A DNA stretch of 64,000 nucleotides from Patiria pectinifera (lineage: Eukaryota > Echinodermata > Asteroidea > Valvatida > Asterinidae), in contig CM057142.1 in the NCBI GenBank assembly GCA_029964075.1, forward strand, positions 2,061,770 through 2,125,769, read 5' to 3'. Numbering within the stretch: position 1 is the first letter of the stretch; each line of letters starts with the position of its first letter. Position numbers and translations under genes: made by a program. Shown one piece after another: positions 1-64,000 of the stretch. Under the pieces are notes generated by a model. That model saw only the letters and a list, made by a program, of their open reading frames with translations. It made no database searches and was not told the origin of the DNA.

Positions 1-25
1 CCGTAGGATGGTTCAGTGGTGTAGC
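1..25 (-). CDS. LDLa exon, partial (cut by window edge)
   Basis: Only the 5' end of this exon is present, coding for the TTEPSYG start of an LDLa module. The acceptor ttgtag precedes a GC dinucleotide, so the split codon is Gly instead of the usual Asp. It lies 226 bp from the next exon, matching the small 227-bp repeat period. Confidence 0.7.
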
Positions 26-3000
26 CTACAATCGAAAAGTCAGTGAGTACACGTATTTACAAAACTTGGAGTATGTTACAGCTTTCTAAAAACTGTTTGT
101 TGCAGATATTTACCATAACAGTCGTATTCATCTTCGCCATAGTAGCAGTCTGAGTATCCGTTGCATCGTTGGTAGTCTTGAATACATTGACCGTTGTAGT
201 AGCATTGCCACTCATATGAACTGCAGCCGTAGGATGGTTCAGTGGTGTAGCCTACAATCGAAAAGTCAGTGAGTACACGTATTTACAAAACTTGGAGTAT
301 GTTACAACTTTCGAAAACCTGTTTTGTTGCAGATATTTACCATAACAGTCGTATTCATCTTCGCCATAGTAGCAGTCTGAGTATCCGTTGCATCTTTGGT
401 AGTATTGAATACATTGGCCGCTGTAGGAGCATTGCCACTCATATGAACTGCAGCCGTAGGATGGTTCAGTGGTGTAGTCTGGAATTTAAAAGTGTGGTTT
501 AAAGTCAATGAGATGTACAATTAAGATATGTTATGTGTCTTCCTTTAGAAACTCTGGTTGTTGGGAATATACATGGTGACCCAAAAATACAACCCGGAAA
601 TATTTGCTTCAAAAATAAAAGGGATCGCTAGATTTTTATGTTTTGGGCATCACCATAATCATCTGCAGCCGCACTAGGGTGGTTCTGGTGTATGGTAATG
701 TACGGGAAAGTGAAGTCAAATGATTAAGCTTTACAATTCAGGAAACGTGTAAACATTTCTCTAAAAAGGTAGTTGGAAAATAGCAGAGATATTTTATCTT
801 TAAATTTGCATGAGTTTGTGTTTGAACCTTGATTTTTACATGTTCATTTTACTTTCCCGCCTCACCATTACAGGGCGCCCTGTTAAGGCCAATGTTCAAA
901 TTTTCAAGTTCATTTTAAATGTTGCGACAATAAACTTACCACTGTTACAAGTAACTCCTGCGTCCTCATAATGTACACAGTTATGACTAAACCAGCCATT
1001 ATGATAGCAATCAGCTATGTCAGGTTCATTTCCTTGGCAGTTAACATTGTCAAGCATGATCGGACCTGATCCTTGACCGAAGTGGGCGCTGCCCCACGCC
1101 TGGTATGCAGAAGGATAACCAAGCATGCGACAGACGACATGAGCGTCATTAATGCCCCATCCATCATCACAGACTGTACCCCACTGGCCTTGGTAGAAAA
1201 CTTCAACTCGACCCTCGTTCGAAGAGCCTCCATTAACGAGACGAACTGTTAATGGAGCTAAAGTAACAGAAAATGAAACGTTCGTGGATTAGGAATTAAA
1301 AAAAAGACTTTTGATATAAACTCACTGTATAGTGCTTCAACTTAGTTTAAGTTGTAACACAAACTCAGACATCAGTTTCATTACTGCGTCTGAGATGTCA
1401 CATTGTCAGTTCAAACACGGTTCAAAATGACGAACAGCGCATGAATGCAAGTCCACACTCGACAATAATAAACTTCTCGATCGGTAGACTGGCTTTCTCC
1501 CATCAGTATCGATAAATATACGGATCGGGAACCAGTCTACTTGCATGGCGGACCTGTTTAGTAAGCAAACACAACACCACCACCAACATCACCAACAACA
1601 ACAACAACGACAACAAAAGCCTTTTGTGTTCCAGAGTGTTGCAGACGCCTACAATAATTTGATTTTATTGACGAGCAACGGACAGTGCATCTATAAAACG
1701 CCAGTTTGAGAAAAGACTTATTTTCAATTAAATCCTGCGAATCGTTAATATTGAAGTCCTCGATTTCAAAGCAACTTGAGAATACGACTGGTATACATCT
1801 TTTCGGGTGGAAAGTGCAATTTGTTGGAAAAAGTTTCTTGGCCAATTTTTATATAAAGTTTGGCGGTGATTGGACGAATAAGTTTGCATTACCTGTACAT
1901 TCAACACCGGCATCTTCACTGTGGTAGCAGTGTTCAGAGTAATAGGATGTGCAGTCGAGAATCGAACTTTCCGAACCGTTGCAGTAGACGTGTACAAGGT
2001 GAATAGGACCAACACCCGGGCCATAGGTAGCGTCACGCGGGGCACTAATGGCTGGTCCATAGCCGAGCTGTCTGCAGACGACACGGGCATCGTCCATGCC
2101 CCAGGAATGACTGCAAGCCGTTCCCCAGGAACCGTTGACAAACACCTCTACTCTGCCTTCATAGATGGTGCTGCCATTCACTAATCTTATCACGGAGGAG
2201 GGTAGATTGACGTCTACAGTGGGCGCCACGGTGTTTCCTATGAATATATGGTGAAATCGACATAAATGGATTGAAGTACTACAAATTAAGTCAAATTAAT
2301 GTTAGGAAGTACGTTTTGTCACGTCACTGCAATAAAATACACGTATCTGCAGAGGTGATTAGTTACCATAACAGTTGTATTCATCTTCGCCATAGTAGCA
2401 GTCAGAGTATCCGTTGCATCGTTGATAGTCTTGAATACATTGACCGTTGTTGTAGCATCTCCACTCATATGAACTGCAGCCGTAGTAGGATGGTTCAGTG
2501 GTGTAGTCTGGTAATGAAAAGTGTGTTTTAAAAGACAGTTGCAAAGATGTGTCAGCTGGTATGCTGAATTGCGAAGGACGCGGCTACAACGTGGTCGGGC
2601 CGCTGGCACGTAAAGGCGCCTATGGCTGCCGGCCACATCGACCCATATATTACCACGGAGCACAGCCTGAGATCGAAAGTGTTTGATTTTTCCGGAGGGA
2701 GGAAAACCGGAAGGCCCGGAGAAAACCCCTCTTGGCACAGGAGAGAACCAACGCACAACTCTACTCACTTGTGATCTGCGGCCCGGATTCGAACCGTGGT
2801 CACCTTGGTGAGAGGCGAACGCTTTATACGCACAAGCCACCCATGCCACCCATGATGATATTTACCGTAACAGTTGTATTCATCTTCGCCATAGTAGCAG
2901 TCAGAGTATCCGTTGCATCTTTGGTAGTCTTGAATACATTGACCGTTGTAATAGCATCGCCACTCATATGAACTGCAGCCGTAGTAGGGTGGTTCAGTGG

Positions 3001-6000
3001 TGTAGTCTGGAAATGAACAGTGTCGTTTAAAAGACATTCATAAATACCTAAAACAGTTAAACCATTCCGATTGGTCGAGAGACCGTCACGTGGATGGTTT
3101 AATACGGTTGATAAAACACCAACCGGTTTTAAATACTTTTTTCCATGATGTAACATGAATGGGTGGCATGAGTGGTTTGTGCGTAGGCTTGTGCGTAATG
3201 TATTGTTTACAAAAATTGAAGTATGTTTCAACTTTAGGAAAACGTTTTGTTGTAGATAGTTACCGTAACAGTTGTATTCATCTTCGCCATACAAGCAGTC
3301 TGAGTATCCGTTGCATCTTTGGTAGTCTTGAATACATTGACCGTTGTAGTAGCATCTCCACTGATATGAACTACAGCCATAGGATGGTTCAGTGGTGAAG
3401 TCTGAAAAGGAAAAGACAGTGAGATGAATTATGTACAAAACGTGGAGTGTGTTTCAACTTTAGAAAACTGTTTTGTTGGAGATAATTACCGTAACAGTTG
3501 TATTCATCTTCGCCATAGTAGCAGTCCGAGTATCCGTTGCATCTTTGGTAGTCTTGAATACATTGGCCGTTGTAATAGCATCGCCACTCATATGAACTGC
3601 AGCCGGAGTAGGATGGTTCAGTGGTGTAGTCTGGAAATGAACAGTGTCGTTTAAAAGACATTCATAAATACCTAAAACAGTTTAAGCATTCCGACTGGTC
3701 GAGAGAACGTCACGTGGGTGGTTTAATACGGTTGATAAAACACCAACCGGTTTTAACGACTTTTTTACCTGGTGTAACATGAATGGGTGGCATGGGTTGC
3801 TTATGCGAAATGTATTATTTACAAAACTTGAAGTATGTTTCAACTTTAGGAAAACGTTTTGTTGTAGATAGTTACCGTAACAGTTGTATTCATCTTCGCC
3901 ATACAAGCAGTCTGAGTATCCGTTGCACCTTTGGTAGTCTTGAATACATTGACCGTTGTAGTAGCATCTCCACTGATATGAACTACAGCCATAGGATGGT
4001 TCAGTAGTGAAGTCTGAAAAGGAAAAGACAGTGAGATGAATTATGCACAAAACGTGGAGTGTGTTTCAACTTTAGAAAACTGTTTTGTTGGAGATAATTA
4101 CCGTAACAGTTGTATTCATCTTCGCCATAGTAGCAGTCCGAGTATCCGTTGCATCTTTGGTAGTCTTGAATACATTGGCCGTTGTAATAGCATGCCCACT
4201 CATATGAACTGCAGCCGGAGTAGGGTGGTTCAGTGGTGTAGTCTGGAAATGAACAGTGTCGTTTAAAAGACATTCATAAATACCTAAAACAGTTTAAGCA
4301 TTCCGACTGGTCGAGAGAACGTCACGTGGGTGGTTTAATACGGTTGATAAAACACCAACCGGTTTTAAAGACTTTTTTACCTGGTGTTACATGAATGGGT
4401 GGCATGGGTTGCTTGTGCGTAATGTATTATTTACAAAACTTGAAGTATGTTTCAACTTTAGGAAAACGTTTTGTTGTAGATAGTTACCGTAACAGTTGTA
4501 TTCATCTTCGCCATACAAGCAGTCTGAGTATCCGTTGCATCTTTGGTAGTCTTGAATACATTGACCGTTGTAGTAGCATCTCCACTGATATGAACTACAG
4601 CCATAGGATGGTTCAGTAGTGAAGTCTGAAAAGGAAAAGACAGTGAGATGAATTATGTACAAAACGTGGAGTGTGTTTCAACTTTAGAAAACTGTTTTGT
4701 TGGAGATAATTACCGTAACAGTTGTATTCATCTTCGCCATAGTAGCAGTCAGAGTATCCGTTGCATCTTTGGTAGTCTTGAATACATTGACCGTTGTAAT
4801 AGCATCGCCACTCATATGAACTGCAGCCGTAGTAGGGTGGTTCAGTGTTGTAGTCTGGAAATGAACAGTGTCGTTTAAAAGACATTCATAAATACCTAAA
4901 ACAGTTTAAGCATTCCGATTGGTCGAGAGAACGTCACGTGGGTGGTTTAATACGGTTGATAAAACATCAACCGAATTTTAAACACTTTTTCCTGGTGTTA
5001 CATGAATGGGTGGCATGGGTGGCTTGTGCGTAATGTATTATTGACAAAACTTGAAGTATGTTTCAACTTTAGGAAAACGTTTTGTTGTAGATATTTACCG
5101 TAACAGTTGTATTCATCTTCGCCATACAAGCAGTCTGAGTATCCGTTGCATCTTTGGTAGTCTTGAATACATTGACCGTTGTAGTAGCATCTCCACTGAT
5201 ATGAACTACAGCCATAGGATGGTTCAGTAGTGAAGTCTGAAAAGGAAAAGACAGTGAGATGAATTATGTACAAAACGTGGAGTGTGTTTCAACTTTAGAA
5301 AACTGTTTTGTTGGAGATAATTACCGTAACAGTTGTATTCATCTTCGCCATAGTAGCAGTCAGAGTATCCGTTGCATCTTTGGTAGTCTTGAATACATTG
5401 ACCGTTGTAATAGCATCGCCACTCATATGAACTGCAGCCGTAGAAGGCTGGTTCAGTGGTGTAGTCTGGAAATGAACCGTGTCGTTTAAAGATATTCATA
5501 AATATCTAAAACAGTTTAACCATTCCGATTGGTCGAGAGACCGTCACGTGGGTGGTTTAATACGGTTGATAAAACACCAACCGGGTCTAAACACTTTTTC
5601 CTGGTGTAACATGAATTTGGGTTCCTAGGAAATCTGGTCCCTTTTATCCTGTTATTGGTTGAAGCCTCACACGTGACCAGTCGATTTCCTTATTATCTTC
5701 ACTGAGGCATGTGCACTACTAATAATGTGTCCGTATGTATATTGGAGCTCTGAGTTCACACTACACCGGCACCGCTGTGTTCTGCGGCACATCGCGAGGT
5801 ATGCGCCACGCGCGCACCAATCTCCATATAAGGATTTTTTTGTATTACTCGTGAAAAGTACACACCATAAACATAGCTAGAGGGGTGTTTGCCAAAAAAT
5901 TAAGCAAAGTCGGTGGGTTTTCAGTTGTTTTGAGTTTTGGGCCGAAAGGTATTTATGAATGGGAATAAATACGTGCTTAACCGCAATTAAAAAAGTACGT

Positions 6001-9000
6001 TCTACAACAACCAAGCACATATTTATTCCCTTAGTTGGACAGTTATGTTGTGTCCCATCTTTAACAAACGTTTTGCATTGAACATTTACCGTAACAGTTG
6101 TATTCATCTTCGCCATAGTAGCAGTCTGAGTATCCGTTGCATCTTTGGTAGTCTTGAATACATTGACCGTTGTAATAGCATCGCCACTCATATGAACTGC
6201 AGCCGTAGTAGGATGGTTCAGTGGTGTAGTCTGGAATTTGGGTAAATCAAAAAGTAATGAAAATGTTGACAGTTTTGAAACAATGACATATGTCGTCTTT
6301 TCTTTTTGGACGTTTTAGTATCCTTTGTACGTCTTATACAAAACACCATTTTAGCATAATACAAAAGCGACTCAAGTGTCGTTAAGATACGTTGGTGAGA
6401 TCGCAGGATGCGCTCTTCTTTGTTTCTGAAACGGTGGCTGAAAATGTTTATGTTATACCGAGTAAATGTGTACCCGTCTCTGAAATGATAACTTAAAGCA
6501 CCTTGGGGGAGGTATATGTAATACAAAACGATTTAATTCCCTAAAAATCATCCTAACAGATTTTAGCTGAAACATGCCTCCTGTTTAACCCATCGCTGGT
6601 GACCCAGTGCCTGCCTATACATAATGAATGGAGGTAGAGAGAGGACACCATTGGACGTAACGTGGTGTGTAACCTATACGTATGTCGATATTAGTTATAC
6701 TTCCTAATTCATTTGTGACTGGGATTGGAGTTGGAGTTGCAAGTTGGGCTGTTTTCTAGTTAAATCTTATTATTGTAATAATGGTGAACACTTAATCTGT
6801 ATGCCCAAATATAACTTAAAATTCTAAATCCATCAAGGATAGATCTGGTCATACCAGATGTAAGTACCTGTCATTGAGACGCTTTGAGCGACAATTTTGA
6901 ACCCTGGTAAGGTGACACTGCCATCTGAAGTGAACCTCAGCCACATCTTGTTTCCTGATGAAAGCTTGTCAGTTGGTATCACGCTCCCAGATAGGGAAAA
7001 GAGCTGCGCTGTGGATGCGTCTTCACCATCGCCCCCCTTCAGGTAGTCGTACCCAGACTCGAGTCGAAAGGAAACGAATGTGAGCTGGATTCTACGACCT
7101 TTGTCAGTCTGAAGATACCAGATGTCATCAGCATTGTTGGGATAAGTGTAGTACGGGTAGCCGGTAGAGGTTATGGTGTAATTACTCTCTGCACTTATAT
7201 ATTCAGTTCGAGCTACGGACAAATAACAAATGAACCGACAAAGTTTTTGTACGTGAGAGTAAGCTAACAAACAAGCCTGCTCATAAGACGTCACTATTTA
7301 AGACACGCTACAGGAAGCACATTGCCTCATAGTAATTTCCGACCTTATGCAGTAATTTGCTTGTTAAAACAAGAACTAAGCAAGCATTGTAAGGCTCGTC
7401 CTAGACCAGCGTGAGTGCGAGCGCACAACCTTCAATTCAAATAAAATGGCTATTCATCGGTAGTTTTGTATAAAGCGCGGTCTGGTCTAATCAATGGGCC
7501 AGATTTAGCCCTTATCATTGGCGTGAGTCACATATCACAGTCAGTTAGTCATTCAGACATTGAGATAGGTATATAATGACGAGGGGCTGGTCCTCTTGAA
7601 AAAGCACCCCCCCCCCCAAAGAAAATCACCCAAAAAAAATTAAAAAAATAAAAATAACAGAGAATGTATGATCTTACTAGTGGCACGGTTCTCTCTGAAC
7701 ACAGCTTCGTCTGGAATGTTCTTTTCGTTCTTTATGTCGTTCGTGTCGTCATTAGGGAAGGCACAGTCATTTCCTGCAGTTAAGATAAACAGTAGTTATT
7801 TAAACACACACAAAGAGCAATGTTATACAGGCAAGATAATCAGAGCGTCATGAAAGACAAGATCCTCTACATGTATATCCTCCGGGACAGACATTTATCA
7901 TATGATAATAACTGAATGATCTGGCACAACCCGATCACCGTTTAAAATGGTCAGTATTATTTTATTTTTTTGGGTGACCATCACCATCCTTTGGTTTTGT
8001 CTTCGTACTTTCGTGTTCGTGTTATTTTTTCTTGACATTATTACTCCACGGCCTTTCTTGCAAGCAGAACATCGCTCTATTCAAGGGATGTAAATGAAAC
8101 TTTGTACAAACATGTATTACTGTCCGAAGACAAAAATGACAAAAAAGTGACGTCATCATGACGTTACCATGACGTCATCAAATATCAATTTACAAGCGAT
8201 TCAAGGTCAAACCTGACAATCTCTTGAACTGAATTGATCACCAAGTTCAGTTTTGTGAGGTGTAACATATTGCTTTGGGCAACATTTTTCATTCCCGGGC
8301 ACAAAAGTGCTTTAAATTTACTTCTGGGATTACCGGAAGTGCAATGAAAAATTTATATAACTTGAAAACGGAAAAATTTCACTGCAGTAATACTAATTTA
8401 GAATGTAAAGTAAAGGATGAAAAACTTTTTTAAAAGTCATGATATCGCCATCGCCCGAAAGGGCGCCCTCTTGTTGCGTTTTAACGAAAGTTGAATCTGT
8501 ATTATTTGAAAAAAAAAACTCGTCAAAACTTTGCCAAATTGCCCATGATGATAAAACCTGGTATGAACCTGAACTCAGGGGCGAATTTCACGGCGCTGCT
8601 AAGCACAAAAAAAGTTGCTTAGCACAAAAGTCTGGCTTATAAAAGCAGGTTTTCAGTTAAAACTCCATATGATTTTCATGCTAAGCAAACAACAACTGAA
8701 TACTAATCACGAGCAATATACATCACGTGGAGTTTTGGCTGATAACCTGCTTTTATAAGCCAGACTTTTTTTGTGCTGAGCAAATTTTTGTGCTGAGCAT
8801 CGCCGTGAAGATGGGCCCTGGTTTGAAGTAATGATGTGCATCAGATCGGGTGGACCAGGCCAAACCGACCCGGAACATTAGAGATATAAACTGAATCCAA
8901 ACCGAAACCAATCTTAACTCCCTTAAAACCGACCCGACCCGACCCGACAAAAAATAAGGTAAAACCGACCCGACCCGACCCGACAAAAAAATAAGGTAAA

Positions 9001-12000
9001 ACCGACCCGAACCGACCCGACCCGAAAAAAACTGGAAATAAAACCCCGAATACCTTGCTTGGACAAAGTGATCACTTTTTTGTGCCTTCCCTTACCCACG
9101 TGGCATGAATTCTTTTGCAAAACCATCGTCTCTCTTAAGCCATCAGCCTCGGTCCAAAATGTTGGCCACCGGTATCAAATGAGGGGAATAATCGTCATAG
9201 CGATTTTTGGCAAGGTGTACACCTCCAGATGTTGGAAAATATGTGACAGCATTGCTGCGGTTGCAGCTTTTTGGATGTTATCACCCTTTTTTTCTTCAAA
9301 TTGTCCATCAAAATGCTTGTTACCACTCTAGGGGCGGTATACCTTGCGCATGCGCAATATAATCTTTTATGCCCTGATTTGACACTGACCAAACCCCCCG
9401 GCTGATGGCCTATCTCTCTGTCATACTCAGTGGGTTGATCGAGAGTAACTCCGCTTATTGAACAAACGCATGGTATCATCTAGTCTGAGTGTCACCCGTT
9501 ATCCACGGAGCCCAGACTCCGGTCTAACGTCTGATATATCAAAGCATGCAGATCTATGCGATCTCGCGCCTCAGCCAGTCGGAGTCGACTTTACTAAATC
9601 GTGACGTTATTTCATTCCCAAATCAGGACTAAACGTTTGATTGGTCAATTCGAATGCAGTGTTTTGAAATGCAACAACAGCCGGGCGCGTTATCGCGTAA
9701 CATGATAACAGAGCGCACGACGCCGGACGCGCAACGGGTGAATCCGGTTCGTTAGTAAAAACGTCATACACGCACGCTCACCACTGATTACTAGCGCCCA
9801 TTGGCTACAAACACTCGAGCTGCGTTAACTTCCGGTTCCAATCGTGCAGAAAGTGCTGGAGGTGACGTCACACTAACGAACCGGATGACCCATAGATATA
9901 GAACTTAAAAAACTCATAGACATAGAACTTAAAAAACTAGATCGGACGCGCGTATGATACGCGCGTTTTGACAGGGCGCAGCCATTGGTCACGTGAATAG
10001 GGTCAAAATTTCAAACGCGCATATCTTCGGCGTGACTTTGCAGCGCGTCCATGTAGAACCCAAAAGTTTTGTGCACAGTGAATGGCGCGTTCGAACGCGC
10101 GTCCGATCTAGTTTTTTTAAGTTCTATATCTATGGAATGACCGAAGACCCGATATAGAAAGCGCCCGCTGATTGGTCAAAATCTAGGAGGTCAAGAGGCG
10201 GGGTCTTGCCTAATAATCAGCGAATCTGCTCACATAATAATTCGCCATAGGTCTATTACATAGACTAGGTATCATCACGCGGTATGATGAAAACTGTTAC
10301 AACATATCTATTTCACTGTCAGTCCCATCCGACTGGAGAAATTAATATTGTGGGAACTTGATAGGGTGCATACCTATGTTCCCCAATACCGATGTTCCCC
10401 AATACCGATGTTCCCCGAAATCCCTACCAATATACCCTAAACCTAACCCTAGCCCTAACCCTAACCCTAATTCTAATCCTAAGGATTTGGGGGAACATCG
10501 GTAGTGGGGAACATCGGTAGTGGGGAACATCCATTCGGGTAGATCCCGCCACACCACACTAGGGCTGCGGTCAGAGTGACTGTCAATAATACTGCATCAC
10601 CAAAATTTCTCAACTGTTTTGGTTTATTTCGTTTTTTTTTTCAAAAGATGGCTAAACCGACCCGACCCGACCCGAAAATGAAAATGCAAAACCGAAAGCG
10701 ACCCGACCTGACTTAAAAGATGGACAAACTGACCCGACCCGACCTGAAGTCGGTTTCGGGTCGGGTCGGTTTCGGTTTCGGGTTGGGTTTGCACATCATT
10801 AGTCTGAAGATGTGAAAAACGTTTGTGACATCATCATGACGTTGTAAGGTTTCAAATTACAAGCGATTAAAGCTCAACATTGGCAAAAATTAATTTGAAC
10901 TATAAGTTTTCAAATGAATGCAGTACTGTTGTCGTTTGTTTGTGATCCATTAAAAAATTCCTTTGGCAATATATTGTATTCTGGAAATATATCCGTATAT
11001 AAGTACGAAAGCATTTTGCTTCAGACAAACAAATTAAGGAAGTGTTGAGTGAAGGAAAAAAAAGCATGATGACGTCATCGTTTGATGTAAAATCGTACAA
11101 TTCAACATCCATTATAATTTCCATAATTTCACAAGTTTTTTTCACTTTTTCCACATAATGAAAATGTATCATCTCTGACCTCAGTCAGTAGTCACTTTGC
11201 ACAGTGACGTAACTGATGACGTAATCACACTGGAAATATCGTCATCGTGTATTTTGTATACTGAAACGTATGAAATTCAAAAGATGTATTTCATTTTCTA
11301 ATTAAAGGAAAAGTTCCATGCGAAAGACCGAAGTTCGTGATCCTTTTCTGTTCTAGTGACATCAAAATATTCACCACTGGCAAACCTAATAAAATAGCTT
11401 GCTCCCAATCACTCCCGTGAGTTTGCAAGCTTTTACTGCTGACGTCATCAAACCGGAAATAACGTGTACGTGTACATAAAATGTACTGAAATTTATCAAC
11501 CCAAAAGAGGCATTTTCGTTTTTCAATTTAAAGAAATTTTTCCACGGAAAAGACTGAATTTCGTGATCCTCTATTCCGACTTCAAATTATTTAGTTTTCT
11601 GCACGATCATTCTGCGTTTGTAACTTAACAAACGCGAATCTGTAGTAACAACTTGACCTTTACTTCTAGGGTTACCGGAAGTGAAATACTAAACGAATAT
11701 AACTTGGTCCCTTTTATCCTGTTATTGGTTGAAGCCTCACACGTGACCAGTCGATTTCCTTATTATCTTCACTGAGGCATGTGCACTACTAATAATGTGT
11801 CCGTATGTATATTGGAGCTCTGAGTTCACACTACACCGGCACCGCTGTGTTCTGCGGCACATCGCGAGGTATGCGCCACGCGCGCACCAATCTCCATATA
11901 AGGATTTTTTTGTATTACTCGTGAAAAGTACACACCATAAACATAGCTAGAGGGGTGTTTGCCAAAAAATTAAGCAAAGTCGGTGGGTTTTCAGTTGTTT

Positions 12001-15000
12001 TGAGTTTTGGGCCGAAAGGTATTTATGAATGGGAATAAATACGTGCTTAACCGCAATTAAAAAAGTACGTTCTACAACAACCAAGCACATATTTATTCCC
12101 TTAGTTGGACAGTTATGTTGTGTCCCATCTTTAACAAACGTTTTGCATTGAACATTTACCGTAACAGTTGTATTCATCTTCGCCATAGTAGCAGTCTGAG
12201 TATCCGTTGCATCTTTGGTAGTCTTGAATACATTGACCGTTGTAATAGCATCGCCACTCATATGAACTGCAGCCGTAGTAGGATGGTTCAGTGGTGTAGT
12301 CTGGAATTTGGGTAAATCAAAAAAGTAATGAAAATGTTGACAGTTTTTGAAACAATGACATATGTCGTCTTTTCTTTTTGGACGTTTTAGTATCCTTTGT
12401 ACGTCTTATACAAAACACCATTTTAGCATAATACAAAAGCGACTCAAGTGTCGTTAAGATACGTTGGTGAGATCGCAGGATGCGCTCTTCTTTGTTTCTG
12501 AAACGGTGGCTGAAAATGTTTATGTTATACCGAGTAAATGTGTACCCGTCTCTGAAATGATAACTTAAAGCACCTTGGGGGAGGTATATGTAATACAAAA
12601 CGATTTAATTCCCTAAAAATCATCCTGACAGATTTTAGCTGAAACATGCCTCCTGTTTAACCCATCGCTGGTGACCCAGTGCCTGCCTATACATAATGAA
12701 TGGAGGTAGAGAGAGGACACCATTGGACGTAACGTGGTGTGTAACCTATACGTATGTCGATATCAGTTATACTTCCTAATTCATTTGTGACTGGGATTGG
12801 AGTTGGAGTTGCAAGTTGGGCTGTTTTCTAGTTAAATCTTATTATTGTAATAATGGTGAACACTTAATCTGTATGCCCCAATATAACTTAAAATTCTAAA
12901 TCCATCAAGGATAGATCTGGTCATACCAGATGTAAGTACCTGTCATTGAGACGCTTTGAGCGACAATTTTGAACCCTGGTAAGGTGACACTGCCATCTGA
13001 AGTGAACCTCAGCCACATCTTGTTTCCTGATGAAACCTTGTCAGTTGGTATCACGCTCCCAGATAGGGAAAAGAGCTGCGCTGTGGATGCGTCTTCACCA
13101 TCGCCCCCCTTCAGGTAGTCGTACCCAGACTCGAGTCGAAAGGAAACGAATGTGAGCTGGATTCTACGACCTTTGTCAGTCTGAAGATACCAGATGTCAT
13201 CAGCATTGTTGGGATAAGTGTAGTACGGGTAGCCGGTAGAGGTTATGGTGTAATTACTCTCTGCACTTATATATTCAGTTCGAGCTACGGACAAATAACA
13301 AATGAACCGACACAGTTTTTGTACGTGAGAGTAAGCTAACAAACAAGCCTGCTCATAAGACGTCATTATTTAAGACACGCTACAGGAAGCACATTGCCTC
13401 ATAGTAATTTCCGACCTTATGCAGTAATTTGCTTGTTAAAACAAGAACTAAGCAAGCATTGTAAGGCTCGACCTAGACCAGCGTGAGTGCGAGCGCACAA
13501 CCTTCAATTCAAATAAAATGGCTATTCATCGGTAGTTTTGTATAAAGCGCGGTCTGGTCTAATCAATGGGCCAGATTTAGCCCTTATCATTGGCGTGAGT
13601 CACATATTACAGTCAGTTAGTCATTCAGACATTGAGATAGGTATATAATGACGAGGGGCTGGTCCTCTTGAAAAAGCACCCCCCAAAGAAAATCACCCAA
13701 AAAAAATAAAAAAATAAAAATAACAGAGAATGTATGATCTTACTAGTGGCACGGTTCTCTCTGAACACAGCTTCGTCTGGAATGTTCTTTTCGTTCTTTA
13801 TGTCGTTCGTGTCGTCATTAGGGAAGGCACAGTCATTTCCTGCAGTTAAGTTGATCAGTAGTTATTTAAACACACACAAAGAGCAATGTTATACAGGCAA
13901 GATAATCAGAGCGTCATGAAAGACAAGATCCTCTACATGTATATCCTCCGGGACAGACATTTATCATATGATAATAACTGGGTGATCTGGCACAACCCGA
14001 TCACCGTTTAAAATGGTCAGTATTATTTTATTTTTTTGGGTGACCATCACCATCCTTTGGTTTTGTCTTCGTACTTTCGTGTTCGTGTTATTTTTTCTTG
14101 ACATTATTACTCCACGGCCTTTCTTGCAAGCAGAACATCGCTCTATTCAAGGGATGTAAATGAAACTTTGTACAAACATGTATTACTGTCCGAAGACAAA
14201 AATGACAAAAAAGTGACGTCATCATGACGTTACCATGACGTCATCAAATATCAATTTACAAGCGATTCAAGGTCAAACCTGACAATCTCTTGAACTGAAT
14301 TGATCACCAAGTTCAGTTTTGTGAGGTGTAACATATTGCTTTGGGCAACATTTTTCATTCCCGGGCACAAAAGTGCTTTAAATTTACTTCTGGGATTACC
14401 GGAAGTGCAATGAAAAATTTATATAACTTGAAAACGGAAAAATTTCACTGCAGTAATACTAATTTAGAATGTAAAGTAAAGGATGAAAAACTTTTTTAAA
14501 AGTCATGATATCGCCATCGCCCGAAAGGGCGCCCTCTTGTTGCGTTTTAACGAAAGTTGAATCTGTATTATTTGAAAAAAAAAACTCGTCAAAACTTTGC
14601 CAAATTGCCCATGATGATAAAACCTGGTATGAACCTGAACTCAGGGGCGAATTTCACGGCGCTGCTAAGCACAAAAAAAGTTGCTTAGCACAAAAGTCTG
14701 GCTTATAAAAGCAGGTTTTCAGTTAAAACTCCATATGATTTTCATGCTAAGCAAACAACAACTGAATACTAATCACGAGCAATATACATCACGTGGAGTT
14801 TTGGCTGATAACCTGCTTTTATAAGCCAGACTTTTTTTGTGCTGAGCAAATTTTTGTGCTGAGCATCGCCGTGAAGATGGGCCCTGGTTTGAAGTAATGA
14901 TGTGCATCAGATCGGGTGGACCAGGCCAAACCGACCCGGAACATTAGAGATATAAACTGAATCCAAACCGAAACCAATCTTAACTCCCTTAAAACCGACC

Positions 15001-18000
15001 CGACCCGACCCGACAAAAAATAAGGTAAAACCGACCCGACCCGACCCGACAAAAAAATAAGGTAAAACCGACCCGAACCGACCCGACCCGAAAAAAACTG
15101 GAAATAAAACCCCGAATACCTTGCTTGGACAAAGTGATCACTTTTTTGTGCCTTCCCTTACCCACGTGGCATGAATTCTTTTGCAAAACCATCGTCTCTC
15201 TTAAGCCATCAGCCTCGGTCCAAAATGTTGGCCACCGGTATCAAATGAGGGGAATAATCGTCATAGCGATTTTTGGCAAGGTGTACACCTCCAGATGTTG
15301 GAAAATATGTGACAGCATTGCTGCGGTTGCAGCTTTTTGGATGTTATCACCCTTTTTTTCTTCAAATTGTCCATCAAAATGCTTGTTACCACTCTAGGGG
15401 CGGTATACCTTGCGCATGCGCAATATAATCTTTTATGCCCTGATTTGACACTGACCAAACCCCCCGGCTGATGGCCTATCTCTCTGTCATACTCAGTGGG
15501 TTGATCGAGAGTAACTCCGCTTATTGAACAAACGCATGGTATCATCTAGTCTGAGTGTCACCCGTTATCCACGGAGCCCAGACTCCGGTCTAACGTCTGA
15601 TATATCAAAGCATGCAGATCTATGCGATCTCGCGCCTCAGCCAGTCGGAGTCGACTTTACTAAATCGTGACGTTATTTCATTCCCAAATCAGGACTAAAC
15701 GTTTGATTGGTCAATTCGAATGCAGTGTTTTGAAATGCAACAACAGCCGGGCGCGTTATCGCGTAACATGATAACAGAGCGCACGACGCCGGACGCGCAA
15801 CGGGTGAATCCGGTTCGTTAGTAAAAACGTCATACACGCACGCTCACCACTGATTACTAGCGCCCATTGGCTACAAACACTCGAGCTGCGTTAACTTCCG
15901 GTTCCAATCGTGCAGAAAGTGCTGGAGGTGACGTCACACTAACGAACCGGATGACCCATAGATATAGAACTTAAAAAACTCATAGACATAGAACTTAAAA
16001 AACTAGATCGGACGCGCGTATGATACGCGCGTTTTGACAGGGCGCAGCCATTGGTCACGTGAATAGGGTCAAAATTTCAAACGCGCATATCTTCGGCGTG
16101 ACTTTGCAGCGCGTCCATGTAGAACCCAAAAGTTTTGTGCACAGTGAATGGCGCGTTCGAACGCGCGTCCGATCTAGTTTTTTTAAGTTCTATATCTATG
16201 GAATGACCGAAGACCCGATATAGAAAGCGCCCGCTGATTGGTCAAAATCTAGGAGGTCAAGAGGCGGGGTCTTGCCTAATAATCAGCGAATCTGCTCACA
16301 TAATAATTCGCCATAGGTCTATTACATAGACTAGGTATCATCACGCGGTATGATGAAAACTGTTACAACATATCTATTTCACTGTCAGTCCCATCCGACT
16401 GGAGAAATTAATATTGTGGGAACTTGATAGGGTGCATACCTATGTTCCCCAATACCGATGTTCCCCAATACCGATGTTCCCCGAAATCCCTACCAATATA
16501 CCCTAAACCTAACCCTAGCCCTAACCCTAACCCTAATTCTAATCCTAAGGATTTGGGGGAACATCGGTAGTGGGGAACATCGGTAGTGGGGAACATCCAT
16601 TCGGGTAGATCCCGCCACACCACACTAGGGCTGCGGTCAGAGTGACTGTCAATAATATTGCATCACCAAAATTCTCAACTGTTTTGGTTTATTTCGGTTT
16701 ATTTCGTTTTTTTTCAAAAGATGGCTAAACCGACCCGACCCGACCCGAAAATGAAAATGCAAAACCGAAAGCGACCCGACCTGACTTAAAAGATGGACAA
16801 ACCGACCCGACCCGACCTGAAGTCGGTTTCGGGTCGGGTCGGTTTCGGTTTCGGGTTGGGTTTGCACATCATTAGTCTGAAGATGTGAAAAACGTTTGTG
16901 ACATCATCATGACGTTGTAAGGTTTCAAATTACAAGCGATTAAAGCTCAACATTGGCAAAAATTAATTTGAACTATAAGTTTTCAAATGAATGCAGTACT
17001 GTTGTCGTTTGTTTGTGATCCATTAAAAAATTCCTTTGGCAATATATTGTATTCTGGAAATATATCCGTATATAAGTACGAAAGCATTTTGCTTCAGACA
17101 AACAAATTAAGGAAGTGTTGAGTGAAGGAAAAAAAAGCATGATGACGTCATCGTTTGATGTAAAATCGTACAATTCAACATCCATTATAATTTCCATAAT
17201 TTCACAAGTTTTTTTCACTTTTTCCACATAATGAAAATGTATCATCTCTGACCTCAGTCAGTAGTCACTTTGCACAGTGACGTAACTGATGACGTAATCA
17301 CACTGGAAATATCGTCATCGTGTATTTTGTATACTGAAACGTATGAAATTCAAAAGATGTATTTCATTTTCTAATTAAAGGAAAAGTTCCATGCGAAAGA
17401 CCGAAGTTCGTGATCCTTTTCTGTTCTAGTGACATCAAAATATTCACCACTGGCAAACCTAATAAAATAGCTTTCTCCCAATCACTCCCGTGAGTTTGCA
17501 AGCTTTTACTGCTGACGTCATCAAACCGGAAATAACGTGTACGTGTACATAAAATGTACTGAAATTTATCAACCCAAAAGAGGCATTTTCGTTTTTCAAT
17601 TTAAAGAAATTTTTCCACGGAAAAGACTGAATTTCGTGATCCTCTATTCCGACTTCAAATTATTTAGTTTTCTGCACGATCATTCTGCGTTTGTAACTTA
17701 ACAAACGCGAATCTGTAGTAACAACTTGACCTTTACTTCTAGGGTTACCGGAAGTGAAATACTAAACGAATATAACTTGAATAGGAAAGCATTTTACTAC
17801 ATTAATACTTATTTAGGAAATCTTCAGTGAGTAATAGTTATCTCACACAATTTTACGATGACGTCATCACCGAAAAGGGCACCCTCTAATGGCATATCAA
17901 CAAATTATATATATTTTTTAATTTCAAACGTTGTCGGTAAACATGTTTTGGACAGTAAAATATTCTTTTGCGAAGTTTCATAACGATGACGTATTCAGAC

Positions 18001-19495
18001 GAAAAGTTATTGTATGAAGACTTTGGAAGATTACTCTTTTGCATATTTAGATTAAAATACACCATTCGGTACCTATCGGGCTCATTGTTGCCAAAATAAT
18101 GTCAGCTTCATTATTGTCAATTGGCGCTCTCATTACGTGACATGCTCATCCCGGAAGTCGGGTGTCATTAATACGTAAACGTATACGTTCGTGTCATTAC
18201 CTCCGCCAAGGAGGTTATGTCTTCAAGGGCGTTGGTTTGTGTGTGTGTTGGTTGGTTGGTTTAGTGTGTTTGTCCTTGAACAGGATAACTCAAATAGTTC
18301 TGGACAAATTTTAATGAACAACTTTTAGGGGTGGTCCTTGGTACAAGTACAAATCGATTAGATTTTGGAAGTGATCCGGATCTGCGTCTGGATGCAGGAT
18401 TTATTTAAAGTATTTTCACCCATCATCACATGGAAAACGTTCACCATGTGTGACCATCTTCGTGTGCGTGGCACTGACCCGGTGACCCTGTATGCCTTAT
18501 CACCATAGAGCTAATTTAATATAGCTCTATGCTTATCACCCACCTAATCTAACCACATAGGTCAATGGACTAGAACATTTTTACAATCGGGGAGTGGAAA
18601 GGTAGACAAACACAGGCATATACATGTAAACTACAAAATGTTTGAGTTTAAGGATTTGTTTTAGAAGCCACATTGCATTGGTGCTGAGTGTAGTGACGGG
18701 AACTTGTTTAGCCTTGGCGGAAGTGTGCGCTCTCTGAGTGCATTTTAGCTTTTACATTTTCAGCATTTTATTTTTAATATATCGAACATAACCTGTGAAC
18801 ACTACATTAGTCTTTTTTTCCTTTTTTTTAAATTTGTGACATCAAACCGGAGGTTACGTGTGAATAAAAATGTGTTTTGAAATCTCGCGATCCCTGAAGA
18901 ATGCATTTGTTCAAATTCATAATGCTTATTTAACCGACAGATCTTTGAATTATATGCTTTTTCTATTGTTTTCTTAAACGTTTTTACAACCGAGTAGACA
19001 GTGTAAAATAAAGTTGTGCTCCCCATCACTCCAAGTTTGTTACAAATACAAACGCAAAACTCTAGTTGGGTGATTTGGTACTACCCGATCACCATTTTAA
19101 AATGGTTAGAATTAGGTGATGGGTTGTCAACCATTTCAGGTGGAATTATAACACATGATATTTGATACCCAGTCCTATCTTCATTTTAAGCAAGGATTTT
19201 CACGTGAAATCGGTACATATGTTTCCGGGTAATTGCAAACGTTCTGACGTCCATCTAATATAATGTCATTAAGAAGTTCCGGGGACTGAATTGAATCCAG
19301 GGGATAAAGGCAACATGTTCCACAAAGGTACCAGCGAGTGGCTAGCGTACACTCCGTGAGCCACGGTTGAAAATGTAACTTAATTCTTGAAACAAAATCT
19401 ATTGAGAGATCAGGGACTATCTACTGAAAGATCTTTGACTTACCAGCGATGAACACCGCTAGAAGCAGAACGAAGAGGCGATTCATCTTGCCCAT
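1..19495 (-). CDS. LDLa/SRCR/CUB mosaic secreted protein gene (multi-exon, 3' end outside window)
   Basis: Overall gene model, listed exon by exon below. Order in the protein: signal peptide, linker-CUB-LDLa, linker-CUB-LDLa (duplicated), ten LDLa modules, SRCR, SRCR, three LDLa modules, then off the window. All junctions are GT-AG and every internal exon is phase 1 at both ends. The exons in view sum to about 3,580 nt, or about 1,190 residues. Families: LDLa modules bind calcium and ligands, SRCR domains bind microbes or polyanions in many scavenger receptors, and CUB domains mediate protein or glycan binding. Such mosaics occur in invertebrate immunity, extracellular matrix and mucus, but the role here is inference. 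No transmembrane segment or protease domain is visible, though the C-terminus is not in the window. I do not recognise an orthologue. The model assumes the two 6-kb copies are really in tandem. Confidence 0.75.
114..251 (-). CDS. LDLa exon, 138 nt
   Basis: The exon has six cysteines in LDLa spacing. The calcium-site residues read CNG, SDC and EDE. Differences from the array modules are Gln for Arg before the second Cys (EWQC) and Asp in EYDC. It is phase 1-1 with a gtaaat donor and a tag acceptor, and the split codon is Gly. Confidence 0.85.
341..478 (-). CDS. LDLa exon, 138 nt, most diverged of the intact modules
   Basis: All six cysteines are kept, but the middle reads CSYSGQC and IQYYQRC instead of CYYNGQC and IQDYQRC. 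This module therefore escaped the homogenisation seen in the 612-bp array. It follows the second SRCR domain in the protein. Acceptor ttccag, phase 1-1. Confidence 0.85.
648..698 (-). pseudogene. Degenerate LDLa exon fragment
   Basis: About 50 bp align by eye with the first half of the neighbouring LDLa exons. The segments ctgcagccg and tagggtggttc are kept, but there are small deletions and the acceptor ccag is gone. The calcium-binding half is absent. It lies between the last SRCR exon and the distal LDLa exons and is best read as a dead exon copy. Confidence 0.55.
940..1257 (-). CDS. SRCR domain exon (second in the protein)
   Basis: One 318-nt phase 1-1 exon encodes a complete scavenger receptor cysteine-rich domain. 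It opens with VRLVNGG, then [37 protein letters not shown] and HYEDAGVTC. Six cysteines are visible, as in group A SRCR domains, but in one exon as is common in invertebrates. SRCR domains bind proteins, sulfated glycans or bacterial surfaces in known families. The ligand here is unknown. Donor G|gtaagt, acceptor tttag. Confidence 0.92.
1571..1615. repeat. CAN trinucleotide microsatellite
   Basis: An imperfect run of CAC, CAA and CAT triplets lies in the intron between the two SRCR exons. Confidence 0.8.
1893..2237 (-). CDS. SRCR domain exon (first in the protein)
   Basis: A 345-nt phase 1-1 exon encodes an SRCR domain with motifs [41 protein letters not shown] and [10 protein letters not shown]. 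It has six cysteines. About 10 residues ([12 protein letters not shown]) precede the domain and act as a spacer after the LDLa run. Two N-glycosylation sequons (NGS) are visible. It differs clearly from the second SRCR, so the pair is an older duplication than the LDLa array. Donor G|gtaatg, acceptor tcatag. Confidence 0.92.
2367..2507 (-). CDS. LDLa exon, 141 nt (last before the SRCR pair)
   Basis: This is a complete six-cysteine module with Asn at CYNNGQC where the array has CYYNGQC. It is phase 1-1 and its split codon into the following SRCR exon is Gly. It sits just outside the 612-bp array, separated from it by a SINE. Confidence 0.88.
2540..2855 (-). mobile_element. tRNA-derived SINE in an LDLa intron
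   Basis: Read on the minus strand it starts with a tRNA-like head: an A-box-like tggcttgtgcg, then cctctcaccaaggtgacc, then a canonical B box ggttcgaatcc. It is followed by a body containing the gttttctccgggccttccgg motif common in invertebrate SINEs. Its 5' end lies only about 10 bp inside the splice donor of the next LDLa exon. Exact ends and target duplications are not clear. Confidence 0.75.
2866..3006 (-). CDS. LDLa exon, 141-nt type, distal end of the array
   Basis: A complete module (TEPPYYGC start). Its upstream intron is homologous to the inter-pair introns of the 612-bp array, so it is a half-unit whose partner exon was lost or replaced where the SINE now sits. Phase 1-1, donor G|gtaaat. 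Confidence 0.88.
3264..3401 (-). CDS. LDLa exon, 138-nt short type, unit 1
   Basis: Encodes the FTTEPSYGC variant with YQWRC and DCLYGEDE. Six cysteines, with Asn for Asp in the CNG calcium position. Acceptor ttttcag, donor G|gtaact, phase 1-1. Confidence 0.9.
3490..3630 (-). CDS. LDLa exon, 141-nt long type, unit 1
   Basis: Encodes [15 protein letters not shown] and DCYYGEDE. It carries one extra codon (Ser) before the first Cys relative to the short type. Acceptor tttccag, donor G|gtaatt, phase 1-1. Confidence 0.9.
3876..4013 (-). CDS. LDLa exon, 138-nt short type, unit 2
   Basis: Same protein module as the unit 1 short exon. The one obvious exon difference, an Arg codon AGG instead of AGA, is silent, which suggests recent copying or selection on the protein. 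Confidence 0.9.
4102..4242 (-). CDS. LDLa exon, 141-nt long type, unit 2
   Basis: Starts TEPPYSGC. It has Ala where all other array modules have Arg before the second Cys (YEWACYY), from a two-base change. Otherwise it matches the array consensus. Confidence 0.9.
4488..4625 (-). CDS. LDLa exon, 138-nt short type, unit 3
   Basis: Short-type module ([22 protein letters not shown]) with the same splice sites as units 1 and 2. I see no amino-acid change against unit 1. Confidence 0.9.
4714..4854 (-). CDS. LDLa exon, 141-nt long type, unit 3
   Basis: Starts [10 protein letters not shown], with Asn for Thr at the second residue and no N-glycosylation sequon created. The remainder matches the long-type consensus. 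Confidence 0.9.
5099..5236 (-). CDS. LDLa exon, 138-nt short type, unit 4
   Basis: Short-type module. The donor intron begins gtaaat rather than the gtaact of units 1-3, as in the exons outside the array. Confidence 0.9.
5325..5465 (-). CDS. LDLa exon, 141-nt long type, unit 4
   Basis: Starts TEPAFYGC, where the other long exons have PSYS, PPYS or PPYY. It is the first array module after the second linker-CUB-LDLa block in the protein. Confidence 0.9.
6090..6230 (-). CDS. LDLa exon, duplication copy 1
   Basis: A complete long-type module ([21 protein letters not shown]). It follows the CUB exon in the protein. Its introns differ from those of the array, so it lies outside the homogenised block. 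Acceptor attccag, donor G|gtaaat, phase 1-1. Confidence 0.9.
6868..7212 (-). CDS. CUB domain exon, duplication copy 1
   Basis: A 345-nt phase 1-1 exon encodes one CUB domain. Recognisable pieces in order are [40 protein letters not shown], the loop ending [20 protein letters not shown], and [13 protein letters not shown]. All cysteines normally forming the two CUB disulfides are absent. Donor ACAG|gtactt, acceptor cgtag. The open frame reads past the donor to a stop at 6833, so an alternative C-terminal end is possible if that splice is skipped. Confidence 0.88.
7678..7773 (-). CDS. Small linker exon, copy 1 (predicted)
   Basis: A 96-nt open segment lies between a good acceptor (ctgcag) and a consensus donor (A|gtaaga), phase 1-1. 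It fits in frame between the signal peptide or LDLa exon and CUB. It encodes about 32 residues, acidic and Asn-rich, with one Cys ([15 protein letters not shown] start). No family is recognised. The support is splice sites and phase only, so it could be a chance frame. Confidence 0.5.
8085..8475. repeat. Dispersed repeat with TGACGTCA palindromes
   Basis: Contains two perfect TGACGTCA palindromes (8148-8155, 8170-8177). It shares blocks such as ttacaagcgatt, taccggaagtg and tataacttg with 10,830-10,880, 11,660-11,706 and 17,740-17,890. It is a diverged interspersed repeat. The right breakpoint of the 6-kb duplication falls inside a member of it. Confidence 0.6.
8576..8820. mobile_element. MITE with long terminal inverted repeats (copy 1)
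   Basis: Ends are caggggcgaatttcacgg and its inverted counterpart in gtgaagatgggccctg. The arms continue inward for about 90 bp through gcttagcacaaaa and tctggcttataaaagcaggt. The centre is short and no protein is encoded. It resembles abundant non-autonomous elements of deuterostome invertebrates. Confidence 0.75.
9891..10134. mobile_element. MITE, 244 bp (copy 1)
   Basis: Terminal inverted repeats of about 38 bp start catagatatagaacttaa and include gatcggacgcgcg. The left arm has an internal 24-bp duplication. It is flanked by atgacc on the left and gaatgacc on the right, a possible target duplication. GC-rich centre, no coding potential. Confidence 0.75.
10375..10532. repeat. Palindrome enclosing telomere-like CCCTAA motifs (copy 1)
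   Basis: The left arm (10375-10423) has three tgttcccc motifs at 16-bp spacing. The right arm (10483-10532) is its imperfect inverse with three ggggaaca motifs. The roughly 60-bp loop holds about seven CCCTAA-type hexamers, some degenerate. Confidence 0.85.
12160..12300 (-). CDS. LDLa exon, duplication copy 2
   Basis: Identical by eye to the copy 1 exon at 6090-6230, with the same acceptor and donor. It joins in phase to the copy 1 linker exon (split codon Gly). Confidence 0.88.
12940..13284 (-). CDS. CUB domain exon, duplication copy 2
   Basis: Same cysteine-free CUB domain as copy 1. The one coding change I see is Leu to Val in [11 protein letters not shown]. Splice sites are identical. 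This is the first CUB in the protein. Confidence 0.87.
13744..13839 (-). CDS. Small linker exon, copy 2 (predicted)
   Basis: Same 96-nt predicted exon as copy 1, with unchanged acceptor and donor cores. It joins the signal-peptide exon in frame (G|GA, Gly). It shares the uncertainty of copy 1. Confidence 0.5.
14642..14886. mobile_element. MITE with long inverted repeats (copy 2)
   Basis: Copy made by the segmental duplication of the element at 8576-8820, not an independent insertion. Confidence 0.75.
15957..16200. mobile_element. MITE, 244 bp (copy 2)
   Basis: Duplicated counterpart of 9891-10134, same length and ends. Confidence 0.75.
16441..16598. repeat. Palindrome enclosing CCCTAA motifs (copy 2)
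   Basis: Duplicated counterpart of 10375-10532. The hexamer run in the loop is unchanged. Confidence 0.85.
18199..18430 (+). repeat. Dispersed repeat starting CCTCCGCCAAGGAGG
   Basis: Begins with the self-complementary cctccgccaaggagg, then ggttatgtcttc, a GT/TTGG-rich stretch, and a body with ggataactcaaatagttctg and gatccggatctgcgtctgg. This layout is familiar from a widespread repeat of marine invertebrates. It lies in intron 1 of the mosaic gene. No coding potential. Confidence 0.65.
19444..19495 (-). CDS. First coding exon with signal peptide
   Basis: Encodes [17 protein letters not shown], then splits a Gly codon at a strong G|gtaagt donor (phase 1). A basic start followed by an unbroken hydrophobic stretch is a typical eukaryotic signal peptide, so the product enters the secretory pathway. 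A second Met four codons in could also be used. Phase agrees with all downstream exons, and a TATA box lies 48 bp upstream. This ties the exon to the mosaic gene, although 5.6 kb of intron separates it from the next exon. Confidence 0.72.
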
Positions 19496-19542
19496 GGCGT
19501 CCGATGAGGAATGGTCTGATTTCCAGCAGAGCCTCTGTTTGC

Positions 19543-19548
19543 TTTATA
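19543..19548 (-). promoter_or_regulatory. Predicted TATA box of the mosaic gene
   Basis: The minus strand reads tctataaagc here. A start site about 30 bp downstream (near 19,515) would leave a 5' leader of only about 20 bases before the ATG at 19,495. Confidence 0.5.
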
Positions 19549-19549
19549 G

Positions 19550-20860
19550 ACTTCCATGCCGAGAAACAGATGGCTCCTGGACCTCATCGCGTGAGAGGAC
19601 TTGTAGATTGTTCCAATATTTGCTGGATGCAGACAACTTTCCATTTCGTCTGCTGACGTGGTTTTTCGGTCAGCCATTAACTTCCAAGTATCTGGTCTGG
19701 TTTTTTTTAACTGAGAGGATTGTAATCAGCTCAGCCCACATTTGAAAAGTCGGAGAGTTGTAAACTTGTCCACGGCTGTTTGGTGTGTATTGGGTAGTGC
19801 GTATACTGTTCAATGCCGTCACAACCATCAGCATCGGAACAAGCGAGGGGATTATACACTCAACCAAAATAAAGTCCCCCTAACACTTTTTGGTATAACT
19901 CAAAAACTACTGAGCACCTCTCGGTCAAATAACGACTAATCGGTAGAGAAATTACTTAGGCATCCAGACATAGTCTTAATTATACGTAGTGGATGCAGTC
20001 CTTATGCAGTTCTTCACCCACTCGCCTCCATATTCTAACTCTGCCGTGTGTGATCCTGAGGTAAAACCTTAATTCGTCGCTAAAAGGAAGTTTGCCCAGC
20101 GCTGCATATTTCACCAACGGTGATGTCTTGCAAACCATAAACGTATACCAGCATAGTGTACGGAACTTGACAAAACAACAGTTTGCACGGGTAATCCCAT
20201 TATTACACATTTAATTTGAACACGTTATTTGTTCAAACTAGGAGAACTTGTATAAAAGGAAAGGGTGACAAAATAACCAACATTTTAAACTTATTTACAT
20301 AACTTTTTGTTGGAAGACTGTATTAAGAAACAAAATGTTCACAAACACATTTCCCGTATATAACATCTTTTGTCATTAATTTACATAATTCCGAATATGT
20401 TATCGTTGTTTTTGGCCAAACAAAGAGTATGGCTGAATGCTTCAGCAATTTTTCTACCGATTCGTTGTTATTTAAGTTATACCAAAAGTGTTGGGGACTT
20501 TCGGTACAATGAATTATACAGCTGTGATCGCAGTTAATGGCCATGCAGGCTGCAGTGTCTGCCCGAAGCTCGGGAGTTGGAAGAACATATCAGTGGCTTG
20601 TCAACTGGGCGGTGGCGTAAATTGGGGAGGCCCCCTCCCGTTCCCGTACTCGAGTTATGTGCCTCCCCTGCCCCTTGTGCCCCATTTACAATTCGAAGAA
20701 TGCCATAATGGGTTTATTATTATTATTGAGAATGAGGCTCCATTAAGCACCGCCCGCAAATCGACCCATTGCTCCGCTGCGTATTTGTACGCATGACAAC
20801 ATGGCTGTGTTTTCCTGCTTAATGTGTATATAGGTGCTGAAACTTACTTACGAACTAGGT
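19550..20860. other. Upstream flank of the mosaic gene, no gene recognised
   Basis: Mostly unique-looking DNA with short chance frames on both strands. A CCCC-rich stretch near 20,620-20,690 precedes the first monomer-like sequence. Confidence 0.5.
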
Positions 20861-20981
20861 AACTCATTCCTCAACGTGCATGGGGCTCCCTATGAGGCGG
20901 TGGAAAGGAAGGGGCAACATTGGGATTAGAATCACACCACGGATACTACTTTTTTAACCAGCGTCTTTTTAACTCCATGAT

Positions 20982-22986
20982 ATCAATAATTCTTGCCTGT
21001 CTGTCGTGGGCAAATTGTACAAATTTCGTACTTAGGCCCTAATATTAATCATTTGTTTGTGCCTTTATACCATAATCTTACCACCAAACCTTGGGTGGAG
21101 AGTGATCGGGAAGGATGGAGGCGGGACCTCCTCTTTTTTTGGCGTGGAGGTGGGGATGGGGTGGGGGATGGTTGGGAGGCCCGGGCGGGATGGTGGCACG
21201 TGGAATGCCAGAAGGGCCAGAGGGAGGCTTCTGGCAATTTCCCCTATTCTATAGCATCAGCATTGCGTATAGGTTACCCGTAATTCACAGAGATCATGCT
21301 TCCCCTACTGTTTAATAGCTGTAACATCATAATTATCCACCTGCCATTAGTATGCACTTTATACTGCCATTAGAGTTACTACCGACACGTACATCTTAAT
21401 CATTGGCTACATGTATAGCGCCTCCTTGAATCAGATTGCGTCCATCGAAGGCTTATCGAATTTCTCGAATATCTTATCGAATTTCTCAAGCTGATATTCC
21501 CACCGAATGACTATTTGACCCCCAACATTTATTAACAAACCATTCAAAAAAGAGTGATGCCATTAGGAAGTTCAGAAACCAAGTTACATATCAACTTTTG
21601 TGAACTACTTGCATGGTACACATTCTCGGATGACAAACAGAAAGTAGTAGTATCAGCAATTCGAATGAAACGCTCACAGCTGCAAGTGTTTTTTTTGTCC
21701 GAGTTGATTATTATTTTATTGCAAACACAACTGCCTTTCTGTACATTAAACATAGTTTGGCTCAAATTGAAAGTGAATAAAAAAACAGTTAATAATTCAC
21801 TTCGTATTTTCAATCACATTGCATTCGTGCTGATGGATTTGGATAAGCGTCGGAGCCAGATCTCAAACTTTCACTTTCTTGAGTTTTAGTAGGTTAATAC
21901 TGATATAATAGCATAATAATAATAATATTATAATAATACGGTGGTGCTAAGGTGCTTATAGCATTATATACCAAGGTCTCAAAGCATTTAATTATTTCCC
22001 AGTTTTTTGCAGCAGCTCTAGATCAGCGCATTCTGGTCTCTACCTTCGCAGGAACACATCTATACTTCTGGGTGGAGAGAGGCAATTGTAGTCAAGTGTC
22101 TTGCCAAAGAACACAAGCACCATATTTCCCGTCAGGGTTCGAACCCTCGTACCAACGCCATGTCAGTGTGACAGCAACAGAAATACAGCTTAGAAACGAC
22201 TCCTAATATCACAGCGAGCACCTAATAATATACACTTGTCATTAATGTAATTGTTGCACATACTCTTGAAAAAATAAGTGGCATTAGAAACGGCAAGAGG
22301 TATCCACGACTTTGACAATCAGTTTGGAAATATTGCCACAGACGTTGAACTCATGAATTTGGTTTAGTGACGAGAAACATTTATTTCTTTATAAAAAACC
22401 CCCATTGCCTTAAACGTTTGGATTTAAGTAACTATTAAATATATATTTCCATGAAGGAGTAGAAAGGGAGGGACAACATCGGGGGTAGAATCACACCGCA
22501 GATAATTCTTTGTTTTTAAACCAGCGTTGCTTTAACTCAATAATATTGTGGGGAAAATAGTCGCCTGGCGGCGCTATACACTGACACTTACCTACTTCTG
22601 ACAGCTGCTTTCGGTCGCCTGATCCATGCACAGCGCGTGATCACTGCATGATCAGCTCATGTGCTTAGATTGTGGCTGGCTTGGCGCGCGGATAGAAAAT
22701 GCAGTTCACGTTTGGCGGGCTTCGAGAGAGGGTTTAAAAGGAATTATCAAGCAGTGCTTAAGAACTAACGTTTAGCTGTCAGGATTAGGTCAGTACCAAA
22801 CCAATAATTTGTGATTAAAAACAAGTGAGAATCAAAGAGGGTAAGGAATAAACAACCATTTGGAAATCAAGAAGAATAGTTCATCGTCTGTTTTATTAAC
22901 GTGTTGAATAAATTCAGAAACAGAAACAGACGTTCCCCGATGAACGCATTACTATTCCGCTCGAGTATTTATTAATACGTTACAAT
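20982..22986. repeat. Array monomer 1 (diverged edge copy)
   Basis: The left boundary shows the LTR-free site (ctccatgatatcaataattc). It contains a degraded SINE near 22,050-22,160 and ends with the only full-length LTR of the left part (22,547-22,984). The G-rich segment at 21,105-21,235 is unlike the central monomers. Confidence 0.85.
22547..22984 (+). mobile_element. Solo LTR, 438 bp, flanked by 4-bp duplication atat
   Basis: Starts TGTGGGG and ends GTTACA, the TG...CA ends of an LTR, with atat directly on both sides. A TATA-like tttaaaagg near 22,732 and an AATAAA signal near 22,906 are in the order expected for an LTR promoter and polyadenylation site. No internal retroelement genes are present, so it is a solo LTR. 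The same site is empty in the edge monomers. Confidence 0.85.
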
Positions 22987-24867
22987 ATCAATAATTCTTG
23001 CAAAAATATCATCGGCAAAAAGTGCTCAAATTTCGTACCAATCACTTGTTTCTTCCTTTATACATGTACCATCACCTTTAATACAATCTATTACGTAATC
23101 CCAATTTTGGGCGAAGATTCGAGAACGGGGAGGAGGAAGGTGGGACCCCACCCTCCTTTCTGGGAGGGAATGGGGGCATGGGGAAGGCCAGAGAAGAGCC
23201 AGGGACAGGCCTTTGGTTTTAATGTCCCATAATTTATCGTAGTGGGACAGCGTACTGATGAGGCCAGGGGGCTTGCCTCCTGGTAATTTTTGAAATCTAC
23301 GATGCATTCGCCTGCATTTTAAGACAATTTGAGAATATAGTTAGAAATTCCATTGATTGCTTTTGGCCCCGTTTTACTAGTTTCATATTAGTCAGCGGCG
23401 GAACGGGAGGGGAGGGGTGTTGCTGACGCCCACCCCTAGATCCGCTACTGCTACCATAACAGTTTTTGCCGACACGTACATCTTATAGGCTAGATGTAGC
23501 ACCTCCTTCAGTCAGATGGCGTCCATCGAAGGCAAATCGAATGTCTCAAGTCGACCCCCAAAAGTTGAACAAACCATTTGATGTATTTTAATATTATGCC
23601 GTTAGAAAATTAAGAAACCAAGTTACATATCTACATTTGTGAACTACTAGTGCTGTGCTTGCAAGGCACACTTTCTCTGAAGACAAAGTTGCATCATCAT
23701 CAATTCAAATGGAACGGCGACAGATGCAAGTGTTTTTGACCGAGGTGATTATTTATTTCATTGCAAATACCTTTCTGTCCATAAAACACAGTTTGGTCCC
23801 AATTGAAAGTAAATAAAAAGACAGTTAATAATTCTCTTCGTATTTGCATACACATTTCATACGTTCTGTTGGATCTGGATAAGCGTCGGAGCCGGACTTC
23901 AAACTTTCACTTTTCATGTAAACTTTCCCATATTTCATTAACTGTTGAGACCAGTTTTTGCAGCAGCTCGAGATCAGCGCATAATGGTCTCTAACTCCCT
24001 AGGTACCCATTTACACTCCTGGGTGGAGAGAGGCAATTGTAGTAAAAAGTCTTGCCAACGAACACAAGCACCATATTCCCTTAGAGTGTTCGAACCCACG
24101 TACCAACGGCATGCGAGTCGGACACAGTAACCATTGGACCAAAGGGCTTAGTGTGACAGTAAACGAAATACAACTTAAAACAACTCCCAATATCGTAGCG
24201 ACCACCTAAATATGTAGAATCGTCATTAATGTTGCACATACTATTGGAAAAATAAGTGACATTAGAAATAGCAAGAGGTATCTACGACCTCGATAATCAG
24301 AGTTTTGTATTAGATGTTGAACTCATGAATTCGACTTAGTGAAGAGAAACATTTATTTCGTTTATTAAAAACAACCATTGCCTTAAACGTTTGGCTTTAG
24401 GTAAATGTTGCATAGATTGGCTTTCCATGAAGGAGTAGAAAGGGAGGGGCAACATCGGGGGGTTGAATCACACCACAGATAATACTTTGTTTTTAAACGC
24501 CTGGCGGTGCTATACAATGACACTTACCTGCTTCTGGCAGCTGCTTTCGGTCGCCTGATCCATGCACAACGCGTGATCACTGCATGATCGGCTCATGTGC
24601 AGGAGATTGTGGTTTGCTTGGCGCGCGGATAGAAAATGCAGTTCACGTTCTTGAGAACTAACGTTTAGCTGCCAGGATTAGGTCAGTAAGTCAATAATTT
24701 GTGATTAAATACAAGTGAGAATCAAAGAGAGTAAGGAATGAACAATCATTTCGAAATCAAGAAGAATAGTTTATCGTCTGTTTTATCAACGTGTTGAATA
24801 AAGTAACAGAAATAGACGTGCCCTCAGGAAGGCCTTACTACCGCTCGAGTATTGAATACGTTACAAT
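22987..24867. repeat. Array monomer 2
   Basis: 1,881 bp. Carries the SINE near 24,000-24,150 and an LTR remnant shortened at its left end (tttttaaacgcctggcgg junction near 24,490) that also lacks the internal TATA-like part. Confidence 0.88.
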
Positions 24868-26721
24868 ATCAATAATTCTTGCAAAAATATCATGGGCAAA
24901 GTGTTCAAATTTCGTACCAATCATTTGTTTGTTCCTTTACACATGTACCATCACCTTTAATACCATCTATTACTTAATCCCAATTTTTGGCGGAGATTCG
25001 AGAACGGGAGGAGGAAGGTGGGACAACACCCTCCTCTCTGGGAGGGAAGGGGGCATGGGGAAGGCCATAAGGGCCAGGGTCAGGCCTCTATCGCAGTGGT
25101 AGGGCGTACTGATGGGGTCCGGGGGCTTGCCTCCTGGTAATTTTTGAAATCTACGATGCATTCGCCTGCATTCTAAGACAATTTGAGAATATAGTTAGAA
25201 ATTCCATTGATTGCTTTTGGCCCCGTTTTGCTAGTTTCATATTAGTCAGTGGCGGAACGGGAGGGGAGGGGTGTTGCTGACGCCCACCCCTAGATCCGCT
25301 ACTGCTACCATAACAGTTTTTGCCGACACGTACATCTTATAGGCTAGATGTAGCACCTCCTTCTGTCAGATGGCGTCCATCGAAGGCAAATCGAATGTCT
25401 CAAGTCGACCCCCAAAAGTTGAACAAACCATTTGATGTATTTTAATATTATGCCGTTAGAAAGTTAAGAAACCAAGTTACATATCTACTTTTGTGAACTA
25501 CTAGTGCTGTGCTTGCAAGGCACACTTTCTCTGAAGACAAAGTTGCATCATCATCAATTCAAATGGAACGGCGACAGATGCAAGTGTTTTTTTACCGAGG
25601 TGATTATTTATTTCATTGCAAATACCTTTCTGTCCATAAAACACAGTTTGGTCCCAATTGAAAGTAAATAAAAAGACAGTTAATAATTCTCTTCGTATTT
25701 GCATACACATTTCATACGTTCTGTTGGATCTGGATAAGCGTCGGAGCCGGATTTCAAACTTTTACTTTTCATGTAAACTTTCCCATTTTTCATTTACTTT
25801 TGACACCAGTTTTTGCAGCAGCTCGAGATCAGCGCATAATGGTCTCTACTCCCTAGGTACCCATTTACACTCCTGGGTGGAGAGAGGCAATTGTAGTAAA
25901 AAGTCTTGCCAACGAACACAAGCACCATATTCCCTTAGAGTGTTCGAACCCACGTACCAACGGCATGCGAGTCGGACACAGTAACCATTGGACCAAAGGG
26001 CTTAGTGTGACAGTAAACAAAATACAACTTAAAACAACTCCCAATATCAAAGCGACCACCTAAATATGTAGAATCGTCATTAATGTTGCACATACTATTG
26101 GAAAAATAAGTGACATTAGAAATAGCAAGAGGTATCTACGACCTCGATAATCAGAGTTTTGTATTAGATGTTGAACTCATGAATTCGACTTAGTGAAGAG
26201 AAACATTTATTTCGTTTATTAAAAACAACCATTGCCTTAAACGTTTGGCTTTAGGTAAATGTTGCATAGATTGGCTTTCCATGAAGGAGTAGAAAGGGAG
26301 GGGCAACATCGGGGGGTAGAATCACACCACAGATAATACTTTGTTTTTAAACGCCTGGCGATGCTATACACTGACACTTACCTGCTTCTGGCAGCTGCTT
26401 TCGGTCGCCTGATCCATGCACAACGCGTGATCACTGCATGATCGGCTCATGTGCAGGAGATTGTGGTTTGCTTGGCGCGCGGATAGAAAATGCAGTTCAC
26501 GTTCTTGAGAACTAACGTTTAGCTGCCAGGATTAGGTCAGTAAGTCAATAATTTGTGATTAAATACAAGTGAGAATCAAAGAGAGTAAGGAATGAACAAT
26601 CATTTCGAAATCAAGAAGAATAGTTCATCGTCTGTTTTATCAACGTGTTGAATAAAGTAACAGAAATAGACGTGCCCTCAGGAAGGCCTTACTACCGCTC
26701 GAGTATTGAATACGTTACAAT
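24868..26721. repeat. Array monomer 3
   Basis: 1,854 bp, very close to monomer 2, with the same LTR truncation and a SINE near 25,850-26,005. The right half is also close to the end of monomer 10 (cgcctggcgatgc). Confidence 0.88.
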
Positions 26722-28072
26722 ATCAATAATTCTTGCAAAAATATCATGGGCAAAGTGTTCAAATTTCGTACCAATCATTTGTTTGTTCCTTGACCCGTAT
26801 ACCATCACCTTTAATACCATCTATTACTCAATCCCAATTTTGGGTGGAGATTCGAGAACGGGGAGGAGGAAGGTGGGACAACACCCTCTTCTTTGGGAGG
26901 GAGGGGGGCATGGGGAAGGCCAGAAGGGCCAGGGTCAGTCCTTTATCGCAGCGGTAGGGCGTACTGATGGCGTCCGGGGGCTTGCCTTCTGGTAATTTTT
27001 GAAATCTACGATGCATTCGCCTGCATTTTAAGACAATTTGAGAATATAGTTAGAAATTCCATTGATTGCTTTTGGCCCCGTTTTACTAGTTTCATATTAG
27101 TCAGCGGCGGAACGGGAGGGGAGTGGTGTTGCTGACGCCCACCCCTTTTTGCCGACACGTACATCTTATAGGCTAGATGTAGCGCCTCCTTCTGTCAGAT
27201 GGCGTCCATCGAAGGCAAATCGAATGTCTCAAGTCGACCCCCAAAAATTGAACAAACCATTTGATGTATTTTAATATTATGCCGTTAGAAAGTTAAGAAA
27301 CCAAGTTAGATATCAACTTTTGTGAACTACTAGTGCTTTTCTTGCACGGCACACTTTCTCTGATGACAAAGTTGCATCATCAGCAATCCAAACGGTACGG
27401 CGACAGATGCAAGTGTTTTTGACCGAGGTGATTATTTATTTCATTGCAAATACCTTTCTGTCCATAAAACACAGTTTGGCCCCAATCGAAAGTAAATCAA
27501 AAAAGACAGTTAATAATTCTCTTTGTATTTGCGTACACATTTCATACGTTCTGTTGGGTCTGGATAAGCGTCGGAGCCGAATTTCAAACTTTCACTTTTC
27601 ATGTAAACTCTCCCATTTTTCATAAACTGTTGAGACCAGTTTTTGCACCACAGATAACACTTTGTTTTTAAACAAGCGTCGCTTTATGGTCGCCTGGCGG
27701 TGCTCTACACTGACACTTACCTGCTTCTGGCAGCTGCTTTCGGTCGCCTGATACACGCACAACGCGTGATCACTGCATGATCGGCTCATGTGCAGGAGAT
27801 TGTGGTTTGCTTGGCGCGCGGATAGAAAATGCAGTTCACGTTCTTGAGAACTAACGTTTAGCTGCCAGGATTAGGTCAGTAAGTCAATAATTTGTCATTA
27901 AATACAAGTGAGAATCAAAGAGAGTAAGGAATGAACAATCATTTCGAAATCAAGAAGAATAGTTTATCGTCTGTTTTATCAACGTGTTGAATAAAGTAAC
28001 AGAAACAGACGTTCCCTCAGGAAGGCCTAATACTACCGCTCGAGTATTGAATACGTTACAATATCAATAATT
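26722..28072. repeat. Array monomer 4 (short type)
   Basis: 1,351 bp. A deletion of about 500 bp joins gtttttgca to caccacagataacac near 27,645, removing the SINE and flank. A second small deletion joins gcccacccc to tttttgccg near 27,145. First member of the first 5.14-kb unit. Confidence 0.88.
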
Positions 28073-29059
28073 CTTGCAAAAATATCATGGGCAAAGTGTT
28101 CAAATTTTGTACCAATCATTTGTTTGTTCCTTTACACATGTACCATCACCTTTAATACCATCTATTACTTTATCCCAATTTTGGGCGGAGATTCGAGAAC
28201 GGGGAGGAGGAAGGTGGGACCACATCCTCCTCTCTAGGAGGGAGGGGGGCATTGGGAAGGCCAGAAGGGCCAGGGTCAGGCCTCTATCGCAGTGGTAGGG
28301 CGTACTGATGGGGTCCGGGGGCTTGCCTCCTGGTAATTTTTGAAATCTACGATGCATTCGCCTGCATTCTAAGACAATTTGAGAATATAGTTAGAAATTC
28401 CATTGATTGCTTTTGGCCCCGTTTTGCTAGTTTCATATTAGTCAGCGGCGGAACGGGAGGGGAGGGGTGTTGCTGACGCCCACCCCTAGATCCGCTACTG
28501 CTACCATAACAGTTTTTGCCGACACGTACATCTTATAGGCTAGATGTAGCACCTCCTTCAGTCAGATGGCGTCCATCGAAGGCAAATCGAATGTCTCAAG
28601 TCGACCCCCAAAAGTTGAACAAACCATTTGATGTATTTTAATATTATGCCGTTAGAAATTTAAGAAACCAAGTTACATATCTACTTTCGTGAGCTTTTAG
28701 TGCTTTTCTTGCAAGGCACACTTTCTCTGATGACAAAGTTGCATCATCAGCAATTCAAACGGAACGGCGACAGATGCAAGTGTTTTTGACCGAGGTGATT
28801 ATTCATTTCATTACAAATACAACTGCCAGCTTTCTGTCCATAAAATACAGTTTGGCCCCAATTGAAAGAAAATAAAAAAAACTGTTAATAATTCTATTCG
28901 TATTTGTATACACATTTCATACGTTCTGTTGGATATTGATAAGCGTCGGAGCCGGATTTCAAACTTTCACTTTTCATGTAAGCTTTCACATTTTTCATAA
29001 ACGGTTGAGACAAATTTGTTGCAGCAGCTCGAGATCAGCGCATAATGGTCTCTAACTTC

Positions 29060-29210
29060 CTAGGTACCCATATACACTCCTGGGTGGAGAGAGGCAATTG
29101 TAGTAAAGTGTCTCGGCAAAGAACTCAAGCACCATATTCCCTTTGAGGGTTCGAACCCGCGTACCAACGGCATGCGAGTCGAACACAGTAACCATTGGAC
29201 GAAAGGGCTT
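29060..29210 (-). mobile_element. tRNA-derived SINE, representative of the array copies
   Basis: On the minus strand it starts gccctttcgtccaatgg, then cgactcgcatgccgttgg, then a B box gggttcgaaccc. A tail domain with aattgcctctctccaccc and tgggtacctag follows. The same insertion site is used in all monomers that keep it, so one insertion predates the amplification. It differs from the SINE at 2,540. Confidence 0.75.
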
Positions 29211-29586
29211 AGTGTGACAGCAAACGAAGTACAACTTAAAACAACTCCCAATATCGTAGCGACCACCTAAATATGTAGAATCGTCATTAATGTTACACAT
29301 ACTATTGGAAAAATAAGTGACATTAGAGATAGCAAGAGATATCTACGACCTCGATAATCAGAGTTTTGTATTACCGTAGATGTTGAACTCATGAATTCGA
29401 TTAAGTGAAGAGAAACATTTATTTCGTTTATTAAAAACAACCATTGCCTTAAACGTTTGGATTTAAGTAAATGTTGAATAGATTGGCTTTCCATGAAGGA
29501 GTAGAAAGGAGGGCAACATCGGGGGTAGCATCACACCGCAGATAATACTTTGTTTTTAAACCAGCGTTGCTTTAACTCAATAATAT

Positions 29587-30013
29587 TGTGGGGAAAAATA
29601 GTCGCCTGGCGGCGCTTTACTCTAACACTTACCTACTTCTTACAGCTGCTTTCGGTCGCCTGATCCATGCTCAGCGCGTGATCACTGCATGATCAGCTCA
29701 TGTGCTTCGATTGTGGCTGGCTTGGCGCGCGGATAGAAAATGCAGTTCACGTTTGGCGGGCTTCGAGAGAGGTTTTGAAAGGAATTATCAAGCAGTGCTT
29801 GAGAACTAACGTTTAGCTGCCAGGATTAGGTCAGTAAGTCAATAATTTGTGATTAAATACAAGTGAGAATCAAAGAGAGTAAGGAATGAACAATCATTTG
29901 GAAATCAAGAAGAATAGTTCATCGTCTGTTTTATTAACGTGTTGAATAAAGTAACAGAAACAGACGTTCCCCCATGAAGGCATTACTATAATACTTTTTT
30001 TTAATACTTTACA
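29587..30013 (+). mobile_element. LTR copy in monomer 5
   Basis: Amplified copy of the solo LTR, still with the TATA-like part, with an altered right end (ttttttaatactttaca) and loss of two bases of the right target duplication. Confidence 0.82.
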
Positions 30014-31865
30014 ATCAATAATTCTTGCAAAAATATCATTGGCAAAGTGTTCAAATCTCGTACCAATCATTTGTTTGTTCCATTATACATGTACCATCAC
30101 CTTTAATATTCGAGAACGGGGAGGAGGAAGGTGGGACCCCACCCTCCTTTCTGGGAGGGAATGGGGGCATGGTGAAGGCAAGAGAAGAGCCAGGGACAGG
30201 CCTTTGGTTTTAATGTCCCATAATTTATCGTACTGATGAGGCCAGGGGGCTTGCCTCCTTGTAATTTTGAAGTCTACGATACATTCGCCTGCATTCTAAG
30301 GCAATTTGAGAATATAGTGAGAAATTCCATTTATTGCTTTCGACCCATTTTTACTAGTTTCATATTAGTCAGCGGCGGAACGGGAGGGGAGGGGTGTTGC
30401 TGACGCCCACCCCTAGATCCGCTATTGCTACCATAACAGTTTTTGCCGACACGTACATCTTATAGGCTAGATGTAGCACCTCCTTCAGTCAGATGGCGTC
30501 CATCGAAGGCAAATCGAATGTCTCAAGTCGACCCCCAAAAATTGAACAAACCATTTGATGTATTTTAATATTATGCCGTTAGAAAATTAAGAAACCAAGT
30601 TACATATCTACATTTGTGAACTACTAGTGCTGTGCTTGCAAGGCACACTTTCTCTGATGACAAAGTTGCATCATCAGCAATTCAAATGGAACGGCGACAG
30701 ATGCAAGTGTTTTTGACCGAGGTGATTATTTATTTCATTGCAAATACCTTTCTGTCCATAAAACACAGTTTGGCCCCAATTGAAAGTAAATAAAAAGACA
30801 GTTAATAATTCTCTTCGTATTTGCATACATATTTCATACGTTCTGTTGGATCTGGATAAGCGTCGGAGCCGGATTTCAAACTTTCACTTTTCATGTAAAC
30901 TTTCCCAATTTTTCATAAACTGTTGAGACCATGCAGTTTTTGCAGCAGCTCGGAATCACCGCATAATGGTCTCTAACTCCCTAGGTACCCATATACACTC
31001 CTGGGTGGAGAGAGGCAATTGTAGTAAAGTGTCTTGGCAAAGAACACAAGCACCATATTCCCTTTGAGGGTTCGAACCCGCGTACCAACGGCATGCGAGT
31101 CGGACACAGTAACCATTGGACGAAAGGGCTTAGTGTGACAGCAAACGAAGTACAACTTAAAACCACTCCCAATATCAAAGCGACCACCTAATATGTAGAA
31201 TCGTCATTAATGTTGCACATACTATTGGAAAAATAAGTGACATTAGAAATAGCAAGAGGTATCTACGACCTCGATAATCAGAGTTTTGTATTAGATGTTG
31301 AACGCATGAATTCGACTTAGTGAAGAGAAACATTTATTTCGTTTATTAAAAACAACCATTGCCTTAAACGTTTGGCTTTAGGTAAATGTTGCATAGATTG
31401 GCTTTCCATGAAGGAGTAGAAAGGGAGGGGCAACATCGGGGGTAGAATCACACCACAGATAATACTTTGTTTTTAAACAAGCGTCGCTTTATGGTCGCCT
31501 GGCGGTGCTATACACTGACACTTACCTGCTTCTGGCAGCTGCTTTCGGTCGCCTGATCCATGCACAGCGCGTGATCACTGCATGATCGTCTCATTTGCTT
31601 AAGATTGTGGCTTGCTTGGCGCGCGGATAGAAAATGCAGTTCACGTTCTTGAGAACTAACGTTTAGCTGCCAGGATTAGGTCAGTAAGTCAATAATTTGT
31701 CATTAAATACAAGTGAGAATCAAAGAGAGTAAGGAATGAACAATCATTTCGAAATCAAGAAGAATAGTTTATCGTCTGTTTTATCAACGTGTTGAATAAA
31801 GTAACAGAAATAGACGTGCCCTCAGGAAGGCCTTACTACCGCTCGAGTATTGAATACGTTACAAT
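30014..31865. repeat. Array monomer 6 (medium type)
   Basis: 1,852 bp. SINE near 30,980-31,130. The LTR is shortened at the left (acaagcgtcgctttatggtc junction). It lacks the approximately 45-bp ttactcaatcccaatttt segment present in other types. Third member of the higher-order unit. Confidence 0.88.
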
Positions 31866-33205
31866 GTCAATAATTCTTGCAAAAATATCATGGGCAAAGT
31901 GTTCAAATTTCGTACCAATCATTTGTTTGTTCCTTGACCCGTATACCATCACCTTTAATACCATCTATTACTCAATCCCAATTTTGGGTGGAGATTCGAG
32001 AACGGGGAGGAGGAAGGTGGGACAACACCCTCTTCTTTGGGAGGGAGGGGGGCATGGGGAAGGCCAGAGGGGCCAGGGTCAGGCCTTTATCGCAGCGGTA
32101 GGGCGTACTGATGGCGTCCGGGGGCTTGCCTTCTGGTAATTTTTGAAATCTACGATGCATTCGCCTGCATTTTAAGACAATTTGAGAATATAGTTAGAAA
32201 TTCCATTGATTGCTTTTGGCCCCGTTTTACTAGTTTCATATTAGTCAGCGGCGGAACGGGAGGGGAGTGGTGTTGCTGACGCCCACCCCTTTTTGCCGAC
32301 ACGTACATCTTATAGGCTAGATGTAGCGCCTCCTTCTGTCAGATGGCGTCCATCGAAGGCAAATCGAATGTCTCAAGTCGACCCCCAAAAATTGAACAAA
32401 CCATTTGATGTATTTTAATATTATGCCGTTAGAAAGTTAAGAAACCAAGTTAGATATCAACTTTTGTGAACTACTAGTGCTTTTCTTGCAAGGCACACTT
32501 TCTCTGATGACAAAGTTGCATCATCAGCAATCCAAACGGTACGGCAACAGATGCAAGTGTTTTTGACCGAGGTGATTATTTATTTCATTGCAAATACCTT
32601 TCTGTCCATAAAACACAGTTTGGCCCCAATTGAAAGTAAATAAAAAAGACAGTTAATAATTCTCTTTGTATTTGCGTACACATTTCATACGTTCTGTTGG
32701 GTCTGGATAAGCGTCGGAGCCGAATTTCAAACTTTCACTTTTCATGTAAACTCTCCCATTTTTCATAAACTGTTGAGACCAGTTTTTGCACCACAGATAA
32801 CACTTTGTTTTTAAACAAGCGTCGCTTTATGGTCGCCTGGCGGTGCTATACACTGACACTTACCTGCTTCTGGCAGCTGCTTTCGGTCGCCTGATACACG
32901 CACAACGCGTGATCACTGCATGATCGGCTCATGTGCAGGAGATTGTGGTTTGCTTGGCGCGCGGATAGAAAATGCAGTTCACGTTCTTGAGAACTAACGT
33001 TTAGCTGCCAGGATTAGGTCAGTAAGTCAATAATTTGTCATTAAATACAAGTGAGAATCAAAGAGAGTAAGGAATGAACAATCATTTCGAAATCAAGAAG
33101 AATAGTTCATCGTCTGTTTTATCAACGTGTTGAATAAAGTAACAGAAACAGACGTTCCCTCAGGAAGGCCTAATACTACCGCTCGAGTATTGAATACGTT
33201 ACAAT
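31866..33205. repeat. Array monomer 7 (short type)
   Basis: 1,340 bp. Shares both diagnostic deletions of monomer 4, so it descends from the same altered copy. Opens the second 5.14-kb unit. Confidence 0.88.
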
Positions 33206-35156
33206 ATCAATAATTCTTGCAAAAATATCATGGGCAAAGTGTTCAAATTTTGTACCAATCATTTGTTTGTTCCTTTACACATGTACCATCACCTTTAATA
33301 CCATCTATTACTTTATCCCAATTTTGGGCGGAGATTCGAGAACGGGGAGGAGGAAGGTGGGACCACACCCTCCTCTCTAGGAGGGAGGGGGGCATTGGGA
33401 AGGCCAGAAGGGCCAGGGTCAGGCCTCTATCGCAGTGGTAGGGCGTACTGATGGGGTCCGGGGGCTTGCCTCCTGGTAATTTTTGAAATCTACGATGCAT
33501 TCGCCTGCATTCTAAGACATTTTGAGAATATCGTTAGAAATTCCATTGATTGCTTTTGGCCCCGTTTTGCTAGTTTCATATTAGTCAGCGGCGGAACGGG
33601 AGGGGAGGGGTGTTGCTGACGCCCACCCCTAGATCCGCTACTGCTACCATAACAGTTTTTGCCGACACGTACATCTTATAGGCTAGATGTAGCACCTCCT
33701 TCAGTCAGATGGCGTCCATCGAAGGCAAATCGAATGTCTCAAGTCGACCCTAAATTTTAACAAACCGTTTGATTTATCTTAATATTATGCCGTTAGAAAA
33801 TTAAGAAACCAAGTTACATATCAACTTTTGTGAGCTTTTAGTGCTTTTCTTGCAAGGCACACTTTCTCTGATGACAAAGTTGCATCATCAGCAATTCAAA
33901 CGGAACGGCGACAGATGCAAGTGTTTTTGACCGAGGTGATTATTCATTTCATTACAAGAACAACTGCCAGCTTTCTGTCCATAAAATACAGTTTGACCCC
34001 AATTGAAAGTAAATAAAAAAACTGTTAATAATTCTATTCGTATTGGTATACACATTTCATACGTTCTGTTGGATATTGATAAGCGTCGGAGCCGGATTTC
34101 AAACTTTCACTTTTCATGTAAGCTTTCACATTTTTCATAAACGGTTGAGACAAATTTTTTGCAGCAGCTCGAGATCAGCGCATAATGGTCTCTAACTTCC
34201 TAGGTACCCATATACACTCCTGGGTGGAGAGAGGCAATTGTAGTAAAGTGTCTCGGCAAAGAACTCAAGCACCATATTCCCTTTGAGGGTTCGAACCCGC
34301 GTACCAACGGCATGCGAGTCGAACACAGTAACCATTGGACGAAAGGGCTTAGTGTGACAGCAAACGAAGTACAACTTAAAACAACTCCCAATATCGTAGC
34401 GACCACCTAAATATGTAGAATCGTCATTAATGTTGCACATACTATTGGAAAAATAAGTGACATTAGAAATAGCAAGAGATATCTACGACCTCGATAATCA
34501 GAGTTTTGTATTACCGTAGATGTTGAACTCATGAATTCGATTAAGTGAAGAGAAACATTTATTTCGTTTATTAAAAACAACCATTGCCTTAAACGTTTGG
34601 ATTTAAGTAAATGTTGAATAGATTGGCTTTCCATGAAGGAGTAGAAAGGGAGGGGCAACATCGGGGGTAGCATCACACCGCAGATAATACTTTGTTTTTA
34701 AACCAGCGTTGCTTTAACTCAATAATATTGTGGGGAAAAATAGTCGCCTGGCGGCGCTTTACTCTAACACTTACCTACTTCTTACAGCTGCTTTCGGTCG
34801 CCTGATCCATGCTCAGCGCGTGATCACTGCATGATCAGCTCATGTGCTTCGATTGTGGCTGGCTTGGCGCGCGGATAGAAAATGCAGTTCACGTTTGGCG
34901 GGCTTCGAGAGAGGTTTTGAAAGGAATTATCAAGCAGTGCTTGAGAACTAACGTTTAGCTGCCAGGATTAGGTCAGTAAGTCAATAATTTGTGATTAAAT
35001 ACAAGTGAGAATCAAAGAGAGTAAGGAATGAACAATCATTTGGAAATCAAGAAGAATAGTTCATCGTCTGTTTTATCAACGTGTTGAATAAAGTAACAGA
35101 AACAGACGTTCCCCCATGAAGGCATTACTATAATACTTTTTTTTAAATACTTTACA
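33206..35156. repeat. Array monomer 8 (long type)
   Basis: 1,951 bp, counterpart of monomer 5, with a nearly full LTR (34,729-35,156) and the SINE near 34,200-34,350. Confidence 0.88.
34729..35156 (+). mobile_element. LTR copy in monomer 8
   Basis: Same structure and same altered right end as the copy in monomer 5. This confirms spread by array amplification rather than new insertion. Confidence 0.82.
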
Positions 35157-37008
35157 ATCAATAATTCTTGCAAAAATATCATTGGCAAAGTGTTCAAATC
35201 TCGTACCAATCATTTGTTTGTTCCATTATACATGTACCATCACCTTTAATATTCGAGAACGGGGAGGAGGAAGGTGGGACCCCACCCTCCTTTCTGGGAG
35301 GAAATGGGGGCATGGTGAAGGCAAGAGAAGAGCCAGGGACAGGCCTTTGGTTTTAATGTCCCATAATTTATCGTACTGATGAGGCCAGGGGGCTTGCCTC
35401 CTTGTAATTTTGAAGTCTACGATACATTTGCCTGCATTCTAAGGCAATTTGAGAATATAGTGAGAAATTCCATTTATTGCTTTCGACCCATTTTTACTAG
35501 TTTCATATTAGTCAGCGGCGGAACGGGAGGGGAGGGGTGTTGCTGACGCCCACCCCTAGATCCGCTATTGCTACCATAACAGTTTTTGCCGACACGTACA
35601 TCTTATAGGCTAGATGTAGCACCTCCTTCAGTCAGATGGCGTCCATCGAAGGCAAATCGAATGTCTCAAGTCGACCCCCAAAAATTGAACAAACCATTTG
35701 ATGTATTTTAATATTATGCCGTTAGAAAATTAAGAAACCAAGTTACATATCTACATTTGTGAACTACTAGTGCTGTGCTTGCAAGGCACACTTTCTCTGA
35801 TGACAAAGTTGCATCATCAGCAATTCAAATGGAACGGCGACAGATGCAAGTGTTTTTGACCGAGGTGATTATTTATTTCATTGCAAATACCTTTCTGTCC
35901 ATAAAACACAGTTTGGCCCCAATTGAAAGTAAATAAAAAGACAGTTAATAATTCTCTTCGTATTTGCATACACATTTCATACGTTCTGTTGGATCTGGAT
36001 AAGCGTCGGAGCCGGATTTCAAACTTTCACTTTTCATGTAAACTTTCCCAATTTTTCATAAACTGTTGAGACCATGCAGTTTTTGCAGCAGCTCGGAATC
36101 AGCGCATAATGGTCTCTAACTCCCTAGGTACCCATATACACTCCTGGGTGGAGAGAGGCAATTGTAGTAAAGTGTCTCGGCAAAGAACACAAGCACCATA
36201 TTCCCTTTGAGGGTTCGAACCCGCGTACCAACGGCATGCGAGTCGAACACAGTAACCATTGGACAAAAGGGCTTAGTGTGACAGCAAACGAAGTACAACT
36301 TAAAACAACTCCCAATATCAAAGCGACCACCTAATATGTAGAATCGTCATTAATGTTGCACATATTATTGGAAAAATAAGTGACATTAGAAATAGCAAGA
36401 GGTATCTACCACCTCGATAATCAGAGTTTTGTATTAGATGTTGACCTCATGAATTCGACTTAGTGAAGAGAAACATTTATTTCGTTTATTAAAAACAACC
36501 ATTGCCTTAAACATTTGGCTTTAGGTAAATGTTGCATAGATTGGCTTTCCATGAAGGAGTAGAAAGGGAGGGGCAACATCGGGGGTAGAATCACACCACA
36601 GATAATACTTTGTTTTTAAACAAGCGTCGCTTTATGGTCGCCTGGCGGTGCTATACACTGACACTTACCTGCTTCTGGCAGCTGCTTTCGGTCGCCTGAT
36701 CCATGCACAGCGCGTGATCACTGCATGATCGTCTCATTTGCTTAAGATTGTGGCTTGCTGAGCGCGCGGATCGAAAATGCAGTTCACGTTCTTGAGAACT
36801 AACGTTTAGCTGCCAGGATTAGGTCAGTAAGTCAATAATTTGTGATTAAATACAAGTGAGAATCAAAGAGAGTAAGGAATGAACAATCATTTCGAAATCA
36901 AGAAGAATAGTTCATCGTCTGTTTTATCAACGTGTTGAATAAAGTAACAGAAATAGACGTGCCCTCAGGAAGGCCTTACTACCGCTCGAGTATTGAATAC
37001 GTTACAAT
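35157..37008. repeat. Array monomer 9 (medium type)
   Basis: 1,852 bp, counterpart of monomer 6, with the SINE near 36,120-36,275 and the same shortened LTR. Closes the second higher-order unit. Confidence 0.88.
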
Positions 37009-38790
37009 ATCAATAATTCTTGCAAAAATATCATGGGCAAAGTGTTCAAATTTCGTACCAATTATTTGTTTGTTCCTTGACCCGTATACCATCACTTTTA
37101 ATACCATCTATTACTAAATCCCAATTTTGGGCGGAGATTCGAGAACGGGGAGGAGGAAGGTGGGACCACACCCTCCTCTCCTGAAGGGAGGGGGGCATGG
37201 GGAAGGCCAAAGGGGCCAGGGTCAGGTCTTTATCGCAGTGGTAGGGTGTACTGATGGCGTCCGGGGGCTTGCCTTCTGGTAATTTTTGAAATCTACGATG
37301 CATTCGCCTGCATTTTAAGACAATTTGAGAATATAGTTAGAAATTCCATTGATTGCTTTTGGCCCCGTTTTACTAGTTTCATATTAGTCAGCGGCGGAAC
37401 GGGAGGGGAGGGGTGTTGCTGACGCCCACCCCTAGATCCGCTACTGCTACCATAACAGTTTTTGCCGACACGTACATCTTATAGGCTAGATGTAGCACCT
37501 CCTTCAGTCAGATGGCGTCCATCGAAGGCAAATCGAATGTCTCAAGTCGACCCCCAAAAATTGAACAAACCATTTGATGTATTTTAATATTATGCCGTTA
37601 GAAAATTAAGAAACCAAGTTACATATCTACATTTGTGAACTACTAGTGCTGTGCTTGCAAGGCACACTTTCTCTGATGACAAAGTTGCATCATCAGCAAT
37701 TCAAATGGAACGGCGACAGATGCAAGTGTTTTTGACCGAGGTGATTATTTATTTCATTGCAAATACCTTTCTGTCCATAAAACACAGTTTGGCCCCAATT
37801 GAAAGTAAATAAAAAGACAGTTAATAATTATCTTCGTATTTGCATACACATTTCATACGTTCTATTGGATCTGGATAAGCGTCGGAGCCGGATTTCAAAC
37901 TTTCACTTTTCATGTAAACTTTCCCAATTTTTCATAAACTGTTGAGACCAGTTTTTGCAGCAGCTCGAGATCAGCGCATAATGGTCTCTAACTCCCTAGG
38001 TACCCATTTACACTCCTGGGTGGAGAGAGGCAATTGTAGTAAAAAGTCTTGCCAACGAACACAAGCACCATATTCCCTTAGAGTGTTCGAACCCACGTAC
38101 CAACGGCATGCGAGTCGGACACAGTAACCATTGGACCAAAGGGCTTAGTGTGACAGTAAACGAAATACAACTTAAAACAACTCCCAATATCAAAGCGACC
38201 ACCGAAATATGTAGAATCGTCATTAATGTTGCACATACTATTGGAAAAATAAGTGACATTAGAAATAGCAAGAGGTATCTACGACCTCGATAATCAGAGT
38301 TTTGTATTAGATGTTGAACTCATGAATTCGACTTAGTGAAGAGAAACATTTATTTCGTTTATTAAAAACAACCATTGCCTTAAACGTTTGGCTTTAGGTA
38401 AATGTTGCATAGATTGGCTTTCCATGAAGGAGTAGAAAGGGAGGGGCAACATCGGGGGGTAGAATCACACCACAGATAATACTTTGTTTTTAAACGCCTG
38501 GCGATGCTATACACTGACACTTACCTGCTTCTGGCAGCTGCTTTCGGTCGCCTGATCCATGCACAACGCGTGATCACTGCACGATCGGCTCATGTGCAGG
38601 AGATTGTGGTTTGCTTGGCGCGCGGATAGAAAATGCAGTTCACGTTCTTGAGAACTAACGTTTAGCTGCCAGGATTAGGTCAGTAAGTCAATAATTTGTG
38701 ATTAAATACAAGTGAGAATCAAAGAGAGTAAGGAATGAACAATATTTCGAAATCAAGAAGAATAGTTCATCGTTTGTTTTATCAACGTGT
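37009..38790. repeat. Array monomer 10 (recombinant, broken at right)
   Basis: Starts like monomers 4 and 7 (ccttgacccgtatacc) but keeps the SINE (37,995-38,150) and ends like monomer 3. It is therefore a crossover product. Homology stops inside the LTR at about 38,790. Confidence 0.8.
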
Positions 38791-39150
38791 CCAAGTCAGA
38801 TATAATGGCTAAAATTCGGCCTTTGCCACTGACGCGCTAACGTCGACAGTCGTAGCCGTTTCAGAAACATCTACGCGCCTGGTCTGCAGAATCTATTCAG
38901 ACGATTTTGGCAAAGTGGACATGCCCTTTGTTGGAGGGACTTAAACCCCTAACATGTTCATTATCAAATTATGACCGTGACGTACTGTATGGAGTGACTG
39001 ATGTGACTATTATGTTAGTCAATATGGCGAGGTGAGCGTGGTCAATGAGTGTGGTTAACCATTTACCTTCATCGAACATATGCTGCATGTAGTTGACGAT
39101 GGTGGTCGCATTGCAGGTCGTAAAGCCAGCCTTTCTATTGTTTACTATAG
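38791..39150. other. Non-array sequence interrupting the array
   Basis: About 360 bp with no similarity that I can see to the monomers. No coding potential is recognised. It marks the right limit of the homogenised part. Confidence 0.55.
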
Positions 39151-40245
39151 ACGACACTCCGCGTCGGCTCTTCAGTGGGGAGAGGTGGTTTTTTGTGTGG
39201 GGGATGGTGGCATGGAGAAGGCCAGAAGTGCCAGGGGTAGGTCTTTATTGATAATGTCCCCTAATATATCGCATTACTCGTTCTTGACAGGGGTGTGTTT
39301 GCCACTGATCATCCACCACGACAATACATGTATTTGCTACCATAAAAGTTACATGCCTACACGTACATCTTAGTCATAGATGTACCACCTCCTTCAGTCA
39401 GATGGCGTCCATCGAAGGCTTATCGAATTTCTCAAGTTGCCACCCCCACCGAAAGACCAACTTGACCCCCAATAACTTAAACAAACCACTTGATGTATTC
39501 TTAATATTATGCCATTAGCAAGTTCCGAAACCAAGTGAAATTTCACCATTGGTGAACTACTTTGTTTGCATGGTACACTTTCTGTGCAGCTGCAAGTCTT
39601 TTTTGGCCGAGTTGATTATTTATTTCATTGCAAATACAACTGCCAGCTTTTTGTCCATAGAACACAGTTTGGCCCCAATTAAAAGTAAATAAAAAGACAG
39701 TTAATAATTCTCTTCGTATTTGCATTCACCGTTCATTCGTTCTTTTGGATTTGGATAAGCGTCGAATCACACCACTGTATTTAGCCAGCCTTGCTTTAAG
39801 TCAATGATATCAATAATTCTTGCAAAAATATCATGGGCAAAGTGTTCAAATTTCATACCAATCATTTGTTTGTGCCTTTACCCATACCATCGCCTCACCA
39901 CCCATTACTTACCCCAATTTTGGGCGGAGATTGGGAAGCGATGAGGAGGAAAGTGGGACCACACCCTCCTTTTTTTGGGGGGGGGCGGGGCATGGGGAAG
40001 GCCAAAAGGGCCAGGGCCAGGCCTTTGGCAATGTCCCATAATTTATCGCAATGGTAGGGCATATACTGATGGGGTCCGTGGGCTTGCCTCCTGGAAATGT
40101 TTTTAAATCTACGATGCTTTTTTCCTGCATTCTAAGGTAATTTGAGAATGTATTTAGGAATTTCATTTACTGCTTTTGGCCCCTTTTTACTAGTTTCATA
40201 ACGTTAGTCAGCGGCTGAACCTGACGCCCACCCTACAGTCCGCTG
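39151..40245. repeat. Diverged edge monomers at the right end of the array
   Basis: Degraded monomer sequence resumes near 39,150. At 39,800-39,815 the site reads tcaatgatatcaataattc, without the LTR. Another monomer start (39,809) runs to a degraded G-rich end near 40,245. Confidence 0.75.
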
Positions 40246-40358
40246 AGTATGGAAGCGTTAAAGGGACATAATAGAAACTAAAAAAAAAAATAAGTCACAA
40301 TTATGACTTGTTATTAAGTCATAGTTATGACTTATCTATATATATAAGAGAGAGTTTA

Positions 40359-41289
40359 ACTCGGCCTTCGAGACGATGTTTGCTCATGAAAGGATCCCAG
40401 ACCGCGGGCTCCCGCAGCGCCAAAATCGCTCCACGTCCGTGGAAAAATGCGGAGGGTGTCTTCCGGCGGGTCGGACACTTCGGGTCGTCCTGATTTTCCC
40501 GTACGGACCGGCGATCGTTTTCGTCTATTTTTCGTGACTGCGTTTTGCGCAGGAATGTGCCGTCGTGTGCGCTTTCACGTTGACTGCCTGGCCGCCCCCT
40601 GTGCTGGCTTTTCTGCGTGTATAGACTGTGCGAGGTCAGCGGCTTCGACGTAGGGGTTCCGTTTACGTGTTTTACTCGGCCGTTCTGCAAAAGCGTTCAC
40701 CAAATTGTAGTATGGGGTGACCTTGGTAAAATATTTTTTCTCCATGGTGCGTGGCCACCAAGTGCCCCTATTCTTTCATATGCTTCGCTTGCCGCCCCTG
40801 CGCCGAGTGCAACGAATACTCAGAAGGACTAGACATTAAGTATGCCTTGCGCGGTCTGACCAATCGCAAGTCTACACTGCGTAGTATTTCCGGGCTATGC
40901 AAAACTGTCGATGGCAACGCGTACTGCAGCCTGCTCCACACCCTGGAAACGAGGTTGGGTCTACGGTGCTCGCTATTTGAAGCGCAAGCATGTGACGTCG
41001 CGTGATAGAGTGCCGTTGCTTCCATAATGTGTTTACAGCTCCATGCTTCCACCACCAAGGCTGAGCGTTGTGAGTTCGCTGCCCGCCACGTATAATTCAG
41101 TGTCGTGTTATAATTTCGGGGGCCTGTTTGGGGTCAACGAAGGATCGATGCATTCACAAAAAAATCTACGAAAGTGTCCGACCTGGCGGAAGACACCCAC
41201 ATTTTTCCACGGACGTGGAGCCATTTTGGTGTCGCGGGAGACCGCGGTCTCGGATCCTTTCAGGAGCAAACATTTCTCGGAGGCCGAGT
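40359..41289. mobile_element. Nested 0.93-kb element with about 125-bp inverted repeats
   Basis: The left arm (40,359-40,483) starts actcggccttcgagacg. The right arm (41,163-41,289) is its inverse with about 15% mismatches. It includes gctccacgtccgtggaaaaa and ggtcggacactt. The GC-rich interior contains two Cys-rich open frames. No clear target duplication was found. Confidence 0.75.
40751..41005 (+). other. Cys-rich open frame inside the nested element
   Basis: An 84-codon frame without its own ATG (it begins GTG) reads CPYSFICFACRPCAEC early, then LDIKYALRGLTNRKSTLRS and ends with TGA after QACDVA. The CxxC spacing might bind zinc, but there is no recognised family and no splice support. 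It may be a captured exon fragment or chance in GC-rich DNA. Confidence 0.2.
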
Positions 41290-42268
41290 AAGGCTTGCTC
41301 TTATAAAGATTGTTGAACCAACTTCAATAAAAGCTAAATCGACTTTTTCCTCGAAGACGGTCTCGCAAACTGTAAGAAGTTCAAGTTTCCGTTTGTTGAA
41401 GAGTCCAATACTGAAACTTAATTATAACCTTCCTCCATGATCGTTTGTAATTTTATGGTAACACTCAACATTTTCATTTCAAATGACACCTTTACGTTTT
41501 ATTGCATTATGATTTATTGTCAAAACTGTACAATCAGCCTTCGCCTGTGTACTACGGTAACCTTTTTCACTGCGTTTTCCAAATGCGACTGCCTCACATA
41601 ATGCCAATTTAACAGACCAACGGGAACATTTACAGACAGTTGCCATGGTACATAATTATCATGTGCGTAAATCGACGGGGGACGGGGGGACCCCCCCCCC
41701 CGTTTTAAAGCGGGGGATATTGTTTGGTCCCCCCACACTTTTTCTTCCCCGAATAAAAATTGTAGTCTACAACAATGATTCTATTGCTCAGAATACATGT
41801 AGCTGATTCACTTACTCCAAACTCAAAACTTTACAAGATGATCTTTTGCTGAAATTGGTTTAAGTGGTCAGAAATTGCCTCGCATCACACCACAGAAATT
41901 GCTTTTCTATAACTGCATGTCTCCTTAACTATATCCCCATCTACATTTAACTCCCCAAATTTTCATCCCCAACACTACGCCCTACCCGATCTATGATCGG
42001 GTAAATCAGCTTGTATCTTATAATAATGACTTAGTATTAAGTCATAATTATGATATATACATGTATATCGTATAATTACGACTTAGTATTAAGTCGTAAT
42101 TACGACTTAGGATATCTCATAATTATGACTTAATACTAAGTCATTATTATAACATATAAGTCATAAATATGACTTAATAATAAGTCATAATTATGAAATA
42201 TAAGTCATAATTATGACTTCTTTCTTTCTTTCTTTTTTAGTTTGTATTATATCCCTTTAACGCTTCCG

Positions 42269-42872
42269 TATATTTTAACGCTCAGAGAAAAAAATATGGC
42301 AGTTGGTCTTCTTCTCCGAATCAACCAAGTGCGTTTGAGTTAGCTGATCGATTAAGACAGAGGTATTTCGGGTCAAGTTTAAGACGTCAGCAGGGTAAAC
42401 AGTTAATCGTATTGTTATTTATTTTTTACGAAACGTCTGTTTTGGTCGCCTTATCACCGTTTGCGAGTTAGCCACGCCCCTTAGACAACACTCAAGTTTT
42501 GCTTGTCTCAGATTTTGTTTCACAAGCTGCGTTGATATTTTCGCGATTCTGCCGAGATCGGAACGTAAAAAGTGCCGATGGACAAAACCCAACTGTATCA
42601 CGACTTGACATCAAGTCTAGTACACGACACACAAAAGAAGACAATACAGTTTTACACAAATTTACAAACACTTTGGTTGGGAAAAAATCTTAAGATCACA
42701 ATATGTCAGGCTCTCTTAATGTTTGAATTTGAATATTTCAGGTAATTAACGTCAGTAAGCAGTTTACAGCAGTTTAATTTATTTTTAATTTTTACATTCG
42801 TCACTTTTTTGTTTAGTTTATAAGACATTTTAAAGTATCCTTTTATATAACTCCTTTATTGTTGAATGCATA
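42269..42872. other. Spacer without recognised genes
   Basis: AT-rich unique DNA between two DNA transposons. No open frame of interest. Confidence 0.5.
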
Positions 42873-43401
42873 TTGAAGGGACACTGGGTCCTGGAACAGC
42901 CCAATTGGGCTACAAAACGCGCTTTGAACGAGATGATATTAATCGGAAAGAACATTCAAAAGTAGGATATAAACATCCACACAACTATCCTTAAAAAAAT
43001 GGGTGTTTTGTGTTATTCCTGTATTATGCGTGCGAAAACGAATTTCGGGGTCCACTTTTGCGACCCCAAAAATTCGAACTGTTTGGATGCTAGTAATTGT
43101 GATTTCATTCGTAAAGTGTTCGCCTTTTGCGGATGTTGAAGAAACCATATTTTTTGCATTGGTGATTGGTCACAGCTGTTCCCGAGACACACAACGTGTA
43201 TATCGTACACTGAGAACGACACGAAACACGTATTCGTACTCCGTCGTGTCCAATGTAAACAACCGTTTTTTAAAAATCTTTTCTCGGGAACGGTAAGAAA
43301 TTTTGGTTGGTTTCCTTTCAACCAGATGTTTGGACTATATGCTAATTAAACAATCCAAAACATGACATTTTCGTGGATTTTAGGACCTAGTGCCCCTTTA
43401 A
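42873..43401. mobile_element. MITE of about 530 bp with ends TTGAAGGGACACTGGGTCC
   Basis: The left end ttgaagggacactgggtcct and the inverse of the right end (ttaaaggggcactaggtcct) match at about 17 of 20 positions. Open frames inside on both strands are short and not family-like. Confidence 0.65.
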
Positions 43402-43972
43402 CCAATTAAACGCAATTTAATGCCAAGTATACAGTCACAAGGTCACACCTGTATATCGCCCTCAATAGTCACCTGGTTGACAATGGGACTATAGTCAGCA
43501 TCCTGTTGTACATTTGTATTCATTTTTGAAGTCTTTGAATTCGTGACTAGACTTTACATTGCGGAAGTGATTTCACAAGGACGGGGCTGACAACCGAATG
43601 AATTTGTATTTCAAAAACTAATGAGAAGGAATAAGTTTGCCAGGGTGAGTTCAATTTTATCATTTATTTCCAGCTTGCCAACAGTTAATACGCCTATTTA
43701 TGTTTAAATCAGACTGGCTAACGTTATAAAATGCGTAACATTATTACGTAAGCTTCAAGTTCAACCTTGTACTGTGAAATACAAAAATGCTGAAATAATC
43801 CAAACGGGTTCTTTGCTGTTTTGGATGGAATACCATACCATGTACGTTGGACTTGGACTAACCAAGTGCCAGAGTATTGGGCGAACGTAGTGTAGGCCCC
43901 CTGTTTTGTTTCGATCAAATTAGAATCAAGAATTTTTTACTGAACATGACATTGTCAACCTAAAGCAGATTT
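43402..43972. other. Spacer without recognised genes
   Basis: No coding or repeat structure that I can support. Confidence 0.5.
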
Positions 43973-44184
43973 CTCTCAATGTAGTCCCATAAATGTGACG
44001 GAAATACTGGACTACCTCCGTATTTAACGTCACTCATCCCACATGTGGTATGTGCACGGATGGTCCCGTTGCTAGGGGAGTTAAAAATTAATTGAAGATC
44101 GAAATTATTTTGTCAGCAGAAAATCAACCCAGCTATAGTATGACTGCTAAATAGCACAACATCGTTAAATTCGGTACCTTCAGA

Positions 44185-44890
44185 GGTCTAGTTATCCAAA
44201 AGTCATGGTAATTCGTCAAAAAATGCAGACGGTTTTGAAAAAGCATGGCGTCTCTGATATTTACCAGACTGTTTCCCGGCCTCCCTAAATATAGTAAAAA
44301 GGCCAATGGGGTCAGTGAACCAGACAAGAGCTTTAATCATCAGCGTGCGTTAACTTTGGCAAAGCGCACCACGGCTGTTGCCTGTCATTCCAAAAGCTTT
44401 GGCACTCCGTGAACAGTGGCGTAGCCAGGGGGGGCGTGGGGGGGGCGACAGCCCCATGAAACCTTGTCGCCCCCCCAGTCGCCCCCAACTGAGATTTTGA
44501 GTTTCTAAAAAAATTATCATTGATCTACATGACGCCCCCCCATGAAACGTTCCAGTGCCCCCCCCACTGAAAAATTCCTGGCTACGCCACTGTCCGTGAA
44601 GTACCTAACCCGAATGCAATACGCGGCCGCGGATGAAGAGGGCGCGCTTCACTGCAGAGGGCTTCAAAGATTTTGGAATGACAGGCAACAGCCGCGGTGC
44701 GCTTTGCCAAAGTTGACGCACGCTCAGTAGATGATTAAAGCTCTTGTCTGGTTCCCTGACCCCATTGGCCTTTTTTACTATAATTAGGGTGGCCGGGAAA
44801 CACTCTGGTAAATATCACAGACGCTATGCTTTTTCAAAACAGTCTGAATTCTTTGACGAATTACCATGATTTGGGGATAACTAGACCTCA
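44185..44890. repeat. Large palindrome inside the Mutator-like element
   Basis: Arms of about 220 bp run inward from aggtctagttatcc, through caaagcgcaccacggctgtt on the left and its inverse on the right. Arms differ by roughly 10%. The centre was later split by a hAT-type MITE. It could be an older foldback element or part of the host transposon. Confidence 0.8.
44414..44592. mobile_element. hAT-type MITE, 179 bp, with 8-bp target duplication
   Basis: Terminal repeats are CAGTGGCGTAGCCAGG and its perfect inverse. Direct 8-bp duplications tccgtgaa lie at 44,406-44,413 and 44,593-44,600. The interior is G/C-run rich. Ends and target size are those of hAT non-autonomous elements. Confidence 0.92.
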
Positions 44891-46122
44891 CCCGTAGATT
44901 CTGTGTCTTGATTGGCCGAGAGCGAGTCACATGATACTGTCTATTTTTGCTATCTTTCTGTGCACGGCCAAAAGTACTATACCCGTAGCAACCAAAGTAC
45001 TGTGACGTCACGCCCTTAGCGTGGAGTGGTGCTCGAAAGAGGGCGCCCTCTCCACGAGCGTGGCGCGGACGGCACGTACCGGAAAGTCCCTGAGCGGCTA
45101 GAGACGAGTCCGTTGGGATGGAAATATACCGTCCCGGTCGGAAAGCTAGTTGTTTTTATGTGACTGGGCAGCGCGCTTTAATCTGATTGGCCTAATCCTT
45201 CATGACGTAACTGAGAGGGAGAACCAATGAACAGCCTTGTGACACCAGTTTCATTTACCAAGAAACAATAACCACTGTTTTATTCACATTCCTCCTGGAA
45301 TCACAAAGAGGCCCACTCCGATTCAGGAATTGAACAGTAAGAGATCGACAGAGGGCGCTGTGAAATGCAACCCTTAAATACAGGGGGTGCAATGAACTAC
45401 GGGATACAAGCAGTGTACGATAATCCAGTGAGGGGGGAGTTCCAAGTTCCTACGCAAGCGCAATATGCGTGAGACTCATGCAAGTCTAGGGCCAGATATT
45501 ACGCAAGTCCCTATAAGGGACGACTCGAACCACACCACAATTAGGCCCCTTAACTTACTCGTCACAATGACTTGACTCGTCACAATGCCGCCCAACAGCC
45601 CTACCACCTAAGTACAGGAGGTATAATGCCTTACGCCCGCAAGTGCCGGCGTTTCGAACCAGAAATCAGGTTCCTTAATTTCGCTCTTCTGCGCGCCTCA
45701 TATAGCCTACCGAGCCGGCCGCTTGCCCATATGCGCCTGCGCGCGCGTGCGCACGTCACCGAGCGGTGACCCCACTGCCCAATGGCGAACGCGCGAGGTG
45801 GAGCCTAAGCGCTGCGCGCGCCTAGCCCACTGCTATGCACTAATAGTATATGCGCTAATTTTAGCCACAGCGCTCCACGCAAAAGCGCCCTATACCATTA
45901 GCAACCAAAGTACTATTTCCACGGCGCGGCATTTGTGTGCAAATGCATGCTGGTGTGCGCGTTGCACGCAGCGCGTTTATTCCAAAGAGAGCGCGCCACA
46001 GAGTTGGGTTCAAACATTTCGCGAAGGAATAGTTTGTGCACATACCACATGTGGGATGAGTGACGTTAAATACGGAGGTAGTCCAGTTTTTTGTGTCACA
46101 TTTTATGGGACTACTCTCAATG

Positions 46123-47282
46123 TAATGACTCCTTTTTGGTGATTTTTGAATAGTTTCTTGAGGTAGAAATTCCGATTTTCCTACGCTGTTTACGGGCCGG
46201 TTAGTGCCGTATGGCGCGAATTGCGTGCTCAACGGTACATCGCAATCTTATTTTCGTGATGCGTTTTGTCGTTGTCATCGTCATTTTACCCCCAAATTTC
46301 CCTCAAAAATTCAAAATCCTGCCCTTTATCTATGACATACCTGCATGTTCTTAATGTCGCCAACTAGTTTGGTAGGTCAAGTAAATATTTGAACCGGGCC
46401 CGTAGATACTAGATCGCTGAGTACTGTTACGCCCGTTAACCATGTTGAACACATTTCCAGTTTGGGGGGCGACTGGTGGGAAGGGTGACAATTTTTACGG
46501 GGATGGGAGGCATGGGCCCTGCGACCCCCCCCCCCCCGGTTCATCCGCTGATACTGTCAAATTTGTGGGTAAAGAAGTTATGAGGTTTTACCCGTTTTTA
46601 ATCCATCAAAGACAATTTGGGGAAAAATTGAAATCTTTGAATTTCTGTTGTGTGTCGAGGGACATGTCGAGTACACACCTGCGGAGTTTCACAATCAAAT
46701 CGAAGGCGTTTCAAATGTTTCTATAAAATGGGAGCAGTTACAACTTGCAACATACAGCCACCCCACCCCCTATGATGACAACCCAAAAAGGATATTCCAT
46801 ACAAGGCCACCACTCAGACCTCCTGCACAAAGTCTATGGGCCATGGCAGAAAAAGTTGGAGTATTTTCAAAGAATTTTTGCACTCCTAAAATAGTGTTCC
46901 TTCATCAGATTTATAACTGTTGGTACTTTTCAGGCCATATAAAGGAATATGAGTGGTGGCTTTGTGTGGAATTCTTTCCAACAAGGCTAGGACTTTGGTC
47001 GTGGAAGGTGTTCCCTTCGTCAGGAATTGGTTTTCTGCATTTCTAATCCAAGAGAAAAGCGTTAGAGACAGCAGTTGGCATATAATCAAAAGGAAATGTT
47101 CCTCCAATTTGGTTTCTTTGTGCGAAGCATGAGAAAGTTTTCATTGCCTGGCTACGCTAGAAAAACGGTCTATTGATTGGACGGTGATTCGGCGTAAGCT
47201 GTGATGACGTAACGACGGAGGCGGAGTCACTCGGAACCGTCCACTTTTTGGTTGGTACTAGAGTGGTATATTTGCGATCCGG
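46123..47282. other. Intergenic region upstream of the F-box gene
   Basis: Contains a C14 run near 46,525 next to gttcatccgctgatac (hAT-like remnant). Open frames at 46,442-47,046 are not supported as genes. Confidence 0.5.
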
Positions 47283-47471
47283 AACGTTCAATCGGCTCCG
47301 TTTCTGTAGCAGAAAAGCAGATGTCCACTTTTGAACCACTGTGACAAAAAGTATAACCTGCTTTTCTGGTAGAAGAAAAGCAGAAAAGTAGAATAATTCA
47401 TTTGAACAAAACGTTCAATTTGCTTTCCTGCTGTTAGCTGTAAGCAAAAAAGCAGATGTCCACTTTTGAAC
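47283..47471. repeat. Direct repeat pair, about 60 bp each
   Basis: Segments 47,283-47,337 and 47,409-47,471 share aacgttcaat, a short variable part and gcagatgtccacttttgaac. A diverged third piece lies between them. It sits about 330 bp upstream of the F-box coding exon. Confidence 0.65.
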
Positions 47472-47816
47472 CTCCATACACCGTTAGGTTTCACACCGCG
47501 ATCGGGTAATGTGTTCCCCTCTAATGTCTTAAGTCACATGGTGGCGCTATTTTCAAGATAGCCGCGGAATGTGAATGAGGTTTCTTCTTGGTACCTCTGG
47601 TCTCTCCTCGGTTCATCTCATGAAACACAAGATTCACACTGAAAAACCACTTGGTGTAATGTCCCCCCGATACTTTGAAAACTATATTCTACAGATACAA
47701 ATTTAACTGGTGTGATGAATAGATTGCTGACGTGAATATTGAAACCTTGTGTGATGTTGACTGTTGCATAAATTCAATTCATCTCTGTGTCATATAGGAT
47801 TCCCTCATCTTTCAAA

Positions 47817-49331
47817 ATGACTTCAGCACAAGGAGATACACATACGAATGACGTCGACGTCGTCTGTCATTCTCAACCATCGACATGCTCTCTGGATCCT
47901 GTCGACAACTTGCCAAATGAAACTCTTTGGAAGATAATTGGTTTTCTGTCAGTAGAAGACTTGTGTCACCTGGCTGTGTGCAGCAAGGCATGGAGGAACG
48001 TCACCAACACCAACAGCCTGTGGCTTCATCTTTGTAAGCTGAGAGATTGGGAGCGTTTTGGTACGGAAGTAGATCTCCTCAAAGAGAAGCCAATCCACTC
48101 TACAGAGACCAGCACCAGTGATACCACTCCAACCTTTCAGGCTGATTCAGTCATTACTGTTGACTGTAACCTGAAGGATCTTACACCAACCTGTGAATGG
48201 AAGGAGGTGTACATGAGAGCTCGGCATCTCGACAGGAACTGGTCAGAGGGGCGTTACCGGGAGCACTTGCACGTATTGTCAGACCTAAGTGACAGGAAAA
48301 CAAGTTGTGTAGCAAGCGACGGCAGAACATTCGCGGCTGGTGACGATCTTGGGTGCGTGCAACTTTGGGATTTGAATAGTGGAAGTTTTCTTCGGCAGAT
48401 TCAACCCTCCAAATTAGTCCGTTTACCACGACCTTTGCATGACGACAGTGACATGCATGACGACAGTGACATTGCCATAAACCACATGGCTCTGAAAAAT
48501 AACTTTGGAGTTGCCGTATTCATTGGGGGCATTCTGGTATTTGAGGGCAGCTCAGGCAATGTTTTGAAACTGATACAAGGAAATGCGACTAACTTTGATC
48601 GATATTTGCCATTTAACTTACATTTTGAAGACAACAAAATCATAGTCACTTATCTGTGGAACCATGACTTTCTCCCTTTACACATTTGGGATATCGGTGA
48701 TTTGGTTAAGGGTGGAGAAAATGGTGCATGTACAGAAACCATACTCAACACTGGAGAAATAGGGGTACCCCATTTTATGGGTTGTCATGGACACTTTGTT
48801 ATCACATCTACAGAACTGAATACTGAATTCCTTCTTTGGGATACGAGAACGCCTAAAATGGTAAGGATATACAAAGGACACAAAGGCAGTATTTTATGCA
48901 GCCAACTTCATAAAAACACTATTATGACTGGTGATGATGTTGGTGAGATTAAAGTGTGGACAACTGCATCTGATGTCTGCATGAAAACACTGTCCGCAAC
49001 CCAATTAAGTCACTATATTATCCGCATGCTTCAGTTCACTGAAAAAGTAATTTTTGCCGTCACTAGCAGCGAGATTGTATTCTGGAGTCGCGATGGCACG
49101 CTACTGAACATGCACCCGGTGGGAGTGAAAAGGTCTAGCAAAATGCACCGCAATAGACTTGTCACGAAAGCAAGATATGAGAAAATGATTCGTGTCTGGG
49201 AGTTATCGACTGGTAAATGTCTTTATCACAAGAGATACGAACTTCCAATGAAATTAATGCACACGGATGACACTAAGATTGTTTTTCATGTGTGTCGTAG
49301 CAATCATGTTAAAATTATGCATTACTGGTAG
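47817..49331 (+). CDS. F-box and WD40-repeat protein, 504 aa
   Basis: Likely substrate receptor of an SCF (Skp1-cullin-F-box) ubiquitin ligase. The F-box lies at residues about 28-72 (VDNLPNETLWKIIGFLSVED, then CHLAVCSKAWR) and would bind Skp1. A linker with CEWKEVYMRARHLDRNW follows, as in other FBXW proteins. About six degenerate WD40 repeats form the C-terminal propeller, with motifs GCVQLWDLNSG, LHIWDIGD, EFLLWDTRTPK, GEIKVWTTASD, EIVFWSRDG and MIRVWELSTGK. The start is the ATG at 47,817 (A at -3). An acceptor (catatag) at 47,797 suggests a 5' UTR intron, while the coding part is one exon. A short in-frame duplication (HDDSDM/HDDSDI, near 48,436-48,471) lies in a propeller loop. Substrate unknown. 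No exact orthologue assigned. Confidence 0.93.
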   Translation: MTSAQGDTHTNDVDVVCHSQPSTCSLDPVDNLPNETLWKIIGFLSVEDLCHLAVCSKAWRNVTNTNSLWLHLCKLRDWERFGTEVDLLKEKPIHSTETSTSDTTPTFQADSVITVDCNLKDLTPTCEWKEVYMRARHLDRNWSEGRYREHLHVLSDLSDRKTSCVASDGRTFAAGDDLGCVQLWDLNSGSFLRQIQPSKLVRLPRPLHDDSDMHDDSDIAINHMALKNNFGVAVFIGGILVFEGSSGNVLKLIQGNATNFDRYLPFNLHFEDNKIIVTYLWNHDFLPLHIWDIGDLVKGGENGACTETILNTGEIGVPHFMGCHGHFVITSTELNTEFLLWDTRTPKMVRIYKGHKGSILCSQLHKNTIMTGDDVGEIKVWTTASDVCMKTLSATQLSHYIIRMLQFTEKVIFAVTSSEIVFWSRDGTLLNMHPVGVKRSSKMHRNRLVTKARYEKMIRVWELSTGKCLYHKRYELPMKLMHTDDTKIVFHVCRSNHVKIMHYW

Positions 49332-50061
49332 TCACATGACTACGCTCCATCTTCCTGCTATAGGCACAGACAGTATGCAAAAAAGATAATTCAAAATGGT
49401 TAATATGTAAAACTAATGCACGTTTACAACATCAAAGTGACTCCATCTTAACGTAAAGACTAGTCTGTTTGCTTTCTAGTGATACATTTTTTTGCATCTC
49501 TTCAGTCACGGATGACTGGGCCCCTTTGATGTCAAAGCAAAGGCCATAAAGCCGCTTTATATAATTGGTTTTGGATTACTCAGAAAAAAAATACACAAGT
49601 TTAAAATTTAACCTTGTTTTATATATACTATACGAACTCGCTTGCAATTGTGTAAAAGTTACATAATGCGTGTTGCGTAAAAGTTTTCTTGACAGTTGTG
49701 TAAAAGTTTACTTGATGTATGTGTAAATATATTTACACATTTATTAGGTAAAAGACAATTAATTAAACTTTACATAACTTTCAGGTGAAACAATACTATA
49801 TTATCATGTAAAATTGTGTTTTCTAAACGTAAACAACTACGGAAGCCCATCAAAACACGACCTGTTTCATTTTAATTTTAGTTATTCCCTTCCCGAACTG
49901 TGCAGCATATCACAGCATATAGCTGTGAAGTTGGAGAAACCATGACGTCTGTGACAACAGGTCTTTGAAGATAACATTTTCCTCAAGCTCTTTGTGATTG
50001 TCATACCGTCCCCAATCCATAGCAGTTCTTGGACACTTTGCAAGATAAGATACAACAGTAT
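49332..50061. other. 3' flank of the F-box gene
   Basis: Probably contains the 3' UTR. I see no clear AATAAA close to the stop codon. At 49,640-49,760 gtgtaaaagtt and gtaaaagttt motifs recur several times. Confidence 0.5.
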
Positions 50062-50225
50062 ACAAATAATGAATGTTTGTGAGTGCAATGGTAAGAATAA
50101 TTTCATGAGGTGACAGATGAAATGTTCCATTCCACGAGGCGAAGCCGAGTGGAATGGAACATTTCATCTGTCACCGAATGAAATTATTGTTTCTATTGCA
50201 CGAACGTGAAACATTCATTATTTGT
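50062..50225. mobile_element. Foldback element with GAGGCGAAGCCGA loop
   Basis: Arms of about 75 bp (start acaaataatgaatgttt, inner end aatgttccattccac) surround a loop reading gaggcgaagccga. Arms are about 90% complementary. Confidence 0.85.
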
Positions 50226-50655
50226 TTTATATAACACCTGAATAATTCCTCGCCATTTGATTGGTTGACTTTTAATAGCCAATTTATTCAAGTTAAATTT
50301 TTTTTACAAGTTTGACAAGTTCAGAGTTATCATATTTAATTTATGCAAACTGTTCAACAGGTTGAGAACTATCATATTCAATTTATCTCAATTTAAAACT
50401 TTTCCATAAGTTTAGAACTTAAACAGTTCAATAAGTTCAGAATTTTTATTGCCAATTTAAACACCACAGCGCCACCTTCGGCAACATGTGCAGTGACAGT
50501 GCAATGGTACTTCTAATCACAGTGCAATAGTACTTCCATTGCACTGTGCGCTGCGCGCCACGCGCGCGCCGTGCATTGGTACGAATAATTCAATGACATG
50601 TGATCAACGATCCACCAATCAGATGACGGGGATTTATTCAGGTGTTGTATAATAC
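50226..50655. mobile_element. Inverted-repeat element with ends around aacacctgaataatt
   Basis: The left end tataacacctgaataattcc plus catttgattggt is repeated inverted near 50,610-50,655 (accaatcagatg, tttattcaggtgttgtata). Inside, gtgcaatggtactt motifs recur. No coding. Confidence 0.65.
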
Positions 50656-50682
50656 AGGATGCATAACCCATGGCCCACAGCT

Positions 50683-51152
50683 CGGCCACGGCGAGTATGC
50701 ACGCATGAATTGTATACGTGTACATAGGCCAAATACAGGTCAACTCGTACGCGAACCAACTCGTACGCGAACAACTCGTACACAGGACAACTCGGGAAAG
50801 AATGTTGCAACCTGACGCTACTTCAGTGGTTGTATACAAAGTCTATGTAGAGTCTAGAAAATTTTCGAAGTATTTACTAACAAAATTGGAAATGTTTCTC
50901 AGTCCCAGCTTCATGTCTTATCGTCATTTTTTGCAATGACTGACCTTTATTGAGATGATATATGGAGAAAAAAACAGCGTCAGGTTGCAACATTCTTTCC
51001 ACAACGGGTACACGTTGTTTCGTTCAATTCTTGAAATTGTCTAATTTTGGCCGGCATACAAGTTGGCTGGCGTACGAGTTGGGCCGCGTACGACATGTAC
51101 GAGTTGTCTCGGTACGAGTTGGTCGGAGCTGTATAATACGCGCAGTGGCCGA
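50683..51152. mobile_element. Inverted-repeat element carrying CAACTCGTAC motifs
   Basis: The left side has three CAACTCGTAC motifs (50,741, 50,758, 50,772) and gaaagaatgttgcaacctga. The right side has the inverse of both, with GTACGAGTTG at 51,072, 51,097 and 51,112. Outermost ends ctcggccac and gtggccgag also pair. Confidence 0.75.
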
Positions 51153-54100
51153 GTTAAACACTACTAATATTAAGAATATCCTGGTTTTTTTGATCGTGTC
51201 CAGGCATTTCTGGGGCTTGGGGACGGTATAACAATCACAAGAGGTTTAGAAAATGTTACCTTCCAAGACCGAAATTAGGTGCGGCACATCCCCTCCTTGT
51301 TATACAGACGTCACGGTGTACTCCATCTTCACAATATGCTGTGCTGTGCTAGCTGCATCGCGTCGCCGCGTGTACGTTTTTACCTTGTTTTTTTTGTGTA
51401 CGTTTTTATTTTTGCAGTACGTTTTTACATAATTAAGGTAAACTGATTGCTCTACTTATTCAATATGTATTTTTCAATTTACATGTTTTCGAGGTACTTT
51501 TTTTCCGGCGAATTTTACCGAAATTGTGTATTATTTTACAAAACAATTTTTACCTAATATTTTTTTACATATCTGTTTGAGAGTGTACTAGCTGTTTTGC
51601 TGATACGCACGTATGATGTTATTGTGGACACTTGCTGTTTTGCAAATTAATTTTTTTGTCTGACAATATACATGTACAACGTGATTAAAAGAAGGAGACC
51701 TGGATTATTTTCCCCCTTAAAAATCGGAATTAAATTTGGTACACAAATGAAGGAAGCATTAAACAGGCATTTTCTTCAACTCTTCCAAAAAGAATTATTG
51801 AAATTGATTGGTACATGTTTTACTAAATGAAGTCATTTTTATAGCTTTCAATGAAATGCTGAATGCTTTGTGTAGCTATTCAGCTGACTGAGCACCAGAA
51901 ATTACACACACAGCCAATCAAGGAGAGTGTGTCACAATGATTGTTGTGTCAGTTTTGAGAGTCAATGTCGTGTCTAGGTTTTATTAGATCTCTATTCCTG
52001 TTGCTGAATTAGACACATGTCATCCAAATTGACCCATTGACAGCTTAGTCCACATTTCGGATGGAAATGGCGTGACAAAGTAGTTAAGTGGACTCCGATT
52101 GGCTGGCGCGCGAGGTCGCATGAATTTGCATGTTTAGACTTAACATCAGACGTTACACCGGAGGGAGAGAGGGCTCCGTTAGACAACGGATGATACAGAG
52201 ACTAGAGATATGGCTCGGAAAATGTGATCTATTAAATCACCATATTCTATGATAATTTCACACAATAACTAACGCTTGCGATTTATAGTCATTGACTGCA
52301 CTTGGTTGGAGAAAAAATAAATGCCAGTCGGCCGTTGTAAATTCGAAAAGCATCATTGGACGTAAGGGGCGCTCTTCCCCTTTTTAATCCTTCCTTATGC
52401 AAATCCATAGTGGAAAAGGGGATAAAAAGCATTGATTTAAAATCAGTGGTATTTACTCGTCTACTTGTTTAATTTTTATTATTTTTTAAATGACACTTGT
52501 TTCGGAGTCATGCACCACCCCCGGATCCGCCGGTGGAAGTGTGTCGCCTCACTTTCTCAAAGGATGAGTCAAATTTGAATTGTTGGTATAATTGGATATT
52601 CAACCGGTCTAAGATATTCTGTTTGCACCTTTTGGTGCGTCATGATTGATTTGGTTGTTATAGGAAAAATCACCAATTTCAAGAGTATCTGGATACTCAA
52701 AAAAAAAATAAAAACAATTGAGACCTTAAAATATTGCGCATTTGCGCATCCAGAGCATGACATGTAGGTGTAAGAATATCATTACGGGCAGATGTATCGT
52801 CACCCTGACATGGCCAATGCTCAATCATGAGGATAATATCATTATAATATGATTATACCATTCCAGGGCCGCAAATGTTCATGTCACCTTATGAATTTTT
52901 GAGTAATCGAAAACCGTGGATAAACTTAAACTAGAAGAACACGTAAACGACACGATCTTGTGCCTTTTTTACCACAACGGTCAATTTTATTCCCTTTACG
53001 ATCCAACTGCCTCGAAATAATCATCGCTGCCAAACGAGGCTGTACGATCGATTTGTCCGGCTCAAGCGATTTACAGGCCGCCCCAGGGAAATTATCACCC
53101 TTTTCCGCTAGTCAACAACTCAAGATGTACATGATATACGTACTCGACAGGCTCACTAGTCACTCGCATTTATTGGAATGCATTTGGAGATTTAGGCTCT
53201 CAGTGTCGAGAGTTTAAATTTTCAATCATCCGCAATTTGAACTCAATCTTAGCATGAAAAACTTTGGACTGGATCAAACATCAAACGCAAACATGGCGTG
53301 CTTTGCACGTAACATTGCTTTCATTTTCAGTTGAAAAATTCTGTAATTATCTTGAAAGTAATCAGACATTTGATTTCAATCTCAGATCTAATCGTTGATT
53401 GAACGATTTTATTTTGGGTTTACTCTTTGAAGCCGAAAAATATCTCTCAGACATAGGCATACTGACGTCACACTTTGTTTACACTTTGCGCCTGGTGGGG
53501 ACGTTGGTTCCAACTGAATTTAGAAATCTTGACATAAAGGCGCAACTCCTGATATACAACTTGCTCAATATCGACCTGTAGTCCGGCCTGACCGCAACGA
53601 AACTTCGACTCGTAAAAAGTAGAAGAGGAGGTCACTTTAGTTCTGTTTGATTTCTGCCATTGTATTGACCAGGAGACTGGCGAATCGGAAGGAAGTTACA
53701 GGGGTGGCTGGGAACATTTGAATTTCGTGGACTTTCTTTCCGTCTGTGGTCAACGAGTTTGTTTTGATCTTTTAGAAGTGCGAGTCAATGTGCAATGAAA
53801 ATGAAGGCTTGTATTTCGCGCTGCATTGTGGGACTGTTTCTCACCTCACGCCTCCCACCTTTGCCAATAGGCAGTCATAATCCCTGTATCCCATCACAAT
53901 ACTGAATGATATTGTTTTTGTGCAAAAAGGAACCAGACTGTTTTCCAGATGGCCGCAACATGTTAATGGTCTTTTTTCTTTTCGAAATAAGAAAATCTTA
54001 TTTTTGTTTTTTAAATAATTATTCCTAAATTTCGTGTTTTAATTAACTAAAGCCCATGGGGGCGGGGGCTCTTTGGTGTCGCATCAAGGTAGGGGTGTGA

Positions 54101-54324
54101 CGCACATGTTGTCATCAACAACCCCACCCCCCTCCCACAAAAAAATTGGCCAGTTTCATTTTTTTTGGGGGGGGGGTAATGAACTTGGGTCTTAAATACT
54201 ATGAAACAGTCTGAAAAAGCATAAATTCGAGTTTGATTTTGTTTTAATGGGAATTCTACTCCAACTCATGAGTGTGGCACGACCCGGAACATATGAAAAT
54301 TCGACTCCTATGAAAATCGGACTC
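51153..54324. other. Gene-poor region, no supported features
   Basis: AT-rich DNA with short chance frames. Near 51,370-51,430 tgtacgttttta recurs. A G-run and C-rich hAT-like remnant lies near 54,120-54,175. No gene recognised. Confidence 0.45.
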
Positions 54325-54410
54325 CTTTTCCCTATTATTGGTTAATCCCTCACACGTGACAGGTCACTCTCCCATTATGATCCTAAAAATAGCATCGTAG
54401 TTACGCATGC
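54325..54410 (+). repeat. Dispersed repeat related to the left end of the 6-kb duplication
   Basis: Shares ctattattggttaatccctcacacgtgac with minor changes with 5,640-5,710 and 11,710-11,780, on the same strand. Confidence 0.6.
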
Positions 54411-54523
54411 GTAATACTACATGTACAAATGAGTCCACATTTCATGGAGTCGGATAATCACCTGTCGCCTATAATAGAAAATGTGCACAAATGTAAGTGG
54501 GGCCGTTTTGTGCCACACGCACT

Positions 54524-54848
54524 CTCAAATTTGTATCCTTGTGGAGACATTTCTTTGTTCTCGTGTAGTAAAGTTTTCAATTTTGAAAGAGAAGTTTCAA
54601 AATGCTCTTATTTTAACCAGAATTAATTTCCCTGGCTGAAATTTGGACTTAATATCCCTTTTCTAAAACTCTTCCATTTGCGACATATCAACCCACCTTG
54701 GAAATTCCTTGTTTTTGAGTAAAATCCATATATCTATTTCATGAAACCCTTGTGGAGACCTATTCATCTATAGAAATTGCCCTGTGGAGACCTTTACAAT
54801 GTTTTGTTCCCTATTGTGTGCGTGTCTCCACAAGGATACAAATTTGAG
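54524..54848. mobile_element. MITE, 325 bp, 26-bp perfect inverted repeats
   Basis: Ends at 54,524-54,549 and 54,823-54,848 are exact inverse copies beginning ctcaaatttgtatccttgtg. Two further ccttgtggagac or cctgtggagac motifs lie inside. Confidence 0.85.
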
Positions 54849-55102
54849 CACACTTTTCACGCGCATTGTCCGGCAGTGTGGCGGTGACTGAACTGGCCAC
54901 CCCTGCACGTTCTCGGTAATGGTGAAGTCTTGAATGTCACGGCAGAATTAACAACCCGGGCAAAATCCAGTTTAGGAGTTTCAGTTAAAAAAATATCATT
55001 GCCCCATGGGTTTGTGCATAAATAAGTGTGTTGCTTGTTTGTCATACACACCCAGAATGATCTACGAATGTCGACAATAACATCATTCTTCCAATCTATT
55101 AT
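54849..55102. other. Short spacer
   Basis: No gene or repeat recognised. Confidence 0.4.
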
Positions 55103-55410
55103 GGGCCTTATTCACGAGTCGGCCATATTGAATTTAAAGTTAAGTAAAATCTTCTTTTTTTTGGATCTTGCGAAGGGAAATGAAAGCAAGTTAATTTATA
55201 ATGAATTCTAGTCAGCTTCAATGAATGATTTAAAATGTGTAATTAGGTATTCCCTAATGTTTAAAGCCATATTTAAAAAAAAATGACAGTCAAATAAGGC
55301 TGCATTGTGCCTACATAAATAGTCTAGCGCCATCTCATTCAACAGTAAACAATTACTGAAATTCATTCAGGGAACTCGACAAAAAATGGCCAACTCGTGA
55401 ATATAAGGCT
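55103..55410. mobile_element. MITE, about 308 bp, ends GGGCCTTATTCACGAGTCGG
   Basis: The left end gggccttattcacgagtcgg plus ccat is mirrored by aatggccaactcgtgaatat plus aaggc on the right. AT-rich centre, non-coding. Confidence 0.7.
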
Positions 55411-56086
55411 GAATAAGGCGTGAATAGTAAGCTCAGGCCTGCAGTGTTTGGCACACTCACGCCCTCTATTGAGTACTTTGAGGTTTGGAGCAAAGTGAAT
55501 GCCAGCTTTATGTTGACTCTTTTGACTTGGCGTTTGCCGTCTTTCTGGTGGTGATCTATAGCGTTTACTCACGCCATAGCCAGGTACTTTCGTTTCTCTT
55601 TAATTGTAGCTAGTGCTCCCAAAACTGGCAGCTAAATAGTATTCAGTGATGCTGAGTTATAGCCATGTCCTACCAAGTCACCGCAGGTCAGTCAAATAAC
55701 TCATTAAAAGTCATCTTCCCTCGAATTATGAGATTAAAGTATTCAAATAAATTGTGACAAAGGCATTCCTATAGTCTTTATCGATCACCGGCTACCTGTG
55801 ATTGTGACTGACCTCTGATTTGACACGTGACTTGTGTTTTGAATATAGCGATTGGCTTATGATGGAAGTTGACTACACCTCTGCATGCCTTGAAGTAAAA
55901 ACAACCTCTGTTTATGTTAGTGTCCTTAAGTTGTCATCTCAACCATTAACCTTCTGAAGACGATCTGTTCCTGATGGGAGAGAGAACTTGACATCAACTT
56001 TTGCCTTGAATCCACAAACACAAGTATCTACGTCAGCAACGCACGGACAGTTCCTCTTCATGTTTGTTTCATCTCATCAGGTTTTG
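55411..56086. other. Intergenic, no supported features
   Basis: No coding evidence beyond short frames. It would be the 3' flank of the candidate gene that follows. Confidence 0.4.
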
Positions 56087-56383
56087 TTATCCTCGTCCTC
56101 CGGGCTTCGAGGCGCTGACCTCCCGTAGATCTTCTGCGATTGCCCTGCTATACCTCGCACTGTGCGTGGCCGTCCGGGAGCCCCGAGTGACCGGAAACAA
56201 GAGGTCACCCACTTGACGAAACCAATCTCCAACAAGTGTTTTCTCCTCGTACTGAATAGAATGAAAACGTGTTAGACGACGTTGACCGTTGGCCTTAAAG
56301 GGGCAATTAATATTTCTTACCTGTGTCCGTGTATTGTGATATCTGTCTTCCTGTAAACCAATCGAGAGACACCGGCTATGCAT
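56087..56383 (-). CDS. Candidate two-exon small protein gene (75 aa after splicing)
   Basis: Exon 1 (56,321-56,383) runs from an ATG to a strong donor ACACAG|gtaaga. Exon 2 (56,087-56,251) follows a pyrimidine-rich acceptor ttctattcag. The 69-bp intron is a multiple of three and has no in-frame stop, so retention would give 98 aa. The second exon reads YEEKTLVGDWFRQVGDLLFP and ends with TAA. The TLVGDW piece resembles short motifs in small ciliary microtubule-associated proteins, but this is a weak impression. Exon 1 could extend further upstream. No domain is firmly recognised. Confidence 0.35.
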   Translation of the reverse strand: MHSRCLSIGLQEDRYHNTRTQVRNINCPFKANGQRRLTRFHSIQYEEKTLVGDWFRQVGDLLFPVTRGSRTATHSARYSRAIAEDLREVSASKPGGRG

Positions 56384-56814
56384 GTGTGAAACTATGTCAT
56401 GGCTTCATGTATAATTAAGAGTTTGAGAGGTGTCGATTTTTTTAAATTTTTATTATTATTATTATTTTTTTTTTGGGGGGGAGGGGTTGATTATTGCAGA
56501 TTGATAATTTTGTCCAAGTCACGGACGTAAGTCCGGGCACGGGGGAATTAAGAGGATATACCCTACTTGACCGGGGGGGGGGGTCATCTCAAAAGACGAA
56601 TTTGAAATTGGAATCAAAACTGAAACATTCGGTTTGAAGCCATTGTATGGATTGAGGACCTTTTCTTTTGTTTAAATCTCTTAACAAAAGACAGCATTGA
56701 GGCCCTCGGTTTCAGTGCCAATTTGAAAATCGTAAATTCACCCAGATTTTGTGCCGAATAACAAAATGTAACCTCGAGCAGACCCCAAAGTATGTCATAA
56801 TTATACACCACTCG

Positions 56815-57005
56815 TCACTCCTCAATCACACTCGGCAGACCACACAGCACACCACCTCCATCACACCCTAGCAGATCCCATGAGCAGACTGTTGCAAGAG
56901 CGCCCACATCATCAAAACCACATCCCTGATGGAAACCTCGCAGGACACCCCATGAAGACCCCATAACCCAGAAGACCTCACACCATACAAAACAACCACA
57001 GACCC
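56815..57005. repeat. Strand-asymmetric AC-rich stretch
   Basis: About 190 bp of the plus strand is dominated by A and C (cacaccacctccatcacacc type), with few G or T. Stops occur in the frames I checked. It is not a simple tandem repeat. Confidence 0.5.
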
Positions 57006-58145
57006 TATATCAGATGCAACAGAGGATCCCACAGCGGTTTTTACATAGGAACCAATAAATTATCGGCACCACCTGATACAATTAATCTATATCAGGATTC
57101 TACGGACTCATTTGTGCTTGAAATATCTTGAGTTTAAAGTGCGGCATTGTAAAAAACACGTTAGGGAAACAGTTTTGCACCAGAGATAAGCCTGAAATAT
57201 GTATTTCATAACTTAATACTAAGTATCTTATGCAAAATACTGCTCTAATTCCAAAGGTGATTGAAAAAAATTAAGAATATCAAAGAAATCACATAGATCA
57301 GTGAAGCTCATGATTTAAGCAGACACAAAAAGGAAAAAAAATAACCCACACACACACAAAACACAAGTGATTATACAACCATTTTTCTTCCTATTTCCAA
57401 ATGATCAGAAACGGTATTGAACCCTAGGTATTCTGTTACTAAATTATAAAAAATGAAAAATGACAAGCGAATAAAGAAAACGAAACACGTTAATTCTGAA
57501 TTTGCAAATGCAAAGGTACCCCTTTTAATCCCTTGCAAACCTCGTCGATCATGGAGTAAAATCTATAGCTTAAAGTTGCATCCCATACATATCAAGAATG
57601 AGAGGAAGAAAAATATCATAGATTGGCTGTCCAACTTAAAAGATGCTTATCTCTTTAAAGTCAGCCCTGTCCGGTGCACCACCTTGTCAGCTGTTGGACT
57701 GTGTTTTCCTATCTCAGCCCCTCTTCCCCGACCGTAGTTTACTCCTGTCCCCTCGGCCAGGCCTCCCCATTTCAACACGGCCTCCAAATCTGACATCGCA
57801 CGTTCTTCAACGCAGGGGAACGGACGGATGGGTCAAGTGTAGCATATACCCTGCAGCGGCTAGCTGACCCGAATGCAGGGACAAGTCCATCAAACACTAA
57901 TGCATATCTATTTTTAACGAGATTGTGAAAACAATAATCCGTAGGAGGTCATCTGAGGTTTTTATTTTTCGACGTGAACGTCAGTAGAATTTTGCGAAGT
58001 ATGTAGCATGTCGGAAAAAAGATATCGTATATGTTTATAACCCTATCATTAATTGGATTAAATGATAATTAACAATATTTCCCATTGGATACGAGGGGGC
58101 AGAGGAAACACAACGCTTTTTGTAACGATTTGACTTTCTTGTGCC
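57006..58145. other. Intergenic, no supported gene
   Basis: A 94-codon frame at 57,453-57,737 (Lys-rich start) lacks any recognised feature. The CT-rich 57,700-57,790 segment is low complexity. Confidence 0.4.
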
Positions 58146-58153
58146 ATTGCGGT

Positions 58154-58416
58154 CATGGGCGTCGCGGGGGGGCCTCTGGCCCCCCCGGAAAAGCCCCCCC
58201 CCCCCAAAAAAAAAGGAGAAGAAAAGGGGGAAAAAGAAAGAAAAAGAGGCGTGAAGACATGTTGCTGTTAATTTAATGGGTTGGGGGGGATGTCCCTGTC
58301 CACCCTCGAAAAATGATTAATCGAGAATATACTGGAAAATATAGGGATTTCGGGGGGGGGGGGGAGATGTGCTTTGCCCCCCCCCCCTCTATAAAAATAT
58401 CCTAGCGACGCCCATG
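58154..58416. mobile_element. hAT-type MITE, 263 bp, 8-bp target duplication with one mismatch
   Basis: Ends are CATGGGCGTCGC and its perfect inverse. The flanking octamers attgcggt (58,146-58,153) and attggggt (58,417-58,424) match at 7 of 8 positions. The interior is G/C-run and purine rich. A related end occurs near 60,975 (tagcgacgcccgtg). Confidence 0.8.
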
Positions 58417-58424
58417 ATTGGGGT

Positions 58425-60081
58425 GGAATAAAAAACAAAATTATCTCGGTGAACAATTAACGAAATAAACAGTGAATTATCAGTTTGAATTTAACAGTGA
58501 TTTAAACGGCCAACGTATTAAAAAAAAATACAAATAGCTTATATGAACCCTTGGTTCCATTTAACTTTATTTTCGATCTTCGTATTGCCAGTTTTAAAGG
58601 ATTCGGGGCCTTTTGTTTTGAATGCTAGTGGGGAGCGGGCAAGAGGAATATTCAGCCAACCTTTTATAAGGAATATATATATTTTTTTCGCCAGACAATG
58701 TTTTTTCTCACCGACCCGGACCCACAACCTTAAGGCAAATGAGGCTGTCGTCCTATGAGTCTACATGTATGTACATAATACACACCGCTGCTCAAAACTC
58801 CTCGAAGCTAGCATCCGGTCCTGCAACCCATGGCAAAAAATTGTACATTCTGTCATCATCGGAACGTACGAGCTATTGCGCGAGGGCGCTTCATATACGG
58901 CGCTTGACTGCTACAGCTGTGCAAAACACAAGCACGTGCTCGCTCGCAGGTAGTTACGAATTGAGCTGATTCAGTGACGACTCAAAATCATGGCTCAAGC
59001 TGCTGCTTAAGAGGGCAAATCTCGAAAGAGAGTCAAGCTACAGTTTTGATGTGATTTTTTTGTGATGTTATCAACTTTGATGACCCACGCCCATCTCCCT
59101 AAACACGAGCAATTTCATTCAAAAAGTCAGGGGAAAGTGGCCAGGAAATGCCTCAGATTGCGCCACAGAGTATCTGGAATCCAAACAATTTCCGGGGCCC
59201 CTAAGTGGGCCCAGGACCACAAGCCTTCAGGGCTTCGCGGTCCGCACTCGCATATAAAAAGTCCCACTTTAGGATTTAAAGAACCACCCCCAGTCTAGGA
59301 TCAGGGAACGCGCCTGAACAAGGTGCACACGTACTGAGCGTGTACACGCAGTTTTGCGACGAGCAAAATAATGTCCAAAACCTTTCAATTTGATAGAGCC
59401 AAATTTTGACGACTTACTTTTGAAGTTGAACTCATCCCACTGAAAAATTAAATATATTCAATGTCATCAACATAATTAACCATTCATATATTTTGTGGAG
59501 GATCATTTCGGGCGGAAATTATCAATTACACTCATTTTACGTGACGGTCCGTCGGCAAATTTCATGATGGCACCCCGCTATTCTAGTCTGGTTCCCCGAC
59601 CTGACAATTTCCCCCGACGTCCACACGTCTAAATTGTAGGTCAGGCAGCCTCTATGGCTAAAAATAAACATGACGACATTGACGGCCCTTTTTCAAAGCT
59701 CGGCTTCGTTTCCGAATTCGCTGTATCACTTAAAGCTTTTAATGCTCCGATCAAATTTAAAATAAATCACTTGCTTCATAAATCATACAGTTATGAAAAT
59801 ACAGTTTATAATATTTATGTAAGAAAATATTGACTAATGTTGACCTGGAATCTTCAAAATTAGGCACCAAATAGCACTGTTAGCAGGCGGAGACGAATGA
59901 AGACCGAGGTTTGAAAAATCCCGGTAACGGTCGTCAAATTCAAAATAGTACATGACGAAGCAAAAGGTTCGCCCATACGATCCGACTATACTCGATGCAC
60001 AAAATCGTCGTTGAATTTCAAGTTTTCTAAATAAAAGCAATGAATATTAATTATCAACTCATTTTAAAAAGTTTTTAATAA
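58425..60081. other. Intergenic, no supported gene
   Basis: Short frames only. No splice-supported coding segment is seen. Confidence 0.4.
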
Positions 60082-60246
60082 GGGAATAAATGTGTGCTCC
60101 GGAGGTTTTTATCACTCTGTTTAATACCACTTAGAGTCTGGGTGCTGATAATTACCCGAGCCGGAGGCGAGGGTAATTATCAGCACCCAGACTCTAAGTG
60201 GTATTAAACAGAGTGATAAATACCGACCGAGCACACATTTATTCCC
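60082..60246. mobile_element. Foldback element, 76-bp arms, 13-bp loop
   Basis: The left arm 60,082-60,157 and right arm 60,171-60,246 are almost exact inverses (gggaataaatgtgtgct outer end, gataattaccc inner end). The loop reads gagccggaggcga. The outer flank cattcataaatacc is shared with 5,948-5,975 in the mosaic gene intron. Confidence 0.9.
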
Positions 60247-60606
60247 ATTCATAAATACCTTTTCGGTAAAAAAAGATCAAACAATTCATTCAAAAATCCT
60301 GATTTTGTTCAGCAAGTTCACTTCATGCTTTTTGAAACATCCCTCTAGCAAAATAATGGAATGGTCAGCTGGCGAGTAAGATGTAAACAACCCTTTTATG
60401 GAGATTGACGCGCGCGTAGCATGTTCTGCGCGACATGGACGCGATGTCGCGCAGAACGCACCTGGGGCGTTGCGTTGTGAATTTAGAACTATAAAATTCT
60501 GACTCGCTGGTAGTGTTGCGCATGCCTACGTGAGGACTGTGATCGTTCAACCAATAAAACGGTAAGAGGCACTGGATTTTTAGGAGTCCACATTTTATGT
60601 GACACT

Positions 60607-60642
60607 GGAAAAGTGTTTAAGACTGGTCTTAAACACTTTTCC
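60607..60642. repeat. Perfect short hairpin, 17-bp arms
   Basis: ggaaaagtgtttaagac is followed after two bases by its exact inverse. It probably forms the centre of a foldback element with the repeat at 60,661-60,740 on its right. Confidence 0.85.
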
Positions 60643-60660
60643 ATGTCTATCCATGTCTTT

Positions 60661-60740
60661 ATCATCCGTTTAATACCGGCCACGTGACGGGCTCTCGACC
60701 AATAGGAATAGCTAAACTGTCTGAGGTATTTATGAATAAG
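60661..60740 (-). repeat. Copy of the repeat inserted in the LDLa array introns
   Basis: On the minus strand it reads ttcataaatacct, then tattggtcgagag, cgtcacgtgg and ttaaacgg. This is the same order as in the 245-bp LDLa introns (for example 3,036-3,112). It is an interspersed element independent of that gene. Confidence 0.75.
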
Positions 60741-63700
60741 CAATAAGCAGTTAATTAAAACTATAATATACTCGGAAATACTCGGGAGCTATCCGATTGT
60801 CGACGAAACGAATTCGGCAAACTTCGGACATTTTCGGAAAAAGGAGGGATTCCTCCCGTTTCAGTCACGTGACGTAAATTGTAATACAATGTATTACCGG
60901 AGGCTATCTGACCTAAGATTCATCAGGAATAGTCAGAATCTTTTGTTCTGGGAACCAGGCTACTATTAAAAATGGTCTAGCGACGCCCGTGCAGCGAGAG
61001 GCCTATGTAGGCGTACATCTTGCAGACAAATAGAATTACCTGACATTAGTATACATTCCGTGTCTCTTTTTTTTGTCAGGTACTGGGCAGATGCTTCATT
61101 TTAGTACCACACACCTTGCATCCTCGTACCTAAGCAGCATAGTTACGGGAACAAACAGCAACCTTTAGCAGCTAACAATGTTTGTGATTTTGTTAGAAAC
61201 CTAAACCTAAAAGAGGTTCGCTGCTTCTTATTTTCTTTTTTTTTTGTACAGTTTTTTTTTTAAAATTACGGTAGTTGGGCGCACTGTGCCACGGGAACCA
61301 ACGAAATAAGAAACATTCTGAAATAATTGCAAAAAGATGCACCATCCCTTTAACAATTTAATTAAACACAACTAGTATAATAGTCCATTTTTTAAAAGAA
61401 ATTTTTCTGAGTAAAACAAAATAATCACCGAACTCCGGGGTCCAACTGTCATGAAAGACCTTTTACATCGCTGCACTGAATGGTCAAGCAACGGTCATCA
61501 AACACCCCAGAAGTCCCTCAGTTCCCGTAACACTAATACATGCAGTGTCCGCCGCAAAATCCATGCATATAAAATAGCACACACATTGAGTACCTGTGAA
61601 AATACGAGATACGGATAGAATAGGCCGAGTCCGTGTCGGCCGTAGCACTTGGCACAAAATAGGGTAAACCCATTGGTCAAACTTAAAGGTATGTGGGAAC
61701 ATTGGTAATTACTTGGAAAGGAAAAAATGTCATCAGGGAAAACCTGTCATCCGCGCTACGTGGCTTGTTCTCAAAATTCTGAGCTCCCCTGAAAGGTATT
61801 ATTACTTATGACACAAACCCTGTCGGGGTCGGATCCAGGATTTTTTACAAGGGGGGGGGGGGTTCATCAGCAAATCAATGCTGAAATGTAGCCTTTTTTT
61901 TCTCCGGACACCTGGCCTCCGTAAAATCAATGGGGAGGTGGGGGGGGGGGGGGTTCCTACCACACTTTTAATGGGAGCACTGTTCAAATCCGACGATCAT
62001 GAACACTACATTACAGAATAGTGTACAATAGTGTTGTGCACAGGCGGACATTATTACCGGTATAATTGTCTTCATTATTGTTGGGTGCCAGAGCAGGCCG
62101 GGGGGGGGGGTTCACATTATCTTTTATGTATTTCTATGAATAAAAAAAATTGAGTCAGAGCTGGGGGGAGGGTTCGACCCACAACCCCCCCCCCCCTCTA
62201 GATCCGCGCCTGCCTGTCATGATTTAATCACGAATCTTCTTTTACATAATCGTAAGTGGAGATGGTCGATAGAGGGCGCACGTAGGGTGCTGAGTGCCTA
62301 ATCTTCGAAGTGGCATCACGGTCTGTGTATGCAAAACAGGAAGCGGTGCTCATTACAGGGTCATCAGCGAGGAGAAATACCCCCGGGCCCCCTCGCACCA
62401 CTTCAACGCGTCGGATAACTTTTGCACAGGGCCGATGTTCACACGCCGCCGTGTTTGCCCTCAAGACTTGCACCCTTTTCTCTTAGCTGTCTCTATCCTT
62501 CCAGGACGTCCGAAACAAGATGGGTGCATATGCATTCGATAAGTTTCCACCTTTGACAAAGTAAATAATGACCACTAAGGTAAGGGCAGCTCGCCCTGTT
62601 CCCTGGTTGCCTCACGCCACGCAGGTCATCGCATAGTAATCCAGAATGTCCAGGGCAGCCAATATTTGTCTCCATCCGGGATATCGATGCTATGCATTGG
62701 CTATGGGCAGCTGAGCTGAAGGTGACTTGGTCAGTTAAGGTGCGTCTTTTGCTGGGAATGCCGTTTGGCCAGACTGCGTGGCGCCAATGACTCGTCGTTC
62801 ACTTTGCTAAGCCAAGTTCTTCCGTGGAGGTAGGTTTGTGATTTTGTTTTTTGAGCAAAATACGAACACTTATTTTAAAGTTTCACGAGACGTACATCCT
62901 ACATTGTTAGTATTTATCCATAGTTATAGGTATGAGCAAACTTTGTTATTATATCAAGATTGTATCGAAAACTTGATAAAAACATGAGCGATTCGATGAT
63001 CACAACAATCATTTTCTTTAATCGCAGAAGAATCGACGTTTCAGGCCGCTATCTCTGGCCGTCTCTCTCGAACAAAATATTGGTAGAGTGGTATGCCGGA
63101 AAAATAATAACTCTGAAATTACGAGTCGTGAAGTCCGCCATTGCACTTGAATATATTTCCTGTTTTTAAAAATCCACTAAATTAATGTAAAAAACAGTTC
63201 TTAATGTCGTACTTTGATTATACACTTACCCTTAATTGTTTTTCTTCTCTAAGTACTATTTCCGCAGAAGTTATTGACCTAAGTTTTGGGAGCAAACGTT
63301 GTCCTTTTAGGCAACACAGGATCGATAATTGAATTGAATAACAAAACATGTTGAACTGATGGGTAGACTCATTTTTATCATACTTGCAACTTCTATTAAG
63401 TATCAAAAAGTGATTGAAAGAGGTTCAGTTGCGCCTGAACTCGAGATTGGGCCTGTCATTGTAGCCAGCAGTAGAAACAAACCAATAATGAATACACTAT
63501 TTCAGTGTTGGTCCCAGAGGCCAGCCTGGTGTCCTCTTGGCACTTATCTCGCTGACTGACTGATTGTCACTTGTGAGCCGGGCAGTGCTATTGTATAGGT
63601 TTACACCGCAATGCCGATGAACGGGCTAAATCTGGCCCGTTGTGTGGATCAAAATGATGCATGAAACGAATCTCTGAATAGAGTGTTTACTTTCTCTGTA

Positions 63701-64000
63701 CGCAGATTTATTAGGATTGTCATGTCTTGTTAGGTGCCGATTTGACGGACGACTGTCGACGGCCCAAAGTTAGGTGTTAGATGGGTGAGGGGGGGGGGGG
63801 ATTTGAGTCAGTTTGGAGGGCGAGGGAGGGGATAATAGAGGGCGAGTTTGGAAAGTGGTAGTGCATCACTGGCGTATAGAAATGGTGTTTTATCAAAATG
63901 TTTTCGAATTTACGTCAGTTTATACTAACATTTTTTTCTATATCTAGGAAAATGCTGAGGGTTGATCCTTTAATCTACGACATGCTTAACGACTAGCTTA
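60741..64000. other. Gene-poor right end of the window
   Basis: Contains G-run-rich hAT-like remnants (61,823-62,215 and around 63,790) and short frames on both strands at 62,228-62,542. A possible splice acceptor (tctatatctag) lies near 63,947 at the window edge. No gene is supported. Confidence 0.4.

Follow-up and report, generated by a model that had tools for sequence, protein, structure and literature searches.

A tyrosine-rich LDLa/SRCR/CUB gene of the starfish Patiria pectinifera, its nested tandem units and a shorter inverted sister copy

The window, that is the whole stretch of 64,000 nucleotides analysed here, corresponds to C14:2061770-2125769 of the Patiria pectinifera genome (613.5 Mb, 1020 contigs). 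On its minus strand lie 20 complete internal exons of a modular gene that we call copy A: 14 LDLa, 1 SRCRa, 1 SRCRb, 2 CUB and 2 linker exons. The modelled exons match the original prediction for the window, which had counted 14 LDLa, 2 SRCR, 2 CUB and 2 linker exons, all of phase 1-1. All 20 are bordered by AG/GT, stay open in frame and have phase 1 at either end. Phase 1-1 was demanded by the exon search, so that this is a confirmation and no blind test; the phase itself follows from the reading frames of the domains together with the AG/GT positions. The near-identity of the exons is real: they are copies of five kinds only and therefore do not represent 20 independent observations. The repeats of copy A exceed chance by far. 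In window positions the features of the gene are:

19444-19495, minus strand: coding part of exon 1, ATG and hydrophobic leader of 18 residues, donor GTAAGT, phase 1, single in copy A
13744-13839, minus strand: linker exon (NDCAFP...ENRAT), copy 1, phase 1-1
12940-13284, minus strand: CUB exon, copy 1, phase 1-1 (Pfam CUB, E=4.9e-19)
12160-12300, minus strand: LDLa exon 1 (module type Pfam Ldl_recept_a, E=2e-7)
7678-7773, minus strand: linker exon, copy 2
6868-7212, minus strand: CUB exon, copy 2
6090-6230, minus strand: LDLa exon 2
3264-5465, minus strand: array of eight LDLa exons, four two-exon units of 611-624 bp
5325-5465, 5099-5236, 4714-4854 and 4488-4625, minus strand: LDLa exons of this array
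4102-4242, 3876-4013, 3490-3630 and 3264-3401, minus strand: the other LDLa exons of this array
2866-3006, minus strand: LDLa exon 11
2367-2507, minus strand: LDLa exon 12
1893-2237, minus strand: SRCRa exon (Pfam SRCR, E=6.6e-28)
943-1257, minus strand: SRCRb exon (Pfam SRCR, E=8e-36)
341-478, minus strand: LDLa exon 13
114-251, minus strand: LDLa exon 14
1-25, minus strand: 5' portion of LDLa exon 15, truncated at the edge of the window
C14:2050924-2061794, minus strand: part of the gene left of the window, with 20 LDLa including exon 15, 2 SRCRa, 2 SRCRb and 1 divergent LDLa

Pfam was run on one representative exon each of LDLa, CUB, SRCRa and SRCRb. The representative LDLa module scored 31.6 bits with Ldl_recept_a, above the cut-off of 24.1, and six cysteines are found in 34 of 34 LDLa modules of copy A. 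For the SRCRb exon an alternative donor three bases on is nearer to the consensus; it would extend the exon to 940-1257 with the phase unchanged. The 241 bp around exon 1 (19380-19620, mostly noncoding) are 84-98% identical in six other copies of the gene family described below, and a shared promoter or 5' UTR is a possible reason for this conservation.

The gene had been placed within positions 1-19550. When 50 kb were read leftward it was found to continue for about 10.8 kb past the window start, to approximately C14:2050924. Copy A altogether contains 34 LDLa, 3 SRCRa, 3 SRCRb, 2 CUB, 2 linkers, 1 divergent LDLa and one first exon, in the order leader, (linker-CUB-LDLa) twice, LDLa array and repeated (SRCRa-SRCRb-LDLa x6-8). 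Exon 1 and the 45 modelled internal exons, when joined, encode 2573 aa with no stop, a pI of 4.05 and 15.9% tyrosine. With 45 phase 1-1 exons behind a first exon ending in phase 1, the gene has the make-up of a class 1-1 exon-shuffled modular protein. We infer that copy A is one gene giving a single transcript behind its one first exon, and that the encoded large protein is, judged by sequence alone, probably secreted. The 3' end is uncertain because the frame of a Thr/His/Asn-rich tail after the divergent LDLa differs between copy A and its sister copy B (see below). The divergent last LDLa itself (C14:2050924-2051025) has an identical peptide in A and B and lacks, by eye, both cysteines 1 and 3, which is consistent with the loss of one disulfide under the pairing that we take to be the usual one. 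Outside the modelled exons blastn (1e-6) detected one decayed SRCRb in A; in B it detected two SRCRb. LDLa-like DNA was not found there in either copy at this threshold.

Three nested unit sizes can be distinguished in copy A: 6.07 kb, 4.2 kb and about 612 bp. The largest forms a tandem duplication whose left end overlaps a dispersed repeat:

5635-11704, unstranded: unit 1 of the 6.07-kb tandem duplication (LDLa 2, CUB and linker with introns)
11705-17779, unstranded: unit 2 of the 6.07-kb tandem duplication (LDLa 1, CUB and linker)
5562-6001, unstranded: dispersed repeat containing the left 6.07-kb breakpoint

The two 6.07-kb units differ by 17 substitutions in 6063 aligned sites (0.28%) and by 7 gaps. 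Both breakpoints are intronic, the junction shows a microhomology of about 2 bp, and three exons were added in frame. Outside A and B the main matches of the dispersed repeat are 68-80% identical and lie on many contigs (best 40 of 1970 candidates). The 4.2-kb SRCR units are 0.58% apart for units 1 and 2, compared whole, and 0.64-1.04% for unit 3 against the others over the first 2.5 kb, while the four two-LDLa units of 612 bp are 1.96-4.26% apart. Divergence between the units of the 6.07-kb and 4.2-kb duplications is lower than that between A and B; the 612-bp units are similar in this respect or older. Between neighboring 612-bp units coding conservation is mixed, with exon differences of 1.08, 2.51 and 1.79% against noncoding differences of 3.61, 1.50 and 5.11%.

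A second, inverted copy B is located about 210 kb from A at C14:1819.6-1838.3 kb. With indels included, the longest aligned blocks of the A and B flanks reach identities of 95.3% over 10.3 kb and 96.1% over 6.6 kb. Copy B is much shorter: it contains 12 LDLa where A has 34, 1 CUB (2 in A), 1 linker and 1+1 SRCR exons (3+3 in A), of which the SRCRa is intact and the SRCRb is broken by a premature stop, so that B may be a pseudogene. Three flank stretches, two beside A and one beside B, gave one full-length match each plus dispersed fragments (best 40 candidates each), and no N occurs in the 24 sequences examined; these results lead us to interpret B as a probable inverted segmental duplicate, and it looks like a paralogue of A. 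Germline length change between the paralogues is real. That part of the original prediction which concerns one modular gene with in-frame germline gain and loss of modules is supported by the single first exon of A, the differing counts of A and B and the 6.07-kb block. Exons are conserved between the copies: in three stretches of our choice A and B differ at 174 of 6768 noncoding sites (2.57%) and at 2 of 1170 exon sites (Fisher p=4.5e-10). Their divergence is uneven, ranging from 0.4% to 2.7%, with about 2.1% in the 5' flank and 0.4% around LDLa 11-12 and SRCRa; gene conversion between A and B may therefore mimic conservation.

Copy B also records exchange within exons. LDLa exons 3-10 of A alternate between two types, Y-type and F-type, which are told apart by 45 diagnostic columns in the exon and its 60-base flanks. 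LDLa 4 and 5 of B are Y-type through exon position 56, and from position 112 they are F-type. In these two hybrids the change of type thus falls within the exon, and the frame is therefore kept whatever the intron phase. LDLa 2, 3, 6, 7 and 8 of B are mostly of one type with some mismatching columns. Frame-neutral gain and loss by virtue of phase 1-1, as originally proposed, thus holds for the 6.07-kb block and is not needed for intra-exon exchange such as that seen in the two hybrid exons. The 6.07-kb duplication needed phase symmetry because three exons were inserted between unrelated break sites; for some length changes the symmetry is dispensable because in-register exchange between repeats keeps the frame. 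Phase 1-1 is moreover the norm for such modules. As a control, 28 of 28 LDLa exons in loci L001-L008 were also 1-1 by best acceptor and donor, a set that is not independent (3 on C2, 25 from one array type at two C22 places), and on this basis we do not regard the phase rule as anything special to copy A.

The family of copy A comprises eight loci or more. An LDLa query of the genome gave 150 matches, the best 150 of 523 candidates, so that all of the following counts are lower bounds:

Copy A: at least 34 LDLa
Copy B: at least 12
C12: at least 27
C10: at least 28, one with a stop
C6, 16.96 Mb: at least 22, four with stops
C6, 21.76 Mb: at least 9
C6, 22.22 Mb: at least 8
C6, 22.28 Mb: at least 3
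C17, a distant group: at least 7

Decayed LDLa with stops are thus present at other family loci. The linker exon has 8 matches in the genome, every one at a family locus, and the first-exon stretch has 8, seven of them at family loci including A and a weak one on C11; this search of the genome gave no match on C10. C8 appears with CUB alone among the matches listed. In pieces of four other loci the LDLa and SRCR exons belong to the types seen in A, and in pieces from C6, C10 and C12 the LDLa/SRCR tandem organisation is similar as well. On C10 (8485865-8515895) ten SRCRb matches, one of them partial, recur at intervals of about 3.1 kb that hold two or three LDLa, and two stretches offset by one unit share 99.2% identity over 4.9 kb. 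On C6 two gene copies with near-identical exon spacing lie at 21.760 and 22.221 Mb, about 460,345 bp apart; they are either a recent segmental duplication or an assembly duplicate. Among the open-licence literature matches listed we found no description of this LDLa/SRCR/CUB family.

We compared 81 LDLa modules, with two divergent C6 modules dropped and four loci represented by parts. The nearest neighbor lay within the same locus for 64 of the 81, and for 78 when A and B were merged. Between loci dN/dS was 0.11-0.43 and below 1 in all 15 locus pairs (12 random module pairs each; the pairs reuse modules and are not independent). Within A, dN was 0.045 and dS 0.217 (40 pairs). Selection tends to keep the modules intact. 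The 34 LDLa of copy A give 18 distinct peptides; together with dN/dS below 1 this means that the modules multiplied more than they diversified, and the earlier term "diversification system" was an overstatement.

The composition of the LDLa modules sets copy A apart. Their cores contain 21% tyrosine (255 of 1217 residues in 34 modules) as opposed to 2.6% (9 of 351) in comparison LDLa from C2 and C22, a small set of 10 distinct sequences set against all modules of A. C22 holds another large LDLa array, low in tyrosine and on opposite strands at two nearby places (28.92-28.93 and 29.15-29.17 Mb). The motif DC..GEDE, which we take to contain the Ca2+ ligand positions of LDLa, is kept in the modules of A, so that they may bind Ca2+. 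The SRCRb domain matched 29 solved structures including CD163, CD5L and DMBT1 (DMBT1 E 3e-37 to 2e-40); for CUB the best solved-structure match was cubilin. By analogy, a DMBT1-like function is suggested.

In its mechanism DMBT1 (gp340, salivary agglutinin) is the closest parallel. Like copy A it combines tandem SRCR with CUB, is secreted (predicted for copy A) and changes in repeat number. Human alleles carry 7 to 21 SRCR through intragenic tandem-repeat copy-number variation, and protein size is reported to be set mainly by SRCR number with a minor part for splicing (PMC9038570). Copy A differs in that its most expanded module is the tyrosine-rich LDLa and in domain order and ratios. We rejected filing it as DMBT1: ZP gave 17 genome matches (21 of 21 candidates scored) and none on C14, where a domain split between exons could escape the search. 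Accounts of the invertebrate SRCR superfamily describe tandem expansion of genes and domains, with CUB and LDL-A among the commonest partner domains (PMC10855680); they concern the number of genes and SRCR domains, whereas the multiplication in A takes place inside a single gene and involves LDLa exons as well as entire LDLa/SRCR blocks. Another echinoderm SRCR protein is ApSRCR1 of the starfish Asterina pectinifera, which is reported to be an opsonin. We know of no LDLa, SRCR or CUB domain in the sea urchin SpTransformer (185/333) proteins. Their duplicated immune genes have mosaic repeats and copy number that likely varies among animals; unlike copy A, they are described as two-exon genes with the repeat elements inside one exon (PMC8634487). 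The kind of system is already known; what distinguishes this case is its tyrosine-rich LDLa version and the clear record of recombination.

The account that we consider moderately probable is that of a single animal gene that changes length in the germline; its secreted modular product, acidic and rich in tyrosine, would form a particle-binding Ca2+ polymer. Unequal homologous exchange between near-identical LDLa units, in exons and introns, would change the length of the array. Occasional tandem duplication of larger blocks with intronic breakpoints would add to this, the frame being preserved by the all-phase-1 structure. Module number would then determine how long and how multivalent a Ca2+-binding extracellular polymer is. 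Like DMBT1, this polymer would most likely bind or agglutinate microbes or other particles.

The main functional rival is a crosslinked structural coat. Here the tyrosine-rich LDLa arrays would be a peroxidase (dityrosine) substrate in an extracellular envelope, e.g. the fertilization envelope of the egg, and module number would set the mesh length and not recognition. We regard this as doubtful. LDLa repeats occur in SFE1, SFE9 and proteoliaisin of the sea urchin; to our knowledge, however, these envelope proteins contain no SRCR domain. The tyrosine content of the LDLa cores of A speaks for a coat, with the reservation on the small and unequally sampled comparison set made above. Further support comes from a review according to which sea urchin ovoperoxidase crosslinks tyrosines of adjacent chains including SFE1 and SFE9; these two and proteoliaisin are cortical-granule proteins of the crosslinked envelope (PMC3528131).

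Copy A could also be a hypermutable tyrosine-rich LDLa "ruler" gene, driven by intra-exon recombination. Its module number would vary between alleles in a population, and balancing or sexual selection would act on this number at a gamete surface or at one where host and microbes meet. In that case A and B, or the two near-identical C6 copies, might be alleles or very recent length variants. We think this rather unlikely.

It is quite improbable that the assembly misled us, with unresolved repeats or an unpurged second haplotype passing for the 6.07-kb and 4.2-kb units or for the inverted copy B. Repeats this alike (unit divergence just 0.28-1.04%) are hard to assemble, and the noncoding divergence between A and B could be allelic in a diverse species. 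However, the units differ by substitutions and indels, B is inverted with single full-length flank matches, the sequences examined are free of N, and the organisation seen in the pieces from C6, C10 and C12 is similar. Alternative splicing, which would let one animal make many proteins by leaving out or retaining LDLa exons, is very improbable: skipping any modelled internal exon is frame-neutral and a proneness of symmetrical exons to be skipped is stated for animals (PMC6335736), but skipped exons mostly avoid domains according to a reviewer printed with that article, near-identical exons would yield length diversity and not sequence diversity, and in a human cell line four of five full-length DMBT1 transcripts had the genomic repeat number and one had one fewer (PMC9038570).

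The locus offers a clear genomic record of how a repeat-module gene changes length, with three unit sizes, hybrid exons, one intron-to-intron block duplication and a short sister copy as reference. The tyrosine-rich LDLa module provides a biochemical lead, and copy A sets up a simple test, similar to one already made for human DMBT1, of module number per allele against phenotype.

Rfam gave 0 matches in the window. Upstream of the gene, positions 22000-38800 are occupied by a tandem array of about three units of approximately 5.15 kb with shorter internal repeats; 22494-32793 and 27646-37962 are 93.8% identical, and parts of the array recur upstream of copy B. Further along, on the plus strand (47787-49331), a single-exon frame of 514 aa shows, besides weaker beta-propeller matches below the cut-offs, an F-box (9.1e-12).
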